From contig JAGOAS010000001.1 of the NCBI GenBank assembly GCA_017983795.1, forward strand, positions 395,689-459,688: 64,000 nt of DNA, read 5' to 3'. The position numbers and the translations under genes were made by a program. Position 1 is the first letter of the stretch. The number at the start of each line of letters is the position of its first letter. Below the pieces are notes generated by a model. That model searched no databases. It saw only the letters and a program-made list of their open reading frames with translations, and was not told the DNA's origin. This document shows positions 1 to 64,000 of the stretch, piece by piece. Source of the stretch: Piscinibacter sp. GTDB taxonomy: Bacteria; Pseudomonadota; Gammaproteobacteria; Burkholderiales; Burkholderiaceae_C.

Positions 1-1105
1 CCTCGACCATCTTGGCGCCGCGCGTGCCGCCGACCTGGAAGCCGGGGAAGACGATCGAGTGCTTCGGGTTCGGCGCCATCGCCTTGAGGTGGTGCAGCAC
101 GCGCCCGCCGGTGGCCATGCCGCTGGCCGAGATGATCACGCTCGGGTAACGCGTGCGCGACACCTTTTCCGACTGCTGCGGCGTGGCGACCACCGTGACG
201 CCGTCGCACAGCGTATTGGCCTCGCGCGCGGCGAGGCGCAGCAGCCTGCGGTGCTTCTGGTACAGCGTGGTGGCGGCGGTGGCCATCGGGCTGTCGAGAA
301 AGACCGGCGTGTCTTCGGGGATCTCGCCGGCCGCCTTGAGGCGCTGCAGCACCAGCATCAGCGCTTGCGCGCGGCCGACCGCGAAGGAGGGCAGCAGCAC
401 CGAGCCGCCGCGCCGCAGCGTGGCGCGGATGATGGCGCCGAGCGCCTGCTGCGGATCTTCCGGCGGGTGCAGGCGGTCGCCGTAGGTCGATTCGACCAGC
501 AGCACGTCGGCATGCGCGATGTGCTGCGGTGCGGGCATCAGCAGATCGCTGTCGCGGCCGAGGTCGCCGGAGTAGACCAGCGTCGTCTCGCGGTGGCGCA
601 GCGTCACCGCGCAGGCGCCCAGCAGATGGCCCACCGGCGTCAGCTCGGCCAGCACCTTGCCGATGCGTGCCGTCTTGCCGGCGGGCAAGGGCGCGAGCTT
701 CGCGATCGCACGCTTGGCATCGTTGACCGTGTAGAGCGGCAGCGCCGGCGCGTGGCGCGAGAAGCCGAAGCGGTTGGCGCGCCGCGCGTCCTCCTCCTGC
801 AGGTGCGCGCTGTCGAGCAGCAGCACCTCGGCGAGATCACGCGTCGCCTGCGTGCAGTGGATGGGCCCCTTGAAGCCCTGCTTGACCAGCGCCGGCAGAT
901 AACCGCTGTGGTCGAGGTGGGCGTGGCTGAGGATCACCGCGTCGATCTCGCGCGCCGGCAGCGGCAGCGGCGCCCAGTTGCGCTCGCGCAGCGTCTTGAA
1001 GCCCTGGAACAGCCCGCAGTCGAGCAGGATGGTCTGGCCGTCGAGTTCGACGAGGTGGCGCGAGCCGGTGACGGTGTCGGCGGCGCCGAGGAAGTGGATC
1101 TTCAT
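1..1105 (-). CDS. MBL-fold beta-CASP RNA-processing exonuclease (3' part cut by window edge)
   Basis: Metallo-beta-lactamase/beta-CASP family nuclease, expected to act on RNA in the cytoplasm with two zinc ions. Translation from the ATG at 1105 begins [20 protein letters not shown] and shows the zinc motif HAHLDHSG, a later HLLGA motif and SGDLG, then the beta-CASP motif region ending at [10 protein letters not shown] and the [16 protein letters not shown] segment. About 368 residues are visible and the C-terminus lies left of base 1. Divergent from ftsK, with about 100 bp between them. Family assignment is firm; the exact RNA substrate is not known. Confidence 0.9.
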
Positions 1106-1205
1106 GCGCGGGAGACTAGCGCAGCCGCGTGGCGCGCCGATTGACGCCGCTCGCCGCTGCCTGCGGATACATGCCGCAACAGGCCATGCGCGACAATCGG
1201 CGCCC

Positions 1206-3548
1206 ATGACGTTTCCCCTCGGATCGCTGCGTGCCGAGCCCGGCGCGCCGGCTTCTTCTTCAGCGTCGACGACGCGCGTGGTGCCGCACTGGCGCGCCCG
1301 CCTGCTGCTGGGCATCGGCGCGGTGCTGTGGCTGCTGGCGCTGATCGCGCTGGTCACGCACAGCGCCACCGACCCGGCCTTCACCACCTCGGGCAGCGCC
1401 GAGCAGGCCGCCAACAAGGCCGGCGCGCTCGGTGCGCTGTTTTCCGACGCGCTGTATTTCCTGTTCGGCTTCTCGGCCTGGTGGCTGATGCTGGTGAGCC
1501 TGCGCGCCTGGCTGGGCGGGCTGGCGCGCGTGCTGCGCAGCGAACAGGCGCCGGCCGCGCCGGTCGACCCGCACGAGCCGCCCACCTGGCTGTTCTGGGT
1601 CGGCGTGCTGGTGCTGCTGGCGGCCAGTTGCGCGCTCGAGAATACGCGGCTCTACCAGTTCGAGTCCGGCGTGGCCGGCGGCCATGCCGGCGGGGTGCTC
1701 GGCCATCTGCTCGGGCCCGCCAGCCAGAAGCTGCTCGGCTTCGCCGGCTCGGGCGTGCTGTGGATCGCCGCACTGGTGGCGGGCCTGGCGATGTCGCTGC
1801 GCTTCTCCTGGCTGCGCGTGGCCGAGGCCATCGGCACCTGGCTCGAGTCGTTCCGCGAGAAGCGCGCCGAACGCATCGAGCGCGCCGAAGACATCCGCCT
1901 CGGCGAGCGCGCGCTGCGCGAGCGCGAGGAGGTGGTCGAGGTCGAGCACCACCTGCAGGAGGAACACCTGCCCATCGTCATCGAGGCGCCGCTGCCCGAG
2001 CTGGAGAAATCCAAGCGCGTCGCCAAGGAGCGCCAGAAGCCGCTCTTCACCGAACTGGCCGATACCAAGCTGCCGCAGGTCGACCTGCTCGACGCCGCGC
2101 CGGGCCGGCAGGAGAGCGTCTCGCCCGAGACGCTGGAGATGACCTCGCGCCTGATCGAGAAGAAGCTCAAGGATTTCGGCGTCGAGGTGCGCGTGGTGGC
2201 GGCCTCGCCGGGCCCGGTGATCACGCGCTACGAGATCGAGCCGGCCACCGGCGTGAAGGGTGCGCAGATCGTCAACCTCGCCAAGGACCTGGCGCGCTCG
2301 CTCTCGCTGGTGAGCATCCGCGTCGTCGAGACGATTCCCGGCAAGACGACGATGGCGCTCGAGCTGCCCAACGCCAAGCGCCAGACCATTCGCCTGTCGG
2401 AGATCCTCGGCTCGCAGGTCTACAACGACGCCGCCTCGATGCTGACCATGGGCCTGGGCAAGGACATCATCGGCAACGCCGTGGTGGCCGACCTCGGCAA
2501 GATGCCGCACTGCCTGGTCGCCGGCACCACCGGCTCGGGCAAGTCGGTGGGCATCAACGCGATGATCCTCAGCCTGCTCTACAAGGCCGAGGCACGCGAC
2601 GTGCGCCTGATCCTCATCGACCCGAAGATGCTGGAGCTCTCCGTCTACGAAGGCATTCCGCACCTGCTCGCGCCCGTCGTCACCGACATGAAGCAGGCCG
2701 GCAACGCGCTCAACTGGTGCGTGGGCGAGATGGAGCGGCGCTACAAGCTGCTCTCGACCATGCGCGTGCGCAACCTCGCCGGCTACAACAAGAAGATCGA
2801 GGAGGCGGCGGAGAAGGGCGAGAAGATCCCCAACCCCTTCAGCCTCACGCCCGAGCAGCCCGAGCCGCTGGAGCGCTTGCCGCACATCGTGGTCGTGATC
2901 GACGAGCTCGCCGACCTGATGATGGTGGTGGGCAAGAAGATCGAGGAGCTGATCGCGCGCCTGGCGCAGAAGGCGCGCGCCTCGGGCATCCACCTCATCC
3001 TCGCCACGCAGCGGCCCAGCGTGGATGTGATCACCGGCCTGATCAAGGCCAACATCCCGACGCGCCTCTCGTTCCAGGTGTCGAGCAAGATCGACAGCCG
3101 CACCATCCTTGACCAGATGGGCGCCGAGGCCCTGCTCGGCCAGGGCGACATGCTCTACCTCACGCCCGGCGGCGGCATCCCGGTGCGCGTGCACGGCGCC
3201 TTCGTGTCGGACGACGAAGTGCATCGCGTCGTCGAATACCTCAAGAGCCAGGGCGAGCCCAACTACATCGAGGGCATCCTCGAGGGCGGCACGCTGGAAG
3301 GCGAGGGCGGCGACATCCTGGCCGGCGAAGGCGGCGCGGGCGGCGGCGAGAGCGACCCGATGTACGACCAGGCGGTGGCCATCGTGCTGCAGCACAAGCG
3401 CGCCTCGATCTCGCTGGTGCAGCGCCACCTGCGCATCGGCTACAACCGCGCGGCGCGGCTGCTGGAACAAATGGAGAAATCCGGGCTCGTAAGCGGCATG
3501 TCCAGCAACGGCAACCGGGACATCATCGTTCCCAACCGCGACGCATGA
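1206..3548 (+). CDS. ftsK: DNA translocase FtsK
   Basis: Septal DNA translocase that moves chromosome dimers toward dif/XerCD during division. The ATG at 1206 gives 780 residues; an earlier in-frame start would run into the divergent gene. The N-terminal ~200 residues hold several hydrophobic membrane segments, followed by a charged linker. The motor has a Walker [10 protein letters not shown] near residue 440 and a Walker B run [12 protein letters not shown] near 560. The C-terminal gamma winged helix starts near residue 717 ([20 protein letters not shown]) and would read KOPS sites. The length is typical of short FtsK/SpoIIIE forms. The stop overlaps the lolA start by 4 bp, so the two are translationally coupled. 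Confidence 0.97.
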
Positions 3549-4156
3549 ACTTTCGTTTCCCCCTGATGCTGATTCTTTGCGGCGCGGCCTTCGCGGCGCG
3601 CGCCGATGCGGTCGATACGTTGCGCGACTTCGTGCGCGAGGTGAAGAGCGGCCGCGCGCAGTTCACGCAGACCGTCACCTCGCCCGACGGCGCGAAGAAG
3701 AAGGTGAGCAGCGGCAGCTTCGAGTTCGCGCGGCCGAACCGCTTCCGCTTCGCCTACACCAAGCCCTTCGAGCAGACCATCGTGGCCGACGGGCAGAAGG
3801 TCTGGATCTACGACGCCGACCTCAACCAGGTCAGCTCGCGCAAGCTCTCGGCCGCGATCGGCGCCACGCCCGCGGCGCTGCTGGCCGGCGGCAACCTCGA
3901 GAAGGACTTCGAGCTGTCTGCGCTGCCGGCCGCCGACGGCCTGGAGTGGACGGCGGCGAGACCGAAGGCCAAGGAAGGCAGCTTCGAATCGCTGAAGGTG
4001 GGCTTCCGCGGCAAGGAACTCGCCGCGGTGGAGATCGTCGACAGCTTCGGCCAGCGCTCGCTGCTGCAGTTCAGCCAGTTCAAGCCGAACGTGGCGACGG
4101 CGGCCGAGGCCTTCAAATTCGTTGTGCCCAAGGGGGCCGACGTGGTCGAGCAGTGA
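3545..4156 (+). CDS. lolA: Outer-membrane lipoprotein carrier protein LolA
   Basis: Periplasmic chaperone that takes lipoproteins from the LolCDE complex to LolB at the outer membrane. 203 residues with a clear Sec signal peptide ([20 protein letters not shown], cleavage expected after the Ala run). The mature part has the typical FxQxVxSPDG-like N-terminal strand ([18 protein letters not shown]) and the [18 protein letters not shown] region that forms the hydrophobic cavity. ATGA overlap with ftsK; the ftsK-lolA-rarA order is common in proteobacteria. Confidence 0.96.
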
Positions 4157-4180
4157 GCCTGCTCGACCGGGTGGAACGGA

Positions 4181-4867
4181 TCAGAACGCGTACTTGAGTC
4201 CGACCGTCCACAGGTGCAGCCGGGGCGTGTCGTTCTGCACCGCCACCGAGGCGTTCAGGCTCAGCCGATCCGATGCTGACCAGCGCAGCCCGGTGCCCAC
4301 CCAGGGCTTGCTGCGGTCGTCGCCGTAGACCTCGCCCACCACGTCCAGCCCCTCGCGCAGCGACTTCTCGATCGCCAGGTTCCAGGTCGTGCTGTTGGTG
4401 CCGGCGCTCTCGCTGCGCACCCAGCCGAGGTTGGCGTGCGCCGTCCAGCTCGCCGCGATCTCGCGCGTGGCGACGAGGTTCAGGTAGGTCTGCTCGTGCT
4501 CGAACGAGCTGCCCTGGGCCTTCACACCGGTCAGCCCCCAGGCGAGCGTGAGGCCGAGGCCCTGGCCTTCGCGCGTGATGATGGCGGTCTTGCCGCCGAG
4601 CAGCAGGCCCTGCGCGGTCTCGTCGCCGCTGCGCGCGCGGCTGTAGGCGAGGATCAGCTGCGTGTTGGCGCCGATGCCGCAGCTGCCCTGCAGCGTCCAG
4701 CCCTTGCTCGCGTCGAAGCCGGAAGGCTTGAGGTGCGCGTAGAAGCCTTCGGCCTCGCATTTGCCCTTGTCGAGGACGTCGGCGTCCTCGGTCGCCAGCG
4801 GCCGGGCGGCGTGGCTCGCGCCGGCGAGGGCGAGCAGGGCCGCGGCGAGCAGCGGGGTTCGGGTCAT
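4181..4867 (-). CDS. Predicted outer-membrane beta-barrel protein, function unknown
   Basis: 228 residues from the ATG at 4867. A signal peptide (MTRTPLLAAALLALAGASHA) is followed by about 200 residues with alternating polar and hydrophobic residues, repeated short strands ending in aromatic residues, and a terminal Phe in GLKYAF, all typical of BamA-assembled outer-membrane proteins. Two Cys early in the mature protein (KCEAEG, GSCGIG) might pair. No specific family recognised. It lies 26 bp downstream of the small gene at 4894-5241 and is convergent with lolA. Most ORF extension upstream of 4867 is in-frame read-through and not used. Confidence 0.75.
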   Translation of the reverse strand: MTRTPLLAAALLALAGASHAARPLATEDADVLDKGKCEAEGFYAHLKPSGFDASKGWTLQGSCGIGANTQLILAYSRARSGDETAQGLLLGGKTAIITREGQGLGLTLAWGLTGVKAQGSSFEHEQTYLNLVATREIAASWTAHANLGWVRSESAGTNSTTWNLAIEKSLREGLDVVGEVYGDDRSKPWVGTGLRWSASDRLSLNASVAVQNDTPRLHLWTVGLKYAF

Positions 4868-4893
4868 GGCTTGTCCTTGTCGTGGTTCGTGGT

Positions 4894-5241
4894 TCAGAAG
4901 GGTTCCCAGTCCGCGGGGCCCGGGGCCGCGCGATCCTGGTTGTCGTCGGGGCGTTCGGGCAGGCGCGCCACGTTGGTGGCGCGGTTCGGGCCGCGTCGCT
5001 CCTGGCCGCGCCAGGGCGCGGGGCCTGATTGTGCCGGTGCGGCGTCGAGCACGGCGACGATGCGCGAGGCCTGCACGCGCAGATGCATCGCGGCGCGCCG
5101 CGCGCGTTCGCGCTCGCTGAGCGCGTGGCTGCTGGCGGTCAGCCACAGCTCGAGTTGCGGCTCGAGCCGGGCCAGTGCCGTGGCCAGCGCGTCCAGCGTT
5201 GCGATCGGGTCGGCGTCGGGCGTAGCGCGCAGGTCGTTCAT
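4894..5241 (-). CDS. Small hypothetical protein
   Basis: 115 residues, no signal peptide. The first ~70 residues are strongly helical and rich in Ala/Leu/Arg (LATALARLEPQLELWL, ALSERERARRAAMHLRVQA); the tail is Pro/Arg/Asp-rich and probably disordered, ending in ADWEPF. No family recognised. It could be co-transcribed with the barrel protein downstream. Codon third positions are GC-rich, as in true genes here. Confidence 0.55.
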   Translation of the reverse strand: MNDLRATPDADPIATLDALATALARLEPQLELWLTASSHALSERERARRAAMHLRVQASRIVAVLDAAPAQSGPAPWRGQERRGPNRATNVARLPERPDDNQDRAAPGPADWEPF

Positions 5242-5322
5242 CCGCAGGTTCCGGGGGTGACGAACGCAGCTTCGTCACTTCGGACCGGAACTTGAGCGCG
5301 GGGCGGCTGCGACAATCGTTGC

Positions 5323-6651
5323 ATGTCCACGCTCGAACTGCCGCTCGACCCGCCCGCGCCGCCACCCGCAGTGCCTGCGGACGCGCCGCTGGCCGAGCGC
5401 TTGCGCCCGCACACGCTGGCCGAGGTGATCGGCCAGCAGCACCTGCTCGGACCCGGCAAGCCGCTGCGCGTGGCCTTCGAGTCGGGGCGGCTGCACTCGA
5501 TGATCCTGTGGGGCCCGCCGGGGGTGGGCAAGACCACGCTGGCGCGCCTGGTGGCGGGCGCCTTCGACGCGCAATTCATCGCCATCTCGGCGGTGCTCGG
5601 CGGCGTCAAGGACATCCGCGAGGCCGTCGAGCGCGCGCAGGCGGTGCAGGCGCAGGGGCGGCGCACCGTGGTGTTCGTCGACGAGGTGCACCGCTTCAAC
5701 AAGAGCCAGCAGGACGCCTTCCTGCCGCACGTCGAGTCGGGCCTGTTCACCTTCATCGGCGCGACCACCGAGAACCCGTCCTTCGAGGTGAACTCGGCGC
5801 TGCTGTCGCGCGCGACGGTGCACGTGCTCAGGAGCCTTTCCGACGAGGACATGTTGGCGCTGATCGCGCGCGCACGCGCGCTGCTGCAGGCCGCGCCGCT
5901 CGCCGAGCCCGCCGCGCTGCGCCTGATCGGCTATGCCGACGGCGATGCACGCCGCCTGCTCAACGCCTACGAGAACCTCGTCGCGATGACCGGGCCGGTG
6001 GCCGAGATCGACGAGGCCATGCTCGAGAAATCGCTCGGCGAGCAGCTGCGCCGCTACGACAAGGGCGGCGAGCAGTTCTACGACACGATCTCGGCGCTGC
6101 ACAAGGCGGTGCGCGGCAGCGACCCGGACGCGGCGCTCTACTGGTTCGTGCGCATGCTCGACGGCGGCGTCGACCCGCGCTACGCGGCGCGTCGCATCGT
6201 GCGCATGGCCAGCGAGGACATCGGCCTGGCCGACCCGCGTGCGCTGCGCCTTGCGCTCGACGCCGCCGAGACCTACGAGCGCCTCGGCTCGCCGGAGGGC
6301 GAACTGACGCTGGCGCAGGCGGTGCTCTACCTCGCCGTCGCGCCCAAGAGCAACGCCGTCTACACCGCCTACAAGGCGGCGCGTGCCTTCATCGCGGCCG
6401 ACGGCACGCGGCCGGTGCCGCTGCACCTGCGCAATGCACCGACGCGGCTGATGAAGCAGCTCGACTACGGCCGTGGGTATCGCTACGCCCACGACGAGGA
6501 GGGTGGTTTCGCCGCCGGCGAGAGCTACTGGCCCGAAGGGATGGAGCCGCCGAGCTTCTACCAGCCGGTCGATCGCGGGCTGGAGATCCGCATCGCCGAG
6601 AAGCTGGAGGAATTGCGCCGTTTGAATGACGAGGCGAAGAATCGTCGGTAG
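5323..6651 (+). CDS. rarA: Replication-associated recombination protein A (RarA/MgsA)
   Basis: AAA+ ATPase of the clamp-loader clade acting at stalled replication forks. 442 residues. An N-terminal LAERLRPHTLAEVIGQQHLL is typical of the family. Walker A GPPGVGKTT is near residue 64, Walker B VFVDEVHRFNKSQQDAFLP near 117, sensor 1 GATTENPSFE follows, and the C-terminal half has the MgsA tetramerisation region (AASEDIG-like MASEDIGLADPRAL, and YGRGYRYAHDEEG). Full length. A good terminator follows at 6767. Confidence 0.96.
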   Translation: MSTLELPLDPPAPPPAVPADAPLAERLRPHTLAEVIGQQHLLGPGKPLRVAFESGRLHSMILWGPPGVGKTTLARLVAGAFDAQFIAISAVLGGVKDIREAVERAQAVQAQGRRTVVFVDEVHRFNKSQQDAFLPHVESGLFTFIGATTENPSFEVNSALLSRATVHVLRSLSDEDMLALIARARALLQAAPLAEPAALRLIGYADGDARRLLNAYENLVAMTGPVAEIDEAMLEKSLGEQLRRYDKGGEQFYDTISALHKAVRGSDPDAALYWFVRMLDGGVDPRYAARRIVRMASEDIGLADPRALRLALDAAETYERLGSPEGELTLAQAVLYLAVAPKSNAVYTAYKAARAFIAADGTRPVPLHLRNAPTRLMKQLDYGRGYRYAHDEEGGFAAGESYWPEGMEPPSFYQPVDRGLEIRIAEKLEELRRLNDEAKNRR

Positions 6652-6766
6652 TTGTCCAGGATCATGTTCTGTTTACCGTGTTGCTGTGTGGAAACTCCGT
6701 AGGATTCTTCTGGTAACGCGCGCCTAGAATGCGCCCCCAACGCCAAACCCTGTAGGTGAAAGCCAG

Positions 6767-6796
6767 GCCCGACGCAGAGCATGCGGCGGGCTTTTT
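6767..6796 (+). terminator. Rho-independent terminator after rarA
   Basis: Ten-base stem GCCCGACGCA / TGCGGCGGGC with a single A-G mismatch and a 5-nt loop, followed directly by TTTTT. It lies 115 bp downstream of the rarA stop and 100 bp before livH, separating the two transcripts. Confidence 0.75.
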
Positions 6797-6898
6797 GCTA
6801 ATAGAGTGAAAGCGCCCGGGTGGTGCCACGAGTACCACCCGCCGAGGCCGCCGCCTCGAACAAGGTGGCCCGATCGACAACGGCAGGAGATTCCCTCG

Positions 6899-7822
6899 AT
6901 GGAGACCTTCATCCAGCAGATCATCAATGGTCTGGTGCTCGGCAGCATGTATGCGCTGGTGGCACTGGGCTACACGATGGTCTACGGCATCATCAACCTG
7001 ATCAACTTCGCCCACGGCGAGGTGCTGATGGTCGGGGCCCTCGTCAGCTGGACGATCGTCACCGCGATGGCCGATTCGGGCCTGCCCGGCTGGCTGCTGC
7101 TGCTGATCTCGCTGGTGGCCTCCATCGTGGTCTGCGCGGCGCTCAACTTCACGATCGAGAAAGTAGCCTATCGGCCGCTGCGCAACGCGCCCCGGCTGGC
7201 GCCGCTGATCACCGCGATGGGCATGAGCCTCTTGCTGCAGACGCTGGCGATGATCCTGTGGAAGCCGACCATCAAGAGCTACCCGATCCTGCTGCCCACC
7301 GAGCCGATCTTCATCTTCGGCGCGGTGATCAACACGGTGCAGATCATCATCCTCGTCACCACCGCGGTGGTGCTGGCCGGGCTGATGTACCTGGTCAACT
7401 ACACCAAGCTCGGCCGCGCGATGCGCGCCACTGCCGAGAACCCGCGCGTGGCCGGCCTGATGGGCGTGCGCCCCGACATGGTGATCTCGGCCACCTTCGT
7501 GATCGGCGCGGCGCTCGCCGCCATCGCCGGCGTGATGTGGGCCGCCAACTACGGCTCGGCCTCGCACACCATGGGCTTCCTGCCCGGCCTGAAGGCGTTC
7601 ACGGCCGCGGTGTTCGGTGGCATCGGCAACCTTGCCGGCGCGATGGTGGGCGGCGTGGCGCTGGGCATCATCGAGGCGCTGGGCGCGGGCTACATCGGCG
7701 CGCTCACCGGCGGCGTGCTGGGCAGCCACTACCAGGACATCTTCGCCTTCATCGTGCTCATCCTCGTGCTGACGCTGCGGCCCTCGGGCCTGCTCGGCGA
7801 GCGCGTGGCGGACCGGGCCTGA
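6899..7822 (+). CDS. livH: Branched-chain amino acid ABC transporter permease LivH
   Basis: Inner-membrane permease, 307 residues, of the LivH family (leucine/isoleucine/valine or related substrates, sometimes urea or amides). The start METFIQQIINGLVLGSMYAL at 6899 is preceded by an AGGAG box; the upstream in-frame ATG at 6806 would lie near the terminator. About eight membrane spans, with the family signature GYTMVYGIINLINFAHGEV and the cytoplasmic EAA-like loop GRAMRATAENPRVAGLMGV. First gene of livHMGF. Confidence 0.94.
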   Translation: METFIQQIINGLVLGSMYALVALGYTMVYGIINLINFAHGEVLMVGALVSWTIVTAMADSGLPGWLLLLISLVASIVVCAALNFTIEKVAYRPLRNAPRLAPLITAMGMSLLLQTLAMILWKPTIKSYPILLPTEPIFIFGAVINTVQIIILVTTAVVLAGLMYLVNYTKLGRAMRATAENPRVAGLMGVRPDMVISATFVIGAALAAIAGVMWAANYGSASHTMGFLPGLKAFTAAVFGGIGNLAGAMVGGVALGIIEALGAGYIGALTGGVLGSHYQDIFAFIVLILVLTLRPSGLLGERVADRA

Positions 7823-7840
7823 CGCGAGGAGCACCGCATC

Positions 7841-8923
7841 ATGAAGAACAAGCTCCTCGTCATCGTGCTGGCCGGCCTCGGCCTGCTGATCCTGCCCTTC
7901 ATCGCCCAGCAGTTCGGCAACGCCTGGGTGCGCATCATCGACATCGCGCTGCTGTATGTGCTGCTCGCGCTCGGCCTGAACATCGTGGTCGGCTATGCCG
8001 GCCTGCTCGACCTCGGCTATGTCGCGTTCTACGCGGTGGGCGCCTACATGTTCGGCCTGCTGGCCAGCTCGCAGCTGTGGGAGCAGTTCCCGGCCGTTGC
8101 GGCGATGTTCCCCAACGGCCTGCACGCACCGCTGTGGATCGTCATTCCCGCCGCGGCCTTCGTCGCCGGCGTGGCCGGCGTGCTGCTGGGCGCGCCCACG
8201 CTGCGGCTGCGCGGCGACTACCTCGCCATCGTGACGCTCGGCTTCGGCGAGATCATCCGCGTGTTCCTGAACAACCTGGACCATCCCGTCAACATCACCA
8301 ACGGCCCCAAGGGCATCGGCCCGATCGACGGCATGCACGTCTTCGGCTTCGAGATGTCCAAGCGCCACGAGCTGTTCGGCTACGACATCCCGCCGGTCGT
8401 CAACTACTACTTCCTGTTCCTCGTGCTGGTGCTGGCCAGCGTGCTGATCTGCTACCGCCTCGAGCGCAGCCGCATCGGCCGCGCCTGGATGGCGATCCGC
8501 GAGGACGAGATCGCCGCCAAGGCGATGGGCATCAACACCCGCAACATGAAGCTGCTCGCCTTCGGCATGGGTGCCACCTTCGGCGGCGTGGCCGGGGTGA
8601 TGTTTGCGGGCTACCAGTCGTTCATCACGCCCGAGGCCTTCAGCCTGCAGGAGTCGATCATGATCGTCGCGATGGTGGTGCTGGGCGGCATCGGCCACAT
8701 CCCGGGCGTGATCGTCGGTGCGCTGCTGCTGGCGGCGCTGCCCGAGGTGCTGCGCTACGTCGCCGGCCCGCTGCAGGCGGCCACCGACGGCCGGCTCGAC
8801 GCCTCCATCCTGCGCCAGCTGCTCATCGCCACGGCGATGATCGTGATCATGCTGCTGCGCCCGCGCGGCCTGTGGCCCTCGCCCGAGCACGGCAAGGCCG
8901 CGCCCACCCCGGCGAGCAAGTGA
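7841..8923 (+). CDS. livM: Branched-chain amino acid ABC transporter permease LivM
   Basis: Second permease, 360 residues, with about 9-10 membrane segments. Family signatures visible: LGLNIVVGYAGLLDLGYVAF near residue 45 and the EAA loop GRAWMAIREDEIAAKAMGIN near 215. It starts 18 bp after livH and ends 10 bp before livG, so it is clearly in the operon. Full length compared with the family. Confidence 0.94.
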   Translation: MKNKLLVIVLAGLGLLILPFIAQQFGNAWVRIIDIALLYVLLALGLNIVVGYAGLLDLGYVAFYAVGAYMFGLLASSQLWEQFPAVAAMFPNGLHAPLWIVIPAAAFVAGVAGVLLGAPTLRLRGDYLAIVTLGFGEIIRVFLNNLDHPVNITNGPKGIGPIDGMHVFGFEMSKRHELFGYDIPPVVNYYFLFLVLVLASVLICYRLERSRIGRAWMAIREDEIAAKAMGINTRNMKLLAFGMGATFGGVAGVMFAGYQSFITPEAFSLQESIMIVAMVVLGGIGHIPGVIVGALLLAALPEVLRYVAGPLQAATDGRLDASILRQLLIATAMIVIMLLRPRGLWPSPEHGKAAPTPASK

Positions 8924-8933
8924 GGAGCATCAG

Positions 8934-9710
8934 ATGAGCGAAACCGTCCTCAAGGTCGCGGGTGTCTCCAAGCGCTTCGGCGGCCTGCAAGCCCTCTCCG
9001 ACGTCGGCATCACGATCACCAAGGGCCAGGTCTACGGCCTGATCGGCCCGAACGGCGCCGGCAAGACCACCTTCTTCAACGTCATCACCGGCCTGTATAC
9101 GCCCGACTCGGGCAGCTTCGAGCTCGGCGGCGCGCCCTACAAGCCCAGCGCGGTGCACGAGGTGGCCAAGGCGGGCATCGCGCGCACTTTCCAGAACATC
9201 CGCCTGTTCGCCGAGATGACGGCGCTGGAGAACGTGATGGTCGGCCGCCACGTGCGCAGCCAGTCGGGCCTGATCGGCGCGGTGCTGCGCACCGCCGGCT
9301 TCAAGGCCGAAGAGAAGGCGATCGCACAGCGCGCCCAGGAACTGCTCGACTACGTGGGCATCGGCAAGTACGCCGAGTTCAAGGCGCGCACGCTCTCCTA
9401 CGGCGACCAGCGCCGCCTGGAGATCGCCCGCGCGCTGGCCACCGACCCCAAGCTGATCGCGCTCGACGAACCCGCCGCCGGCATGAACGCCACCGAGAAG
9501 GTGGTGCTGCGCGAGCTGATCGACCGCATCCGCAAGGACGGCCGCACCATCCTGCTGATCGAGCACGACGTGAAGCTGGTGATGGGCCTGTGCGACCGCG
9601 TGACCGTGCTCGACTACGGCAAGCAGATCGCCGAAGGCACGCCGCACGACGTGCAGCGCAACGAGAAGGTGATCGAGGCCTACCTCGGCGCCGGTCACAA
9701 GGCGCATTGA
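8934..9710 (+). CDS. livG: Branched-chain amino acid ABC transporter ATP-binding protein LivG
   Basis: Cytoplasmic ATPase subunit, 258 residues. Walker A GPNGAGKTTFFN near residue 38, an ABC signature in the LivG form LSYGDQRRLEIARAL near 150, Walker B LIALDEPAAGMN near 172, and the H-loop IEHDVKLVM near 205. It pairs with LivF to energise LivHM. The spacing of 10 bp on both sides fits one operon. Confidence 0.95.
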   Translation: MSETVLKVAGVSKRFGGLQALSDVGITITKGQVYGLIGPNGAGKTTFFNVITGLYTPDSGSFELGGAPYKPSAVHEVAKAGIARTFQNIRLFAEMTALENVMVGRHVRSQSGLIGAVLRTAGFKAEEKAIAQRAQELLDYVGIGKYAEFKARTLSYGDQRRLEIARALATDPKLIALDEPAAGMNATEKVVLRELIDRIRKDGRTILLIEHDVKLVMGLCDRVTVLDYGKQIAEGTPHDVQRNEKVIEAYLGAGHKAH

Positions 9711-9720
9711 GGAAGTCGAC

Positions 9721-10434
9721 ATGGCAAACACATTGCTCGAGGTCAATGGCCTGAAGGTGGCCTACGGCGGCATCCAGGCCGTCAAGGGCGTCTCGTTCGA
9801 GGTGCAGGAGGGCGAACTGGTCAGCCTGATCGGCGCCAACGGCGCCGGCAAGACGACCACGCTGAAGGCCGTCACCGGCCTGCAGCCGGTGGCCGCCGGC
9901 GAGATCAAGTTCATGGGGCGCAGCATCAAGGGCCAGGGCGCCTGGGATCTGGTCAAGCAGGGCCTGGTGATGGTGCCGGAGGGGCGCGGCACCTTCACGC
10001 GCATGACCATCACCGAGAACCTGCAGATGGGCGCCTTCGTGCGCAACGACAACGAGATCGAGGCCGACATCGAGAAGGTGTTCGGCATCTTCCCGCGCCT
10101 CAAGGAGCGCCGCAACCAGCTCGCCGGCACCATGTCCGGCGGCGAGCAGCAGATGCTCGCGATGGGGCGCGCGCTGCTGGCGCGGCCCAAGGTGCTGCTG
10201 CTCGACGAGCCCTCGATGGGCCTGTCGCCCATCATGGTCGACAAGATCTTCGAGGTGGTGGCCGACATCCACTCGCGCGGCACCACCGTCCTGCTGGTCG
10301 AGCAGAACGCCAGCCGCGCGCTGGCGCTGGCCAACCGCGGCTACGTGATGGATTCCGGCGAGATCACCATGACCGGCGAGGCGAAGACGCTGCTGGCCGA
10401 TCCGAAGGTGCGGGCCGCTTACCTCGGCGAGTGA
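9721..10434 (+). CDS. livF: Branched-chain amino acid ABC transporter ATP-binding protein LivF
   Basis: Second ATPase subunit, 237 residues. Walker A GANGAGKTTTLK near residue 37, signature MSGGEQQMLAMGRALLARP near 137, Walker B VLLLDEPSMGLSP near 159, and H-loop VEQNASRAL. Last gene of the operon. No periplasmic LivJ/LivK binding protein is encoded next to the cluster. Confidence 0.95.
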   Translation: MANTLLEVNGLKVAYGGIQAVKGVSFEVQEGELVSLIGANGAGKTTTLKAVTGLQPVAAGEIKFMGRSIKGQGAWDLVKQGLVMVPEGRGTFTRMTITENLQMGAFVRNDNEIEADIEKVFGIFPRLKERRNQLAGTMSGGEQQMLAMGRALLARPKVLLLDEPSMGLSPIMVDKIFEVVADIHSRGTTVLLVEQNASRALALANRGYVMDSGEITMTGEAKTLLADPKVRAAYLGE

Positions 10435-10526
10435 GTCAAGCGCGGGCCATGCCCGATTTAGGTGTGTTTCGAGATGAGTCCGACGCCTATACTCGCCGCG
10501 CCCTTTCGCCCACCAGGAGAACAAGC

Positions 10527-11414
10527 ATGACCCTGCACATCCGATCGCTCACCGCCCTGTCGGCCGCCGCGGCCGCTGCCCTGCTGTCCGGCTGCATGGC
10601 CACCGCCCCCACGGTGGGCGGCGGCGACAAGGGCACCGTCACCGGCGCGGCCGGCGGCGGCACCGCCGAGAACAACAACTCGGCGCTCGAGAAGTGCACC
10701 GAGACGCTCGGCACCCTGGCGATGCAGGAGGATGCCAACGCGCCCTGGTACGTGGGCCTGCGCGAGCACCAGCTCGGCTCCACGCTGCCGGTGCTGCGCC
10801 TGATGGTGCAGCAGAGCAACTGCTTCGTCATCGTCGAGCGCGGCCGCGCGATGAACAACATGATGACCGAGCGCAACCTGCAGGCCAGCGGCGAGATGCG
10901 CGACAACAGCAACTTCGGCAAGGGCCAGATGGTGGCGGCCGACTACACGATGAGCCCGAGCATCCAGTTCGCGCAGAAGACCGGCGGCGCGAGCGCCGGC
11001 CTGCTGACGCGCGCCTTCGGCGGCCTGGGCGCGCTGGCCGGCGGCATGAGCGCCAACGAGGCTTCGACCACGCTGCTGCTGATCGACAACCGCTCGGGCG
11101 TGCAGATCTCGGCGGCCGAGGGCACCTCGAAGAACTACGACTTCAGCCTGTTCGGCGGCTTCTTCGGCGGCTTCGCCGGCGCCGGCGGCGGCTACTCGAA
11201 CACGCCGCAGGGCAAGGTGGTGGTGGCGGCCTTCGCCGACTCGTACAACCAGATGGTCAAGGCGCTGCGCAACTACAAGGCGCAGACCGTCAAGGGCGGC
11301 CTGGGCACGGGCGGGCGCCTGGGCGTGGACGGCGGCACGACGCCGGCCTCCAAGGAAGCCAGCCAGCCGGCCCCGGCGGCGCAGCCCACCAAGCCGCCCG
11401 TCAAGAAGAAGTAA
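10527..11414 (+). CDS. CsgG/HfaB-like outer-membrane lipoprotein
   Basis: 295 residues from the ATG at 10527. A lipoprotein signal peptide with lipobox LLSGC puts the acylated Cys at residue 24. The mature part has the CsgG-type N-terminal pattern GLREHQLGSTLPVLRLMVQQ then FVIVERGRAMNNMMTERNLQ (the -ERxxL- motif of CsgG family proteins) and an ADYTMSPSIQF strand. There is a Gly-rich stretch near residues 165-235 and a Pro/Lys-rich tail ending in KPPVKKK. CsgG proteins form outer-membrane secretion or trafficking pores; what it serves here is unknown as there are no curli genes nearby. A TATACT -10-like hexamer lies at about 10488. Confidence 0.75.
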   Translation: MTLHIRSLTALSAAAAAALLSGCMATAPTVGGGDKGTVTGAAGGGTAENNNSALEKCTETLGTLAMQEDANAPWYVGLREHQLGSTLPVLRLMVQQSNCFVIVERGRAMNNMMTERNLQASGEMRDNSNFGKGQMVAADYTMSPSIQFAQKTGGASAGLLTRAFGGLGALAGGMSANEASTTLLLIDNRSGVQISAAEGTSKNYDFSLFGGFFGGFAGAGGGYSNTPQGKVVVAAFADSYNQMVKALRNYKAQTVKGGLGTGGRLGVDGGTTPASKEASQPAPAAQPTKPPVKKK

Positions 11415-11466
11415 CCCCCGCCGGGCCCGCGCGGCCCGACGTGACGGGTGAGCCCGCGGCGCGAGG

Positions 11467-12441
11467 TCAGTCGACCTTCGCGCCGCTTCTCTTCACCACG
11501 CCGTCGTACTTCGCCAGCTCGGCCTTCACGAAGGCGCCGAACTGCTCCGGCGTGCCCGCCATCGTCTCGGCCATCAGCGTGGCCAGGCGGGCCTTCAGCT
11601 CGGGCGTGGCCAGCGCCTCGACGAAGGCCTTGTTGAGCCGTTGCGTCACCTCGGCCGGCAGCTTCGCCGGGCCGAACAGGCCGAACCAGGTGTGGATGTC
11701 GAAGTTCGCCAGCGCGCCGCCGCTCTCGGCGATCGTCGGCAGCTCGGGCACCGCAGCCGAGCGCTTCGCAGTGGTGACGGCGAGCGCGCGCAGCTTGCCG
11801 GCCTTGACGTTGGCCGAGGCCGAGGCAAGGTTGTCGAAGTTGAGATCGACCTGGCCCGACAGCAGCGCCAGCTGCGCCGGGTTGCCGCCGGCGTAGGGGA
11901 TGTGCACCATGAACACGCCCGCTTGCGCCTTGAACATCTCGCCGGCCAGGTGCCCGGCACTGCCGTTGCCGCCCGAGCCGTAGTTGAGCTTGCCGGGGTT
12001 GCGCTTGGCGAAGGCGACCAGATCGGCCACGCTCTTCACGCCGTAGCGATCGGCCGCCTCGGGGTTCATCACCAGCACGTTGGGCACCTGCGCCACGCCG
12101 GTGATGGGCGTGAAGTCGCGCAGCGGGTCGTAGGGCATCTTCGCGTACAGCCACGGGTTGATGGCGTGCGTGGCCACCGCACCCATCACGAGGGTCGTGC
12201 CGTCGGGTGCGGCCTTGGCGGCGAGGTCGGCGCCGAGGTTGCCGCCCGCGCCGGGCCGGTTGTCGACGATCACGGTGCCGAGGCTGTCCTTGACCCGCTC
12301 GGCCAGCGCCCGCGCGACGATGTCCAGCGGGCCGCCGGGCGGGTAGGGCACGATCAGGCGGATGGGCTTGCCCGGTTGGGCGAAGGCCGGGGCGGCCAGC
12401 GCGGCCGCGGCCAGGGTCAGGAGATCACGCCTGCGCGCCAT
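11467..12441 (-). CDS. Tripartite tricarboxylate transporter substrate-binding protein (Bug family)
   Basis: Periplasmic binding protein, 324 residues. The N-terminus has Arg residues followed by a hydrophobic run ending AAPAFAQ (signal peptide). Bug hallmarks: KPIRLIVPYPPGGPLDIVAR, VDNRPGAGGNLGADLAAKA, ATHAINPWLY and HIPYAGGNPA. Bug proteins are hugely expanded in Burkholderiales; most are orphans, and here too no TctA/TctB genes adjoin. Its start overlaps the end of the reductase gene by 17 bp, so the two are likely co-transcribed. Confidence 0.93.
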   Translation of the reverse strand: MARRRDLLTLAAAALAAPAFAQPGKPIRLIVPYPPGGPLDIVARALAERVKDSLGTVIVDNRPGAGGNLGADLAAKAAPDGTTLVMGAVATHAINPWLYAKMPYDPLRDFTPITGVAQVPNVLVMNPEAADRYGVKSVADLVAFAKRNPGKLNYGSGGNGSAGHLAGEMFKAQAGVFMVHIPYAGGNPAQLALLSGQVDLNFDNLASASANVKAGKLRALAVTTAKRSAAVPELPTIAESGGALANFDIHTWFGLFGPAKLPAEVTQRLNKAFVEALATPELKARLATLMAETMAGTPEQFGAFVKAELAKYDGVVKRSGAKVD

Positions 12442-13468
12442 GCTTGTCTGCTTCCGAAGTGAAACTGTCTGCGTAGAACTCGTCCGCGGGCAGGCCGCAG
12501 CGAGCGAGAAAATCCTTCTGGGCCGACTCCACCATGATGGGCGCGCCGCAGGCGTAGACCTGATGGCCGGAGAGATCGGGCAGATCGGCCATCACGGCCT
12601 GGTGCACGAGGCCGGTGCGCCCCTTCCAGCCGTCCTCCGGCTTCGGCTCGGAAAGCACCGGCACGTAGCGCAGGTTCGGCAGTCGCGCCGCCGCGGCCTC
12701 GGCCCAGTCGTGCAGGTAGAGATCGGCCTTGCTGCGGCAACCCCAGTAGAGCACCGCCGGCCGCGTGAGGCCCTTGAACTCCAGGTATTCGATGATGGCC
12801 TTGATGGGCGCGAAGCCGGTGCCCGAGGCGAGCAGCACGATGGGCTTGTCGCTGTCCTCGCGCAGGAAGAAGCTGCCGAACGGCCCTTCGAGGCGCAGGA
12901 TCTCCTTCTCCTTCATCGCGCCGAAGACATGCTCGGTGAACTTGCCGCCCGGCATGTGGCGGATGTGCAGCTCGATGGCCGGCTTGTCGGCCTGCGTGTG
13001 CGGCGCGTTGGCCATCGAGTAGCTGCGCCGCGCGCCGTCGCGCAGGATGAACTCGACGTACTGGCCGGCGTGGTAGCGCAGCACTTCATTGGCGGGCAGC
13101 TGCAGCGTGAGCACGGCCACGTCGGGCGCGGGCCTGGCGATCGCCATCACGCGCGCCGGCATCTTGCGCACCGGGAACTCGCCGGCGCCGGGCACGGTGC
13201 GTGCCTCGATCACCACGTCGCTCTGCGGCGCGGCGCAGCAGGTCAGCATGAAGCCGGCGGCTTCCTCCTCGGCCGAGAGTGCCTTGGCCTGGTGCGCACC
13301 GTGGATCACGCGGCCTTCGAGCAGGCGGCTCTTGCAGGAGCCGCAGGCGCCGTCCTTGCAGCCGTAGGGCAGGCCGATGCCAGCCTGGATCGCGGCGTGG
13401 AGGATGGGCTCGTCGCGTTCGACGCTGAAGCTGCGGCCGCTGGGCCGCACGGTCACGGTGAAGGGCAT
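12425..13468 (-). CDS. 2Fe-2S flavoprotein reductase (CDP-6-deoxy-delta-3,4-glucoseen reductase-like)
   Basis: 347 residues: an N-terminal plant-type ferredoxin domain with cluster ligands Cys37, Cys42, Cys45 and Cys77/78 (GCKDGACGSC, MLTCC), then an FAD-binding barrel with RRSYSMANAP and an NAD(P)H-binding domain with LASGTGFAPIKAIIEYL. This is the layout of AscD/phenol hydroxylase-type reductases, often annotated in Burkholderiales as CDP-6-deoxy-delta-3,4-glucoseen reductase without evidence of a sugar pathway. Its electron acceptor is not identifiable from the neighbours. Divergent from the epimerase gene at 13525. Confidence 0.85.
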   Translation of the reverse strand: MPFTVTVRPSGRSFSVERDEPILHAAIQAGIGLPYGCKDGACGSCKSRLLEGRVIHGAHQAKALSAEEEAAGFMLTCCAAPQSDVVIEARTVPGAGEFPVRKMPARVMAIARPAPDVAVLTLQLPANEVLRYHAGQYVEFILRDGARRSYSMANAPHTQADKPAIELHIRHMPGGKFTEHVFGAMKEKEILRLEGPFGSFFLREDSDKPIVLLASGTGFAPIKAIIEYLEFKGLTRPAVLYWGCRSKADLYLHDWAEAAAARLPNLRYVPVLSEPKPEDGWKGRTGLVHQAVMADLPDLSGHQVYACGAPIMVESAQKDFLARCGLPADEFYADSFTSEADKHGAQA

Positions 13469-13524
13469 GGCGAGGGTCTTAGACTGGCGGGAAGACGCAA
13501 CCCGCGATTGTGCCCCGAGCCACC

Positions 13525-14427
13525 ATGACCCTGGCCTGCCCCTCTCCCGCGCGCCGCAAGCGGCCGGTGCTCCTGATCGTCGGCTGCGGCGACGTCGGCC
13601 TGCGCGTGGCGCGCCTGCTGCGCGGCCGCTGGCGGCTGCTCGGCATCACCACCAGTACGGAGCGCAAGGCCGAGTTGCGTGCGGCCGGCATCGTGCCGCT
13701 GGTGGCCGATCTCGACGCGCCGGCAACGCTGCAGCGCGCCGCCGGCCTGGCCGACGCGGTGCTGCACCTCGCGCCGCCGCCGCTGCAGGGGCGCAGCGAT
13801 CCGCGCACCGCCAGCCTGCTGGCCGCGCTGGCGCGGCGCGGCGGCGTGCGCCGCATTGTCTACGGCAGCACCACCGGCGTGTACGGCGATTGCGGCGGCG
13901 CGCGCTTCGACGAGACACGCGCCGTCGCGCCGGCCACCGATCGCGCGCGGCGCCGCGTCGATGCCGAGCAGCGCCTGCGCGTGTTCGGGCGCCGCACCGG
14001 CACGCCGGTGACGATCCTGCGCATCCCGGGCATCTACGCGTCGGATAGGCCCGGCGGTCATCCGCGCGAGCGCCTGGCGCGCGGCACGCCGGTGCTGGCC
14101 GCGGACGACGACGTCTACACCAACCACATCCACGCCGACGACCTGGCGCGCGCCTGCGTGGCCGCGCTGCACCGCGGGCTGCCGCAGCGCATCGTGCACG
14201 CCAGCGACGACACCGAGCTGAAGATGGGCGACTACTTCGACCTCGCCGCCGGGCTCTGCGGCCTGCCGCGCCCGCCGCGCATCACGCGCGCGCAGGCGCG
14301 CGAGCAGCTCGCGCCGATGGCGCTCAGCTTCATGAGCGAATCGCGGCGGCTCGCGAACATGCGCCTCAAGCGCGAGCTGCGGCTGGTGCTGCAGTACCCG
14401 ACGGTCCACACGGGCTTGAGCGCCTGA
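13525..14427 (+). CDS. NAD-dependent epimerase/dehydratase-like (atypical SDR) protein
   Basis: 300 residues from the ATG at 13525 (a GTG at 13510 is also possible). Rossmann fold start VLLIVGCGDVGLRVARLL, a VYGSTTGVYGDCGG motif where the Ser/Tyr pair of extended SDRs would lie, and TILRIPGIYASDRP. The tail has ARAQAREQLAPMALSFMSESRR, seen in the YeeZ/SDR_a7 group of atypical SDRs. Substrate unknown. Alone on its strand between two minus-strand genes. Confidence 0.8.
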   Translation: MTLACPSPARRKRPVLLIVGCGDVGLRVARLLRGRWRLLGITTSTERKAELRAAGIVPLVADLDAPATLQRAAGLADAVLHLAPPPLQGRSDPRTASLLAALARRGGVRRIVYGSTTGVYGDCGGARFDETRAVAPATDRARRRVDAEQRLRVFGRRTGTPVTILRIPGIYASDRPGGHPRERLARGTPVLAADDDVYTNHIHADDLARACVAALHRGLPQRIVHASDDTELKMGDYFDLAAGLCGLPRPPRITRAQAREQLAPMALSFMSESRRLANMRLKRELRLVLQYPTVHTGLSA

Positions 14428-14449
14428 CGCTCAGAGCCCGCGCGCCATC

Positions 14450-15037
14450 TCAGCGCCGGCCGAAAGGCGGCTGGCCGCGCCAGTAGCGCATCATCAGGAA
14501 GCCGCCGAGCATGCCGCCGAGGTGGGCGAAGTGGGCGACGCCGGAGGCCGTGCCGGTCACGCCGAAGAGCAGCTCGAGACCGCCGAACACCATCACGAAG
14601 GTCTTGGCCTTCATCGGGATGGGCGGGAACAGCGGCATGATGATGCGGTTGGGGAACATCATGCCGAAGGCCAGCAGCAGGCCGAACAGGCCGCCGGAGG
14701 CGCCCACGGTGGGCGCGCCGCCGATCAGCAGGCCCACCACGAGCTGCGTCAGCGCCGCGGTGAGCACGCTGGCGAAGTAGAACTGCAGGTAGCGCTTGCC
14801 GCCCCACAGGCGCTCGAGTTCCGAGCCGAACATCCACAGGCCGAGCATGTTGAAGAACAGGTGGCCGACGCTGCCGTGCAGGAAGGCGTACGTCACCACC
14901 TGCCAGGGCATGAAGTGCGTGCCCAGCGGCCAGAGCGCGAACAGGGCCGTCAGCATGCGGCCGAACAGCATGTCGGCGGCGAACAGCGCCACGTTGATGA
15001 GCAGCAGCGCCTGGGTGATGGGGGGAAGAGGTGGCAT
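14450..15037 (-). CDS. Rhomboid family intramembrane serine protease
   Basis: 195 residues, about six membrane helices. Rhomboid motifs: LWPLGTHFMPWQVVTYAFLH, HLFFNMLGLWMFG, the catalytic Ser in VGASGGLFGL near residue 113, and the catalytic His in HFAHLGGMLGGFLMMRY near 170. The start chosen at 15037 (MPPLPPITQALLLINVALFA) puts the first helix at the N-terminus; the upstream in-frame extension runs into tRNA-Leu. Cleaves membrane proteins; substrates unknown. Confidence 0.92.
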   Translation of the reverse strand: MPPLPPITQALLLINVALFAADMLFGRMLTALFALWPLGTHFMPWQVVTYAFLHGSVGHLFFNMLGLWMFGSELERLWGGKRYLQFYFASVLTAALTQLVVGLLIGGAPTVGASGGLFGLLLAFGMMFPNRIIMPLFPPIPMKAKTFVMVFGGLELLFGVTGTASGVAHFAHLGGMLGGFLMMRYWRGQPPFGRR

Positions 15038-15058
15038 GAACGCAGCCTGAGAGTGGTC

Positions 15059-15143
15059 TGGTGCCCCGGGTCGGACTCGAACCGACACTCCTTGCGGAAC
15101 GGGATTTTGAGTCCCGCGTGTCTACCGGTTTCACCACCGGGGC
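15059..15143 (-). tRNA. tRNA-Leu(CAA)
   Basis: 85-nt type II tRNA. Acceptor GCCCCGG/CCGGGGC, discriminator A, encoded CCA. Anticodon loop CTCAAAA gives CAA. A long variable arm (TTCCGCAAGGAG region) and T-loop TTCGAGT are intact. A CATAAT hexamer on the minus strand at 15176-15181 may be the -10 box. Confidence 0.97.
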
Positions 15144-15237
15144 AGGTGCGCCTTGCCGCAGCGGCAAGGGCGCGGATTATGTCATGCACCCTGCGCGGGC
15201 TCGCAGCGCCTGCGACAATCGCCGCGAGGAGAGACCC

Positions 15238-16164
15238 GTGAGCGACGACACCCGAGAGGCCCCCCGCTACCCGACGCTGGAAGACGTGATCGGCAACACG
15301 CCGCTGGTGCGGCTGGTGCGCCTGCCCGGCGCCGAGAACGAGCGCCGCGGCAACGTGATCCTCGGCAAGCTCGAGGGCAACAACCCGGCCGGTTCGGTGA
15401 AGGATCGCCCGGCCATCAGCATGATCCGGCGCGCCGAGGAGCGCGGCGAGATCAAGCCGGGCGACACGCTGATCGAGGCGACCTCGGGCAACACCGGCAT
15501 CGCGCTGGCGATGGCCGCGGCGATGCGTGGCTACCGCATGCTGCTGATCATGCCGGAGGATCTTTCCATCGAGCGTGCGCAGACCATGAAGGCCTTCGGC
15601 GCGGAACTCATCCTCACGCCGCGCTCGGGCGGCATGGAGTACGCGCGCGACCTCGCCGAGCAGATGCAGCGCGAGGGCAAGGGCCGCGTGCTCGACCAGT
15701 TCGCCAATGCCGACAACCCGCGCATCCACTACGAGACCACCGGCCCGGAGATCTGGCGCGACACGGCCGGGCGCGTCACGCACTTCGTCAGCGCGATGGG
15801 CACCACCGGCAGCATCACCGGCACCTCGCGCTTCCTCAAGGAACGCAACGAGGCGGTGCGCGTGATCGGCGCGCAGCCGAGCGAAGGCTCGCGCATTCCT
15901 GGCATCCGCAAGTGGCCGGCCGAGTACATGCCGAAGATCTACGACCCGGCCTGGATCGACGAGACGGTGTCGGTGAGCCAGGCCGATGCGGAGGAGATGG
16001 CGCGCCGCCTCGCGCGCGAGGAAGGCCTGTTCGCGGGCATCTCCGCCGCCGGCGCCTGCTGGGTGGCGCTGCAGGTTGCCAAGCAGGTGCAGAACGCGAC
16101 CATCGTCTTCATCGTCTGCGACCGAGGCGACCGCTACCTGTCCACCGGCGTGTTCCCGGCATGA
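15238..16164 (+). CDS. cysM: Cysteine synthase B (O-acetylserine sulfhydrylase) CysM
   Basis: PLP enzyme making cysteine (or S-sulfocysteine) from O-acetylserine. 308 residues from a GTG start at 15238, chosen because GAGGAGA lies just upstream and homologues start near this point; the ATG at 15184 lacks such a site. PLP lysine Lys55 in GSVKDRP, phosphate-binding TSGNTG near residue 83, and PSEGSRIPGIRKWPAEYMPK, which is specific to the CysM type. The stop overlaps the nudix gene by 4 bp. Confidence 0.95.
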   Translation: MSDDTREAPRYPTLEDVIGNTPLVRLVRLPGAENERRGNVILGKLEGNNPAGSVKDRPAISMIRRAEERGEIKPGDTLIEATSGNTGIALAMAAAMRGYRMLLIMPEDLSIERAQTMKAFGAELILTPRSGGMEYARDLAEQMQREGKGRVLDQFANADNPRIHYETTGPEIWRDTAGRVTHFVSAMGTTGSITGTSRFLKERNEAVRVIGAQPSEGSRIPGIRKWPAEYMPKIYDPAWIDETVSVSQADAEEMARRLAREEGLFAGISAAGACWVALQVAKQVQNATIVFIVCDRGDRYLSTGVFPA

Positions 16165-16700
16165 CGGGAGACTTCCGCTTCTGCCCGCAGTGCGCGACGC
16201 CGCTGCAATGGCTGGCGCGCGAGGAAGACGGCGGGCCGAAGGAACGCCTGCGCTGCCCGGCCTGCGAGTGGACGCACTGGAACAACCCCACGCCGGTGCT
16301 GGCGGCGGTGGTCGAGATGATCGACCGCGAGGGCCGCATCCTGCTGGCGCGCAACGCCGCCTGGAGCGGCCGCATGTTCGCGCTCATCACCGGCTTCATG
16401 GAAGCGGGCGAGACGCCGCAAGACGGCATCGCGCGCGAGGTGCTGGAGGAGACGGCCGTCGCCGTCGAGTCGGTGAACCTGATCGGCGTGTACGACTTCC
16501 AGCGCATGAACCAGGTGATCATCGCCTACCACGTGGCGGCGCGCGGCGAGATCCGGCTCTCGCCCGAACTGGCCGAGTACAAGCTGTTCGCGCCGCAGGA
16601 CCTGCGCTGCTGGCCGGCCGGCACGGGCTATGCGCTGGCCGACTGGCTGCGCTCGCGGGGGCATCAACCCCAGTTCATGGAGCTTCCGCCGCGCCCGTAG
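16161..16700 (+). CDS. NUDIX hydrolase with zinc ribbon (NudC-like)
   Basis: 179 residues. An N-terminal zinc ribbon with Cys8, Cys11, Cys32 and Cys35 is followed by a Nudix box from Gly78 (GFMEAGETPQDGIAREVLEE) in which the usual Gly of the REUXEEXGU core is replaced by Ala99. Resembles short NADH-pyrophosphatase/ADP-ribose type enzymes; NudC proper is longer, so the exact substrate is uncertain. ATGA-coupled to cysM. Confidence 0.88.
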   Translation: MTGDFRFCPQCATPLQWLAREEDGGPKERLRCPACEWTHWNNPTPVLAAVVEMIDREGRILLARNAAWSGRMFALITGFMEAGETPQDGIAREVLEETAVAVESVNLIGVYDFQRMNQVIIAYHVAARGEIRLSPELAEYKLFAPQDLRCWPAGTGYALADWLRSRGHQPQFMELPPRP

Positions 16701-16732
16701 AATCCCGGTTCGCCCGCCAGCCAGCCACCGAT

Positions 16733-16960
16733 ATGGACGCCCAGAAAGAGATCGACACCCGCGGCCTGAACTGCCCGCTGCCCATCCTGAAGGCCAAGAA
16801 GGCCTTGGCGGACATGCAGAGCGGCGACATCCTGAAGGTGGTGGCCACCGACCCCGGTTCGGTGCGCGACTTCCAGGCCTTCGCGCGCCAGACCGGCAAC
16901 GAACTCGTCGAGCAGTCTTCGGCCAACGACGAGTTCACGCACTTCCTCAGAAGGCGCTGA
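16733..16960 (+). CDS. tusA: Sulfurtransferase TusA family protein
   Basis: 75-residue protein with the conserved CPxP motif (GLNCPLPILK, active Cys14) that carries persulfide sulfur for tRNA 2-thiolation or other sulfur transfer. The C-terminus VEQSSANDEFTHFLRRR fits the SirA/TusA fold. It follows cysM-nudix by 32 bp and may share their transcript. Its end faces galU across 9 bp. Confidence 0.93.
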   Translation: MDAQKEIDTRGLNCPLPILKAKKALADMQSGDILKVVATDPGSVRDFQAFARQTGNELVEQSSANDEFTHFLRRR

Positions 16961-16969
16961 GCGCGCCTT

Positions 16970-17836
16970 TCAGAGCTCCAGCGATTTCAGGTAGTCGCGG
17001 AAGCCCGCACCGAGTTGCGGGTGTGCCAGCGCCAGCTCCACGTTGGCCTGCAGGAAGCCTTCCTTGCTGCCGCAGTCGTAGCGCCGGCCGTCGTAGCGGT
17101 AGGCGAATACCTTCTCGCGGCGCAGCAGCCCGGCGATGCCGTCGGTGAGCTGGATCTCGCCGCCCACGCCGCGCGGCTGGTTCAGGATCTCATGGAACAC
17201 GCCCGGCGTGAGGATGTAGCGGCCCGCCACGCCCAGCCGTGAGGGCGCCACTTCCGGGGCGGGCTTCTCGACGATGCGCTGGATGTCGATCATGCGATCG
17301 TTGACCGGGTTGCCCGCCACGATGCCGTAGCGGCGCGTGTGTTCGGCCGGCACTTCCTGCACCGCGATGATGGAGGTGCGCCACTCGGCGAACTGCTCGG
17401 TCATCTGCGCGAGGATGGGCTTCTCGCCGACCATCAGGTCGTCGGCCAGCAAGACCGCGAAGGGTTCGTTGCCCACCAGGCGCTGGCCGCACAGCACGGC
17501 GTGGCCGAGGCCGAGCGCCTGGGCCTGGCGCACGTAGATGCACTCCATGTCGTCGGGCTTGACGCTGCGCACCACGTCGAGCAGTTCCTGCTTGCCCGCC
17601 TGTTCGAGGGCTACTTCCAGCTCGAAGGTCATGTCAAAGTGGTCTTCGATCGGGCGTTTGTGGCGGCCGGTCACGAAGATCATCTCGCGCACGCCGGCGG
17701 CATAGGCCTCCTCGACGGCATACTGGATCAGCGGCTTATCCACCACCGGCAGCATCTCCTTGGGCTGGGCCTTGGTGGCGGGAAGGAAACGGGTGCCGAG
17801 GCCGGCTACCGGAAAGATCGCCTTGTTGACTTTCAT
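16970..17836 (-). CDS. galU: UTP-glucose-1-phosphate uridylyltransferase GalU
   Basis: 288 residues making UDP-glucose. Nucleotidyltransferase signature [20 protein letters not shown] at the start, [34 protein letters not shown] and the EKP motif ([13 protein letters not shown]). Full length for the bacterial family. Convergent with tusA and divergent from the gene at 17917. Confidence 0.97.
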
Positions 17837-17916
17837 TTACTTACAATGCGTGCTCGATAGCCAAATTCTTGCACGGGCTTCGATGGCCGGAGCGGCACCC
17901 AACCTCCCTCGAACGC

Positions 17917-18894
17917 ATGGATCTGCTGGTCGTTGAGCCCCTCGAACAAGAGGTGATGCAGTGGCTCGAATCGCGCCACGCGGTGCGCTTCGCGCCCGAG
18001 CTGGCGCTGGAGCCGCGCGCGCTGCGCCAGGCGCTGTACAACGTGCGCGCCATCATCGTGCCGCCGAGTTGCGCGATCGACGCCCAGGCACTGCACTACG
18101 CGCCGGTGCTGCGCGCGGTGGGCCGGGTCAGCGCCGGCGCCGAGAATATCGACCTGGATGCCTGCGCGCGCGCCGGCGTCGAGGTGGTGCGCAGCCTCAC
18201 GGCCAGCGCCCAGGCCGAGGCCGAGTTCATGATCGGCGCGCTGCTGTCGATGCTGCGCCGCGTGCCGGTGGTGGGCAGCGACGGCATGCTGGTCGGCCGC
18301 GAGCTCGGTGCCGCCACGGTGGGCCTGATCGGCATGCCGCCGGCGGCGCGCTCGATGTCGCAACTGCTCGGCGCCTTCGGCTCCAAGGTGGTGGGCTACG
18401 ACCCCTCGCTGCACGCCAGCGACTCGGTGTGGGAGCGCTGGCGCGTGCGCCCCATGGGCCTGCGCGAGCTGCTCGAATGCGCCGACGCGGTGTGCGTGCA
18501 GCTGGCCTATTTCAGCCGCTACCAGGGCCTGCTCGGCGACCGCTTCCTGCCCTACTGCAAGCCCAACCAGGTGATCGTCAGCACGGCGCACTCGGCGCTG
18601 TTCGACGAGCGCGCGCTGGCCGACGTGCTCGCCAGCGGCCGCGTGGCCGCGGCGTGGTTCGACAGCCTGGAACCCGGTGCACTCGACAGCGGCCGGCCGC
18701 TGGCCGGCATCGGCACGCTGCAGGTCACGCCGCGCGTGGCCAGCACCACGCGCGAATCGCGCCTGCGCAGCGCCTGGGCGGTGGCGCGGCGCATCGACGA
18801 GCTGGTCGCGATCGCGCCGCAGCCGCAGCGCGACTTCAGGCCGACGGACCCAAGCGTGCCAGCTGATCTCGCAGACGGTCCCTTGTCGCCGTGA
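17917..18894 (+). CDS. D-2-hydroxyacid dehydrogenase-like NAD-binding protein
   Basis: 325 residues from the ATG at 17917. Reads like the D-isomer 2-hydroxyacid dehydrogenase family: [20 protein letters not shown], an [18 protein letters not shown] segment, then a nucleotide-binding fold ([20 protein letters not shown]) that lacks the canonical GxGxx[21 protein letters not shown] and VTPRVASTT follow. The missing glycine motif and shifted catalytic residues suggest an altered activity. The 3' end overlaps the valS 3' end by 59 bp (convergent). Confidence 0.75.
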
Positions 18895-21652
18895 AGTCGG
18901 CGATGCGCTGACGCTCCTGCGCCACCACGGCCGCCGGCGCGCGCGCGACGAAGCTCTCGTTGGCGAGCTTGGCGGTGGCCTTGCCGATCTCGCCTTCCAG
19001 CCGCGCGATCTCCTTGCCGAGGCGCTCGGATTCCGCAGCGACGTCGATCTCCACGTGCAGCGCCAGGCGCGACGCGCCACGCACCACCACCGGCGCGGTG
19101 CGCGTGGCCTGCGCGAAGGCGGCCTCGTCGTCGAACACCTGCACTTCGCTGAGCTTGGCCAGCGCGGCCAGCAGCGGCGCGGCCTCGCGCAGGAAAACCT
19201 GGTCGCCGATGGCGCGCAGCGGCACGCGCTGCGCGGGCGACAGGCTCATCTCGCTGCGCAGCGCGCGGCAGGCGCCGGCCAGCTCCTTGAGCTTGCCCAT
19301 CCACGCGTCGGCGGCGGCGTCGATGTTCTGCGGCTGCGCCTGCGGGTAGGGCGCGGCGACGATGCCGCGCGCATCGTGCTTGCCCGCCACCGGCGCGACC
19401 TTCTCCCACAGCTCGGCGGTGATGAAGGGCGTGATCGGGTGCAGCAGGCGCAGCGCCGCCTCCAGCACGCGGATCAGCGTGCGTCGCGTGGCGCGCTGCT
19501 GCTCAGGCGTGCCATTGGCGATCTGCACCTTGGCGATCTCGATGTACCAGTCGCAGTACTCGTCCCACACGAAGCTGTAGATCGCGTTGGCGACGTTGTC
19601 GAGGCGGTAGTCGGCGAAGCCCTGCGCCGCCGCGGCCTCGACGCGCTGCAGCTCGCCGATGATCCAGCGATCGGCCGGCGAGCGGCCTGCATCGCCTTCG
19701 GAACAGTCCTGCCCCTCGCAGTTCATCAGCACGAACTTGCTGGCGTTCCAGAGCTTGTTGCAGAAGTTGCGGTAGCCCTCGCAGCGCTTGCTGTCGAAGT
19801 TGATGTTGCGGCCCAGGCTCGCCAGCGAGGCGAAGGTGAAGCGCAGCGCGTCGGCGCCGAAGGCGGGAATGCCCTCGGGGAACTCCTTCTCGGTGTCCTT
19901 GCGCACGCGCGGCGCGGTCTCGGGGCGGCGCAGGCCGGTGGTGCGCTTGTCGAGCAATGCGGGAAGCGCGATGCCGTCGATCAGGTCGACCGGATCGAGC
20001 ACGTTGCCTTCGCTCTTGCTCATCTTGCGGCCTTGCGCGTCGCGCACCAGGCCGTGGATGTAGACGTGGCGGAACGGCACCTGGCCGGTGAAGTGCACCG
20101 TCATCATGATCATCCGGGCGACCCAGAAGAAGATGATGTCGAAGCCGGTGACCAGCACCGACGAGGGCAGGAAGAGATCCTGCTCCACCGTCCTGGCCGG
20201 CCAGCCCAGCGTGGAGAAGGGCACCAGCGCCGAGGAGTACCAGGTGTCCAGCACGTCGGGGTCGCGCGTCAGCGGGCCGGCGTAGCCGTCGGCCGTGGCC
20301 TTGGCGCGTGCGTCCTCCTCGCTGCGTGCCACGTAGACCTGGCCGTCGATGCCGTACCAGGCCGGGATCTGGTGGCCCCACCAGAGCTGGCGCGAGATGC
20401 ACCAGTCCTGGATGTTGTTCATCCACTGGTTGTAGGTGTTGACCCATTGCTCGGGCACGAACTTCACCGAGCCGTTCTCCACCACCTCGATCGCCTGCTG
20501 CGCGATGCTCTTGCCGTTCGCGCCCGGCTTGGTGGTGGCGACGAACCACTGGTCGGTCAGCATGGGCTCGACCACCTGGCCGGTGCGCGCGCAGCGCGGC
20601 ACCATCAGCTTGTGCTTCTTCACCTCGACGAGCAGGCCCTGCGCTTCGAGATCGGCCACCACCTTCTTGCGCGCGACGAATCGATCCAGCCCGCGATAGG
20701 CCGCGGGGGCGTGATCGTTGATCTTGGCGTCCAGCGAGAGGATGCCAATGAGCGGCAGGCCGTGGCGCTGGCCGACCGCGTAGTCGTTGGCGTCGTGCGC
20801 CGGCGTGACCTTGACGACGCCGGTACCGAACTCGCGGTCGACGTAGGCGTCGGCGATCACCGGGATCTCGCGCCCGGTGAGTGGCAGGCGCACCGTCTTG
20901 CCCACCAGCGCCGCATAGCGCTCGTCTTCGGGGTGCACCATCACCGCCACGTCGCCCAGCATGGTCTCGGGCCGCGTGGTGGCCACCACCAGCGAGCCGG
21001 GGCCCTCGGCGCCTGCGGCGCCGTCGTCATCCGTCAGCGGGTAGGCGATCAGCCACAGCGAGCCGTCTTCCTCTTCGCTCTCGACCTCGAGGTCGGAGAC
21101 CGCCGACATCAGCACCGGATCCCAGTTCACCAGGCGCTTGCCGCGGTAGATCAGGCCTTCCTCGTAGAGCTTCACGAAGGTGTCGGTGACCACCTTCGAG
21201 AGCTTGTCGTCCATCGTGAAGTATTCGTGCTCCCAGCTCACGCTCGCGCCCATGCGGCGCATCTGGCGCGTGATGGTCGCGCCCGAGCTGTGCTTCCAGT
21301 CCCACACGTGCTTGAGGAAGCTCTCGCGGCCGAGTTCGTGGCGGCTGATGCCGGCTTCCTGCAGCTGGCGCTCGACGACGATCTGCGTGGCGATGCCGGC
21401 ATGGTCGGTGCCCGGCACCCACAGCGTGTTGAAGCCGCGCATGCGGTGGTAGCGCGTCAACGAGTCCATGATGGTCTGGTTGAACGCGTGGCCCATGTGC
21501 AGCGTGCCGGTCACGTTCGGCGGCGGCAGCTGGATGGAGAACGAGGGCTTGCTCGTATCCAGCGTGGGGCGGTAGGCGCCCGCCGATTCCCACAGCGGGC
21601 CCCAGTGGGCCTCGATGGCAGCGGGTTCGAAGGATTTCGCGAGTTCGGTCAT
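18836..21652 (-). CDS. valS: Valyl-tRNA synthetase
   Basis: 938 residues from the ATG at 21652 ([10 protein letters not shown]); an upstream in-frame ATG at 21694 is less likely. HIGH motif HMGH at residues 52-55, KMSKS near 541 ([10 protein letters not shown]), the CP1 editing domain between, and a C-terminal coiled-coil arm ([20 protein letters not shown]). Full length. Confidence 0.98.
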
Positions 21653-21748
21653 GGCGCGAGCAGGCACGGCCGGCAGCCGTGAAACGAAGTGCAAGGCGGG
21701 GAGAGCGCGATTGTAGGTGGAGGTGCCCTGCTGCTAAGGTGCGCGGCC

Positions 21749-23032
21749 ATGACGCTCGAGCGCTTCGCCCGGCACCTTTGCGGCCTCGCCGCGGCCGTGC
21801 TGCTCGCCGCCTGCGGCGGCGGCGGTGGCGACGGCGCCTCCTGCGACCTCGCCAGCCAGAAGACCTGGCTGCGCAGCTACATGCTCGACTGGTACTACTG
21901 GAGCGGGCTCTCGCCCAACCCCGATCCGGCCGGCTACGCGACGCTGTCGGATTACTTCCGGGCGCTCAAGTACACGAACTATCCCGGCATCGGCGTCGAG
22001 CCCTGGAGCTACATCGAGGACGCCGCCAGCTACAACCAGTTCTTCGCCGAAGGCAAGGCGACCGACTACGGCGTCGCTGTCAATGGTCGCGAGGGTTTGC
22101 TGCCGCTGAAGGTGCGCTACGTCGAGCCGCTGTCGCCGGCGGCGGGCCGGCTGCAGCGCGGTGATGTGATCAAGGCGATCGACGGCGTGGCTGACGCCGC
22201 GCTGATGACCGCCGGCGACTTCGCGGTGCTCAGTCCGGGGCGCGCCGGCGTGCAGATAACGATCGACATCGAACGCGGCGGCGTCGCGCAGCGTGTGGCG
22301 CTCACCTCCGCCGAGTATTCGCTCACGCCAGTACCAGCTTCGGCGACGCTGCCCGGCAAGGTCGGCTACCTGCTGCTGAAGGACTTCATCGTGCAGGCCG
22401 AGAGCGAGCTGACGACGCGGCTCGACGCGATCAAGGCCGCCGGCGCCACCGACCTGATCATCGACCTGCGCTACAACGGCGGCGGCCGCATCTCCACCGC
22501 CAACCACTTCGCCTCGCAGGTGGTGGGGGCCGTGCAAGCCGGCAAGGTCTTCGCGACGCTGAACTACAACGCGGCGCACCAGGCCGCGAACCGCAGCTTC
22601 GTGATGAGCGGCGCGAGCGGCCCGGCCTTCGCCCGCGTCGTGATCCTCACCGGGCTGCGCACCTGCTCGGCCAGCGAATTGCTGGTCAACGGCCTGCGGC
22701 CCCATGCGCAGCAGGTGGTCACCATCGGCGGCACGAGCTGCGGCAAGCCCTATGGCTTCAGCCCGGTGGAGGCCTGCGGCAACGTCTTCAGCGCCGTCAA
22801 CTTCAAGGCCGTGAACGCGGCCGGCCAGGCCGACTACGAGGCCGGCATCGCGCCGACCTGCGCGGTGGCTGACGACTTCTCCGGCAGCTTCGGCGACCCG
22901 GCCGAGACGCTGACCGCGGCAGCGCTGTCCTACCTGCAGACCGGGAGTTGTCCGGCGACAGCCGCGCAGCCACAGCGCCTGCGCCGCGCCGGGGTCGAGC
23001 CCGGCGAGCGGCGCGGCATGACAGCCAACTGA
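21749..23032 (+). CDS. S41-family C-terminal processing protease, lipoprotein
   Basis: 427 residues. A lipoprotein signal with LLAACGGG places the acyl Cys near residue 21. An N-terminal helical region (LRSYMLDWYYWSG) is followed by a PDZ domain (VRYVEPLSPAAGRLQRGDVI, GVQITIDIERGG) and the S41 core: KVGYLLLKDFIV, LIIDLRYNGGGRI and the catalytic Ser near residue 305 in LRTCSASELLVNG. Cell-envelope serine protease that degrades or trims substrate C-termini; partner unknown. Confidence 0.9.
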   Translation: MTLERFARHLCGLAAAVLLAACGGGGGDGASCDLASQKTWLRSYMLDWYYWSGLSPNPDPAGYATLSDYFRALKYTNYPGIGVEPWSYIEDAASYNQFFAEGKATDYGVAVNGREGLLPLKVRYVEPLSPAAGRLQRGDVIKAIDGVADAALMTAGDFAVLSPGRAGVQITIDIERGGVAQRVALTSAEYSLTPVPASATLPGKVGYLLLKDFIVQAESELTTRLDAIKAAGATDLIIDLRYNGGGRISTANHFASQVVGAVQAGKVFATLNYNAAHQAANRSFVMSGASGPAFARVVILTGLRTCSASELLVNGLRPHAQQVVTIGGTSCGKPYGFSPVEACGNVFSAVNFKAVNAAGQADYEAGIAPTCAVADDFSGSFGDPAETLTAAALSYLQTGSCPATAAQPQRLRRAGVEPGERRGMTAN

Positions 23033-23109
23033 CAGGCTGGCGCAGCCGCCAGACACATTCGGACATGTTGCGGCATCGCGCCGCAACGCAGGCTCGCGAG
23101 CATGCGGCC

Positions 23110-23889
23110 ATGAGCAGCTATCACGTCCACGTCGTCGATGCCGACCGCGCCAGCCGCGACGGCCTGGCGCGCTACTTCGAGGCCCATGGCCTGACCGTCA
23201 CGACCATGGAGTCCGCGGCCGATCTGCTGCGGCGCATGCACCGGCAGCGGCCCGATGTGGTCGTGATGGACGCGGCGCTGCCTGGCCAGAGCGGGTTGCA
23301 GGCCTGCCGCCAGCTGCGCGGCGAGGGCGACCGCGTGCCGCTGATCCTGCTGACCGAGCGCAACGAGGAGATCGACCGCGTGCTCGCCCTCGAGATGGGC
23401 GCCGACGACGTGCTCGGCAAGCCCTGCCCGATGCGCGAGTTGCTGGCGCGCGTGCAGGCGCTGCTGCGCCGCGCCAACGTGGCGCCGGGCCAGCCGATGC
23501 TGGCGATGGCGCCGGTCGACATCGGCGCGCTGCGTTTCGATATCGCCTCGCGCAGCCTGCTGCGCGACGGCTGCATCCACGTGCTGAGCACCGTCGAATA
23601 CGCCGTGCTCGCCGAGCTGGTGGCCAACCCCGGCGTGGCGGTGTCGCGCGAGCGCCTGCTGGCCGCCTCGCACGGCCGCAGCGACGGTCTGCTGCCGCGC
23701 GCCATCGACGTGGCCGTGATGCGCCTGCGCAAGCGCGTCGAGCCGGACCCGACGCACCCGCGCTTCCTGCAGACCATCCGCGGCCACGGCTACATGTTCG
23801 TGCCCGCGCTTGCTGCTGCCGAGCGTCAGCGGCCGCAGCGCTACATCAGCAGGTGTTCACCGGCGTTCTCGCCGCCCAGCACGACGTAG
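23110..23889 (+). CDS. OmpR-family response regulator (orphan)
   Basis: 259 residues. The receiver domain has the phospho-acceptor Asp54 in [12 protein letters not shown] and the Lys in DDVLGKP; the output domain is a winged helix ([49 protein letters not shown]). The conserved Thr/Ser before the Lys reads LLTERNEE. No histidine kinase lies next to it. The 3' end overlaps guaC by 49 bp (convergent). Start chosen at [10 protein letters not shown] because it begins the receiver fold. Confidence 0.9.
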
Positions 23890-24818
23890 TTCACGCGCCG
23901 CAGATCGGCCAGCTTGGTGCCGCCGCCGTAGCTGATCGAGCTTTGCACGTCCTCGCGCATCTCGCGCAGCGTGTCGGCGAGCTTGCCCTTGACCGGCTCG
24001 AGAATGCGCTTGCCCTCGACGTGCTTGTACTCGCCCTTGTTGAAGTCGCTGGCCGAGCCGTAGTACTCCTTGAAGAGCTGGCCGTCGACCTCGACGGTGC
24101 GGCCGGGCGACTCCTCGTGGCCGGCGAACAGCGAGCCGATCATCACCATCGAGGCGCCGAAGCGCACGCTCTTGGCGATGTCGCCGTGGTGGCGGATGCC
24201 GCCGTCGGCGATGATGGGCTTGGTGGCCACGCGCGCGCACCACTTCAGCGCCGAGAGCTGCCAGCCGCCGGTGCCGAAGCCGGTCTTGAGCTTGGTGATG
24301 CACACCTTGCCCGGGCCGACGCCGACCTTGGTGGCATCGGCGCCCCAGTTCTCCAGGTCGATCACCGCCTCGGGCGTGGCCACGTTGCCGGCGATCACGA
24401 AGGCGCGCGGCATCTTCTCCTTGATGTACGCGATCATGCGCCGCACGCTCTCGGCGTGGCCGTGCGCGATGTCGATGGTGATGTAGTCGGCGCCTATGCC
24501 TTCGAGCGCGAGATGGTCGATCACCTGGTAGTCGGCCGGCTTGACGCCGGAGCTGATCGAGACGAACAGGCCGCGTTCGCGCATGCGCTTGGCGAAGGCC
24601 ACGTTGTCGATCTCGAAGCGGTGCATCACGTAGAAGTGGTCGTTGGCGGCCAGCCACTGCGCGATCGGCTCGTCGAGCACCGTCTTCATGTTGGCCGGCA
24701 CCACCGGCAGCGCGAAGCGCCGCCCGCCGAATTCCACCGAGGGATCGCACTCGCTGCGGCTTTCGACGCGGCACTTGCGCGGCAGCAGGAGGATGTTGTC
24801 GTAGTCGAAGATTTCCAT
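23841..24818 (-). CDS. guaC: GMP reductase
   Basis: 325 residues converting GMP to IMP with NADPH in purine salvage. IMPDH/GMPR TIM barrel: [12 protein letters not shown] at the start, [20 protein letters not shown], and the catalytic Cys173 in [20 protein letters not shown]. The [20 protein letters not shown] tail is typical of the GuaC2 type. No CBS domains, so not IMP dehydrogenase. Start at 24818 (MEIFDYDN). Confidence 0.94.
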
Positions 24819-24870
24819 GAAGCGGCTCCTGAACAAGATGCGAGCGCTTGACTTGGAAAACCCGGTTCGC

Positions 24871-24904
24871 CAAAAGAAAACCGGGCGCCAAAATTTGGGC
24901 CCGG
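24871..24904 (-). terminator. Rho-independent terminator after the patatin gene
   Basis: On the minus strand CCGGGC pairs with GCCCGG across a 12-nt A/T-rich loop and is followed by TTTTCTTTT. It sits 10 bp past the patatin stop and ends that transcript before guaC. Confidence 0.6.
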
Positions 24905-24913
24905 TGGCGAATT

Positions 24914-25960
24914 CTACGCGGAGCGCGCCGGCGGCGCGAAGCGCGCCGCCAGATCCACGCTGCAAGCGTGGCCGACCTTCGCGCCGTGCTCGGCCAGCCA
25001 GCGCTGCGCCCGCGTGCGGCCGAGATCGCGCAGGCGCTCGAGGAAGGGCAGGTGGGCGATCAGCTTGGTCTCGGACGAGAGTGAGCCCAGGTCGTCGTGC
25101 GCGTCGATGAGGTGCGTGCGCAGGGCGCGCAGGCGGCGCTCCAGCCGCCCGAAGGCGAAGCGCGAGCGGCGCGCCTCGGCGCTCGCTTCGGCCAGCAGCG
25201 TGGCCTCGCGCAGGAAGCCGGCGTTGAAGCTGAATTCGAGCGCGCGGGTGCGGATGTCTTCGGCGGTCACCGGCACGCTGCCATGGTCCATCGGGCTGAG
25301 CGCGACGATGAGCAGATCGGCCGTGCCCGAGCGCAGCAGCGGGAACAGCGCCGGGTTGGCGCTGTAGCCGCCGTCCCAATAGGGTTCGCCGCCGATCATC
25401 ACGGCCTGGTGCAGCGTGGGCAGGCAGGCCGAGGCGAGCGCGGCGTTCACGCTCAACTCGTCGTTGGCGAACAGGCGCAGCCGGCCGGTGCCGGCGTGCG
25501 TGGAGGCGATGAACAGGCGCGGCGCGTCGCGCCGGCGCAGGCGCTCGAAGTCGATCTGCGCGGCGAGCACGTCGCGCAGCGGGTTCAGGCCCAGCGGGTT
25601 GAGCTGGTAGGGCGAGAACAGGCGTGTCCAGTGCATCAGCGCGCGCAGCCCCGGCGCGAGGCCGGGGCTCTCGGTCGTGCCCACCAGCCATTGTTCGAAG
25701 GGCAGCTGCGTGCCCACCGCGCGCCAGAAGGCGGCGAGCGCCTCGCGTGCGCCTTCGGCGCCGCCGCGCATCCAGCCGTCGGCCAGCGCGAGCGCATTCA
25801 TGGCCCCGGCGCTGGTGCCGCTGATGGCGTCGAAGCGGAAGCGGCCGGCCTCGAGCAGCGCGTCGAGCACGCCCCAGGTATAGGCGCCGTGCGCGCCGCC
25901 GCCTTGCAGGGCGAGACCGACGGCAGGTCGCGAGGCAGGGGAGGAGAAAGGCCAGACCAT
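24914..25960 (-). CDS. Patatin-like phospholipase
   Basis: 348 residues. Oxyanion motif [11 protein letters not shown] near residue 20, nucleophile Ser50 in GTSAG, and the catalytic Asp near residue 196 in [13 protein letters not shown] Ser-Asp dyad lipid acyl hydrolase, cytosolic as no signal peptide is seen. C-terminal helical region of unknown role. Divergent from uvrD with 22 bp between start codons. Confidence 0.93.
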
Positions 25961-25982
25961 GCCCCGATCCTAGAATGCCTCG

Positions 25983-28367
<2,385 letters not shown>

Positions 28368-28383
28368 CAGGCGGCGAGCGCGG

Positions 28384-29019
28384 CTATTCCTTGGTGCTGA
28401 TCGCCGTCACGCGGCCGCTGCGCGGCTCGACTTCGCAGCGGTAGCTGAACGGAATCAGGTTCATGCCCGGCGCGCGCTCCACCGAGCCGTCGCCCGTCAT
28501 CGCCACTCGCCCGAGCTCGGCCGGCTGCAGGCGCCGCGAGTCGGAGCCGAAGTTGATGCGGGCCACGCGCGGATGCAGCTTCTTGAGTGCCTCGGCGGCA
28601 GCGCTCTCGCAGGCCTGCGGCGAGACGTTGGTGAGATCGGGATCGAAGCTCCTCTCGGCCGCCGCCGCGCGCTGACCGCCGGCTTCGCGCAGCACCACGC
28701 CCGAGGTGCTGTCGCTGGCCGCGTTGTAGGCGCAGCCATAGCTGAAGCTCACGCTCGCCCCGCCGGCCGTGCGGTAACGCCCCTCGCCGCGGATCGCGGT
28801 TTCGTCGTCGCTCTGCGGCGTGAGCACGCGGCGCGCGGCGAGAAACTGCACCTCCTTCGCGTCGCGGCCGCGCAGGCGGCGCAGGTTCTCGGCCACCTCG
28901 TGCTCGCAGCGCTCGGTGGCGCGCGCCGTGTCGGCGGCCGCGAAGGCCGGGGTCGCCGGAAGGAGCAACCCGAGCAGGAAGGCCGGCACCAGGGCGAAAG
29001 GTCGCAGCGGCATGGACAT
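28384..29019 (-). CDS. Secreted hypothetical protein
   Basis: 211 residues with a signal peptide (LRPFALVPAFLLGLLLPATP then AFAAADT). Two internal halves look related: CEHEVAENLRRLRGRDAKEV...FSYGCAYN and CESAAAEALKKLHPRVARIN...FSYRCEVE, each with two Cys, suggesting a duplicated domain with one disulfide each. No named family recognised. Start is at 29019 or 29013. It is the last gene before the tRNA-Asn attachment site. Confidence 0.65.
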   Translation of the reverse strand: MSMPLRPFALVPAFLLGLLLPATPAFAAADTARATERCEHEVAENLRRLRGRDAKEVQFLAARRVLTPQSDDETAIRGEGRYRTAGGASVSFSYGCAYNAASDSTSGVVLREAGGQRAAAAERSFDPDLTNVSPQACESAAAEALKKLHPRVARINFGSDSRRLQPAELGRVAMTGDGSVERAPGMNLIPFSYRCEVEPRSGRVTAISTKE

Positions 29020-29287
29020 CGTGCGTCGTGGGATGTGGGGATGCCCGATGGTCGCCGCTTTGGTGCGTGCGGGCAAGCGCGACGGCCGATTGCTGCGGCG
29101 CCAGGCGATCCAGCGCAGACCCGCACGGCGCAAGGGCCTCGCTTCGGACTCCACCGCTTGTGCACAGGGTTCTCCACCGGCGATGTGGACAAGCCTCAGG
29201 CCCGTTTCACCCTCTGCCGGCGCGTCCGATGCGGGCAATCCCTGTTCGACTTGATCACGAACAGTCGACAAGGCGCATGTGGACAAC
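29020..29287. other. Gene-free stretch with three DnaA-box-like 9-mers
   Basis: No credible gene. Two exact TGTGGACAA (reverse complement TTGTCCACA) at 29184-29192 and 29278-29286, and TTGTGCACA at 29158-29166, differ by one or two bases from the DnaA box TTATCCACA. The role is unknown; this may be chance in GC-rich DNA. Confidence 0.35.
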
Positions 29288-29318
29288 AAAAAGGCCCCGC
29301 ACGTGAGTGCGGGGCCTT
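29288..29318 (-). terminator. tRNA-Asn terminator
   Basis: Perfect 10-bp stem GGCCCCGCAC/GTGCGGGGCC with a 4-nt loop and, on the minus strand, a run of five T. It lies directly after the 3' end of the tRNA-Asn fragment, as expected for the original tRNA-Asn transcript. Confidence 0.85.
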
Positions 29319-29325
29319 CGATGTT

Positions 29326-29372
29326 TGGCTCCCCGACCTGGGCTCGAACCAGGGACCTACGGATTAACAGTC
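29326..29372 (-). other. Left attachment site: 3' fragment of tRNA-Asn
   Basis: The minus strand reads the tRNA-Asn(GTT) 3' part from the anticodon loop (ACTGTTAATC) through variable loop, T-arm (TTCGAGC) and acceptor 3' strand to CCA, 47 bp, then departs from any tRNA sequence: the anticodon stem 5' half, D-arm and acceptor 5' half are absent. This is what integration into a tRNA 3' end leaves on the side away from the reconstituted gene. Sequence to the right is therefore the mobile element. The intact copy is not in the window. Confidence 0.85.
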
Positions 29373-29527
29373 GAACCGGACGGGTTCAAGGAAGTGGCGT
29401 AAGTCGTTGTCGCTGTTGATGAATTCGGCGTTCTGAAGACGCGCGTTTTGAGCCGAAAAGTGGCTGTTTTCAGGCTGTTTTTTCGAAGTTACGGCACAAA
29501 TCCGTCACAGTGTTTGTGGCCTCAAGG

Positions 29528-30217
29528 TCATGGTCCTGCAGGACCGGGGAAGCCCTGCAGGAACCCCGTTGCTCGGGCCGCAGCTTCATCGAATGTCGGG
29601 CGATATTGAAGTGTGTCGATGGCCTCGAACTGAGCGCGAAGCACGTCCGAACGGCTGTGCAACTGGTCGATGAGCGCGTGCCGGTGGCGTGTCAAGAATC
29701 GATGCGCCTGGCGCAGAGCATCCGGTTCCCGCTCAATGACCAACGATAGATCGAAGAGGTCCCGAGCACTGAGCGTATCGCCGCGATGCCAAAGCTTCTT
29801 CGCGATGATCTCGGTCGCAGTCTCCACTCGCACCTGCCGCCTGAGAACCCGCCATCGCTCGTAGGGCATGTCCGTGAGGTTGGGCGAGGCGACGAAGTCG
29901 ATCTCGCCCTCGGGACGCAGGAGTTTCACGTAGCCGGCGCCCTCGACGTAGTCCGGGGCGATGGTCTCCGCCAGGTCACTGAGGCGAGGCGTTACGTGCC
30001 CGAGGTATTGCGGGTCGGGCACGAAGATGTCGATATCCTTGCTGCGCCGGTGACGGTAGCGGAACATGAGCACCGTTCCACCTCCCAGCGTCCAGAAGGG
30101 ATCGCTGAGACCGCGCGTGCTCAGTTCGTCGATCAGAAGGAAGGCCTGCGCGAGCAGGGCTCGCCAAGGACCTTCTGGCAACCGGGCAGGCTGGCGGCGG
30201 ACGACATCGGTCGTCAT
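29528..30217 (-). CDS. AbiEii/MenT-type nucleotidyltransferase toxin
   Basis: 229 residues. Nucleotidyltransferase fold signature LGGGTVLMFRYRHRRSKDID with the metal-binding Asp pair in KDIDIF and a later Asp in GEIDFVAS; the helical C-terminal half (ATEIIAKKLWHRGDTLSARD, LFDLSLV) is typical of AbiEii/AbiGii toxins that modify tRNA or other targets. The start at 30217 gives an ATGA overlap with the antitoxin; 30223 is also possible. Toxin of a type II- or IV-like pair with the XRE gene upstream. Confidence 0.85.
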   Translation of the reverse strand: MTTDVVRRQPARLPEGPWRALLAQAFLLIDELSTRGLSDPFWTLGGGTVLMFRYRHRRSKDIDIFVPDPQYLGHVTPRLSDLAETIAPDYVEGAGYVKLLRPEGEIDFVASPNLTDMPYERWRVLRRQVRVETATEIIAKKLWHRGDTLSARDLFDLSLVIEREPDALRQAHRFLTRHRHALIDQLHSRSDVLRAQFEAIDTLQYRPTFDEAAARATGFLQGFPGPAGP

Positions 30218-30705
30218 GCCCATGCAGCTCGCGGTGACTTCAGTTCATGGGCCCAGCGCAGCAGGTGCTGCCAGACCACCTTGGCCGGCACGCCCTGCGA
30301 GTGCGCGGCCTCTTCGACGGCCGAGACGATGAACTTTGCCGGTGCTTCATCGAGCATCGTCGAGACATGCGGCAACCACATCGGCGGAATCTCACCACTG
30401 GCAAGGGCCGTGGCCAGCAGTTTCGGGGTCAGCGTTCGCCTGTAGCTGACGCTGGCTGTCTGGCTGATGGCCTGCAGCCCCCGACTCCGACTCCCTTCAT
30501 GCTCCGCACGCAAGGACAGGCCGAGGAGGTCCAGAAGCTGCGCAAGTTTGGTGACGCCGAGGTCAACGATGGTGCCGGTTTCAAGTTGGTTGATCGTTGC
30601 GCGCGACAGACCGGAAAGGCGCGCCAATCGTGCCTGGGAGAGGCCGAGCTCCTCGCGGCGCGTGCGAACCATCCGACCGATCTCGTCGAGACGCAATGAA
30701 GACAT
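30214..30705 (-). CDS. XRE-family antitoxin/regulator paired with the AbiEii-like toxin
   Basis: 163 residues. N-terminal HTH_3 domain (RREELGLSQARLARLSGLSR, ATINQLETG) and a C-terminal helical extension (KLLATALASGEIPPMWLPHV) that likely masks the toxin. First gene of the pair; a perfect 18-bp palindrome lies about 30 bp upstream of its start. Confidence 0.85.
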   Translation of the reverse strand: MSSLRLDEIGRMVRTRREELGLSQARLARLSGLSRATINQLETGTIVDLGVTKLAQLLDLLGLSLRAEHEGSRSRGLQAISQTASVSYRRTLTPKLLATALASGEIPPMWLPHVSTMLDEAPAKFIVSAVEEAAHSQGVPAKVVWQHLLRWAHELKSPRAAWA

Positions 30706-30733
30706 TGGAGACGCCTGCGCAAGTACTCAGATG

Positions 30734-30751
30734 TGTCGAATATATTCGACA
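30734..30751. promoter_or_regulatory. Palindromic operator upstream of the XRE/AbiEii pair
   Basis: TGTCGAATATATTCGACA is a perfect 18-bp inverted repeat. On the minus strand it contains TATATT, 18 bp from CTGGCA, a plausible -10/-35 pair, so a repressor bound here would block the promoter of the XRE gene. Autoregulation by the XRE protein is inferred. Confidence 0.6.
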
Positions 30752-30848
30752 TTTGCGCTTTGTGCCAGTGTGCAGAACTCACGACTGGGCATGCGCGACT
30801 TGGCTGGTCAGGGTGTCTTCCCCACGCCGTACCGAAGCACGTTGCCGG

Positions 30849-31520
30849 TCATGCCGATGCTGGCGGCGTTGGGCCACCGAGCGCGATACCCCTTCGCAGC
30901 TCACGCACTTGTTGCAGGACGTCCTGTCGCACTTTCGCGGGGAGCGCCGCCGTCAGTGGCGATGCCTGGCGAAGCTCCTGCGCCCGCCGAGTTCGCCCCA
31001 GCACCTTGCGCCACTTCCTGCCGCGAAGAATCTCCTGCCATTCCTGCCACAAGCCCATCGTGCGTGAGTTGCCTGACGCCAGCCAGCGGTCCAGCGTGTT
31101 CTGGGCCTGGAGGAGAAGTTCAGGGGCGGAGCGCACCAGCCGAATAGCCTCTTCGTGCAGCGCCAGGCTTTGAAGGTCCTGGGTTTGATGTCGGGTCTCC
31201 TCGGTGGAGACGGTCATTTGCACGACCGGGCGGGCGCGCTTGGACCTGGCCGCCGCCGTCCCAGGCGGCCCGGGCCGCAACACGTCGCCGGCCAACAAGG
31301 CCAGTTCACCGCTGATGCCCAGCACCGACATCACGCGCAGGTAGGTCCCGATGGCCGGACCCGGATCGCCCGATTCGACTGAACTCAGCGTGGTGCGGGA
31401 GATGCCGGCACGCTTTGACATCTCCACCGTGCCAAGGCCCTGTGCCTTGCGCAGGCGCTTGAGCCGATCGCCGAGTTGGAGCAGCAGCTGGCGCTCGAGG
31501 ACCATGGAACTGTCGGGCAC
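30849..31520 (-). CDS. XRE-family DNA-binding protein with helical C-terminal domain
   Basis: 223 residues from a GTG at 31520 (an ATG at 31505 is the alternative). HTH in residues ~15-70 (LRKAQGLGTVEMSKRAGISR, TTLSSVESG), a Lys/Arg/Pro linker, then a C-terminal domain with DRWLASGNSRTMGLWQEWQE and RAQELRQASPLTAALPAKVR, a pattern I have seen on antitoxin-like regulators but cannot name. No toxin gene is directly downstream; it may be an orphan or act with the neighbouring AbiEii pair. Confidence 0.7.
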   Translation of the reverse strand: MPDSSMVLERQLLLQLGDRLKRLRKAQGLGTVEMSKRAGISRTTLSSVESGDPGPAIGTYLRVMSVLGISGELALLAGDVLRPGPPGTAAARSKRARPVVQMTVSTEETRHQTQDLQSLALHEEAIRLVRSAPELLLQAQNTLDRWLASGNSRTMGLWQEWQEILRGRKWRKVLGRTRRAQELRQASPLTAALPAKVRQDVLQQVRELRRGIALGGPTPPASA

Positions 31521-31588
31521 GTTCGTTTGTCCAGAATATTAATCAAAATTTGGAAGTATGCCCAGAAAAATGGTCATTCTTCTTGAGC

Positions 31589-31798
31589 CTAAGATGATGA
31601 CTGGGGGCGCTCAACCGTCCTGCTGTCGGGCCGTCGTCCAGCCACAGCAGGAAGACTTCTGGGCGCTGGACGTCGATGCTGATGGCAACGAACTTGCGGA
31701 ATCAAGTGCAGGCGAACCTGTCCGTTGTGGTCGAAGTGGATCAACAGGTCGCAGGTGGTCGCGCCGAACAAGGTGTCGCCGTCGCCGGCGACGGGTAT
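31589..31798 (-). pseudogene. Decayed PIN-domain toxin gene
   Basis: Directly downstream of the antitoxin at 31806 the minus strand encodes GDTLFGATTCDLLIHFDHNG followed by QVRLH, which resembles the N-terminus of PIN toxins (DANTLFGATTR.LLIHLDY.G). The start codon position reads ATA instead of ATG, and after about 30 codons the frame jumps to SIDVQRPEVFLLWLDD, resembling the C-terminus of the same family. Start loss plus a large internal deletion with frameshift leaves about 200 bp. The identification rests on remembered family consensus. Confidence 0.5.
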
Positions 31799-31805
31799 CG
31801 CGAAC

Positions 31806-32264
31806 TCAGCCCGAGAGGATCTCGCATTCGAGGTCAGCGCCGAGTTGGCCCAGGGCCTTGCGGCGCCGGGTCTGCTCCTGGCGGTGCCAGACCAAGACTG
31901 CGGATCGGAGTACCCGTCGCTGGTTCCCAACCTGCTGGTGCAGCGGGATGTCGCCGGCCTCGATGCGGGCCACGATGTAGGGGCGCGATGCGCCGACCAG
32001 GTCGGCTGCTTCCTGGGTGGTGAGAATGTGTTCGGCGGCCGGCTCAGGCCGGGCAGTGGCGTTCTCTCGAGCGCTGGCGCTGGCGCTGATCGCTGGGATC
32101 TGGAAGACCTGCGCAAACTCGCCCTTGATCAATCGCGTGGCCTGAGCCGTCAGCTTGACATGGCGCCGCACGACTTCGACCAGCAGGTCGAGGTCGACAT
32201 TCACGGACAGCGCAAGAGGGGCGACGTGCCGCTTGGATTCGGTGGTCTTGCGGGCGCTCTTCAT
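31806..32264 (-). CDS. Excisionase-fold antitoxin (partner of a lost PIN toxin)
   Basis: 152 residues. The C-terminal half has a MerR/excisionase-like HTH: ILTTQEAADLVGASRPYIVA, IEAGDIPLHQQVGNQRRVLR, VLVWHRQEQTRRRKAL. Proteins of this shape are antitoxins encoded just upstream of PIN-domain RNases. Here the toxin is only a remnant, so the antitoxin is an orphan. N-terminal ~90 residues unassigned, with a basic start (KSARKTTESKRH). Confidence 0.7.
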   Translation of the reverse strand: MKSARKTTESKRHVAPLALSVNVDLDLLVEVVRRHVKLTAQATRLIKGEFAQVFQIPAISASASARENATARPEPAAEHILTTQEAADLVGASRPYIVARIEAGDIPLHQQVGNQRRVLRSAVLVWHRQEQTRRRKALGQLGADLECEILSG

Positions 32265-32410
32265 GCGGGCAAGTTTGGCATGCTGACTCGAAGCATGCGA
32301 AACAGACGAAACGCGAATGGCGCATGCGGCGGCGCTCGCAACGTCGGATCATCCTCGGTGCACCCGGTCCGGACACCCGCCGTCGGGCCCTCCCGCAAAA
32401 TGCGCAAACC

Positions 32411-33355
32411 ATGCACCACCTGATCCTGCGCCCAGGCCCGGAACTGGTCCTGCGGGCCTTCCGCCCCGAGCCTGATGAACTCGGCCCGCGCCCCAAGGAG
32501 CGCAAGGTCACCGACCGTGCGCACGAGTTCCTGTTCGAGGCCATCACCCTGCATCCGCAAGTCACGCTGGCCGATGTCTTCGCCCTGATGGAGGCCAGCC
32601 CGCTGCTCAAGCGCATCTATCGACCGTCGTTCGTCGGCGAGCTCTGTGCCGAGGCGAGCAAAGGCCCGGTCCATGGTGAGCAGCAGCCTGCGCACGACCG
32701 CATCGAAACCCTGGAGCTTTACGCGCAGTGGGGCCTGGACACGCACACCCAGACCTACAGCGGCACGACCCGACTGCGCCTGCATGGCGTGGGGCCGGTG
32801 CTGCAGGAAGACCATCCGGAGGAGCACAAGCGCAAGGGCGAACGCATCGAGTGGGCCGTGTCGCTCACGCCGCTGCGCAGCCTGCTGGCGCTGCCGGTCC
32901 GCGTGAACCAAAGCGTGCGCATCACCGAGGACGACCAGGCGGCCCAGGCCTGGATGCAGGAGATCGGGCGCGCCCAGGTGGAAGACGTGACCTTGGGCCA
33001 GGTGATCGAAGGGCTGATGTGGGAACTGTCGTTCCATGGCGGCCCCGCCGAGCAGGAGGCCGTGGCCGAGGGCCTGCGCCAGCAGGTGGCCGAGTTGAAG
33101 GACGGCACGGCCAAGACGTATTCGTCCGACGAGGTTTTCGAGCGCCTGGGGCTGCCTGGCTGTGAGGGCCTATTCGATGAGTTTGGCGGGCACGAACCCC
33201 GCGAGGTGGACCAGGCCTTGCGGGACATCGGCGACACGGAGAACGCTGCCGACTGGATAGCCCGCAAGTTCGAGGGTCGCGTGGTCGTCAAGCCCGAGTT
33301 CCGACACCTCAACGGGCGCGAGTTCCGCCGCGCGCGGCAAGACCTGCGGCGATGA
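32411..33355 (+). CDS. Unknown protein coupled to a SWIM zinc-finger protein
   Basis: 314 residues from the ATG at 32411. No signal peptide or membrane segment; mixed alpha/beta with charged helices (KRKGERIEWAVSLTPLRSLL, EAVAEGLRQQVAELKDGTAK). No family recognised. Its stop overlaps the SWIM gene start (ATGA), so they almost surely function together. A diverged copy of codons ~27-50 is found again at 36121-36210. Confidence 0.75.
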   Translation: MHHLILRPGPELVLRAFRPEPDELGPRPKERKVTDRAHEFLFEAITLHPQVTLADVFALMEASPLLKRIYRPSFVGELCAEASKGPVHGEQQPAHDRIETLELYAQWGLDTHTQTYSGTTRLRLHGVGPVLQEDHPEEHKRKGERIEWAVSLTPLRSLLALPVRVNQSVRITEDDQAAQAWMQEIGRAQVEDVTLGQVIEGLMWELSFHGGPAEQEAVAEGLRQQVAELKDGTAKTYSSDEVFERLGLPGCEGLFDEFGGHEPREVDQALRDIGDTENAADWIARKFEGRVVVKPEFRHLNGREFRRARQDLRR

Positions 33356-35202
33356 GCCATCCGGCGGATCACGCCCTGCTGCAGGCACTGAGCGATGGGG
33401 CCCTGAAGGCCACCAGCAACGCCACCATCTTCAAGCGCGGCCAGGCCTATGCCCAGTCCGATGCGGTGCAGGCCGTTGAACAGGAAGACGGGCCCGTGCC
33501 CGCGGCGCGCGCGACGGTGGTGGGCACGCAGCCCTACGAGGTTGAAGTCTGGGTCGACGAGGGCGCCGTGGGTGGCCAGTGCGACTGCCCTAATGCCGAG
33601 GACGGCTGGTTCTGCAAGCACCAGGTGGCGCTGGCCATGGTCTGGCGCGGCTTGCTTGGCGGCGATGCGCCGGCCCCGGACGAGGGCGCCCGTGCGAAAA
33701 CGGCTGCGGCAGCCAAGCGTGCCCGCACCATCGAGGACCGCCGCGAGGCCCTGGCCGAGTTCCTGCGCGGCCAGGACGCGCAGGTGATGGCGCAGCGCCT
33801 GCTCGAACTGGCCGACCGCGACCCCGCCGTCGAACGTGAACTGCAGCAGTGGCGCAAGCTCAGCGAGGTGCAGCGAGGCGCCGCCGGCCTGACCGAGCTG
33901 AAGGCCCTGGCCACGCAGATCCTGGCACCGGGCCGCGACTTCCTGGACTGGCGCCAGACCTTCGGCTACGCGCAACGCGCCGCCGACGTGTTGCCGCTGC
34001 TGGCGCAGACCCGGGCGCGACATCCGGAAGATGCGCTGGCGCTGGGCCTGCACGCCCTGCGCCGCGCCTGGGCCGCGATGGAGCAGGCCGATGATTCCGG
34101 CGGCGACATCGGCGGCCTGGCGCGCGCCATCGGCGACGAATGGGTCGAAGCGCTGCGCGCCGCTGGTCCGCGGCCCGCTGCCTTCGGCGACAGCTACCTG
34201 CAGGTGCTGCTGGACGATCCGATGATGAGCTTCGACACCGCGGCCGCCGAAGCGGCTTTGGGCGATGCCGCGCGCGAGCGCTTCAGTCGCAGCCTGGCCG
34301 CCCGCTGGCGCGCCGCGAAGGACGCTGTGCTGGCCGCGCGGGCCGCCCACGCCGCCAAGGTGGCCGAGGCGCGGCGGCTGAAGCGCCGCGAACCCTACTA
34401 CGACCGGCACAACGAACGCCCGGCCGGGCTCCTGACGCTGGAGCACCTGTACCTCAGGCGCCTGGAAGCCGATGGCGACATCGACGGCGCCCTGGCCGTG
34501 CTGCGAGAAGACTTGCCTGCCGCGGGCACCTATGGGGCTGTCACCGCCTTCCTGGAGCGGAATGGGCGCCTGCGCGAAGCCTTCGCCAATGCCGAGGTGG
34601 CGCTGAAGGCCCATCCGGAGGATGACCACCTGCAACTGGACATGCTGCGCTGCTACGAGCGTGATGGCTGGGCCGACGAGGCCCAGGCCCTGCGCCGCAG
34701 GCGTTTCGAGCGCTGGCCCAGCGTCGAGGGCTACCGCGAGCTGTTGCGTGCCGGTGCTGCGGCCGGCCGCGATGCAGACGCACTGCGCACCGAACTGCAG
34801 GCGGTGCTGGTAGCGCGCGAGCAGCAGGTGGCCCCGCACATCCGCGCCCGCACCGGCGAGGCCGGCACCGACGTGACCTTGCGCGTGGACGTGCTGTGCA
34901 TGGAGCAACGCTGGGGCGACGCGCTGGCCCTCGTGCAGCCGCCTGCGCGTTGCCAGCCCAACACGCTGCGGACGCTGGTGCGCAACCTGGGCAAGGAACA
35001 CCAGGCGCAGCGCTTCGAACTGCTGCAGCGTGTGCTGGTGCAGGCCATGCAGACGGCCACCAGCCCCTACGCGGCCGAGCTGAAACTGGTCGAAGAAATC
35101 TGCGGCCTGCTGGATGCTGCCCGGCGCCTGGCCTGGCTGGCCAGCCTGCGGGCGGAGTTCAAGGCCAAGCGCAACTTCGTAGGCGGGTTGCCGACGGGTT
35201 GA
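33352..35202 (+). CDS. SWIM zinc-finger protein
   Basis: 616 residues. The SWIM motif CxCx8CxH is formed by Cys77, Cys79, Cys88 and His90 (CDCPNAEDGWFCKH). The remaining ~500 residues are alpha-helical with TPR/HAT-like repeats (EHLYLRRLEADGDIDGALAV, AFANAEVALKAHPEDDHLQL, LQLDMLRCYERDGWADEAQA). SWIM domains bind DNA or proteins and are found with SNF2 helicases and MuDR transposases. Here it is coupled only to the unknown gene upstream. Role unknown. Confidence 0.85.
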   Translation: MSHPADHALLQALSDGALKATSNATIFKRGQAYAQSDAVQAVEQEDGPVPAARATVVGTQPYEVEVWVDEGAVGGQCDCPNAEDGWFCKHQVALAMVWRGLLGGDAPAPDEGARAKTAAAAKRARTIEDRREALAEFLRGQDAQVMAQRLLELADRDPAVERELQQWRKLSEVQRGAAGLTELKALATQILAPGRDFLDWRQTFGYAQRAADVLPLLAQTRARHPEDALALGLHALRRAWAAMEQADDSGGDIGGLARAIGDEWVEALRAAGPRPAAFGDSYLQVLLDDPMMSFDTAAAEAALGDAARERFSRSLAARWRAAKDAVLAARAAHAAKVAEARRLKRREPYYDRHNERPAGLLTLEHLYLRRLEADGDIDGALAVLREDLPAAGTYGAVTAFLERNGRLREAFANAEVALKAHPEDDHLQLDMLRCYERDGWADEAQALRRRRFERWPSVEGYRELLRAGAAAGRDADALRTELQAVLVAREQQVAPHIRARTGEAGTDVTLRVDVLCMEQRWGDALALVQPPARCQPNTLRTLVRNLGKEHQAQRFELLQRVLVQAMQTATSPYAAELKLVEEICGLLDAARRLAWLASLRAEFKAKRNFVGGLPTG

Positions 35203-35449
35203 CGATCCCTTTTTGCAGGCGCCCGGGCTCAAGGTCTGCGCGCTCACCTGGTTGCCGCGACAACTGTGCGGCGTCACATCGACCTGGTGAACTTCTTCGT
35301 CAGTTCGATGCATCAATGCTCAACGAACCTGTCGGTCTGACCTTAATGCCGGAAGTCACTCTTGCGGTGCCCTTGATGGATCTTTGCCATTGGCATAATC
35401 TGCCAGCGCTACCTACAAGGCCTTGTGCACCCCATCTGGAGTCAATGAC

Positions 35450-35740
35450 ATGCCGACACGCAATGTGGTCCTGAGCGACCACCAGCACAAGCTGGTTGAG
35501 GGCCTGGTGCAGTCCGGCCGCTATCAGAACGCCAGCGAGGTGCTTCGGGAAGGACTGCGCCTGATCGAAGAGCGTGAGCGTGTAGAGCAGGCCAAGCTCA
35601 AGGCACTGAAGCAGGCCGCGCGGCAGGGATGGGCGGATGTGTCGGCTGGTCGGTTCGCGGATGTGGCCGACGATCAACTCGACGACTTCATCGGGCAACT
35701 GGGTCGTCGTGCCGCGTCGAAGGTCAACTCCGCCGCTTGA
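35450..35740 (+). CDS. parD: ParD-family antitoxin
   Basis: 96 residues. Ribbon-helix-helix N-terminus (MPTRNVVLSDHQHKLVEGLV) and the ParD hallmark SGRYQNASEVLREGLRLIEE, then a C-terminal tail that would wrap the toxin. The start at 35450 was chosen for family alignment. TGATG overlap with the toxin gene. Confidence 0.92.
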   Translation: MPTRNVVLSDHQHKLVEGLVQSGRYQNASEVLREGLRLIEERERVEQAKLKALKQAARQGWADVSAGRFADVADDQLDDFIGQLGRRAASKVNSAA

Positions 35741-36105
35741 TGATCCGCTATCGCTTGTCGGACGCCGCCCAGGCAGACATCGGGCAGATCTTGGGGTGGA
35801 CGCACGAACAGTTCGGCGAGCCGGCGCGCCTGCGGTACCAGAGCCTCATCGTCGCGGCCCTTCGCGATCTGGCAACCGATCCAGATCGACCTGGCAGCAT
35901 CGATCGTCCCGAACTTGGCTCTGGCGTCAGGACATGGCACCTTCGGCTGAGTCGGCATCATGTCGACGCCGCGGCCGGCGTGGTACGGCGCCCGCGCCAC
36001 TTCTTGATCTACCGGATGGAGCCCGACTTGCTTGTTGTGGGCCGCGTTCTGCATGAGGCCATGGAACTGGCTCTCCATCTCGAGCCCGAGTCCACCTGGA
36101 AGTAG
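35740..36105 (+). CDS. parE: ParE-family toxin
   Basis: 121 residues, RelE/ParE fold: YRLSDAAQADIGQILGWTHE, YQSLIVAALRDLATDPDRPG, RTWHLRLSRH, HFLIYRMEPDLLVVGRVLHE. ParE toxins poison DNA gyrase. Length and motif order are normal, so the pair looks intact. Confidence 0.9.
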   Translation: MIRYRLSDAAQADIGQILGWTHEQFGEPARLRYQSLIVAALRDLATDPDRPGSIDRPELGSGVRTWHLRLSRHHVDAAAGVVRRPRHFLIYRMEPDLLVVGRVLHEAMELALHLEPESTWK

Positions 36106-36120
36106 CTGGCAAGACGCAGA

Positions 36121-36210
36121 GTGGAGCGCCACGTCGCCGATCGTGCACACGAGTTCCCGTTCAAGGCGGCTGAGACTTACCCGGCGTTGGCAATGCTCGC
36201 CTTGAGCTGC
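36121..36210 (+). pseudogene. Diverged fragment of the gene at 32411
   Basis: The plus strand encodes ERHVADRAHEFPFKAAETYP, matching ERKVTDRAHEFLFEAITLHP in the protein at 32411, with similar DNA for about 60 bp. Only this piece is present, and it overlaps the 3' end of the minus-strand HTH gene. Likely a leftover from a duplicated or lost copy. Confidence 0.45.
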
Positions 36211-36548
36211 TCGCGCAGCGCCTTGCGGCCGACGCTGTTCGTTGCCCGCCAGGCCGCCAGAGCGAGTTCAAGGAACGCTGTCTCCGCGGGTGTCGGCGAC
36301 GCATCCTTTCGCTCCGCATCGAGCCAGCCCACAGGCCGCCCTGTCATCGCCTCGATCTGCCGCGCCAGCTTGTCGCCGATGGGCCGTGACGATTTGATCT
36401 GGCTCCACATGCTGGGCGAGATCTGCAGTGTGGCCGCGAACGTCTGCTCCAGGCCCTTCGGCGGTGTGCCTTGCGCCAATGCCTTCTCGGCGTAGTCCTG
36501 GAACAGGGCCAGTGCGTTCTGTCTTCGGGCGACGGTGATGTTGGGCAC
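36177..36548 (-). CDS. Small lambda-repressor-like HTH protein
   Basis: 123 residues. A central HTH with FAATLQISPSMWSQIKSSRP then IGDKLARQIEAMTGRPVGWL resembles phage-repressor-like regulators; the C-terminal helix follows. It is divergent from a strong sigma70-type promoter at 36598 whose spacer carries a perfect operator-like palindrome, so it is the likely repressor of that promoter (inference). Confidence 0.7.
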   Translation of the reverse strand: MPNITVARRQNALALFQDYAEKALAQGTPPKGLEQTFAATLQISPSMWSQIKSSRPIGDKLARQIEAMTGRPVGWLDAERKDASPTPAETAFLELALAAWRATNSVGRKALREQLKASIANAG

Positions 36549-36597
36549 GTGTTGTGTGTGGAATGCACCGAGGGCTGAACATCATTCTCGCAGGGGG

Positions 36598-36626
36598 TTG
36601 ACGACTGGGTAAAGACTCTTTACAGT
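36598..36626 (+). promoter_or_regulatory. Sigma70 promoter with palindromic operator in the spacer
   Basis: TTGACG at 36598-36603, 17-bp spacer, TACAGT at 36621-36626. GTAAAGACTCTTTAC (36609-36623) is a perfect 7+1+7 palindrome covering the spacer and the start of the -10. It fires toward the small ORF at 36661 and the terminator at 36919. Confidence 0.6.
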
Positions 36627-36660
36627 CCGCTCCACTTTGAATCCCCGACTGAATTGTCAA

Positions 36661-36891
36661 ATGTTGGGGCCAAGACTCTTCTTCACCGAGGCACAGACCG
36701 TGAAACCAGGCAACGTCATCAGGACACACCGACCCGAGCAGGGTCTGGGTGCGTTCGTGCGCGCCGCCTTGGGGCTTGCCTCGCTGAGCCATGGCATGCA
36801 CGTCAGTGCCCAGGGTTCGTTCGTCCCGGCCAGCTATTGCTGGCTGGATCGGGCGGAGGACCAGGTGCATCCGGGAGAAGGAAGCGCATAG
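36661..36891 (+). CDS. Small hypothetical protein
   Basis: 76 residues from the ATG at 36661, just downstream of the promoter at 36598 and followed by a terminator. Third codon positions are GC-rich in the second half (LGAFVRAALGLASLSHGMHV, GSFVPASYCWLDRAEDQVHP). No family recognised. The well-bounded transcript supports expression, but it could also be a regulatory RNA. Confidence 0.35.
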   Translation: MLGPRLFFTEAQTVKPGNVIRTHRPEQGLGAFVRAALGLASLSHGMHVSAQGSFVPASYCWLDRAEDQVHPGEGSA

Positions 36892-36918
36892 CGCGTCCTT
36901 CCTAGCTCTGTTCGCAGA

Positions 36919-36950
36919 GGCCCGGATTCCGCAAGGATCCGGGCCTTTTT
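36919..36950 (+). terminator. Rho-independent terminator before the tRNA array
   Basis: GGCCCGGAT/ATCCGGGCC, a 9-bp perfect stem with a 9-nt loop, followed by TTTTT. It closes the transcript starting at 36598 and isolates the tRNA array from upstream transcription. Confidence 0.85.
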
Positions 36951-37024
36951 CATTTCCGACCCAACCGGCCTGCGCATCGGCACAGGCCAGCGATCGATGG
37001 ATCGCACCACCGCTCGCGGTGGAC

Positions 37025-37036
37025 GCTCTTTAACAA
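37025..37036 (+). promoter_or_regulatory. boxA antitermination element upstream of the tRNA array
   Basis: GCTCTTTAACAA matches the rRNA-operon boxA core (E. coli TGCTCTTTAACAA), bound by NusB/NusE to let RNA polymerase pass Rho and structured regions. It lies 52 bp before the first tRNA, just after a CCACCG/CGGTGG hairpin. It suggests that the whole array is read as one long untranslated transcript. Confidence 0.7.
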
Positions 37037-37087
37037 GTTGCAGCAAGGCAGCCTCGGTACTGGCCGATGGCATGCCTTGCACCTTTT

Positions 37088-37163
37088 GTGGATGTAGCTC
37101 AGATGGCAGAGCGCGGCCACGCCATGGCCGAGGCCACGAGTTCAAGACTCGTCATCCGCTCCA
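37088..37163 (+). tRNA. tRNA-Gly(GCC)
   Basis: Acceptor GTGGATG/CATCCGC with one G-U pair, discriminator T, CCA encoded. Anticodon stem CGGCC/GGCCG with loop ACGCCAT: anticodon GCC. Position 33 is C, not the near-universal U. Confidence 0.85.
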
Positions 37164-37306
37164 CTTCGGGTGTGTCCATGCACTCCGAGGCCACATTACA
37201 TGGTGTTGGTGGCCCGGGATGTGCGCGGTCCTTGGCCAGACCACGTGCAGCGAGACACCACATCCGACGGGATGCTCGCGTTTGGGCACAGCCGAAGTGG
37301 ATTCAT

Positions 37307-37383
37307 GCCCTCGTAGCTCAGCAGGCAGAGCAGCCGCCTTGTAAGCGGCAGGCCGCGCGTTCGAATCGTCGCCGAGGGCACCA
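37307..37383 (+). tRNA. tRNA-Thr(TGT)
   Basis: Acceptor GCCCTCG/CGAGGGC, discriminator A, CCA encoded. Anticodon stem GCCGC/GCGGC, loop CTTGTAA gives TGT. The T-stem 3' strand has one extra T (CGTCGC against GCGCG), a bulge that makes the gene 77 nt. Confidence 0.88.
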
Positions 37384-37391
37384 CCAGTCAA

Positions 37392-37468
37392 GTCGCGTTC
37401 GTCTAGACGGCCGAGGACACCACTCTTTCAAGGTGGATACGCGGGTTCGAATCCCGCACGCGACGCCA
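37392..37468 (+). tRNA. tRNA-Glu(TTC)
   Basis: Acceptor GTCGCGT/ACGCGAC, discriminator G, CCA encoded. Anticodon stem CCACT/GGTGG, loop CTTTCAA gives TTC. T-loop TTCGAAT. Canonical. Confidence 0.95.
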
Positions 37469-37561
37469 GCACAAGGAACCCTCGTCGAGCTCACGCTTCG
37501 GGGTGGAAATCGGCCGCAACGATTGGGCGGCGCCGGAACCCGTGACCGGATGGATTTCAGT

Positions 37562-37640
37562 GGGGGTGTAGCTCAACACCCGGAAGAGCAGCCGCCTTGC
37601 AAGCGGCAGGCTGCAGGTTCGAACCCTGTCACCTCCACCA
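37562..37640 (+). tRNA. tRNA-Ala(TGC)
   Basis: Acceptor GGGGGTG/CACCTCC with a G3-T70 wobble. G3-U70 is the alanine identity pair. Discriminator A, CCA encoded. Anticodon stem GCCGC/GCGGC, loop CTTGCAA gives TGC. The D-loop (AACACCCGGAA) is longer than usual. Confidence 0.92.
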
Positions 37641-37650
37641 AAAAATCAAC

Positions 37651-37726
37651 GCCTCGTTAACTCAGTGGCCAGAGTGCCGGCCTGTCTAGCCGGAAGCCGC
37701 GGGTTCGACTCCCGCACGAGGCGCCA
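37651..37726 (+). tRNA. tRNA-Asp(GTC)
   Basis: Acceptor GCCTCGT/ACGAGGC, discriminator G, CCA encoded. Anticodon stem CCGGC/GCCGG, loop CTGTCTA gives GTC. T-loop TTCGACT. Canonical. Confidence 0.94.
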
Positions 37727-37735
37727 GATCAATTT

Positions 37736-37811
37736 GCCGAGATAGCTCAGCAGGTAGAGCGGCGCGTTGAAGGCGCGTGCGTCGGGGGATCGAGGCCCTC
37801 TCTCGGCACCA
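37736..37811 (+). tRNA. tRNA-Phe(GAA)
   Basis: Acceptor GCCGAGA/TCTCGGC, discriminator A, CCA encoded. Anticodon stem GCGCG/CGCGT, loop TTGAAGG gives GAA. The T-loop is ATCGAGG, so T54 is replaced by A. Confidence 0.9.
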
Positions 37812-37820
37812 GTAGCCAGA

Positions 37821-37900
37821 ACCTCGTTAGCTCAGCGGGAATTCAGAGCGCCGGTCTACGAAGCCGGAGGTCGCACGTTCGAGTCGTGCACGAGGTGCCA
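37821..37900 (+). tRNA. tRNA-Arg(ACG)
   Basis: Acceptor ACCTCGT/ACGAGGT, discriminator G, CCA encoded. Anticodon stem CCGGT/GCCGG, loop CTACGAA gives ACG (A34 to inosine by TadA expected). D-loop of 12 nt (AGCGGGAATTCA) makes the gene 80 nt. Confidence 0.92.
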
Positions 37901-37905
37901 ACAAC

Positions 37906-38051
37906 GGGTGCGTGGCAGAGAGGCCGATTGCGGCTGCCTGTAAAGCAGGCTCCCACGAGGACACGGTGGTTCGCTCAGCGCGCAGCGCTGGACGCGGCGC
38001 CAGCCGCGGGCCGCAGGCCGAGCGCAGCGAGCAATCCATCCGCACCCACCA
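37906..38051 (+). tRNA. tRNA-Tyr(GTA) interrupted by a 59-nt insertion in the T-loop
   Basis: Acceptor GGGTGCG/CGCACCC pairs perfectly, discriminator A, CCA encoded. Anticodon loop CTGTAAA gives GTA, and a type II variable arm is present. T-stem GGTGG (37965-37969) and CCATC (38036-38040) pair, and the T-loop halves TTCG (37970-37973) and AAT (38033-38035) would make a normal 7-nt loop, but 59 nt (37974-38032) lie between them. The insert starts GCTC and ends GAGC and folds into a GC-rich hairpin. Without removal of the insert the tRNA is probably non-functional. Confidence 0.8.
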
Positions 38052-38058
38052 CAGCCAT

Positions 38059-38134
38059 ACCGGGCTAGCTCAACTGGCAGAGCGGCGGCCTCCAAAGCCG
38101 AAGGTTCGCGGTTCGATCCCGTGGTCCGGTGCCA
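38059..38134 (+). tRNA. tRNA-Trp(CCA)
   Basis: Acceptor ACCGGGC/GTCCGGT with a G-U pair, discriminator G, CCA encoded. Anticodon loop CTCCAAA gives CCA; the first anticodon-stem pair is G-A. T-loop TTCGATC. Confidence 0.92.
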
Positions 38135-38139
38135 GACAT

Positions 38140-38225
38140 CTCGACGTAGCCAAGTGGTCGAAGGCGGCGGCCTGCAAAGCCGCAGGCGCAATCCCGCATC
38201 CGTTCGAATCGGATCGTCGAGTCCA
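38140..38225 (+). tRNA. tRNA-Cys(GCA) with long variable arm
   Basis: Acceptor CTCGACG/CGTCGAG, discriminator T (U73 is the main CysRS identity base), CCA encoded. Anticodon stem GCGGC/GCCGC, loop CTGCAAA gives GCA. T-arm ATCCG-TTCGAAT-CGGAT. The variable region is about 14 nt (AGGCGCAATCCCGC), unlike the 4-5 nt of ordinary bacterial tRNA-Cys. Confidence 0.85.
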
Positions 38226-38232
38226 GTGCAGT

Positions 38233-38376
38233 TCCCCGATAGCGCAGTTGGCAGAGCGCCTGGCAGTTAGCCAGGAGGTCCGTGGCTGCGCGGGCCCTGC
38301 CCGCGGCCTTCGGCCCGTTGCTGCGCAACGTCCTGCATGGCTGCGCCCTGCAGAGCCAAGCCACGTCGGGGAGCCA
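38233..38376 (+). tRNA. tRNA-Asn(GTT) interrupted by a ~70-nt insertion in the T-loop
   Basis: Acceptor TCCCCGA/TCGGGGA, discriminator G, CCA encoded. Anticodon stem CCTGG/CCAGG with loop CAGTTAG: GTT, but position 33 is A. T-stem halves CGTGG (38281-38285) and CCACG (38361-38365) pair perfectly, yet 75 nt separate them instead of 7. The insert is GC-rich and full of short hairpins (GGGCCCTGCCCGCGG, GGCCTTCGGCC, GTTGCTGCGCAAC). No intact TTCGA remains. Confidence 0.75.
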
Positions 38377-38388
38377 ACTCAGTTTCAT

Positions 38389-38464
38389 CTCGGTGTGGCG
38401 CAGATGGCAGCGCGCGTGATTTGGGATCACGAGGCCGCAGGTTCGAGACCTGCCACCGAGACCA
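38389..38464 (+). tRNA. tRNA-Pro(TGG)
   Basis: Acceptor CTCGGTG/CACCGAG, discriminator A, CCA encoded. Anticodon stem CGTGA/TCACG, loop TTTGGGA gives TGG. T-loop TTCGAGA. Canonical. Confidence 0.94.
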
Positions 38465-38485
38465 GCGTCAGGCGTGTGCTTGGGT

Positions 38486-38560
38486 GTGGCCGTAGCTCAA
38501 TGGCAGAGCTGTGGGCTGTGATCCCGCGGGTGCCGGTTCGACTCCGGCCGGCCACCCCCA
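38486..38560 (+). tRNA. tRNA-His(GTG) without G-1
   Basis: Acceptor GTGGCCG/CGGCCAC, C73, then an extra C before CCA. Anticodon stem GTGGG/CCCGC, loop CTGTGAT gives GTG. The base before G1 is T where bacterial tRNA-His genes encode the G-1 required by HisRS. Confidence 0.87.
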
Positions 38561-38578
38561 AGCACATGCGAACTCCAT

Positions 38579-38654
38579 GCGTCGCGAACTCGAGCGGCAG
38601 AGTACCGGCCTCTTAAGCCGGCGAGTCAGGGTTCGAGCCCCTGGCGACGCACCA
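38579..38654 (+). tRNA. tRNA-Lys(CTT)
   Basis: Acceptor GCGTCGC/GCGACGC, discriminator A, CCA encoded. Anticodon stem CCGGC/GCCGG, loop CTCTTAA gives CTT. T-loop TTCGAGC. Canonical apart from GA for the usual TA after the acceptor. Confidence 0.93.
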
Positions 38655-38661
38655 GCAACAA

Positions 38662-38748
38662 CCCCTTGTGGCGGAAATGGCAGACGCACCGGTCTCAGAA
38701 ACCGGGGCCCGCACGGGCATGTCCGTTCGACTCGGACCGAGGGGACCA
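38662..38748 (+). tRNA. tRNA-Leu(CAG)
   Basis: Type II tRNA, 87 nt. Acceptor CCCCTTG/CGAGGGG, discriminator A, CCA encoded. Anticodon stem CCGGT/ACCGG, loop CTCAGAA gives CAG. Variable arm GCCCGCACGGGC forms a 4-bp hairpin. Confidence 0.93.
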
Positions 38749-38754
38749 AACAGC

Positions 38755-38826
38755 AGTCCTGTAGCTCAGCGGCAGAGCGGCGCCCTCATAAGGCGAAGGC
38801 CGGTGGATCGTACCCACCCAGGACGA
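38755..38826 (+). tRNA. tRNA with CAT anticodon (Met or Ile2), no encoded CCA
   Basis: D-arm GCTC/GAGC; anticodon stem GCGCC/GGCGA, loop CTCATAA gives CAT. T-stem GGTGG/CCACC with loop ATCGTAC (T54 to A). Acceptor GTCCTG/CAGGAC pairs for six bases, but the outermost pair is A-G, and the sequence after the discriminator is TCA, not CCA. It needs CCA addition and may be decayed. Elongator Met versus lysidine-type Ile cannot be told by eye. Confidence 0.75.
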
Positions 38827-38858
38827 TCAGTTCCATCAACCACCCGAGGAGGTGTGCC

Positions 38859-38951
38859 ATGAAACCGTTCGACGAAGACGACACGTGCTTTCACGACCAT
38901 GAGCAAGCGGCGCAAGGGATTCCCGTCCGAGACGGGCGTCAAGCGCGGTGA
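38859..38951 (+). CDS. 30-residue ORF with a strong Shine-Dalgarno, upstream of the SEC-C gene
   Basis: The ATG at 38859 is preceded by GAGGAGG at 7 nt. Product [20 protein letters not shown] followed by [10 protein letters not shown]. It overlaps the start of the SEC-C reading frame in another phase, so ribosomes loading here could reinitiate at 38899. It may be a leader peptide or the true N-terminus of a frameshifted protein. Confidence 0.4.
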
Positions 38952-39067
38952 TCGCGTCGTGCGAGGAACCAAGGAGCTGAGCGAGAAGCTCGGTCGCAAC
39001 GACCCATGCCCCTGCGGCTCCGCGAGGTTGTTTCAAGCACTGCTGTCTGCGCAGCGGGTCTCTTTGA
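38899..39067 (+). pseudogene. Small SEC-C-motif protein with a 1-bp frameshift
   Basis: From the ATG at 38899 the frame reads [20 protein letters not shown], then [20 protein letters not shown], the N-terminal two Cys of a SEC-C zinc motif (CPCGS...KHCC). At the TTGTTTCAAG run one extra T moves the frame; skipping it restores [12 protein letters not shown] and a stop at 39067, completing the C-C half of the motif. As written, the frame runs to 39075 without those Cys. SEC-C motifs bind zinc and are found at the SecA C-terminus and in many small proteins. It sits inside the tRNA array, between tRNA-Met/Ile(CAT) and tRNA-Ser. Confidence 0.6.
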
Positions 39068-39122
39068 CGGCGTGAACCGTCATCACTATCGGCGCTGACG
39101 ACGCGTCGGCGCAGAACGACAC

Positions 39123-39213
39123 GGAGAGCTGCCCGAGTGGCAAGGGGCTGGCTTGCTAAGCCAAGGCCGGTGATCACATCGCCGCGGGCGTTCGATTCGC
39201 CCGCTCTCCGCCA
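39123..39213 (+). tRNA. tRNA-Ser(GCT)
   Basis: Type II, 91 nt. Acceptor GGAGAGC/GCTCTCC, discriminator G, CCA encoded. Anticodon loop TTGCTAA gives GCT; the outer anticodon-stem pair is C-A. Long variable arm and T-loop TTCGATT present. Confidence 0.93.
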
Positions 39214-39219
39214 GACAGG

Positions 39220-39295
39220 TGCGGCGTAGTCGAGAGGCCTCAGACACCAGCCTTTGAAGCTGGGGACGTTGGTTCGAATCCAACCGCCGCTGCCA
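39220..39295 (+). tRNA. tRNA-Gln(TTG)
   Basis: Acceptor TGCGGCG/CGCCGCT: six pairs plus a T1-T72 mismatch where tRNA-Gln usually has a weak U1-A72. Discriminator G, CCA encoded. Anticodon stem CCAGC/GCTGG, loop CTTTGAA gives TTG. T-loop TTCGAAT. Confidence 0.92.
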
Positions 39296-39305
39296 GGAAC
39301 TCAGT

Positions 39306-39381
39306 ACGTCCGTAGCTCAGCGGCAAGAGCGCGACTCTCCGAAGGTCGAGGCCGGTGGTTCGAGCCCACCCGGACGTTCCA
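39306..39381 (+). tRNA. tRNA-Arg(CCG)
   Basis: Acceptor ACGTCCG/CGGACGT, discriminator T, CCA encoded. Anticodon stem CGACT/GGTCG, loop CTCCGAA gives CCG. T-loop TTCGAGC. The second Arg tRNA in the array. Confidence 0.93.
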
Positions 39382-39422
39382 ACCATCCACCCCAAGCTCT
39401 GGCCGATGAAAGGAGGCCGCCC

Positions 39423-39998
39423 ATGCACCACCCACACCACAGCCATGTGCTGCAACTCGACATCCATGGCACGCCACAGGCGTGGATCTCGCTCGAGCAC
39501 GCGGCGCTGCATGTGGCCACGGGCTCGGTGGCCTGGGTCGACGGCGACGGCCCGCTGGCCACGCTGCGTGGTGGCTACAACGTCGCTCGCGGCCGGCAGT
39601 CGCATATTGACATCCACCCGATCATGGCGCTCACCGGTGCCTCCAAGGTCAACCTGTTCGGCGTGGTGCCGGCGTTCACCAAGGCCAAGCTGTTCCGGCG
39701 TGACCGGATGACCTGCGCCTACTGCGGCCAGCGGTTCAACGAACGCGACCTGTCGTGCGAGCACATCCTGCCGCAGTCGCGCGGTGGCCGCTGGACCTGG
39801 ATGAACCTGGTCTCGGCCTGCGGCGCGTGCAACGGCCGCAAGGCCGACCGCACGCCGGAGGAAGCGGGCATGCCGCTGCTGTACCTGCCGTACGTGCCAA
39901 GCCGCTTCGAGGACTTTCTGCTCGAAGGCCGGCACATCCGCGCCGACGTGCACGAGTGGCTGGCCTCGCGCCTGCCGAAGGGATCGCGCCTGAGCTGA
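39423..39998 (+). CDS. HNH endonuclease inside the tRNA array
   Basis: 191 residues. Zinc-knuckle HNH: CAYCGQRF near residue 99, CEHILPQSRGGRWTWMNLVS (catalytic His in CEHILP), then ACGACNGRKADRTPEEAGM. This HNH subgroup is widespread as single genes. Here it lies between tRNA-Arg and tRNA-Ile genes in the same orientation, which is unusual. It may be a homing-type or defence nuclease, or process the locus; no evidence distinguishes these. Confidence 0.88.
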   Translation: MHHPHHSHVLQLDIHGTPQAWISLEHAALHVATGSVAWVDGDGPLATLRGGYNVARGRQSHIDIHPIMALTGASKVNLFGVVPAFTKAKLFRRDRMTCAYCGQRFNERDLSCEHILPQSRGGRWTWMNLVSACGACNGRKADRTPEEAGMPLLYLPYVPSRFEDFLLEGRHIRADVHEWLASRLPKGSRLS

Positions 39999-40139
39999 TG
40001 AAGCTTTGGCGCCCACGCATCTGCCGTGAAAGGCGAACGCTCACAGGCCAGGGGTTCGTGAACCCCGCCGGTGGGCGGTGTCCGGGCGCAAGTCCGTCGA
40101 TGCCGTCCATGCCGCGTCGCCGGAAGCGGTGGATACCCC
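39999..40139 (+). other. Structured non-coding stretch in the tRNA array
   Basis: No ORF with support. GGCCAGGGG near 40051 can pair with CCCCGGCC at 40136-40143, enclosing a GGGGTTC/GAACCCC hairpin and a CGGGC-GCAA-GTCCG tetraloop hairpin, so the transcript should be highly folded. The closing strand overlaps the start of the tRNA-like element at 40140. Confidence 0.35.
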
Positions 40140-40194
40140 GGCCATCGATGGATCGCACCGCAAGGTGCCAGGTTCGATTCCTGGATGGCCTCCA
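40140..40194 (+). pseudogene. Truncated tRNA-like element (no D-arm or normal anticodon arm)
   Basis: Acceptor GGCCAT/ATGGCC, discriminator T and CCA, and a perfect T-arm CCAGG-TTCGATT-CCTGG are present. Between acceptor and T-arm only about 21 nt remain, including GCACC-GCAA-GGTGC, a 5-bp hairpin with a GNRA loop. Total 55 nt. The segment ATCGATGGATCGCACC in it also occurs at 36993-37008, just before the boxA, suggesting that the element arose by recombination with the array leader. Confidence 0.6.
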
Positions 40195-40270
40195 CTGGAT
40201 AGCTCAGTCGGGTAGAGCAACGACCTGATAAGTCGTCTGTCGCGGGTTCGACTCCCGCTCCAAGCAGCCA
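40193..40270 (+). tRNA. tRNA-Ile(GAT) with eroded acceptor stem
   Basis: D-arm GCTC/GAGC, anticodon stem ACGAC/GTCGT with loop CTGATAA giving GAT, T-arm GCGGG-TTCGACT-CCCGC are normal. The acceptor 5' side CACTGGA pairs with TCCAAG only through CTGGA and a bulged A; the 3' end is GCCA. Its 5' end abuts or overlaps the CCA of the truncated element, so part of the acceptor was lost at that junction. Confidence 0.8.
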
Positions 40271-40508
40271 GAACCGGTCGAGAGACCACCGCCGAACGTG
40301 CACCGAGGGCGCAAGCCCGACCGTGCATCAGTGGCGGCCGCTCGCGCGACGGGCACGCGGGGCTTCGCAGCCACGGCCAGCCGAGGTGATCGTCAGGGAG
40401 GCGGTCGCCAACGCGCACCGTGGCCTCCGGGCCCAGGCATCCGTCGTCCGCTGCCGCCGCTGTAACGGCACCCTATTCAACACACGCAAACAACATAAGG
40501 AGAACACC
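40271..40508 (+). other. Untranslated leader between the tRNA array and the slipin gene
   Basis: No supported ORF. Contains a GGGC-GCAA-GCCC tetraloop hairpin near 40306 and other GC-rich repeats; the A-rich end (AACATAAGGAGAACACC) gives the Shine-Dalgarno of the slipin gene. No terminator separates the array from slipin, so array read-through into slipin-rtcB is possible. Confidence 0.4.
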
Positions 40509-41657
40509 ATGAAGATGCTCAAGCGTGTCACTGTGAAGAAGAACGAGCGCGGCCTGCTGCTGCGCAATGGCGACTTCGAGCGTGTGCTGCAACCCGGCAC
40601 GCACTGGCTGTTCTCGCCGATCGACACCCTGCGCGTGGAGGTCTTCGCGCTGGAGCAGGCCGCGTTCACCCACGGCCTGGCCGACTACCTGATGGCCAAG
40701 GAGCCGCAGGTGGTGGCGGCCGAGTTCGTGCGCGTGGAACTCACCGAGAACCAGGTGGGCCTGCGCACCGAGAACGGCGTGCTGGCCGAAGTGCTGGCGC
40801 CGGCCACCCGGCGCCTGTACTGGAAGGGCCTGGTCGGCGTGCAGGTGGAGGTGATCGAAATCGCCGGCACCAACGACCGGGCCGACGTGCCGGCCGCGGT
40901 GGTGTCGCGCCTCGTGCAGACGCAACTGCGCCAACGCGCGGTGGCGGGCCTGGCCGGCGTGCTGCAGGTGCAGGTGCCCGAACACGGTGCCGGCATCCTG
41001 TGGATCGATGGCAAGGTGGACCGGCTGCTGGCACCGGGCTCGTACGCGTTCTGGAAGTTCAACCGCAACGTGTCGGTGGAAGGGGTGGACCTGCGGCTGC
41101 AGGCGCTGGAAGTCACGGGCCAGGAGATCCTGACCCGCGACAAGGTGGCACTCCGACTGAACCTGTCGGCCACCTGGCGTTTCACCGATGTGCTGAAGGC
41201 CTACAAGGAACTGGCCAAGCCCGCGGACCACCTGTACCGCGAGCTGCAGTTCGGCCTGCGCGCTGCGGTGGGCACGCGCTCGCTCGACGAGCTGCTGGAG
41301 AACAAGACGGTCATCGACGAGGTCGTGACCGCCCAGGTCACCGCCAAGCTCGCAGGCTACGGCCTGCAGCTGGACGGCGTGGGCGTGAAGGACATCGTGC
41401 TTCCGGGTGAGATGAAGACCATCCTCGCCCAGGTAGTGGAGGCCGGCAAGGCTGCCGAGGCCAACGTGATCCGGCGCCGTGAAGAGACGGCGGCGACCCG
41501 CTCGCTGCTGAACACCGCCAAGGTGATGGAGGGCAACCCAGTCGCCCTGCGCATGAAGGAGCTCGAGACGCTGGAACGCGTGGCCGAGCGCATCGACAAG
41601 ATCTCCGTGTTCGGGGGTCTGGACCAGGTAATCAACGGGCTGGTGAAGCTTCGCTGA
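40509..41657 (+). CDS. Slipin (SPFH/Band 7) family protein
   Basis: 382 residues from the ATG at 40509, with AAGGAG at good distance. The central SPFH domain spans residues ~170-330: GAGILWIDGKVDRLLAPGSY, LEVTGQEILTRDKVALRLNL, LRAAVGTRSLDELLENKTVI, YGLQLDGVGVKDIVLPGEMK, then a coiled-coil-forming tail (GKAAEANVIRRREETAATRS). The N-terminal ~160 residues look like a second, diverged half (MLKRVTVKKNERGLLLRNGD). No clear N-terminal transmembrane helix. Directly upstream of rtcB; slipin-rtcB pairs are seen in other bacteria, but the molecular role is unknown. Confidence 0.9.
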   Translation: MKMLKRVTVKKNERGLLLRNGDFERVLQPGTHWLFSPIDTLRVEVFALEQAAFTHGLADYLMAKEPQVVAAEFVRVELTENQVGLRTENGVLAEVLAPATRRLYWKGLVGVQVEVIEIAGTNDRADVPAAVVSRLVQTQLRQRAVAGLAGVLQVQVPEHGAGILWIDGKVDRLLAPGSYAFWKFNRNVSVEGVDLRLQALEVTGQEILTRDKVALRLNLSATWRFTDVLKAYKELAKPADHLYRELQFGLRAAVGTRSLDELLENKTVIDEVVTAQVTAKLAGYGLQLDGVGVKDIVLPGEMKTILAQVVEAGKAAEANVIRRREETAATRSLLNTAKVMEGNPVALRMKELETLERVAERIDKISVFGGLDQVINGLVKLR

Positions 41658-41713
41658 GCACCCGCCCCGGCAGCGCACAAGCGTTGCCGGGGCCATTCAC
41701 AATGGAGAACAAC

Positions 41714-42931
41714 ATGGATACCAACCACATCCACGAAGACGTGCCCGGCGGCGTGCCGTTGAAGATGTGGACGCGCGGCGTGCCCGTGGAAGACGAGGCC
41801 AAGCGCCAGCTGACCAATGCCGCGCGCCTACCCATCGTCTTCAAGCACATCGCGGCCATGCCGGACGTGCACTTCGGCATCGGCGCCACCGTGGGCTCGG
41901 TGCTCCCGACCATCAAGGCCATCATCCCGGCCGCGGTGGGCGTGGACATCGGCTGCGGCATGATCGCCTGCAAGACCACGCTGACGGCCGAGGACCTGCC
42001 GGACAACCTGGGCCCGCTGCGTTCGGCCATCGAGCGCGCGGTGCCGCATGGCCGCCAGCCCGGCAGCCGCGACCCCGGCGCGTGGCAGAAGGCACCGGGC
42101 AGCGTGAACACCGCCTGGGCGCAGCTGGAGCCCGAGTTCACCGAACTCTGCCGTGACTACCCCAAGCTGGAGAAGACCAACCACATCCAGCACCTGGGCA
42201 CGCTCGGCACGGGCAACCACTTCATCGAGGTCTGCCTGGACGAGGCGGGTTTCGTCTGGTTCATGCTGCACTCCGGCTCGCGCGGCGTGGGCAACTTCAT
42301 CGGCACGATGTTCATCGAGCTGGCCAAGCAGGACGCGATGCGCCATCAGGCGAATCTGCCGGACCGCGACCTGGCCTACTTCGAGGAAGGCAGCCACTAC
42401 TTCGGCGACTACGTGCGCGCCGTGGGCTGGGCGCAGAAGTTTGCGGCCATCAACCGCGAGGTGATGATGAAGCGCGTGATCGAAGCCGCGAAGACGGTGA
42501 TCCGCAAGAACTTCCAGAGCCACATCGAGGCGGTGAACTGCCACCACAACTACGTGAGCAAGGAACACCACTTCGGCGAGGACGTATACGTCACCCGCAA
42601 GGGCGCAGTGAGCGCAAAGGCCGGGCAGTTGGGCATCATCCCCGGCAGCATGGGCGCGCGCAGCTACATCGTGCGCGGCAAGGGCAATCCGGATTCGTTC
42701 GAGTCCTGCTCGCACGGCGCCGGCCGCGTGATGAGCCGCGGCGAGGCCAAGCGCCGCTTCACGCTGGCCGACCACCGCGCCGCGACGGAAGGCGTCGAAT
42801 GCCGCAAGGACAAGGACGTGATCGACGAAACGCCCGCGGCCTACAAGGACATCGACGCGGTGATGGAAGCGCAGCGCGACCTGGTCGACGTGGTGCACAC
42901 GCTGAAGCAGGTGGTGTGCGTGAAGGGCTGA
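41714..42931 (+). CDS. rtcB: RNA-splicing ligase RtcB
   Basis: 405 residues, Mn/GTP-dependent ligase joining 2',3'-cyclic phosphate (or 3'-phosphate) and 5'-OH RNA ends, as made by tRNA anticodon nucleases and ribotoxins. Start at 41714, preceded by GGAGA; an ATG at 41702 lacks a ribosome site. Ligands visible: Asp78 and Cys81 in VGVDIGCGM, Asn168-His169 in GTGNHFIE, His186, His277/278 in NCHHNYV. The guanylylated His is His334 in SCSHGAGR. All key residues are intact. Neither RtcA nor the RtcR activator is nearby. It follows slipin by 56 bp. Confidence 0.97.
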   Translation: MDTNHIHEDVPGGVPLKMWTRGVPVEDEAKRQLTNAARLPIVFKHIAAMPDVHFGIGATVGSVLPTIKAIIPAAVGVDIGCGMIACKTTLTAEDLPDNLGPLRSAIERAVPHGRQPGSRDPGAWQKAPGSVNTAWAQLEPEFTELCRDYPKLEKTNHIQHLGTLGTGNHFIEVCLDEAGFVWFMLHSGSRGVGNFIGTMFIELAKQDAMRHQANLPDRDLAYFEEGSHYFGDYVRAVGWAQKFAAINREVMMKRVIEAAKTVIRKNFQSHIEAVNCHHNYVSKEHHFGEDVYVTRKGAVSAKAGQLGIIPGSMGARSYIVRGKGNPDSFESCSHGAGRVMSRGEAKRRFTLADHRAATEGVECRKDKDVIDETPAAYKDIDAVMEAQRDLVDVVHTLKQVVCVKG

Positions 42932-43075
42932 GCAAGGCTTGGCAGTTCAGAGTTCGGGGCACTTCGCGCGAGCGGGTGCCCCGGTTTCGTTTCCGGGGCT
43001 GGCACGCCTGAAGTGCGGCTTTGCAGCTGTTGAGCTGCCAGGCGACATCGCTGCCTCGGAGTCGATTACACTGCA

Positions 43076-43102
43076 TTATCGACTCAAAAAATGAGTCGAT
43101 AA
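43076..43102. promoter_or_regulatory. Inverted-repeat operator upstream of fic
   Basis: TTATCGACTCA and TGAGTCGATAA form an 11-bp perfect inverted repeat around 5 A residues. Extra half-sites GAGTCGAT at about 43060 and TTCGACTCA at about 43112 make four copies of the TCGACTC element in 60 bp before the fic ATG. The winged-helix C-terminus of the Fic protein is a candidate binder. Confidence 0.6.
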
Positions 43103-43136
43103 GTGTACGCATTCGACTCATATCCCGCCTCATCGG

Positions 43137-44282
43137 ATGAAAGCCCGCCCGCCCACTTACGTCTGGCAGCACCCAAGCTGGCCCGACCTTCGGCACGACC
43201 GTATTCGTGTCAGTGAGGCCCTGGCCAAGGCGCGCCGTGCGCAGGGCTTGGTGGAAGGCAAGCTCGCAGTCCTGGGCTTCGAGCAACGCCTGGAGCTGGC
43301 CGCAGAAGCCTGGAGCCAAGAAGCGCTGGCCACGTCGGCCATCGAGGGCGAGCGCCTGGACCTGGCCGCCGTGCGCAGCTCGGTGGCGCGACGGCTGGGC
43401 GTGGGCCAGCAGGATGGGCCCAGCGCGCCGCGCAACGTGGAAGGCCTGCTCGACATCATGGACGACGCGGTCAGGCGCTGCCTTGACCCGTTGACCCACG
43501 AGCGCCTGCACGCCTGGCATGCCGCGCTCTTTCCCACCGGCTACTCCGGCATGACGAAGATCCGCGTCGGCGGCTACCGCGAGCATGGTGAGCCGATGCA
43601 GATCGTCAGTGGCCGCGTAGGCCGCGAGAAGGTGCACTACGAGGCGCCGCCTTCGGCGCGGGTGCCCGACGAGATGGATCGCCTGCTGCAGTGGTTCAAC
43701 GCTACCACCGAACCCGACACGCTGGTCCGGGCCGCGCTCGTGCACCTGTGGTTCGAGACCATCCACCCCTTCGAGGACGGCAACGGCCGCCTCGGGCGCG
43801 TGCTGGTCGACCTGCTGCTGGCCCGCGACAGCGGCGAAGTCAGCCGCATGTTCCGCACGTCCCAGCGCCTGCTCGATCGTCGCCGCGACTACTACGCGAA
43901 CCTGGAGCGCGCGCAGCATGGCGAACCCGACGTGACGGACTGGGTATGCTGGTTCATCGAACAGATGCAGGCCGCCTGCGAAGAGGCGTCGGCGGTGGTG
44001 GACCACATGCTCGTGAAGGCGCGTTTCTGGCTGGACCACGGCAACAAGGCCATGAATGAACGGCAACGCAAGGTGATGAACCTGCTGCTCGATGCCGGGC
44101 CGGGTGGCTTCGACGGCGGAATAAGCACGAAGAAGTACGAGAACGCAACCGGGACTTCGCGGGCGACAGCGTCGCGCGAACTCATCGACCTTGAGGCGAT
44201 GGGGCTGCTGCATCAGGTGGGCGGTGGCCGCTCGACGCGCTACTACGTCAGGCTGCCTGGCTGGGCGCCGGCGTCGACGTAG
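43137..44282 (+). CDS. Fic-family AMPylator with N-terminal self-inhibition and C-terminal winged helix
   Basis: 381 residues. The Fic core motif is HPFEDGNGRLGR (HPFxDGNGRxxR) near residue 205, so catalytic residues are intact. An inhibitory motif TSAIEG at residues 66-71 ([S/T]xxxE[G/N]) lies N-terminal to the core, making this a class II self-inhibited Fic protein. The N-terminal region fits the DUF4172 type (TYVWQHPSWPDLRHD). The C-terminus (KKYENATGTSRATASRELID, LEAMGLLHQVGGGRSTRYYV) is a winged helix. It transfers AMP or another nucleotide to a protein target, unknown here. Confidence 0.92.
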   Translation: MKARPPTYVWQHPSWPDLRHDRIRVSEALAKARRAQGLVEGKLAVLGFEQRLELAAEAWSQEALATSAIEGERLDLAAVRSSVARRLGVGQQDGPSAPRNVEGLLDIMDDAVRRCLDPLTHERLHAWHAALFPTGYSGMTKIRVGGYREHGEPMQIVSGRVGREKVHYEAPPSARVPDEMDRLLQWFNATTEPDTLVRAALVHLWFETIHPFEDGNGRLGRVLVDLLLARDSGEVSRMFRTSQRLLDRRRDYYANLERAQHGEPDVTDWVCWFIEQMQAACEEASAVVDHMLVKARFWLDHGNKAMNERQRKVMNLLLDAGPGGFDGGISTKKYENATGTSRATASRELIDLEAMGLLHQVGGGRSTRYYVRLPGWAPAST

Positions 44283-44445
44283 CCTGTACTTCAGGCTCCG
44301 GGCAGGCCGGAAACGGGTGCAATTGGGTGAAGAAATGGAACGTGCTGTCTTGCGTTCGCGCCGCCTTGGATTGAAGGAGCCGAACCATGGCATGACGGAG
44401 TCACCGACTCTGGCCGCCAGCGCGGGCCGCCGGCCTTTGATCCCG

Positions 44446-45957
44446 TCACCTGGTCAGCGAGCGATCCGCCCAGGCGCGGACTTGTGCGACCTGCGATTCG
44501 TCGAGAGGCAATTGTTCCCGCCGACTGAGTTCGAGCACGCTGTCGATGAAGCGTTGAGCGAGCGACTTCGGATCGTCGGCGCCTTCGCCGAACGGATGGC
44601 CCCCGAGCACGATGCCTTTGAGGACGAAGCTCACGTCAGCGCGACTGATGGCCTGTCCCGCCTCGCGACACCTGTCGCGGACCCTCTTGCCTGTCTCGGC
44701 AAGCTGGAACGGTTGGGCCTGGAGGTCTGCTGACAGCGCCGCGAGCACGGCATGCAGTTCGACTGGCGAGAGCAACGGCATCCCCGTGGCCAAGTGGACG
44801 AGGTTCATGACCGGCAGCAGATCGCTGTCGTTTCCCCAGTCCGGCCGAGTCGAGGAGTTCGGGCCGGCAGGCGGCGGCGACGGGAAGTCCGGATCAGTGA
44901 CAAAGCCGCCGGCGACCGACCAGTCCGTGCGCAGGGGCCCGAGATCCAGGGCTTCCAGGAAGCGCCTGAATGTCGCCTTGCCGCCCCAATCCGCGGCCAG
45001 CGAGCCGTACCGATCGATGATCAGCTGGGCCAGCCTGCCGCACGGCACGGGCCTTCGTGCCGCAGCGACTTCGTCGCGAACCAGTTGGCCCACGGACGCC
45101 AAGTTGGCTGGGCTGGCCCCGGCCTGCTTGGCTGTAGTGCCGCTGCGCTCAGGCGACTCGTGACGGGCCGGATCAAGGATCACGCCTGTTTCCCAGCGGA
45201 CGAGCAATGGCTCGAGCTTCAGCGAGTCCACCAGCGCACGGAAGCTGTTGAACCCGGCCCAATCGGCAGGGTCGAGCCCGTTGACCTCTGCGGGGGCCTT
45301 GCTGGCCAGCCAGGGCAACGCGACAGGTTTGGAAGATCCTGCGACGGCCTTGCTGATGAACACGCCAACGTCTCGAGCAACATCTGCCTTCGACCGCCCG
45401 GGAACGGCCGGCGGTGCCGCGGGCGCGGATTCCGGTTCGTCGAATCCGAGTCCGGCCCTGATGAATTCGTCTTGGTCGATCAGGAGATCGGCGGATGCCT
45501 GATAGGCCGCGGAGGGGAATCCGATGGCCAGGACTGTGGTGCGTCGATCCCACCGTCGCAGCTTGCGCAGGACGGGTGTGAAATCTGCATCCGCCGAGAA
45601 CACGATGAACTCGTCATAGTGAACCTGGTGCTGCAGCAACTCGACGATGTCCAGCACCATGTGGATGTCGGTGCTGGTCTTGCCCTCACTCGTCATTGCC
45701 GGGCAGTCGATGATCTCGAAGCCGGCTCGGTTGAAGGCCGGCCGGAATCGCTGGTAGACCTGCGGATTGAGGTAACAGCGCCGGACGAGCAGGCGTCGTG
45801 CAGCGCCCTCGGGCGCGTGCGGCGGTGCAGGCAACGCATCCGTGAGCCATCGAATCCAGTTCATTGGCTGGAACGCGAAGCGATCGGCGACTGCGGGATC
45901 GAGCCGCCGCAGGCCGGAGAAGACATTGTCGAAATCGACGAACAGTGCGCTTTTCAT
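44446..45957 (-). CDS. NYN (PIN-like) nuclease with OST-HTH/LOTUS domain
   Basis: 503 residues from the ATG at 45957 (MKSALFVDFDNV). NYN domain: acidic residues in FVDFDN, KTSTDIHMVLDIVELLQHQ and FSADADFTPVLRKLRRWDR, forming the metal site of PIN-like RNases. Residues ~270-345 resemble an OST-HTH/LOTUS RNA-binding domain (VGQLVRDEVAAARRPVPCGR, ADWGGKATFRRFLEALDLG), and an unassigned helical C-terminal region follows. NYN-LOTUS proteins are predicted RNA-targeting nucleases. Here it follows an HNH restriction gene. Confidence 0.85.
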   Translation of the reverse strand: MKSALFVDFDNVFSGLRRLDPAVADRFAFQPMNWIRWLTDALPAPPHAPEGAARRLLVRRCYLNPQVYQRFRPAFNRAGFEIIDCPAMTSEGKTSTDIHMVLDIVELLQHQVHYDEFIVFSADADFTPVLRKLRRWDRRTTVLAIGFPSAAYQASADLLIDQDEFIRAGLGFDEPESAPAAPPAVPGRSKADVARDVGVFISKAVAGSSKPVALPWLASKAPAEVNGLDPADWAGFNSFRALVDSLKLEPLLVRWETGVILDPARHESPERSGTTAKQAGASPANLASVGQLVRDEVAAARRPVPCGRLAQLIIDRYGSLAADWGGKATFRRFLEALDLGPLRTDWSVAGGFVTDPDFPSPPPAGPNSSTRPDWGNDSDLLPVMNLVHLATGMPLLSPVELHAVLAALSADLQAQPFQLAETGKRVRDRCREAGQAISRADVSFVLKGIVLGGHPFGEGADDPKSLAQRFIDSVLELSRREQLPLDESQVAQVRAWADRSLTR

Positions 45958-46079
45958 GCCCGTCACGATGACGCCCAACGAGTCGGTGGAAATGCGAGGT
46001 TAGCAGCCGCTGCCTGGGCTGACCTTGATGTCTGCCGCGTCGGCGTGCGGGCCGCTTTCGCCCGCCACGGCAAGTTCGT

Positions 46080-47057
46080 TCAACCCATCTGAGAGTGACC
46101 GCGGTTGCCTTCGAGCTTCCGTGCGGGCGCCTTGAAGACGTTCTTCTGGTTCCACGCCAGGAAAGGCGGCGCCGGCCGCATGTCCACCTGCTGCGGCGCC
46201 AGCAGGCGCTGCCCGTGGTGCCGCAACTCACCTTGCTGGCTGCGTTCTCCGGCCATCGCGTGTTGGCTGAAGATGACCCGGTGCTCGGCGGGTTCGACCG
46301 TGAACGCGCCCAGGTCGAACAGCTTGTGGTGCAGCGCGCACAGGGCCAGGCCGTTGGGTTCGATGTCGGGCCCGCCGACGTGATGCCACTGGATGTGGGC
46401 GGCCTCCAGGCCCGCACTCAACTGGCCGATGCGCAGGTCGAAGCCGCAGACGCAGCACCGGTACTCGTATGCGCGCAGCACACGTTCGCGGAAGCCGGGG
46501 TCGCGCCTGCGGCGTTCGGTCTGGCCGTAAGTCGGCACGTCCGGCTCGCTGGCCAGGTGCGCCACCGGGCGATCCAGGTCCAGCCCGACAGCGGCGGCGA
46601 TGTCGGCATGCAGCGTCGTAGGGAAGTAGGTTTCCAGCACGCGCGCCGCCACGGCTTCTAGCAGGCCGGGAACCTTGCGAAGGGCCTCGTCCACCTGCGG
46701 CGGAAAGCCGCCCTGCACGTGATGCGTCCGCAGTTCACCCAGGTTGGGCGTGGCACCGGCCGGACGGGACAGCATCTCACGGGGCCCGTTCAGATCCCAC
46801 AGCGAGCCCTGGCCATCCGTGGCGAGGTGCCAGAACGGGTAGTGGCGCGACTTCGCAGCACCGCTGGGGCCGAATTCGGCCAGCAGCGCTTGCAGCGAAC
46901 CGTCGATGGCAGCGAACTCCACGAGCCGCGGTTCATCACGCTGCACGCGGGCCAGCGCCAGCAGGATCAGCAGCGGCTTGTGCGGGGCGTATACACCGGC
47001 CCGCTGGGCGCGCCGGATGTTGTCGAAGGTCTCCAGGACCTGCGCGGCCGTCTTCAT
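46080..47057 (-). CDS. McrA-like HNH restriction endonuclease (phosphorothioate-DNA type)
   Basis: 325 residues. The C-terminal HNH has YRCCVCGFDLRI, then GLEAAHIQWHHVGGPDIEPN and GLALCALHHKLFDLGAFTVE: two Cys pairs and the catalytic His in AAHIQWH. The N-terminus YAPHKPLLILLALARVQ and the LRTHHVQGGFPPQVDEALRK segment resemble the sulfur-binding region of ScoMcrA-type enzymes that cut phosphorothioate or methylated DNA. Start at 47057 directly after the HIT stop. It would restrict incoming Dnd-modified DNA. Confidence 0.8.
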   Translation of the reverse strand: MKTAAQVLETFDNIRRAQRAGVYAPHKPLLILLALARVQRDEPRLVEFAAIDGSLQALLAEFGPSGAAKSRHYPFWHLATDGQGSLWDLNGPREMLSRPAGATPNLGELRTHHVQGGFPPQVDEALRKVPGLLEAVAARVLETYFPTTLHADIAAAVGLDLDRPVAHLASEPDVPTYGQTERRRRDPGFRERVLRAYEYRCCVCGFDLRIGQLSAGLEAAHIQWHHVGGPDIEPNGLALCALHHKLFDLGAFTVEPAEHRVIFSQHAMAGERSQQGELRHHGQRLLAPQQVDMRPAPPFLAWNQKNVFKAPARKLEGNRGHSQMG

Positions 47058-47058
47058 C

Positions 47059-47472
47059 TCAAGCTGGCTCACCGCCGCGGGCAGACCAGTAGTCGGCACG
47101 CTCCGGAAAGATCCACCGCACCCCACCGCGCGGATCGACCTGGTCGCCGGTGTAGCGCGGGATCAGGTGCACGTGCAGGTGTGGCACGGTCTGCCCGGCG
47201 GCCGAGCCGTCGTTGATGCCGATGTTGTAGCCATTGGGGCGCAGGGACTGGTCCAGGTCGCGACGGGCCATATCGAGCAACCCAAAGACGGCGTCGCGCT
47301 CGGGTGGCTCAAGTTCGAAGAAGCTCCCGACGTGCCGGCGCGGCAGCACTAGCGTGTGGCCGCGTGACACAGGGTAGGCATCCCGGATGACCACAGCGAA
47401 TTGGTTTGCATGCACGATCCTGGCGAGTGGCAAGGTGCAGAACGGGCACTCGACTTCGGTGGGCGATGACAT
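47059..47472 (-). CDS. HIT-family nucleotide hydrolase
   Basis: 137 residues from the ATG at 47472 (an upstream ATG at 47496 is possible). The histidine triad is HLHVHLIPR, with CPFCTLP at the N-terminus and NIGINDGSAAGQTV. Hydrolyses nucleoside phosphoramidates or dinucleotides. Its stop overlaps the region of the HNH start by tight spacing, so the two are co-translated. Confidence 0.88.
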   Translation of the reverse strand: MSSPTEVECPFCTLPLARIVHANQFAVVIRDAYPVSRGHTLVLPRRHVGSFFELEPPERDAVFGLLDMARRDLDQSLRPNGYNIGINDGSAAGQTVPHLHVHLIPRYTGDQVDPRGGVRWIFPERADYWSARGGEPA

Positions 47473-47544
47473 GGTTGAAGACGCCCCACTGAACATGGCG
47501 CCCAGCGTAGCAGCGTCGCCCCGGTGCGCGGTGCCGAACATGGC

Positions 47545-48159
47545 TCAGAGCGGGTCCGGCCGATGATGCCCAGCAAGTTCTTCAACGCTACGCGCATTCC
47601 CGATCAGGAACAGCTTGGGCTTGGCCAGCACGTCCGCCAGGAAGGGTTCGACCGGCAGCTTGGCCGCGAACTCTTCGGGGCCAAACACCTTGGGATTCAC
47701 CTCGCGGCCGAGCAGCGCCTGCGTCGGGTGCAGCAACTCCACCGCCTGGCGGAAGCGGATGTCGCCGATCAGCATCACGTCGATGTCGCTGCCCGAGGTT
47801 TCGCGGCCCTGCGCCACCGAGCCGAACACAAAGGCCACGCGCAGCTTGTGCGCTGCCGGCGCGAGGGCCTGCACCAGCACATCCGCCAGTCCCGAAGTCT
47901 TGCGCAGGATGCTGGCCAGCTCGGTGTAGATGGGGCCGTCTGTATCGGCGCTGTAGACCTGCTGGTTGCCACGCTTCTCGCGCTTGAGCAGGCCCACCTC
48001 GGCCAACTTGCCCAGCTCGCGCGTGATGGTGCCGGCCGGCAGCCCGGTGCGACGGGCGACCTCCCTGCCGTGCAAGGCTTCGTCCGGCCGAAGCAGCAGC
48101 AGGCCCAGCACGCGGCGCCGGTACTCGGGAAACAGCAGGGATGGCAGTGACTGATGCAT
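47545..48159 (-). CDS. Nucleotidyltransferase with N-terminal winged helix
   Basis: 204 residues from the ATG at 48159 (an ATG at 48192 is also open). N-terminal ArsR/MarR-like winged helix (GREVARRTGLPAGTITRELG, LKREKRGNQQVYSAD), then a minimal nucleotidyltransferase core VFGSVAQGRETSGSDIDVML with the GS and DxD motifs intact. No HEPN partner is seen. Probably self-regulating; nucleotide transfer to RNA or protein is possible. Confidence 0.85.
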   Translation of the reverse strand: MHQSLPSLLFPEYRRRVLGLLLLRPDEALHGREVARRTGLPAGTITRELGKLAEVGLLKREKRGNQQVYSADTDGPIYTELASILRKTSGLADVLVQALAPAAHKLRVAFVFGSVAQGRETSGSDIDVMLIGDIRFRQAVELLHPTQALLGREVNPKVFGPEEFAAKLPVEPFLADVLAKPKLFLIGNARSVEELAGHHRPDPL

Positions 48160-48239
48160 TGAAGGCGTCGATTGTCGCTTTATTGGCATCACTTTTCAAC
48201 TGGCCTGGCAGGCAATGATGGTGCAGCGCCGCGGCGCGA

Positions 48240-48326
48240 CTAACCCAAGTCAGCCGATGTGATCTGGGTTCTGGAATGCCCGAGCGACTCCGAGACCAGG
48301 CGCCGCGCTGCCAGATCGACGGCCGC
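48240..48326 (-). pseudogene. 3'-end fragment of a tyrosine recombinase gene
   Basis: Encodes VDLAARRLVSESLGHSRTQI then TSADLG and a stop, matching the C-terminus of the recombinase at 51088 (ESLGHSRSQITSVYLG) except that the catalytic Tyr is lost. DNA identity over 48254-48323 against 51121-51190 is about 90 %. Confidence 0.75.
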
Positions 48327-48342
48327 ATGCTGGCCATGTCGA

Positions 48343-48975
48343 TCAAATGAACGCAGGTTTGTCGCCATCGGTTCCAGGTTTGTGGATACCGATGTTGGCG
48401 CGTGACCAGCGCTGGGGGTCATCGACGATGGCCACCACGACTGCGGCGACGCTCTTGCGCGAAACCTCGGTGCCCTGGAACGGCGCGCCCTTGGACGTCG
48501 TGGCGTAGTTGATCTCGTCCTGGTCCTGCAGCCAGGCCGGGCGCAATACGGTGTAGTCCAGGCCCGAGGCTTCCAGGATGTCGGCGGCGCGGCGGTAAGG
48601 CGGCAGGTAGCTGCCGATCTCGCGACGGTTCCACTCGCCGAATGCACCCGGCACTTCGTCGTAGATGCCCAGCGAGCTGACGAAAACCACGCGCTTCACA
48701 CCCGTGGACTCCATCGCCGCAACGATGTTGGCCGCATGCACGTCCATCTCGCCGAACAGGTTGGCGTAGACCATGTCCTGGCCGTGCATCGCCGCCTGCA
48801 GGGCCTGGAGGTCGGTGGCGTCGCCTTCGACCACCACGGCATTGGGTGGGATGCCGCCCAGCTTGGCAGCATCGCGCACGAAGAGCGTCAGGCGCACGTC
48901 GTCGCGCTGGGCCAGCAGGCGCACCGCCCACTGCGCAATCTGGCCCGCCGCACCGAGGATCAGGAGATTGGTCAT
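48343..48975 (-). CDS. NAD(P)H-binding atypical SDR (NmrA-like)
   Basis: 210 residues. Nucleotide site ILGAAGQIAQWAVRLLAQRD, then VVVEGDATDLQALQAAMHG and FVSSLGIYDEVPGAF with the YRRAADILEASGLDYTVLRP region typical of NAD(P)-binding (SDR_a5/NmrA-like) proteins. Likely a quinone or small-molecule oxidoreductase or redox sensor. It follows the hydrolase by 26 bp in a likely LysR-controlled pair. Confidence 0.85.
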   Translation of the reverse strand: MTNLLILGAAGQIAQWAVRLLAQRDDVRLTLFVRDAAKLGGIPPNAVVVEGDATDLQALQAAMHGQDMVYANLFGEMDVHAANIVAAMESTGVKRVVFVSSLGIYDEVPGAFGEWNRREIGSYLPPYRRAADILEASGLDYTVLRPAWLQDQDEINYATTSKGAPFQGTEVSRKSVAAVVVAIVDDPQRWSRANIGIHKPGTDGDKPAFI

Positions 48976-49001
48976 GACGAGGTGTCCTTCAGCGGGCAGC
49001 T

Positions 49002-49934
49002 TCAGGCCAACGTGCGGCGGAAAAACGGCACCAGCTGCGCCACGGCCGCGCCGACGTACTGCGGCACGTCGTAGAACGACATGTGGTTGCCGCCCTCGAC
49101 GACATGCAGCGTCTTGTTGCTGCTGGCGGCGCGACGGATGAGGTCTTCGCTCATCCACTTGCTGCCGGCCTGGCTGCCCACCACCATCAGCACCGGCTGG
49201 GTGAGGAAGTGCTCGGCCATGTTGTAGGCGTCGTAGGTGACGAGCTGGGTCATGTTGCGGGCATAGGTGTAGCCCGGCGCGTTGGGGTGCTGGCACCGCG
49301 GCGTGTGGTAGTACTCCCAAGCTTCGGCCAGCTCGGCATTCGGCGCGTCTTCCTTGCGCATCGGCGCCAGTGGAATCGTCGTGGCTTCAGCCACCTTGGC
49401 TGCGTCCTTCTGTGCATCGTTCGTGCGGGCCTGCGAGCCGAACTGCAGCAGGCCGATGGCGTCGGGCGACTTCACGCTGCCGTCCCAGCCATTGCGGAAC
49501 ATGGCGCCGATGTTGACGGCGCTCACCGTGCCGAGGGCCTTGATTCGGCGGTCGTTGATGGCGGCGTTGGCGGCGTAGCCACCACCGGCACAGACGCCCA
49601 TCGCGGCGATGCGATCGGTGTCGACGTAGGGCAGCGTGGTTAAGAAGTCGATCACCGCGCTCACGTCCTCGGTGCGGATGTACGGATTCTCGAGTTGGCG
49701 CGGCTCGCCGCCGCTCGCACCCTGGTACGAGGCGTCGAAGGCGATGGCCACGAAACCCTGCTCGGCGAGTTGCGCGGCGTACAGGCCGGCGGCCTGCTCC
49801 TTCACGCCGCCGCCCGGGTGGGCGATGACGATGGCCGGGTAGCGCTTGGCCGCGTCGAAGCCCGCAGGCGTGTGGATGTCGGCCGCCATGGTGATGCCCT
49901 GGCCGTTGCGGTTCTGGAAGGTCACGGATTGCAT
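49002..49934 (-). CDS. Alpha/beta hydrolase (dienelactone-hydrolase-like)
   Basis: 310 residues from the ATG at 49934. Oxyanion HPGGGVKEQAA, nucleophile elbow GVCAGGGY with Cys in the nucleophile position, the acid residue probably in VLMVVGSQAGSKWMSED, and the His in VEGGNHMSFYDVP. Proteins of this type are common beside LysR regulators in Burkholderiales. Substrate unknown. Divergent from the LysR gene. Confidence 0.85.
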   Translation of the reverse strand: MQSVTFQNRNGQGITMAADIHTPAGFDAAKRYPAIVIAHPGGGVKEQAAGLYAAQLAEQGFVAIAFDASYQGASGGEPRQLENPYIRTEDVSAVIDFLTTLPYVDTDRIAAMGVCAGGGYAANAAINDRRIKALGTVSAVNIGAMFRNGWDGSVKSPDAIGLLQFGSQARTNDAQKDAAKVAEATTIPLAPMRKEDAPNAELAEAWEYYHTPRCQHPNAPGYTYARNMTQLVTYDAYNMAEHFLTQPVLMVVGSQAGSKWMSEDLIRRAASSNKTLHVVEGGNHMSFYDVPQYVGAAVAQLVPFFRRTLA

Positions 49935-50061
49935 GGGGTGCTCCTGGTTGGTGGGTCGCTGCACCGGGAAAGTCTCAGTGCATGGACAGGACTGTAGGAA
50001 TCCGATTGGTCTTGCGGAAGCCCATAATCGTGATCACAGACGTTAGCCAGGATTGACAATC

Positions 50062-51060
50062 ATGGAGCCCGCTCTCTTGCCGCCCCTTGCCTGGTTCGCC
50101 CGTGTGGCGCGCCACGGCAGCTTCACCAAAGCCGCTGCCGAGATGGGCGTGACCCGGGCTGCGCTGTCACAGAACCTGAAGGTGCTGGAACAGCGGCTGG
50201 GCTGCCGCCTGCTGCACCGGACCACGCGCGACATGTCGCTGACGGACGAGGGCCGGCATCTCCTGGACACACTGCAGCCCGCGCTGGCTGAGATCGAGCG
50301 CGGGGTGCAGGAATTGGGCGAAGCCGGGCGCGAGCCCTCGGGTCTGTTGCGGGTCAACACGTCGCGCGTCGCGGCGAAGCTGGTGCTGGAGCCGCACCTG
50401 GGCGAGTTCCTCGCGGCCAATCCCAAGCTGCAGCTTGAACTGGTGATGGACGACGGCTACTCCAACATCGTGGCGGAGGGCTGCGATGCCGGCATCCGCT
50501 TCGGTGAAAGCGTGGCTGAACACATGATGGCGGTGCCCGTGACACCGCGCATGGAGATGGCAGTTGCGGCAACACCGGCCTACCTGAAGCGCCATGGCGT
50601 ACCGCAGTCACCGGCCGAGCTGGCGCGCCACAACTGCATCCGCTATCGCCAGACCAGCAGCGGCGCCATCTTCCGCTGGGAGTTCTCCCACTCCGGATCA
50701 GACGGGCATGCATTCGTGGTCGAGCCCCACGGCAGCATCACCACCAACGACGACGAAGGCATGATCCGCGCCGCTCTGCAGGGCGTGGGCCTGGTGCAGC
50801 ACCTGGAACCTGCGTTGCGGCCCTGGCTCGAAGACGGACGCCTGGTTCGGGTGCTTCAGCCCTGGTGCAAGGCATTCCCAGGCCTCTACCTCTATGCGCC
50901 GACGCGCGAGCAGATGCCGGCCAAGGTTCGTGCGTTGATCGACTTCCTCGTCGAGAAGCGGGATGTGATGGGCGGCACCCGCAGCGGCACCACGTCGAAG
51001 GGCAGCGTTGGATATAGGCGGCCCAAGGCTCCCGTCCGATCCGCTGTTCGATCGAAGTGA
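50062..51060 (+). CDS. LysR-family transcriptional regulator
   Basis: 332 residues from the ATG at 50062. N-terminal winged helix (LAWFARVARHGSFTKAAAEM, GVTRAALSQNLKVLEQRLGC, LLHRTTRDMSLTDEG) and a periplasmic-binding-like effector domain. Divergently placed from the hydrolase-SDR pair, 127 bp apart, the classic arrangement for direct control. The intergenic region has the candidate ATCGTGATCACAGACG. Confidence 0.93.
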   Translation: MEPALLPPLAWFARVARHGSFTKAAAEMGVTRAALSQNLKVLEQRLGCRLLHRTTRDMSLTDEGRHLLDTLQPALAEIERGVQELGEAGREPSGLLRVNTSRVAAKLVLEPHLGEFLAANPKLQLELVMDDGYSNIVAEGCDAGIRFGESVAEHMMAVPVTPRMEMAVAATPAYLKRHGVPQSPAELARHNCIRYRQTSSGAIFRWEFSHSGSDGHAFVVEPHGSITTNDDEGMIRAALQGVGLVQHLEPALRPWLEDGRLVRVLQPWCKAFPGLYLYAPTREQMPAKVRALIDFLVEKRDVMGGTRSGTTSKGSVGYRRPKAPVRSAVRSK

Positions 51061-51087
51061 GTCTCTGAGGTCCCCTGTCGGGATGCA

Positions 51088-52128
51088 TCATGCCCTCCCG
51101 CGCGACGAACCCAAATACACCGATGTGATCTGGCTTCTCGAATGCCCGAGGGACTCCGAGACCAGGCGCCGCGCCGCCAGGTCGACGGCTACATCCGCGC
51201 GCTCGGCAGTCGCCACCGGCGGCGCCACGCCCGTCTCGGCCTCGTAGCGCTCGGCCGCATAGCCATGCCGCAGGCCATGCGCCGTCACGCCGAGCATGGC
51301 CTTGGTCAGGCCGAACAGCTCCATCACGTAGCGCTGGTGCCGGATGGCCCGGACGAGCTGGTATCGCGGGTCGCTGAGGCTGTCGTTCTCGCCAGGCGCC
51401 ACGCGGCGGGCGTGTTCGATCGCGACCAGCTGGCTCGGCGTCACCACCGGCACGTATCGCAGCCGGCCGCCCTTGGTGCCGCGCCGCAGTTGCAGGTATT
51501 CCGCCGTGCCGGCAGCCGCCTTGCCGGCCTGGGCCGCGGTCACGATGTCCTGGTTCGGGCGGAACATCACCGCTTCCTTGCAACGCAGGCCGAACTCCTT
51601 CATCAACTCGATCTGCACGGCCACACGCTCGTCGAAGTTGGCAACGGCCGCGATCACCTCCTCCGGCACCACGCCGTTGTCGTCCCATGCCTTGCTGTGC
51701 TTCGTCACATAGCTGCGGCGATACAGGGTCTCGTCGCTGATGTAGGCGCTGATCGGCAGCACCAGGCCAGGCTTGCCGATCCAGCCAGCGAAGGTGCGCA
51801 GGTAGCTGTGCGCCTTCTGGATGGCCGAGGGCCCGAGCTGGCCGGCCCCGGCGCGCCGTTCCATGTCTGCGAACAGGAATCGCACATGCCGGTCGCCGAG
51901 CGAGCGCGGGTCGGGCTTGAAGCTCTTGATGTCGTTGTGCTCCAGGTAGTGGAAGGCGCGGTAGATGTACTGCCGTCGGTCTTCCATGGTGTCGTGGGAG
52001 ACACCCTTGTCCTTGACGGCGTGGCGGAAGTTGTTCTGGACGAACAGCGCGTTCAGGACGAAGCCTCGCCTGCTGATCTGAATCGGCAGGGTGCGCAGGT
52101 TGACGGTTCGAGGGTCGAGGTCACGCAT
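51088..52128 (-). CDS. Tyrosine recombinase (Integrase_1-type)
   Basis: 346 residues from the ATG at 52128. An N-terminal SAM-like domain (DRRQYIYRAFHYLEHNDIKS, QKAHSYLRTFAGWIGK) and a catalytic domain with Arg in KEFGLRCKEAVMF, HGLRHGYAAERYE (HxxR), LGHSRSQ and the Tyr in SVYLG. All catalytic residues are present. This group is common on plasmids and islands in Burkholderiales. Its 3' end is duplicated at 48240. Confidence 0.9.
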   Translation of the reverse strand: MRDLDPRTVNLRTLPIQISRRGFVLNALFVQNNFRHAVKDKGVSHDTMEDRRQYIYRAFHYLEHNDIKSFKPDPRSLGDRHVRFLFADMERRAGAGQLGPSAIQKAHSYLRTFAGWIGKPGLVLPISAYISDETLYRRSYVTKHSKAWDDNGVVPEEVIAAVANFDERVAVQIELMKEFGLRCKEAVMFRPNQDIVTAAQAGKAAAGTAEYLQLRRGTKGGRLRYVPVVTPSQLVAIEHARRVAPGENDSLSDPRYQLVRAIRHQRYVMELFGLTKAMLGVTAHGLRHGYAAERYEAETGVAPPVATAERADVAVDLAARRLVSESLGHSRSQITSVYLGSSRGRA

Positions 52129-53112
52129 GGCGGTTCTCCGTGCTTGCCGCTGGCGAGGCCAGTGGGCAGGTAAGTCCTGCGGCACCGTCCCGCCGGTGCC
52201 AGGCGCATTCAGGGTTCGCGCTTGCCGCCATGGGCATGGGCGCAGGCCAGTCGTAAAAGTGATCGCCCAAACACGGCGTCTGGCGCCGTGGCAGCCCGCT
52301 CGAGGCGGGGCGCAGGGGAATGGCCACGTTGGTGGCCACGCTGCGCAGCAGGTGCATGGGCGTCACCCATGCTGAAGCGCTCGGGGCGCTTCAGGGCTTC
52401 ACGATCTGCCGCATGGCCTGAGTGCGCCAGTGCCACCTGGCGCGCCATGCGTGCGTGCACACCGGCGAACCCGATCGTGTCGGTGTTCGTCGGCGCCTTG
52501 AAGGCGCGCACGCAGCAGTCGTTGGGGAGTCTTCCAGCAGGCATCGCGTGCCCGCTGCAGTTGCGCGATCAGGGTCGCGCACATCAAGCCGCTTGGCTCG
52601 GGGGCCAGGGGCTTGCAGGTCGGCAAAGACCAAGGTCGCTGCCGCCATCGTCATCGGCCGTCGGGTTGACAGGCCGGGGATCAGAGCCCGAAGGCTCGTG
52701 CACCCGAAGGTGCTCTGGAGGGCTTGCCATTCGCGCTCGATGCGCCCGGTGGGCCAGCTGCCCGGTGCCAAAGGCGATGCAAGCATGCGCGAAGGTCGCC
52801 GCCCTTGCAAGCGCGAAAAGTGCCGTTACGGCGCCAATACCTGCGTGAGGACTGCAACCGCCTAGGGTTGACGGATGGATTCCATACCTCTCTCTCCGAA
52901 GCCTGATCGTGCCGGACTTGCTGGTCGGGTTGCAGACTCACCGGAAACAGACCTGAGGGCCGAAACAAGCGATCGGACGGCCGTTTCGCTCGGGCTGCAG
53001 CCCCACTTCGCCGAAGCAAATCGTGCCGCTGAACGTGGCCCCGGGAATCGACGGCCGATTTCCGGGGGGACTTCGACCCGCCTTTCGCGGTAGACGTGTT
53101 CTGCCGCCTTGG
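52129..53112. other. About 1 kb without a confident gene
   Basis: Several weak ORFs overlap in different frames. The best are minus-strand 52209-52544 (111 codons, ARMARQVALAHSGHAADREA) and 52121-52366 (81 codons, MTPMHLLRSVATNVAIPLRP), both with GC-rich third positions but no recognisable family. Short direct and inverted repeats are present. Probably eroded coding DNA plus the promoter of the recombinase (minus) and of the ParM-like gene (plus). Confidence 0.4.
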
Positions 53113-53146
53113 CAACAGTAGAGCCATGTCGGCGCCACTGCTGTTG
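53113..53146 (+). promoter_or_regulatory. Inverted repeat before the first ParM-like gene
   Basis: CAACAGTAG and CTGCTGTTG form an 8-of-9-bp inverted repeat whose right arm runs into the GGAGGT ribosome site at 53146, 9 bp before the ATG at 53155. It could be an operator or an RNA hairpin affecting translation. Confidence 0.4.
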
Positions 53147-53154
53147 GAGGTCCC

Positions 53155-54189
53155 ATGGGTAGCACAGTCAGGGCCATCGATCTCGGCTTCGGCCACACGA
53201 AGTTCACCACCGTCAACGCGAGCGGCGAGCTCCGATACGCCAGCTTTCCTTCGCTGGCCCTGGCCAGCGTCGACCCGCACACCGCACGCCCGCTGCTGGC
53301 GCCGCGGCGGACGGTGTCGGTGCGGGTGGGCCCGTTTTTCTACGAGGTGGGGCCGGATGTGTTGTCGGTCGGCGCGCGCAGCAAACCCATCCTGTCGGTC
53401 GAGGGCTACACGCAATCCGCCGACTACAAGGCCTTGATGCTCGGCGCACTGAACTACATGCAGGCCGACGAGATCGACGTGCTGGTGGTGGGCCTGCCGG
53501 TCTCGGAGTTCACCGCGCGCAAATCGGCGCTGGAACGCCTGTGCTTGGGTGAGCACGATGTGGGCAAGGGTCGCAAGGTGAAGGTGCACAAGGCGCTGGT
53601 GGTGGCGCAGCCGCAAGGTGCGCTGGTGGCCTATGCCGAAGAGCACGGGCTGCTGGACCAGATCGGCCAGCAGGAAAACCTGATCATCGACTGCGGCACG
53701 CGCACACTGGACTGGCTGACGGCTCGTGGCCTGCGCCTGGTGGCCAACCGCAGCTACTCGGCGCAGTACGGTGTGCACGATGTGGTGTCGGCGATCTGCG
53801 AGGCCATCTCGCGAGAGATCGGCGAGCGCTACGACGAACCGCACACCGTGGACGAGGCCCTGCGCACCGGCAGGAGCCTGACGACCTACGGCAAGGCACG
53901 CGAGATCCAGCGCTACATGCCTATCGCCGAGCGCATTGCCGTCGAAGGCATCCAGGCCTTGACCAATTCCATTGGCGGCAAGTACCGCTTCGCCAACATC
54001 GTTCTCAGTGGCGGCGGCGCACATCTCTTCCGCAAGGCGCTGCGGGACGCGTTCAAGAAGCAGCCTGTATTGGAACTGGCCGATCCTTTCTACGCCAACG
54101 TGCGCGGCTTCCAGCGTGCCGGCGTCGACCGATTGCGCGCCCAGGCCCCCACCGATGCCAGCCAAGGAGCACACCATGAAGCGCAGTGA
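53155..54189 (+). CDS. ParM/StbA-like actin ATPase (PRTRC protein D-like)
   Basis: 344 residues. Actin-fold phosphate 1 motif VRAIDLGFGHTKFTTVNASG, phosphate 2 LIIDCGTRTLDWL, adenosine motif NIVLSGGGAHLFRKALRDAF. The closest remembered family is PRTRC system protein D / ParM-like plasmid segregation. It would form filaments to partition or position the excised element. A partner gene overlaps its 3' end. Confidence 0.85.
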   Translation: MGSTVRAIDLGFGHTKFTTVNASGELRYASFPSLALASVDPHTARPLLAPRRTVSVRVGPFFYEVGPDVLSVGARSKPILSVEGYTQSADYKALMLGALNYMQADEIDVLVVGLPVSEFTARKSALERLCLGEHDVGKGRKVKVHKALVVAQPQGALVAYAEEHGLLDQIGQQENLIIDCGTRTLDWLTARGLRLVANRSYSAQYGVHDVVSAICEAISREIGERYDEPHTVDEALRTGRSLTTYGKAREIQRYMPIAERIAVEGIQALTNSIGGKYRFANIVLSGGGAHLFRKALRDAFKKQPVLELADPFYANVRGFQRAGVDRLRAQAPTDASQGAHHEAQ

Positions 54190-54478
54190 GGGTGACGACG
54201 AGGCGCCGGTCCCACAGGGCACTGGCCGCGACGAGCCGATGCTGGAGTTCTACGCGCAGGTCGGCGCCTGGCAGCACGGCCCGCTGTACGAAGACCTGGC
54301 GAGGCTGCCGAAGGGCCGCCGCCGCGCCGAACGCTTCCGCACGCTGGCATACCTCGGGGTCCTGGTCGAACAGGAAAGGCGAGGTGGAGAGGCCAAGCAT
54401 GGCGCACTGCGCAGGCCGGCATCGCCACCGGCCAGCCCGTCGGCCGGCGGCATCTTCGATGACCCGCTACCGGAGTAG
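54176..54478 (+). CDS. Small partner protein of the ParM-like gene
   Basis: 100 residues from the ATG at 54176, AAGGAG upstream, overlapping the ParM-like stop by 14 bp. Basic and helical (LARLPKGRRRAERFRTLAYL) with a disordered Pro/Ser tail. By position it could be the ParR-like DNA adaptor, but no ribbon-helix-helix is recognisable. Confidence 0.6.
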   Translation: MKRSEGDDEAPVPQGTGRDEPMLEFYAQVGAWQHGPLYEDLARLPKGRRRAERFRTLAYLGVLVEQERRGGEAKHGALRRPASPPASPSAGGIFDDPLPE

Positions 54479-54521
54479 TCGAAGTTGCAAGCCTTGCCCG
54501 CGGCCGACCCCATGGGACTTT

Positions 54522-54539
54522 CAGGTGAACCTTCACCTG
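54522..54539 (+). promoter_or_regulatory. Inverted repeat before the membrane protein gene
   Basis: CAGGTGAA and TTCACCTG, perfect 8-bp arms with a 2-nt spacer, ending 9 bp before the ATG at 54549. It can fold in RNA over the ribosome site. Confidence 0.4.
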
Positions 54540-54548
54540 GGAGTCCCC

Positions 54549-55064
54549 ATGTACGTCCTGGAAACGCTGACCGGTCGTGTCATCGAGGCCCGCCGCTACC
54601 TCAACCGCATCCCCGGCCTGCGCGACGACGACCCGTCGCGCGAGCGCTGGGAGCTGTGGCTGGCCGACGCCAGCAACCACGAGCACAAGATCGTCGTCTA
54701 CAGCCGGTGCATGCCGGCGCGTGCGGGCCACGCCGTCACCGTCATCCACTACGGCGGGCGTGGCGTGGGCCTGTACAACCTGAGCATCGGCATGCGCGTG
54801 AACTTCGTGCTGGAGAACCCCATCGCGCTGCTGCGGAGCATCGACGTCGTGGTCATCGTGTTCGGATCGTTCGGCGCGCTGATGCTCGGCGCCTACTGGC
54901 ATCCGATGGTCCTGCTGATCGGCTTGCCGCTGCTGGCGCTGTATGGCCCGGTCGCGATGCTGAGCCGCCGCCACTACCAGGTCAGCCTGGCCAATCAGGT
55001 CGAGGAGATGCTGGACCCGATTCAGGTGGAAGACGTCGTCAAGCCCTTCAAGCCGCGCCGCTGA
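54549..55064 (+). CDS. Hypothetical membrane protein
   Basis: 171 residues. The first ~100 residues are soluble and basic (MYVLETLTGRVIEARRYLNR, SNHEHKIVVYSRCMPARAGH), then two adjacent transmembrane segments (VVVIVFGSFGALMLGAYW and VLLIGLPLLALYGPVAML), then a charged tail ending in VKPFKPRR. No family recognised. Between the two ParM-like genes, so possibly a membrane anchor for that system (inference). Confidence 0.65.
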   Translation: MYVLETLTGRVIEARRYLNRIPGLRDDDPSRERWELWLADASNHEHKIVVYSRCMPARAGHAVTVIHYGGRGVGLYNLSIGMRVNFVLENPIALLRSIDVVVIVFGSFGALMLGAYWHPMVLLIGLPLLALYGPVAMLSRRHYQVSLANQVEEMLDPIQVEDVVKPFKPRR

Positions 55065-55391
55065 AACCACCTGCAGCCCGTGCAGGGTCGGGTTGTAGCC
55101 CGACCAGCGCGCCTGCTTGGCAGGCACCCACGACAGGCGTAGATTCACTGCGCTCGGGCATGTGCACCTTGCCATGCCCACCGCCCTATCCACCGCGATT
55201 TCCACGGCAAAGGGCGGCGTTAGCGGTCGTGACCCGCACTTCAATCGAATCGCCCCGCCAGGGGTGCATCCCACCATCCGGCTTGAATCGCGCGCCAGGC
55301 GCATGCCTGTGCCCGGCGCGTGGCAGGCCCGTGGCCCATCGACGGCCAAACCCATGAACCTTGCACTGCAAGGCCGACGCGGAGCACCACC
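55065..55391 (+). other. Gene-free leader with RNA hairpins before the second ParM-like gene
   Basis: No supported ORF. Two strong hairpins near its start: GGTCGGG-TTGTAG-CCCGACC and GCCTGC-TTG-GCAGGC, without T-runs, so more likely a structured leader or centromere-like DNA than a terminator. Confidence 0.35.
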
Positions 55392-56399
55392 ATGACGAAG
55401 AGCCCTGTCATCGCCGCCATCGACGCCGGTTGCGGCTTCACGAAGTTCAGCAAGCTGCGCCCAGGCCAGCATGCGGACATCGAAGTCTTCCCGTCGCTCA
55501 CGGACATCGTCTTCCACGACAGCCGCTGCAGCAGGCTCAGGGCCCCGCGGCGCAATGCCCTGATCCCCTTCGGTACCCACCTGGTCGAGGTGGGCCCGGA
55601 CATCGAAGCGGCGCTGGGCGATGCGGTCTATCACTTGCAAGCAGAAGGCTTTGCAGCCACCGATGACTACCGCGCCTGCGTCGCCGGTGCGCTGGCCTTC
55701 ATCGAGGAACCCTTCATCGACATGCTGGCGCTGACCGTGCCGATGCGGGAACGCGATGCTCTGGCGCCGCAGATCCGCGACTGGCTGAGCCGGCCGGTGC
55801 GCACCGCGGCCAACGCCAGCGTCACCGTGGCACGCGTGGAAGTTGTGCCCCAGGCCACGGCCAGCGCCATCGAATGGCTGGATTCGCCCGAGCTCGACAA
55901 AACGCAGGTGTCGCTGGTGCTGGTGGCGGGCTTCGGCAGCCTGGACTGGGCGCTGTACCGCGGCCGTGACCTGGAGCCCCTGGCTGGCGGCACCGAATAC
56001 CACGGCGCGGCCAACCTGCTGCGCACCGTGGACGACCGGATCGGCCAAGGTGCCCCCAGCGGCGACGGCCGGCTCGATGCCATTGATCAAGCGCTGCGCC
56101 ATGGCAAGCCCGTGCGGGCGAGCGGACAACTGCATGACCTGCAGCTTCACTGGCCGTGGATCCATGGCCGGGCCCGCCGGATGCTGGGCGGCATCGCGCA
56201 AGCCCTGACCGACCTGCCCACACCGCAGACCGTGTGGCTGGCCGGTGGCGGCGCAGCCTACTTCCTGCAGGCCGCGGAAGGCCTGTTTCATCGACAGGCC
56301 GTGCACGTGGCTGCCGAGCCGATGTACGCCTGTGTGCGCGGCATGTGCCTCTACGGCAAGCGCTGTCTGATGGCCGATCTGGACGCCCTGCGCGCCTGA
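55392..56399 (+). CDS. Second ParM-like actin-fold protein
   Basis: 335 residues. Phosphate 1 VIAAIDAGCGFTKFSKLRPG, a diverged phosphate 2 (LVLVAGFGSLDWALYRG), adenosine motif VWLAGGGAAYFLQAAEG. Same architecture as the protein at 53155 but strongly diverged, and the acidic residue of phosphate 2 is replaced (VAGFGS), so ATPase activity may be altered. It may be a regulator or co-filament subunit. Confidence 0.75.
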   Translation: MTKSPVIAAIDAGCGFTKFSKLRPGQHADIEVFPSLTDIVFHDSRCSRLRAPRRNALIPFGTHLVEVGPDIEAALGDAVYHLQAEGFAATDDYRACVAGALAFIEEPFIDMLALTVPMRERDALAPQIRDWLSRPVRTAANASVTVARVEVVPQATASAIEWLDSPELDKTQVSLVLVAGFGSLDWALYRGRDLEPLAGGTEYHGAANLLRTVDDRIGQGAPSGDGRLDAIDQALRHGKPVRASGQLHDLQLHWPWIHGRARRMLGGIAQALTDLPTPQTVWLAGGGAAYFLQAAEGLFHRQAVHVAAEPMYACVRGMCLYGKRCLMADLDALRA

Positions 56400-56565
56400 T
56401 CCACCGCGAAGCGAACCCATCCCACCCCACACCCCGCGCGCGAGGCGCCCGCGGGGACGACAGTGAACTTGACGCCTCTAGCGACCGTGCGATCTTTGAT
56501 CTGACGCCGGCCGCGAAGCAGCAGATCCAACTGACCCGGCTGCGTGCAGCCAGGAAGGCACGGAC

Positions 56566-56925
56566 ATGACTGCAGTGACACCTCTCTTCTACGACCTGCG
56601 CGAGACGGCGACGATGCTGCGCGTGGACTACTCCACCGCCTGGAACCTGGTGAACACCGGCCAGCTGAAAGCGATGCAGATCGGCCGGCGCTGGAAAGTG
56701 ACCCAGGCCGCCATCGATGCCTTCGTGCAGCAAGGCACCGAAGCCGTGCAGCAACGGGCGCAGGGCCATCGCAACGCATGTGAACGCATTGGAGGCAGGA
56801 CATGGGCATCCTCAAACGAGGCAGCACCTGGTGGATCGACATCACCGCGCCAGGTGGCCAGCGCGTTAGACAGTCGGCTGAGACAACTGACCGCAAGGCC
56901 GCGAAGGAACTCCACGACCGGCTGA
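56566..56925 (+). CDS. Excisionase-family HTH protein
   Basis: 119 residues. MerR-like HTH: LFYDLRETATMLRVDYSTAW, NLVNTGQLKAMQIGRRWKVT, QAAIDAFVQQG. It lies just before and overlaps the integrase gene by 124 bp in another frame; the last ~40 residues read through the integrase start and look non-structured. The expected recombination directionality factor of the integrase at 56802. Confidence 0.8.
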   Translation: MTAVTPLFYDLRETATMLRVDYSTAWNLVNTGQLKAMQIGRRWKVTQAAIDAFVQQGTEAVQQRAQGHRNACERIGGRTWASSNEAAPGGSTSPRQVASALDSRLRQLTARPRRNSTTG

Positions 56926-57842
56926 AGCACGACCTGTGGCGCCAGGCCAAGCTGGGCGACAAACCCCGCTACACCTGGGAAGACGCGGCCCTGCGCTGGC
57001 TGAACGAGCAAGGCCACAAGGCGTCGATCCGCGACGACGCGAAGAAGATCGAGTTCCTCACCCCGTTCTTCAAGCGCCTGCCGCTGACCGAGCTGACCTG
57101 GGACCGCATGCAGGCCGTGGTGGAAGGCCAGAAGGGCGACAAGGCGCCGGCCACGCGCAACCGCTACTACCAGCTGCTGCGGTCCATCCTGCGGCGGGCA
57201 ATGCGCGAATGGAACTGGATCGACAGCGTGCCCACCGTCCGCCTGCACCGCGAGCCCGAGGGCCGGGTGCGCTACCTCACGCCCACCGAGATCGACACCT
57301 TCCTGCGCAACCTGCCCGAGCACCTGCGTTCACTGACGCGCTTCACCATCGCCACCGGCCTGCGGCGCGCCAATGTGCTGGGCCTGAAGTGGAGCCAGAT
57401 CGACATGCAGCGCCAGGTGATGACCGTGGCCGCCAGCGACATCAAGAGCCGCAAGACCCTGGGCATCCCGCTGAACGCCACAGCGATGGAGATCCTGCGC
57501 GCGCAGATCGGCAAGCATCACGAGTACGTCTTCGTCTACAAGGGCAAGCGCCTCAACGCAACGGTGAACACCGCGTGGCGCAACGCCCTGAAGAAGTCGG
57601 GCATCGAGGACTTCAGGTTTCACGACACCCGCCACACCTGGGCCAGCCTGCTGATCCAGAACGGCGTGCCCAAGGGCATGATCAAGGAAATGGGCGGGTG
57701 GAAGTCGGACTCGATGGTGGAGCGGTACGCGCACCTGGCGCCGGAGCATCTGGCGCGGCATGCGGCGGTGATTGATGCGCTATTGCGGCCAGACGACGAA
57801 CGCAAACCATTAGGGCTGGCCAGCACGCCGAAGAGCAAGTGA
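56802..57842 (+). CDS. int: Phage-type tyrosine integrase
   Basis: 346 residues. N-terminal arm-binding region (GSTWWIDITAPGGQRVRQSA), core-binding SAM-like domain, and catalytic domain with Arg in FTIATGLRRANVLGL, the conserved Lys in the beta-hairpin, HDTRHTWASLLIQ, GGWKSDSMV (Trp-Lys where LGH usually sits) and the Tyr in VERYAHLAPEH. Catalytic set essentially intact. Candidate for the tRNA-Asn site integrase or for an inner element. Confidence 0.93.
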   Translation: MGILKRGSTWWIDITAPGGQRVRQSAETTDRKAAKELHDRLKHDLWRQAKLGDKPRYTWEDAALRWLNEQGHKASIRDDAKKIEFLTPFFKRLPLTELTWDRMQAVVEGQKGDKAPATRNRYYQLLRSILRRAMREWNWIDSVPTVRLHREPEGRVRYLTPTEIDTFLRNLPEHLRSLTRFTIATGLRRANVLGLKWSQIDMQRQVMTVAASDIKSRKTLGIPLNATAMEILRAQIGKHHEYVFVYKGKRLNATVNTAWRNALKKSGIEDFRFHDTRHTWASLLIQNGVPKGMIKEMGGWKSDSMVERYAHLAPEHLARHAAVIDALLRPDDERKPLGLASTPKSK

Positions 57843-57953
57843 TTCACGTTGGGGCGCTCGGTGTGCCACTAGGGCAACCATTCCTGTGTACTGAATTTGC
57901 ACGACTTGTACTGCCTTACACTGCCTTGCAGCACTTCAAGCCAGCACCTTTCC

Positions 57954-58175
57954 ATGGCCAGAGCACCTGAAGCCGTCATGACCGTCAAGGAAGTCGCTGA
58001 CTACTTGCGGGTCAATCAGCGCACGGTTTACCGCTTGGCCGTCGAACACAAGATGCCGGGCTTCAAGGTCGGTGCGACCTGGCGCTTCAAGCGCGTGGAC
58101 ATCGACAGTTGGATCGCAGCCCAGGCCACCGCCCCGACAGCCGGCGCAACCGTCGAGGGGAAGCGCGCACGATGA
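57954..58175 (+). CDS. Small excisionase-type HTH regulator of the helicase operon
   Basis: 73 residues from the ATG at 57954. HTH_17: VMTVKEVADYLRVNQRTVYR, LAVEHKMPGFKVGATWRFKR, VDIDSWIAAQ. ATGA overlap with the helicase gene, so it belongs to that operon and likely represses it. Same class of protein as the excisionase at 56566 but with a different genomic role. Confidence 0.8.
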   Translation: MARAPEAVMTVKEVADYLRVNQRTVYRLAVEHKMPGFKVGATWRFKRVDIDSWIAAQATAPTAGATVEGKRAR

Positions 58176-61100
58176 AGCTGGTACAGAACCGAGGCGCGGA
58201 CCGCGCCATCGACCTGCTGCGCCCGCACCTCAAGACGGGCCAGACGCTGGCGTTCATGACGCCGACCTTTTCGCTTCACGCCTACGCCGAACTGCGAGAG
58301 GCTCTGGCACGTCTGGACGGGACGCAGCTCATCATGCCCGCCGAAGGCCAGGACCTGGAGCTTCAAGGCGGCGAAGGTGACCGCGCGGCGCGCAACCGCC
58401 TGCAGTCGCGGTGGCTGGCCAACCAATGCGCCGCCTGGCTCAACGGAAAGGTGGAGGTGCGCCGTGCACCCGGGCGGATCCCCCAGGGCACAGCGGTACT
58501 GCGCAACCCGCAGGGCGTGCCCGAGCAAGTGGTCATGGGGTCCGTGGCCTTCAGCACGGAAGGCCTGGGACTGGCACCCGGCAACCCAATGAGCCTGACA
58601 CAGGCCTCCGAGAACGCAGCGGAAGCCGCCATGCTGGCCCAGTGGTTCGATCAGCAATGGAGGACGCTGCCGTCGGACCCCGAGTCCGCGCTGGCCGCGC
58701 GTCAGGCCCTGCTGGCTCAACTACAGCCCATCGGTGAGCATCGCGCCCCATTCGCGATCTACGCGGCGATGCTGAACCACATGTTCGGTAGTCGGGAAGA
58801 TGCGCTCGACGAGGAGCGCATCGTCAAGTCCGCCACCGGCATCCGCAACACGGTGGTCTGGAAGAAGCTGTTCAAGTTTCAGCGGGATGGCGTCGTCGGC
58901 GCCATCGACAAACTGGCCCGCTTTGGCGGCTGCATCATCGCGGACAGCGTGGGCCTGGGCAAGACCTTCGAGGCCCTGGCCGTCATCAAGTACCACGAGC
59001 TGCGCAACGACCGCGTGCTGGTTCTGGCCCCCAAGCGCCTGCGAGACAACTGGGCCCTCTACAAGGCCAACGACAAGCGCAACATCCTGGCGGCGGACCG
59101 GTTCAACTACGACGTGTTGAACCACACCGACCTGTCGCGCGACGGCGGCCACTCGGGCGACATCGACCTGTCCCACGTGAACTGGGGCAACTACGACCTG
59201 GTCGTCATCGACGAGAGCCACAACTTCCGCAACAAGAAATCGCCCCGGCAAGGCACTGAGACGCGCTACGACCGGCTGATGCGCAAAATCATCCGGGAAG
59301 GGGTCAAGACCCGGGTGCTGATGCTGTCGGCCACGCCGGTGAACAACCGGCTGACCGACCTGCGCAATCAAATCGCCTTCGCCACCGAAGGCGACGACAC
59401 CGCGCTGGCCGATTACGGCATCGACAGCATCCAGCAGACCACACGCAAGGCGCAGATCCAGTTCAACCGCTGGCTCGGCCTTGAAGAGGCCGAGCGCACG
59501 CCCAGCCGCCTGGTCGAGATGCTGGGCTTCGACTACTTCACGCTGCTGGACCACCTGACCATTGCGCGGTCGCGCCGGCACATCCAGAAGTACTACGGCA
59601 CGGAGGAGACCGGCCGCTTTCCGGACCGCCGGCCGCCCATCAACATCAAGGCGGACGTGGACCGGGCGGGCCAGTTCCGCGCCATCAAGGACATCAACCT
59701 GGAGATCCGGCGCCTGAACCTGGCCGCCTACGCGCCGCTGCGCTACGTGCTGCCGCACAAGCAGGCTGCCTACGACGCCAAGTACAGCACCGAGATCCGG
59801 GGCGGCGAGAGCTTCTTCCGTCAGGCTGACCGCGAGGAAAGCCTCATCCACCTGCTGCGGGTGAACGTGCTCAAGCGCATGGAGAGCGCGGTGTCGTCGT
59901 TCGCACTGACACTGCAGCGGCAACTCCGCGACGTGGAGGCGGTGCTCGCGCAGATCGAGCAGCATGCCGACCAGGCCGCCAACGGCGACGGCATCGAAGA
60001 GCTGGACATCGCCGACGTGGACATCGACGACCCCGCCTTCGAGGCGCTGCTGGTCGGCCGCAAGGTGAAGGTGCTGCTGGGCGACGTGGACCTCATCCGG
60101 TGGCGTCAGGACCTGGTGGAGGACCGCAACCGCCTGGACACGCTGCTGACCGCTGCCCAGCAGGTGGACGCTGCACGCGACGCCAAGCTCGCCAAGCTGC
60201 GCGAAATGGTCGAGGACAAGTGCCGCAACCCCATCAACGACGGCAACCGCAAGATCATCGTCTTCACGGCGTTCTCGGACACCGCCCAGTACCTCTACGC
60301 CAACCTGGCGCCCTGGGCCAAGACCACACTGGGCATCGACGCTGCCCTGGTCACCGGCAGCGCCGGCATCCAGACCACGCTGCCGGGCCTGCGCAAGAGC
60401 ATGAGCAGCGTGCTGTCGGCCTTCGCACCACGCGCCAAGGAGCGCCCGGCCGACATGGCCGGTGAAGGCGAGATTGACCTGCTGATCGCGACCGACTGCA
60501 TCTCGGAAGGCCAGAACCTGCAGGACTGCGACTGGCTCATCAACTACGACATCCACTGGAACCCGGTCCGCATCATCCAGCGCTTCGGCCGGATCGACCG
60601 CATCGGTTCGCCCAACCGCAGCATCCAGCTGGTCAACTTCTGGCCGAACATCGCGCTCGACGAGTACATCAACCTGGAGCAGCGCGTCAGCGGGCGCATG
60701 GTGCTGCTGGACGTGTCAGCCACCGGTGAGGAGAACCTCATCGAGCAACAGTCCGGCGACCCGATGAACGACCTGGAGTACCGCCGCAAGCAGCTCTTGA
60801 AGCTGCAGGACTCCGTCATCGACATGGAAGACCTGAGCAGCGGGGTCTCGATCACCGACCTGACGCTGACCGACTTCCGCATCGACCTGGCGCAGTTCCT
60901 TCGCGACCATCCGGCGGTGCTGGAGGGCATGCCGCTGGGCGCGCATGCCGTCACGAGCAGCGTCGACGCCGACATCGAGCCCGGCATCATCTTCTGCCTG
61001 CGGGCCGAGGGACCCGGCGCGAGCAAAGCCCCAGCCGGCGCCGGATCTGGCGACTACCCGCTGGCACCCATCTACCTGGCCCATGTGGGCGACGACGGCA

Positions 61101-61450
61101 CCACCGTGCTGGCCTACCCTCAGGCCAAGCGCATCCTCGACCGCCTCAAGCGCCTGGCGCTGGGCCGGGAGCTGCCCGACCTGGGCGCCAGCAGCCGCCA
61201 CGACAAGCTGACCCGCCAAGGCGAGGACATGCGGCACGCCCAGAAGCTGCTCGCCTCGGCGGTTGCCTCGGTGGTCGGCAAGGCCGAAGAGCGCGCCGTT
61301 GCCAGCTTGTTCTCGCCCGGCGGCACCCACGCCATGAAGGGCGAGTTCGCCGGGGCCGGTGACTTTGAGGTGCTGGCATTCATGGTGGTGCTGCCCACCC
61401 AAAACACAAAGGGAGCAACGCATGAGCATGGAGCACAGCCAACGCCTTGA
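58172..61450 (+). CDS. SNF2-type SF2 helicase with N-terminal PLD-like domain
   Basis: 1092 residues from the ATG at 58172. The N-terminal ~170 residues look like a degenerate phospholipase-D-like domain (VVMGSVAFSTEGLGLAPGNP, AMLAQWFDQQW; no HxK seen). Helicase motifs: I in IIADSVGLGKTFEALAV near residue 255, II VVIDESHNFRNKK near 345, III VLMLSATPVNNRL, V DCISEGQNLQDCDWLINYDI and VI IIQRFGRIDRIGS near 805. The SNF2/RapA-like arrangement is common in defence islands. It is between an HTH gene and an SF1 helicase gene, overlapping both. Confidence 0.88.
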   Translation: MKLVQNRGADRAIDLLRPHLKTGQTLAFMTPTFSLHAYAELREALARLDGTQLIMPAEGQDLELQGGEGDRAARNRLQSRWLANQCAAWLNGKVEVRRAPGRIPQGTAVLRNPQGVPEQVVMGSVAFSTEGLGLAPGNPMSLTQASENAAEAAMLAQWFDQQWRTLPSDPESALAARQALLAQLQPIGEHRAPFAIYAAMLNHMFGSREDALDEERIVKSATGIRNTVVWKKLFKFQRDGVVGAIDKLARFGGCIIADSVGLGKTFEALAVIKYHELRNDRVLVLAPKRLRDNWALYKANDKRNILAADRFNYDVLNHTDLSRDGGHSGDIDLSHVNWGNYDLVVIDESHNFRNKKSPRQGTETRYDRLMRKIIREGVKTRVLMLSATPVNNRLTDLRNQIAFATEGDDTALADYGIDSIQQTTRKAQIQFNRWLGLEEAERTPSRLVEMLGFDYFTLLDHLTIARSRRHIQKYYGTEETGRFPDRRPPINIKADVDRAGQFRAIKDINLEIRRLNLAAYAPLRYVLPHKQAAYDAKYSTEIRGGESFFRQADREESLIHLLRVNVLKRMESAVSSFALTLQRQLRDVEAVLAQIEQHADQAANGDGIEELDIADVDIDDPAFEALLVGRKVKVLLGDVDLIRWRQDLVEDRNRLDTLLTAAQQVDAARDAKLAKLREMVEDKCRNPINDGNRKIIVFTAFSDTAQYLYANLAPWAKTTLGIDAALVTGSAGIQTTLPGLRKSMSSVLSAFAPRAKERPADMAGEGEIDLLIATDCISEGQNLQDCDWLINYDIHWNPVRIIQRFGRIDRIGSPNRSIQLVNFWPNIALDEYINLEQRVSGRMVLLDVSATGEENLIEQQSGDPMNDLEYRRKQLLKLQDSVIDMEDLSSGVSITDLTLTDFRIDLAQFLRDHPAVLEGMPLGAHAVTSSVDADIEPGIIFCLRAEGPGASKAPAGAGSGDYPLAPIYLAHVGDDGTTVLAYPQAKRILDRLKRLALGRELPDLGASSRHDKLTRQGEDMRHAQKLLASAVASVVGKAEERAVASLFSPGGTHAMKGEFAGAGDFEVLAFMVVLPTQNTKGATHEHGAQPTP

Positions 61451-63926
61451 GCCGCTGGCAAAGGATGTCGTCGACAAGCTCGACACCGTGGCAAGCACAG
61501 CCCGCCAGTGGCTGGCCAACCCGCGCCGACTTGGCATAGACGCGCTCGCCACCGGCGGGAACACGCTGAACTCGGATCGTGCCGCGCGAGCGCTCGACGA
61601 GGTCAATCAGGCCAACGAGTCCGCGTATCGCAAGCTGGCCAGCGAGCCAGCCATCGCCCGGGTCATCGCTGAAGACGACGACGGGCACCGCACCGCCTAC
61701 TACTTCTGCCGCGCCGAGCAAGGCCTCGCCAACCTGGGCTTGGTCAGCTATCGCGCGCCGGTTGGTCGCCTGGCGTCCTTGCCGGTCGGCGAGGAGTACG
61801 TCCGCCCCGATGGCAAGGCGTTGATCGTCGTCGAGCGAGCACAGCTACGCCCGTCGCCCCTGGCCGGATCTTGGGACGCCTACACGGTCGTGCAGTCGGA
61901 AGATGCGCCAACGGTCACCATCGAGTCGCTGCGCAAGCTGCTGGAGCGACACCCAGAGCTGGCAGAACCCGTCGAGGACCTGGTCGCCCAGTTGCTGGCG
62001 AGTGCCGAGGCCAGCCAGAACGTCATCGAGGGCATGAAGCGCAGCGTCATCACCAAGATGGGCCTGCGCGACCAGCCGGTGCTGGACCAGTTTCAAGACG
62101 AGATCTTCCGCCTGCCATTCAATCGCCGTGTCCTGTTGCTTGGCCCCCCCGGCACCGGCAAGACGACAACGCTGATCCGTCGCCTCGGGCAAAAGCTCGA
62201 CGCCCAGTTTCTGGACGAAGACGAGCAGCGCGTCGCTGAGGAACTCGCCCAGAGTCAGCAGGTGCCGCACGGGAAGAGCTGGCTGATGTTCACGCCGACG
62301 GAGCTGTTGAAGCAGTACCTGAAGGAGGCCTTTGCCCGGGAAGGTATCCCAGCACCGGACCAGAACATCCGCACCTGGGCCGACCACCGTCGCGACATGG
62401 CCAGGCAGACCTTCGGCGTCCTGCGGACCGCGACTGGCGGCGGCACTTTTGTGCTCAAGGAGGTGAACAGCCTGCAGCCGACGGCCATGACCCAGCCGAT
62501 CGCTTGGTTCGATGACTTTCAAGCCTGGCAAGGCGCTGCGTACCGGACCGAACTCATGGACAGCGCGCAGGCGCTGGCGGGCGCTGGACTGGCGACGGCG
62601 CAACAACTGGGCAAGCGCCTGCAAGCCACCCTCAAAGAAGATGGCCCGTGGCCGTCTACGTTCACGACTCTGGCAGGTGAGCTTCCCGCCATACAGGCGT
62701 TCGTGGCGCGCCTCAAGGACGAGACCGACGCCACCATCAAGGCCGCGCTGAATGCCCAACTCGCCCGCAACCGGGGCTTGGTCGGCGAGCTGGCGAAGTT
62801 CATTGAGAGCCTGCAGCAGGCTGCCGACGCCGATGCCGACGACGACCAGGACGCCGAGGACGACGAGGACACGGCGGCGCCCAAGGTCGGCCCTGGGGCC
62901 GCCATCAACGCCTACATGCAAGCGGTCCGCACGCAGGCCCGCAATGCCGCAGCCAAGCGATCCACCAACAAGATCACCCGCAACGGCAAGGTCATCGAGT
63001 GGCTGGGCGACCGCACGCTGGCGCCCGCCGAGCTGAACGCCCTCGGTACAAGCCTGCTGCTCCAGGCCCATGCACGGCGATTCGTGAACCCGGTCAAGCG
63101 CTACGTGGATGGCATCCAGAAGCGCTACCGCGCCTTCCGGAAGGTTCGCCAGGACGAGGGCCGGTGGTATGCGAAGGCAGGCTTCGAGGTCCGCGAGCTG
63201 AACCCGCTTGAGCTGGATCTCGTCCTGCTGGCGATTCTCCGGTCGGCTGGCGAATTGCTGCAGCGGCCCACAGTGATGCGTGACATCGACAGCCCGGCCT
63301 GGGCGTCGCTGAAGCCTGTACTGGGCGCCCTGCGCAGCCAGGTCGTCGTCGATGAGGCCACCGACTTCTCGCCGATCCAACTGGCCTGCATGGCGGCACT
63401 GGCGCACCCGCGCTTGCGGTCGTTCTTCGCCTGCGGCGACTTCAACCAGCGGCTGACCACCTGGGGGGCGCGCTCTGCCGACGAGCTGCAGTGGGTCTTC
63501 GCGGACTTCGACATCCGGCGTGTCACGGTCTCCTACCGCCAGAGTCGCCAGCTCAACGAACTGGCCCGGGACATCATCGCGTGTGTCGGTGGCTCCGACC
63601 AAGAGGCCACCTTGCCCATCGAGGTCAACAACGAGGGCGAATCGCCGGTGCTTCTGGAGTACGCATCCCTTGAAGACGCCGTGGGCTGGCTGGCTGCGAG
63701 GATTCAGTGGATCGACCGGTTCCTCGACGGACGACTACCGTCCACGGCGATCTTCGTCAACTCGGAAGCCGAGGTTGAACCGGTGGCCAACGCGCTGAAC
63801 CTGGCACTCGCCAACCAGAACATTCAGGTGGTCGCGTGCCGCGAAGGCCAGGCCGTCGGGCAGGAGAGCAACGTCGGCCCCTCGTCGTTTCGTGTGGAAT
63901 CCAACACCGACAATAGCTGGTCGTAG
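61422..63926 (+). CDS. UvrD-like SF1 helicase/ATPase, C-terminally truncated
   Basis: 834 residues from the ATG at 61422, overlapping the upstream helicase gene by 29 bp. Walker A LLGPPGTGKTTTLI near residue 240, a long inserted helical region with an acidic patch (ADADADDDQDAEDDEDTAAP), motif II VVVDEATDFSP near 640, motif III GDFNQRLTTWGARS, motif IV VSYRQSRQLNELA. The frame then reaches VACREGQAVGQESNVG and breaks into unrelated residues ending NTDNSWS. Motifs V and VI (the KGLEF and TRA regions) are missing, so the C-terminal RecA half is incomplete and activity is doubtful. Confidence 0.85.
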   Translation: MSMEHSQRLEPLAKDVVDKLDTVASTARQWLANPRRLGIDALATGGNTLNSDRAARALDEVNQANESAYRKLASEPAIARVIAEDDDGHRTAYYFCRAEQGLANLGLVSYRAPVGRLASLPVGEEYVRPDGKALIVVERAQLRPSPLAGSWDAYTVVQSEDAPTVTIESLRKLLERHPELAEPVEDLVAQLLASAEASQNVIEGMKRSVITKMGLRDQPVLDQFQDEIFRLPFNRRVLLLGPPGTGKTTTLIRRLGQKLDAQFLDEDEQRVAEELAQSQQVPHGKSWLMFTPTELLKQYLKEAFAREGIPAPDQNIRTWADHRRDMARQTFGVLRTATGGGTFVLKEVNSLQPTAMTQPIAWFDDFQAWQGAAYRTELMDSAQALAGAGLATAQQLGKRLQATLKEDGPWPSTFTTLAGELPAIQAFVARLKDETDATIKAALNAQLARNRGLVGELAKFIESLQQAADADADDDQDAEDDEDTAAPKVGPGAAINAYMQAVRTQARNAAAKRSTNKITRNGKVIEWLGDRTLAPAELNALGTSLLLQAHARRFVNPVKRYVDGIQKRYRAFRKVRQDEGRWYAKAGFEVRELNPLELDLVLLAILRSAGELLQRPTVMRDIDSPAWASLKPVLGALRSQVVVDEATDFSPIQLACMAALAHPRLRSFFACGDFNQRLTTWGARSADELQWVFADFDIRRVTVSYRQSRQLNELARDIIACVGGSDQEATLPIEVNNEGESPVLLEYASLEDAVGWLAARIQWIDRFLDGRLPSTAIFVNSEAEVEPVANALNLALANQNIQVVACREGQAVGQESNVGPSSFRVESNTDNSWS

Positions 63927-64000
63927 TCGAGCCCGGTGGGCATGTGGGCAGGCCGCATTTGGGCCTGTCCACATGTCCACGGGGCGGCTGTTCAACGGTT
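63870..64000. other. Foreign sequence after the truncated helicase, possible insertion-sequence end
   Basis: Beyond about 63870 the DNA no longer fits the helicase family. It contains an imperfect inverted repeat GTGGGCATGTGGGCAGGCC / GGGCCTGTCCACATGTCCAC with a short spacer, reminiscent of non-coding ends of IS elements, but no transposase is visible before the window edge. Confidence 0.35.

Follow-up and report, generated by a model that had tools for sequence, protein, structure and literature searches.

A long supernumerary tRNA array, predicted to form a regulated stress operon, adjoins RNA-repair genes in Piscinibacter sp.

In Anabaena, a 26-gene tRNA array is described as stress induced and as repressed by TrcR, which has rtcB, a slipin gene, and HNH genes under its control as well; translation inhibitors lift the repression (PMC10272220, PMC9938897). 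The long arrays of mycobacteria, as these are portrayed in the corresponding reports, cover 19 to 20 amino acids, embed an HNH gene, and have spread horizontally; about 81% of them include a structured RNA of ~430 nt, and about 87% of the G2 arrays are accompanied by an XRE regulator and HNH genes (PMC12803027, PMC5966550). Their authors called these arrays a putative antidefense system (PMC12803027). Here, we describe a unit from Piscinibacter sp., found in a 64,000-nt stretch of DNA (the window, taken at its full length), in which an XRE-like repressor gene, a promoter, a terminator, a boxA-like signal, tRNA genes, an HNH gene, a structured RNA, a slipin gene, and an RtcB ligase gene follow one another. 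We think it reasonably probable that this is a long supernumerary tRNA array of the L-array type, predicted to be regulated as a stress operon and connected to an operon for RNA repair.

The tRNA array extends from 37088 to 39381 on the + strand, as delimited by ARAGORN and Rfam together with two split genes. ARAGORN, from which the tRNA calls were taken and which misses interrupted genes, found 17 intact genes there, all on the + strand, in agreement with the array and the single orientation proposed in a preliminary description; its 18th call in the window, a Leu tRNA at 15059 on the - strand, lies outside the array. The genes are ordered Gly, Thr, Glu, Ala, Asp, Phe, Arg(ACG), Tyr (split), Trp, Cys, Asn (split), Pro, His, Lys, Leu, CAT, Ser, Gln, and Arg(CCG), where the CAT-anticodon tRNA is either Met or Ile2, and the 17 intact and 2 interrupted genes form, within 2.3 kb, the dense one-strand run that marks L-arrays. 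A graveyard of pseudogenes had been considered, but by Rfam tRNA score, the measure used here, the 17 genes and a putative tRNA-Ile score 37.9 to 65.7 bits against a cut-off of 29. The 19 amino acid identities initially counted were not reached, as intact genes account for 16 and the interrupted Tyr and Asn genes raise the number to 18. The “tRNA-Ile” (40196 to 40262) and a truncated gene (~40140 to 40192) turned out to belong, as two tRNA-like domains, to a larger conserved RNA; the anticodon of the former differs between species. Val has no gene in the array, as had been stated, and Val tRNAs were called in related loci L040, L123, L125, and L128.

At the 3′ end of the array lies the gene of an HNH endonuclease, a companion of L-arrays (HNH5; 39423 to 39998, + strand; Pfam HNH_5, 1.1e-16). 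The loci surveyed were the best 80 of at least 546 confirmed HNH5 matches, which favors close relatives; they are related by descent, and L127 and L132 share genomes with L040 and L041. Within these best 80 of at least 546 matches, a divergent repressor homologue was present upstream in 63 of the 68 named loci with at least 3.5 kb of upstream sequence, and in 63 loci the stretch from that gene to HNH5 contained 402 tRNAs on the + strand and 0 on the - strand. Small arrays of 1 to 8 tRNAs occupied 55 of the 80 loci (again the best 80 of at least 546), 46 with a repressor gene on the same contig and 7 with little upstream sequence, so the tRNA set is often not maintained. Across 22 related non-Variovorax loci with 2 to 8 tRNAs, Asp, Arg(ACG), Glu, His, and Pro were retained in 17, 14, 14, 12, and 12 loci, respectively. 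As regards the integrated island of the preliminary description, the module aligns with relatives from 36.18 to 42.94 kb, while most of the flanking sequence does not, and the leader, HNH5, RNA, slipin, and RtcB show 73 to 96% alignment identity with genus relatives. Related units reside on plasmids as well as chromosomes, with flanks that mostly differ. In a PADLOC search (E ≤ 1e-5), RtcB and slipin had no match and HNH5 gave weak PtuB-like HNH matches only.

The composition of the array is close to one tRNA per amino acid. Random draws of 17 of the 42 host tRNA genes covered 12.1 amino acids on average and reached the 16 of the array, or more, in 0.3% of cases; by the same comparison, with this host's tRNA pool used throughout, completeness was above random draws in 7 of 10 long relatives (P < 0.006 or lower). 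Near one-of-each sets above random draws include L128 (20 amino acids, 23 genes), L157 (18, 18), L174 (20, 27), and L193 (20, 28), and against the host pool two long arrays lacked significant completeness (L169, 14 amino acids in 19 genes, P = 0.34; L188, 16 in 20, P = 0.06). The earlier suggestion of a complete backup set rather than codon-bias compensation thus stands insofar as one-of-each composition exceeds chance here and in most long relatives, and falls short in the count of 19 and the status of Ile. The array tRNAs are supernumerary and divergent; being only 57 to 79% identical to the 16 host genes with the same anticodon, they are not recent host copies.

Several small elements are found inside the array. 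The tRNA-Tyr gene (37906 to 38051, + strand) is split by a 59-nt T-loop insert (37974 to 38032) and the tRNA-Asn gene (38233 to 38376, + strand) by another at ~38286 to 38359. These hairpin-rich inserts measure 59 to 74 nt, the Asn insert being an element related to the Tyr insert in opposite orientation; the core pattern occurs in the genome once exactly and once with 2 mismatches, and 9 of 14 split tRNA matches across loci have a T-arm insertion, as judged by hand. Introns spliced by RtcB are not favored, given that related elements occur in both orientations. After tRNA-Gly, a conserved non-coding element, CCACTTCGG...CCGAAGTGG (37164 to 37301, + strand), could be aligned in genus loci; it is 96% identical over 141 nt to L132, and its core motif is present in the window and in 8 of 80 named loci (best 80 of at least 546 HNH5 matches). 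A 58-aa ORF with a SEC-C-type motif (38899 to 39075, + strand) has weak NCBIfam matches, none above cut-off, and by eye its frame is present in L040 too.

Upstream, a gene for an XRE/Cro-like protein of 123 aa with a GTG start (36177 to 36548, - strand) diverges from the array. We infer that its product is a repressor: a profile search led to CI/Cro repressors of phages (best E, 0.0012), its structure model has a mean pLDDT of 82.5, and the top Foldseek matches are phage-repressor and other HTH proteins, none reaching E ≤ 0.001; the protein has no match in Pfam or NCBIfam. A promoter-like TTGACG-17-TACAGT (36598 to 36626, + strand) includes the palindrome GTAAAGACTCTTTAC (36609 to 36623), which, from its sequence, is a possible operator of the array promoter. 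The palindrome GTAAAGNNTCTTTAC was found in 18 of 70 loci with a repressor gene, 48 to 107 nt from the end of the repressor match, and was absent from 52. Between the promoter and the first tRNA, an intrinsic terminator (36918 to 36951, + strand), aligned in four genus loci, is possibly an attenuator, and its motif GGGCCTTTTT occurs in the leader of 39 of the 70 loci. It is followed by a boxA-like antitermination signal, GCTCTTTAACAA (37025 to 37036, + strand), invariant in four genus loci. Six of 10 long arrays have CTCTTTAA at 62 to 63 nt 5′ of their first tRNA, and inspection by eye showed variants in the other 4; the boxA-like motif is present in 22 and absent from 48 of the 70 repressor-gene loci, and the rRNA operon of one genus relative contains TTCTTTAACAATT. 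A leader peptide before the terminator was considered and rejected, as an open frame with a similar end exists in 16 of 19 scanned loci yet carries no coding signal: differences are even across codon positions in four loci (52/52/55; 89 non-synonymous versus 34 synonymous codons) and number 18/10/12 in three loci (26 non-synonymous versus 9 synonymous). A sigma-54 promoter was likewise discarded for both the array and the window RNA, with a best score of 7 of 11 where random 300-nt pieces reach 9.

Between HNH5 and slipin lies a conserved structured RNA of ~480 nt (40019 to 40490, + strand, ends approximate), which contains the two tRNA-like domains. Its helices co-vary across the 27 loci of the alignment, from which L172, with a gap of just 56 nt, was excluded; this alignment was also the source of the predicted structure, and the shuffles ignore relatedness. 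The anticodon takes 14 forms among 26 loops, and 7 loops lack U33, two of these (L043 and L131) being uncertain because of gaps in the stem. Model R1, whose training set includes the window sequence, matches the window at 40037 to 40119 with 89.2 bits, and of the 30 model matches, which include at least 7 genomes that supplied training sequences, 28 are followed by slipin. L056, a third order-level candidate of 24.0 bits without the 3′ end, was left out of the counts. In sister loci, the RNA sits beside RtcR with a sigma-54-like site 45 to 47 nt upstream (10 of 10 RtcR-adjacent loci, 5 genera), which supports the RNA as an original part of an RtcR/sigma-54-type repair operon, where it probably acts as a tRNA mimic. 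Rfam gave no match above cut-off for the RNA except tRNA. An identity with YrlA was rejected on the grounds of a weak match (26.5 bits near 40146 to 40245; cut-off, 69), similar matches on ordinary tRNA-tRNA junctions, and no TROVE gene in 8 genus genomes.

The slipin gene (SPFH/Band 7 protein; 40509 to 41657, + strand; Pfam Band_7, 4.9e-31), with its start set by alignment with relatives, and the RtcB RNA ligase gene (41714 to 42931, + strand; Pfam RtcB, 1.6e-128), with its start set by comparison with relatives, complete the unit. RtcB is thus the component of RtcR-regulated repair operons that the window contains; RtcR with a sigma-54 promoter was found in the 10 sister loci and not in the window, and RtcR and the Ro60 (TROVE) family were each absent from the genome itself and from the 8 genus genomes searched. 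Slipin, RtcB, RtcR, or SDH protease genes lie within 2.5 kb 3′ of HNH5 in 43 of the 76 loci situated off contig ends (best 80 of at least 546 matches); in the other 33 of this sample no repair gene does, and some arrays adjoin unrelated genes. When RtcB was the starting point, at least 3 tRNAs were found in 9 of 34 relatives, with 6 to 19 kb of sequence each; among the 9 are two with distantly related RtcB (53.8 and 55.1% identity), which have 20 and 35 tRNAs in that sequence. Same-strand arrangements comprise HNH5-RtcB, HNH5-RNA-slipin-RtcB, and HNH5-SDH-RtcB, RtcR sitting on the opposite strand. Non-pathogenic carriers of the array include Aquabacterium terrae S2 and Albitalea terrae, both with rtcB downstream, and Methylibium petroleiphilum PM1, for which an incomplete gene table annotates no rtcB across 21.5 kb. 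The coupling to RNA-repair genes noticed at the outset is therefore a recurrent physical linkage to RtcB, slipin, and RtcR.

The predicted role of the unit is most likely that of an inducible back-up tRNA set combined with RNA repair. Judging from position and sequence, the XRE-like repressor would silence the promoter via the palindromic operator. Once initiated, transcription would pass the terminator and, through presumed antitermination at boxA, yield tRNAs divergent from those of the host; it would then run on across the HNH gene and the structured RNA to reach slipin and RtcB. Mobility of the array is probably maintained by the HNH nuclease. RtcB rejoins broken RNA. On the strength of this activity and of the Anabaena precedent, damage to host tRNAs or the translation machinery would be met by the array replacing lost tRNAs and RtcB rejoining broken RNA. 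Well-scoring divergent tRNAs, one-of-each sets, the strand and order rule, the repair linkage, the control signals, and the Anabaena precedent speak for the back-up reading. Against it stand the Tyr and Asn inserts, the loss of Val, the small arrays, the two long arrays short of significant completeness, the 33 of 76 loci without a repair gene, the arrays beside unrelated genes, the patchy operator and boxA, the absence of RtcR, of a window sigma-54 site, and of a leader-peptide signal, and the codon mismatch of Ala and Thr.

Other explanations were weighed. The array could be counter-defence cargo that shields a mobile element rather than its host against toxins or host defences that cleave tRNAs, an unlikely account that we nonetheless take seriously. 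It fits the occurrence of the repressor homologue on five plasmid records (three Variovorax, one Methylibium, and one Polaromonas), of which Methylibium RPME01 is the one typed conjugative and which also show array and HNH similarity, as well as RtcB homologues in 650 of 50,697 phage records and the putative antidefense label given to mycobacterial arrays (PMC12803027). However, viral contigs yielded just 3 HNH5 homologues, all located at contig edges with the upstream side out of view, and the linkage of the array to the RtcR/slipin repair operon suggests a host function. Rather doubtful is an immune-like module against tRNA-cleaving attack, composed of the RNA as bait or sensor, the array, and RtcB, with a possible YrlA descent. 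Covariation would hold the RNA body while the anticodon loop varies between species, such that foreign anticodon nucleases would cut the RNA, the array would refill the tRNA pool, and RtcB would mend the remainder. YrlA-type Y RNAs, in which the T-arm precedes the D-arm, may descend from tandem tRNA junctions like those seen here.

We give little credence to a decaying remnant, that is, a horizontally acquired array being lost and no longer working; the T-loop inserts (9 of 14 split matches, by hand judgement), the 1 to 8 tRNAs in 55 of 80 loci (best 80 of at least 546), and the missing Val point that way, but 17 tRNA genes score well, the leader-to-RtcB components remain conserved among genus relatives, and the RNA helices co-vary. 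The chance is slighter still that array and rtcB are neighbors simply through having landed in one variable region: the region is variable, counts from related loci are not independent, and 33 of 76 HNH5 loci (best 80 of at least 546) have no repair genes nearby, whereas same-strand adjacency is seen in several arrangements and with distant RtcB types as well. Codon-usage compensation for foreign genes appears very improbable. Several isoacceptors fit the commonest codons of 12 window ORFs (GGC, CTG, AAG, AGC, and CGC), and the Ala(TGC) and Thr(TGT) isoacceptors mismatch the commonest GCC and ACC; against this explanation, the near one-of-each composition shows no enrichment for particular codons, and of the 17 array anticodons, all but Ala(TGC) were seen in the host tRNA genes read, a gap that may reflect the unassembled rRNA operons.

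With the array and RtcB/slipin arranged head to tail alongside their own regulator gene and an rRNA-like leader, the back-up and repair reading offers a testable answer to why mobile tRNA arrays exist, namely, the replacement plus repair of damaged tRNAs. It brings together L-arrays, the RtcR/RtcB repair operon, and tRNA-like RNAs, until now studied apart, and a freely anticodon-varying RNA with no Rfam family besides tRNA opens a new way to ask what it is that RtcB operons sense.

Among systems with a tRNA-like RNA, the rsr-yrlBA-rtcBA operon, as presented in its report, resembles the sister loci in having an RNA with a tRNA-like domain in a sigma-54/RtcR operon with rtcB (PMC7790460). Here, slipin takes the place of rsr, no TROVE gene occurs in the genus (8 genomes), and the RNA stays below the YrlA cut-off. 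The GOLLD and ROOL families are both included in Rfam 15, and the window RNA matched neither in Rfam scans; it is smaller than those GOLLD members for which lengths above 800 nt are described and is linked to slipin and RtcB. As described, the L-array (trn operon) of Anabaena sp. PCC 7120 is likewise a supernumerary array with an adjacent HNH gene and is silent there; it lies on a plasmid with rtcB on the chromosome, whereas the two are adjacent here, and its repressor is of the RHH type, unlike the XRE-like one found here (PMC10272220, PMC9938897). Relative to that account, the structured RNA and the boxA leader are additions. The mycobacterial units, in the published descriptions, share with the window unit a near-complete set, an HNH gene, a structured RNA, and an XRE regulator; rtcB adjoins here, whereas the main texts of those papers do not contain the word RtcB (PMC12803027, PMC5966550), and the window RNA, set against the ~430-nt RNA, has no Rfam match above cut-off besides tRNA. 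The view that such a set was undescribed is not supported, given these accounts of arrays for 19 to 20 amino acids with HNH genes in mycobacteria and of a repressed array with an rtcB/slipin regulon in Anabaena (PMC12803027, PMC5966550, PMC10272220, PMC9938897). Since long near-complete arrays with HNH genes are known from both, the unit is a variant of known arrays, its apparently new features being the attachment to RtcB/slipin and the RNA with a variable anticodon.

The long tRNA array of the window is genuine; it has control signals of its own and is joined to RNA-repair genes. ARAGORN located 17 tRNA genes within 37088-39381, all on the + strand, which bears out the single orientation proposed in the preliminary description, and in a sensitive Rfam scan of 36900-40400, 18 tRNA hits exceeded the family cut-off (scores of 37.9 to 65.7). 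The 17 genes serve 16 amino acids. When 17 genes were drawn at random from a host pool of 42 (39 tRNA genes taken from the genome sequence, with Ile, Ala, and Leu supplemented manually), the draws covered a mean of 12.1 amino acids and reached at least 16 in 0.3% of cases, in agreement with the proposed near one-of-each set. The earlier list of 20 genes plus a truncated one, with 19 identities, holds for all members save Tyr, Asn, Ile, and the truncated gene, intact genes accounting for 16 identities. The Tyr and Asn tRNAs are present but recognizable as two pieces only (one running from the 5′ end up to the T-arm, the other comprising the 3′ end; both 94 to 100% identical to intact genes of a genus relative), with hairpin-rich DNA in between, while the supposed tRNA-Ile and truncated tRNA are both domains of a structured RNA located between the HNH and slipin genes. 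The 16 array tRNAs that could be compared with a host tRNA of matching anticodon were 57 to 79% identical to it; judged by sequence, array tRNAs are not copies of host genes and are distinct from the housekeeping set. According to PMC12803027, the tRNAs of Mycobacterium avium arrays likewise differ from the housekeeping set.

Other elements are also found within the array. Conserved noncoding stretches follow the Gly (37164-37301) and Glu (37469-37561) genes, neither with an Rfam match above cut-off, and a 58-aa SEC-C-type ORF (38899-39075) overlaps a short upstream frame, as seen by eye. T-loops of different tRNAs house hairpin-rich elements of 59 to 74 nt, mostly related to one another, at 37974-38032 and 38286-38359 in the window and in six relatives' loci (L123, L138, L142, L180, L195, and L039). 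They occur in either orientation and, in six of nine cases, sit precisely at the junction of TTCG and A, with no duplication of the target; they are possibly mobile palindromes preferring T-loops.

To collect relatives, an alignment of the array-linked HNH_5 endonuclease gene (HNH5; 39423-39998, +) was searched against genome contigs, and the best 80 of 546 confirmed loci were retained; their titles are mostly from Burkholderiales (Variovorax, Rubrivivax, Ideonella, Piscinibacter, Roseateles, and others). Among these best 80, same-strand tRNAs within 8 kb upstream of HNH5 numbered at least 1 in 70 loci, at least 3 in 41, and at least 10 in 13. Ten loci carried at least 15, namely, L128 from Aquabacterium terrae (23 genes for 20 amino acids), L174 (27 for 20), L193 (28 for 20), L183 (22 for 19), L157 (18 for 18), L123 (20 for 18), L125 (22 for 18), L127 (19 for 16), L188 (20 for 16), and L169 (19 for 14). 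Compared with random draws from the pool of the window's host, composition was unusual in seven of these ten long arrays (P of 0.00002 to 0.006), with P values of 0.03 for L127, 0.06 for L188, and 0.34 for L169. Only 1 to 8 tRNAs were found in 55 of the best 80 loci, and since a putative repressor gene lies on the same contig in 46 of the 55, most of these arrays are not merely clipped by a contig end. Asp, Arg(ACG), Glu, His, and Pro tRNAs were recurrently retained in small arrays of HNH5 loci; some of them are known anticodon nuclease targets. Slipin, RtcB, RtcR, or SDH protease genes were found within 2.5 kb downstream of HNH5 in 43 of the 76 loci situated away from a contig end and none of them in 33; the five inspected among these 33 have metabolic, FtsH-like, or unmatched genes instead.

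The putative repressor gene lies upstream of the array in divergent orientation and encodes a 123-aa protein whose profile resembles phage CI/Cro repressors (best E value, 0.0012). Its predicted fold is all-helical (mean pLDDT of 82.5), and Foldseek matched it best to phage-repressor and further helix-turn-helix proteins, with E values all above 0.001; it has no match in Pfam or NCBIfam. Among the 68 named loci (best 80 of 546) in which HNH5 is preceded by at least 3.5 kb of sequence, 63 carry this divergent gene, and the tRNAs between it and HNH5 in these 63 loci were on the + strand in 402 cases and on the − strand in 0. In a wider set including genus and plasmid loci, it was found in 70 of 90. 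The palindrome GTAAAGACTCTTTAC sits between TTGACG and TACAGT (36598-36626); its type recurs 48 to 107 nt from the repressor match end in 18 of the 70 repressor-gene loci and is absent from 52. The window leader further contains a terminator (36918-36951; motif in 39/70) and a boxA, GCTCTTTAACAA (37025-37036; boxA-like motif in 22/70), and both arms of a leader hairpin co-change between species, as judged by eye. Six of the ten long arrays have CTCTTTAA 62 to 63 nt 5′ of the first tRNA, and the remaining four have variant forms, as seen by eye. In a genus relative, TTCTTTAACAATT was placed by script downstream of a 16S motif, just 5′ of what we take, by eye, to be the 23S start. Because of this position, the leader boxA directly resembles an rRNA antitermination signal at the sequence level. 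Two genomes each have two copies of GCTCTTTAACAA itself, of which the second lacks a nearby 16S start.

The structured RNA (40019-40490, +) lies between HNH5 and the slipin gene (40509-41657, +) and could be aligned in 27 loci. RNAalifold predicted 57 pairs, of which 28 show two-sided changes, with 95.4% of cells paired. Cells changed on both sides numbered 176, against 63 on average in shuffled controls and 11 to 24 with the partner slid, and the covariation score was 0.340 compared with 0.153 and 0.036 to 0.082, respectively. No Rfam family other than tRNA matched above cut-off. The first domain consists of an acceptor, a hairpin, and a T-arm without a D-arm; the second is tRNA-like, with an acceptor helix of about 4 to 5 pairs (rows checked by eye), a conserved D-arm and T-arm (mean entropy, 0.14 and 0.37 bits), and a variable anticodon loop (1.21 bits). 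The 26 ungapped loops display 14 kinds of anticodon, and position 33 is T in 19, C in 5, and G in 2, two of the seven non-T cases (L043 and L131) having an uncertain loop. Since decoding tRNAs have U33 and a fixed identity, the tRNA-like domain seems unlikely to decode in general. The whole tRNA model matches the RNA of one locus, L178 (58.8 bits).

R1, a model built on 26 sequences of the 5′ domain, matched in 30 of the 399 genomes of the family; 7 or more of these 30 had provided training sequences. Slipin is immediately downstream in 28 of the 30 matches, and the upstream neighbor is HNH5 (with or without SDH protease) in 19, a divergent RtcR in 10, and neither in 1. All 10 RtcR loci, from five genera, have a sigma-54-like site scoring 10/11 located 45 to 47 nt before the R1 match, compared with a best score of 9/11 for 400 segments of 300 nt drawn at random from the window. 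From this arrangement, the RNA is predicted to come first in an RtcR-type operon in sister lineages. RtcR is absent from the window's genome, where the array stands upstream of the RNA instead.

RtcB homologues (E ≤ 1e-50; 41714-42931, +, in the window) were detected in 30 of 100 genomes, the window's own included, at 35 places. Besides the window, 34 neighborhoods of 6 to 19 kb each were inspected; 9 had at least three tRNAs near RtcB and 25 had fewer. The nine comprise six close relatives (L039 to L044), L050, whose genome contains RtcR, L068 (distant RtcB, 53.8% identical, with 20 tRNAs and slipin), and L069 (distant RtcB, 55.1% identical, with 35 tRNAs and HNH5). At the place equivalent to that of the RNA, L068 has two fuller tRNA-like units after an R1 hit of 25.7 bits. 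The L050 locus, with RtcR, tRNAs, HNH5, and RtcB, also has a YrlA match above cut-off (5016-5148; 79.4 bits). In L041 (5859-6887) and, by eye, in L042 and L043, slipin and rtcB are separated by a gene for a ClpP-like SDH-type protease, and the L039 array contains a long ORF between Pro and His (about 8724-9873, minus strand) that may be PcfJ-like.

The window aligns with genus relatives from 36.18 to 42.94 kb, and in most of them the flanks do not. The left region is variable, since one relative's locus, L132 (G002), shares 26.7-28.9 kb but has no similarity to 28.9-36.2 kb. Related units are plasmid borne in Methylibium (typed conjugative), Variovorax, and Polaromonas. Defence-like genes abound around the module (29528-30705, 33352-35202, 43137-44282, and 58109-63926), including AbiEii with an HTH, a SWIM protein, a SoFic-like Fic protein, and large helicases.

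The idea that such a set is undescribed is not supported. Long arrays, near-complete composition, and HNH genes already appear in PMC12803027 and PMC5966550, while a tRNA array and rtcB in one unit is apparently new as far as the searched literature goes, subscription journals being mostly outside its scope. Within that same scope, RtcB was found together with a tRNA array in the Anabaena work alone, and together with tRNA genes and slipin in cyanobacterial work alone. In Salmonella, according to PMC7790460, rtcB is accompanied by rsr and YrlA/B RNAs, an arrangement that the RtcR-type, RNA-bearing operon of the sister loci resembles. Going by the Anabaena precedent and gene context, the module most likely serves as an inducible kit for back-up and repair: the Anabaena regulon, as described in PMC10272220 and PMC9938897, brings together an array, rtcB, slipin, and HNH genes, all of which are also found in the window module.
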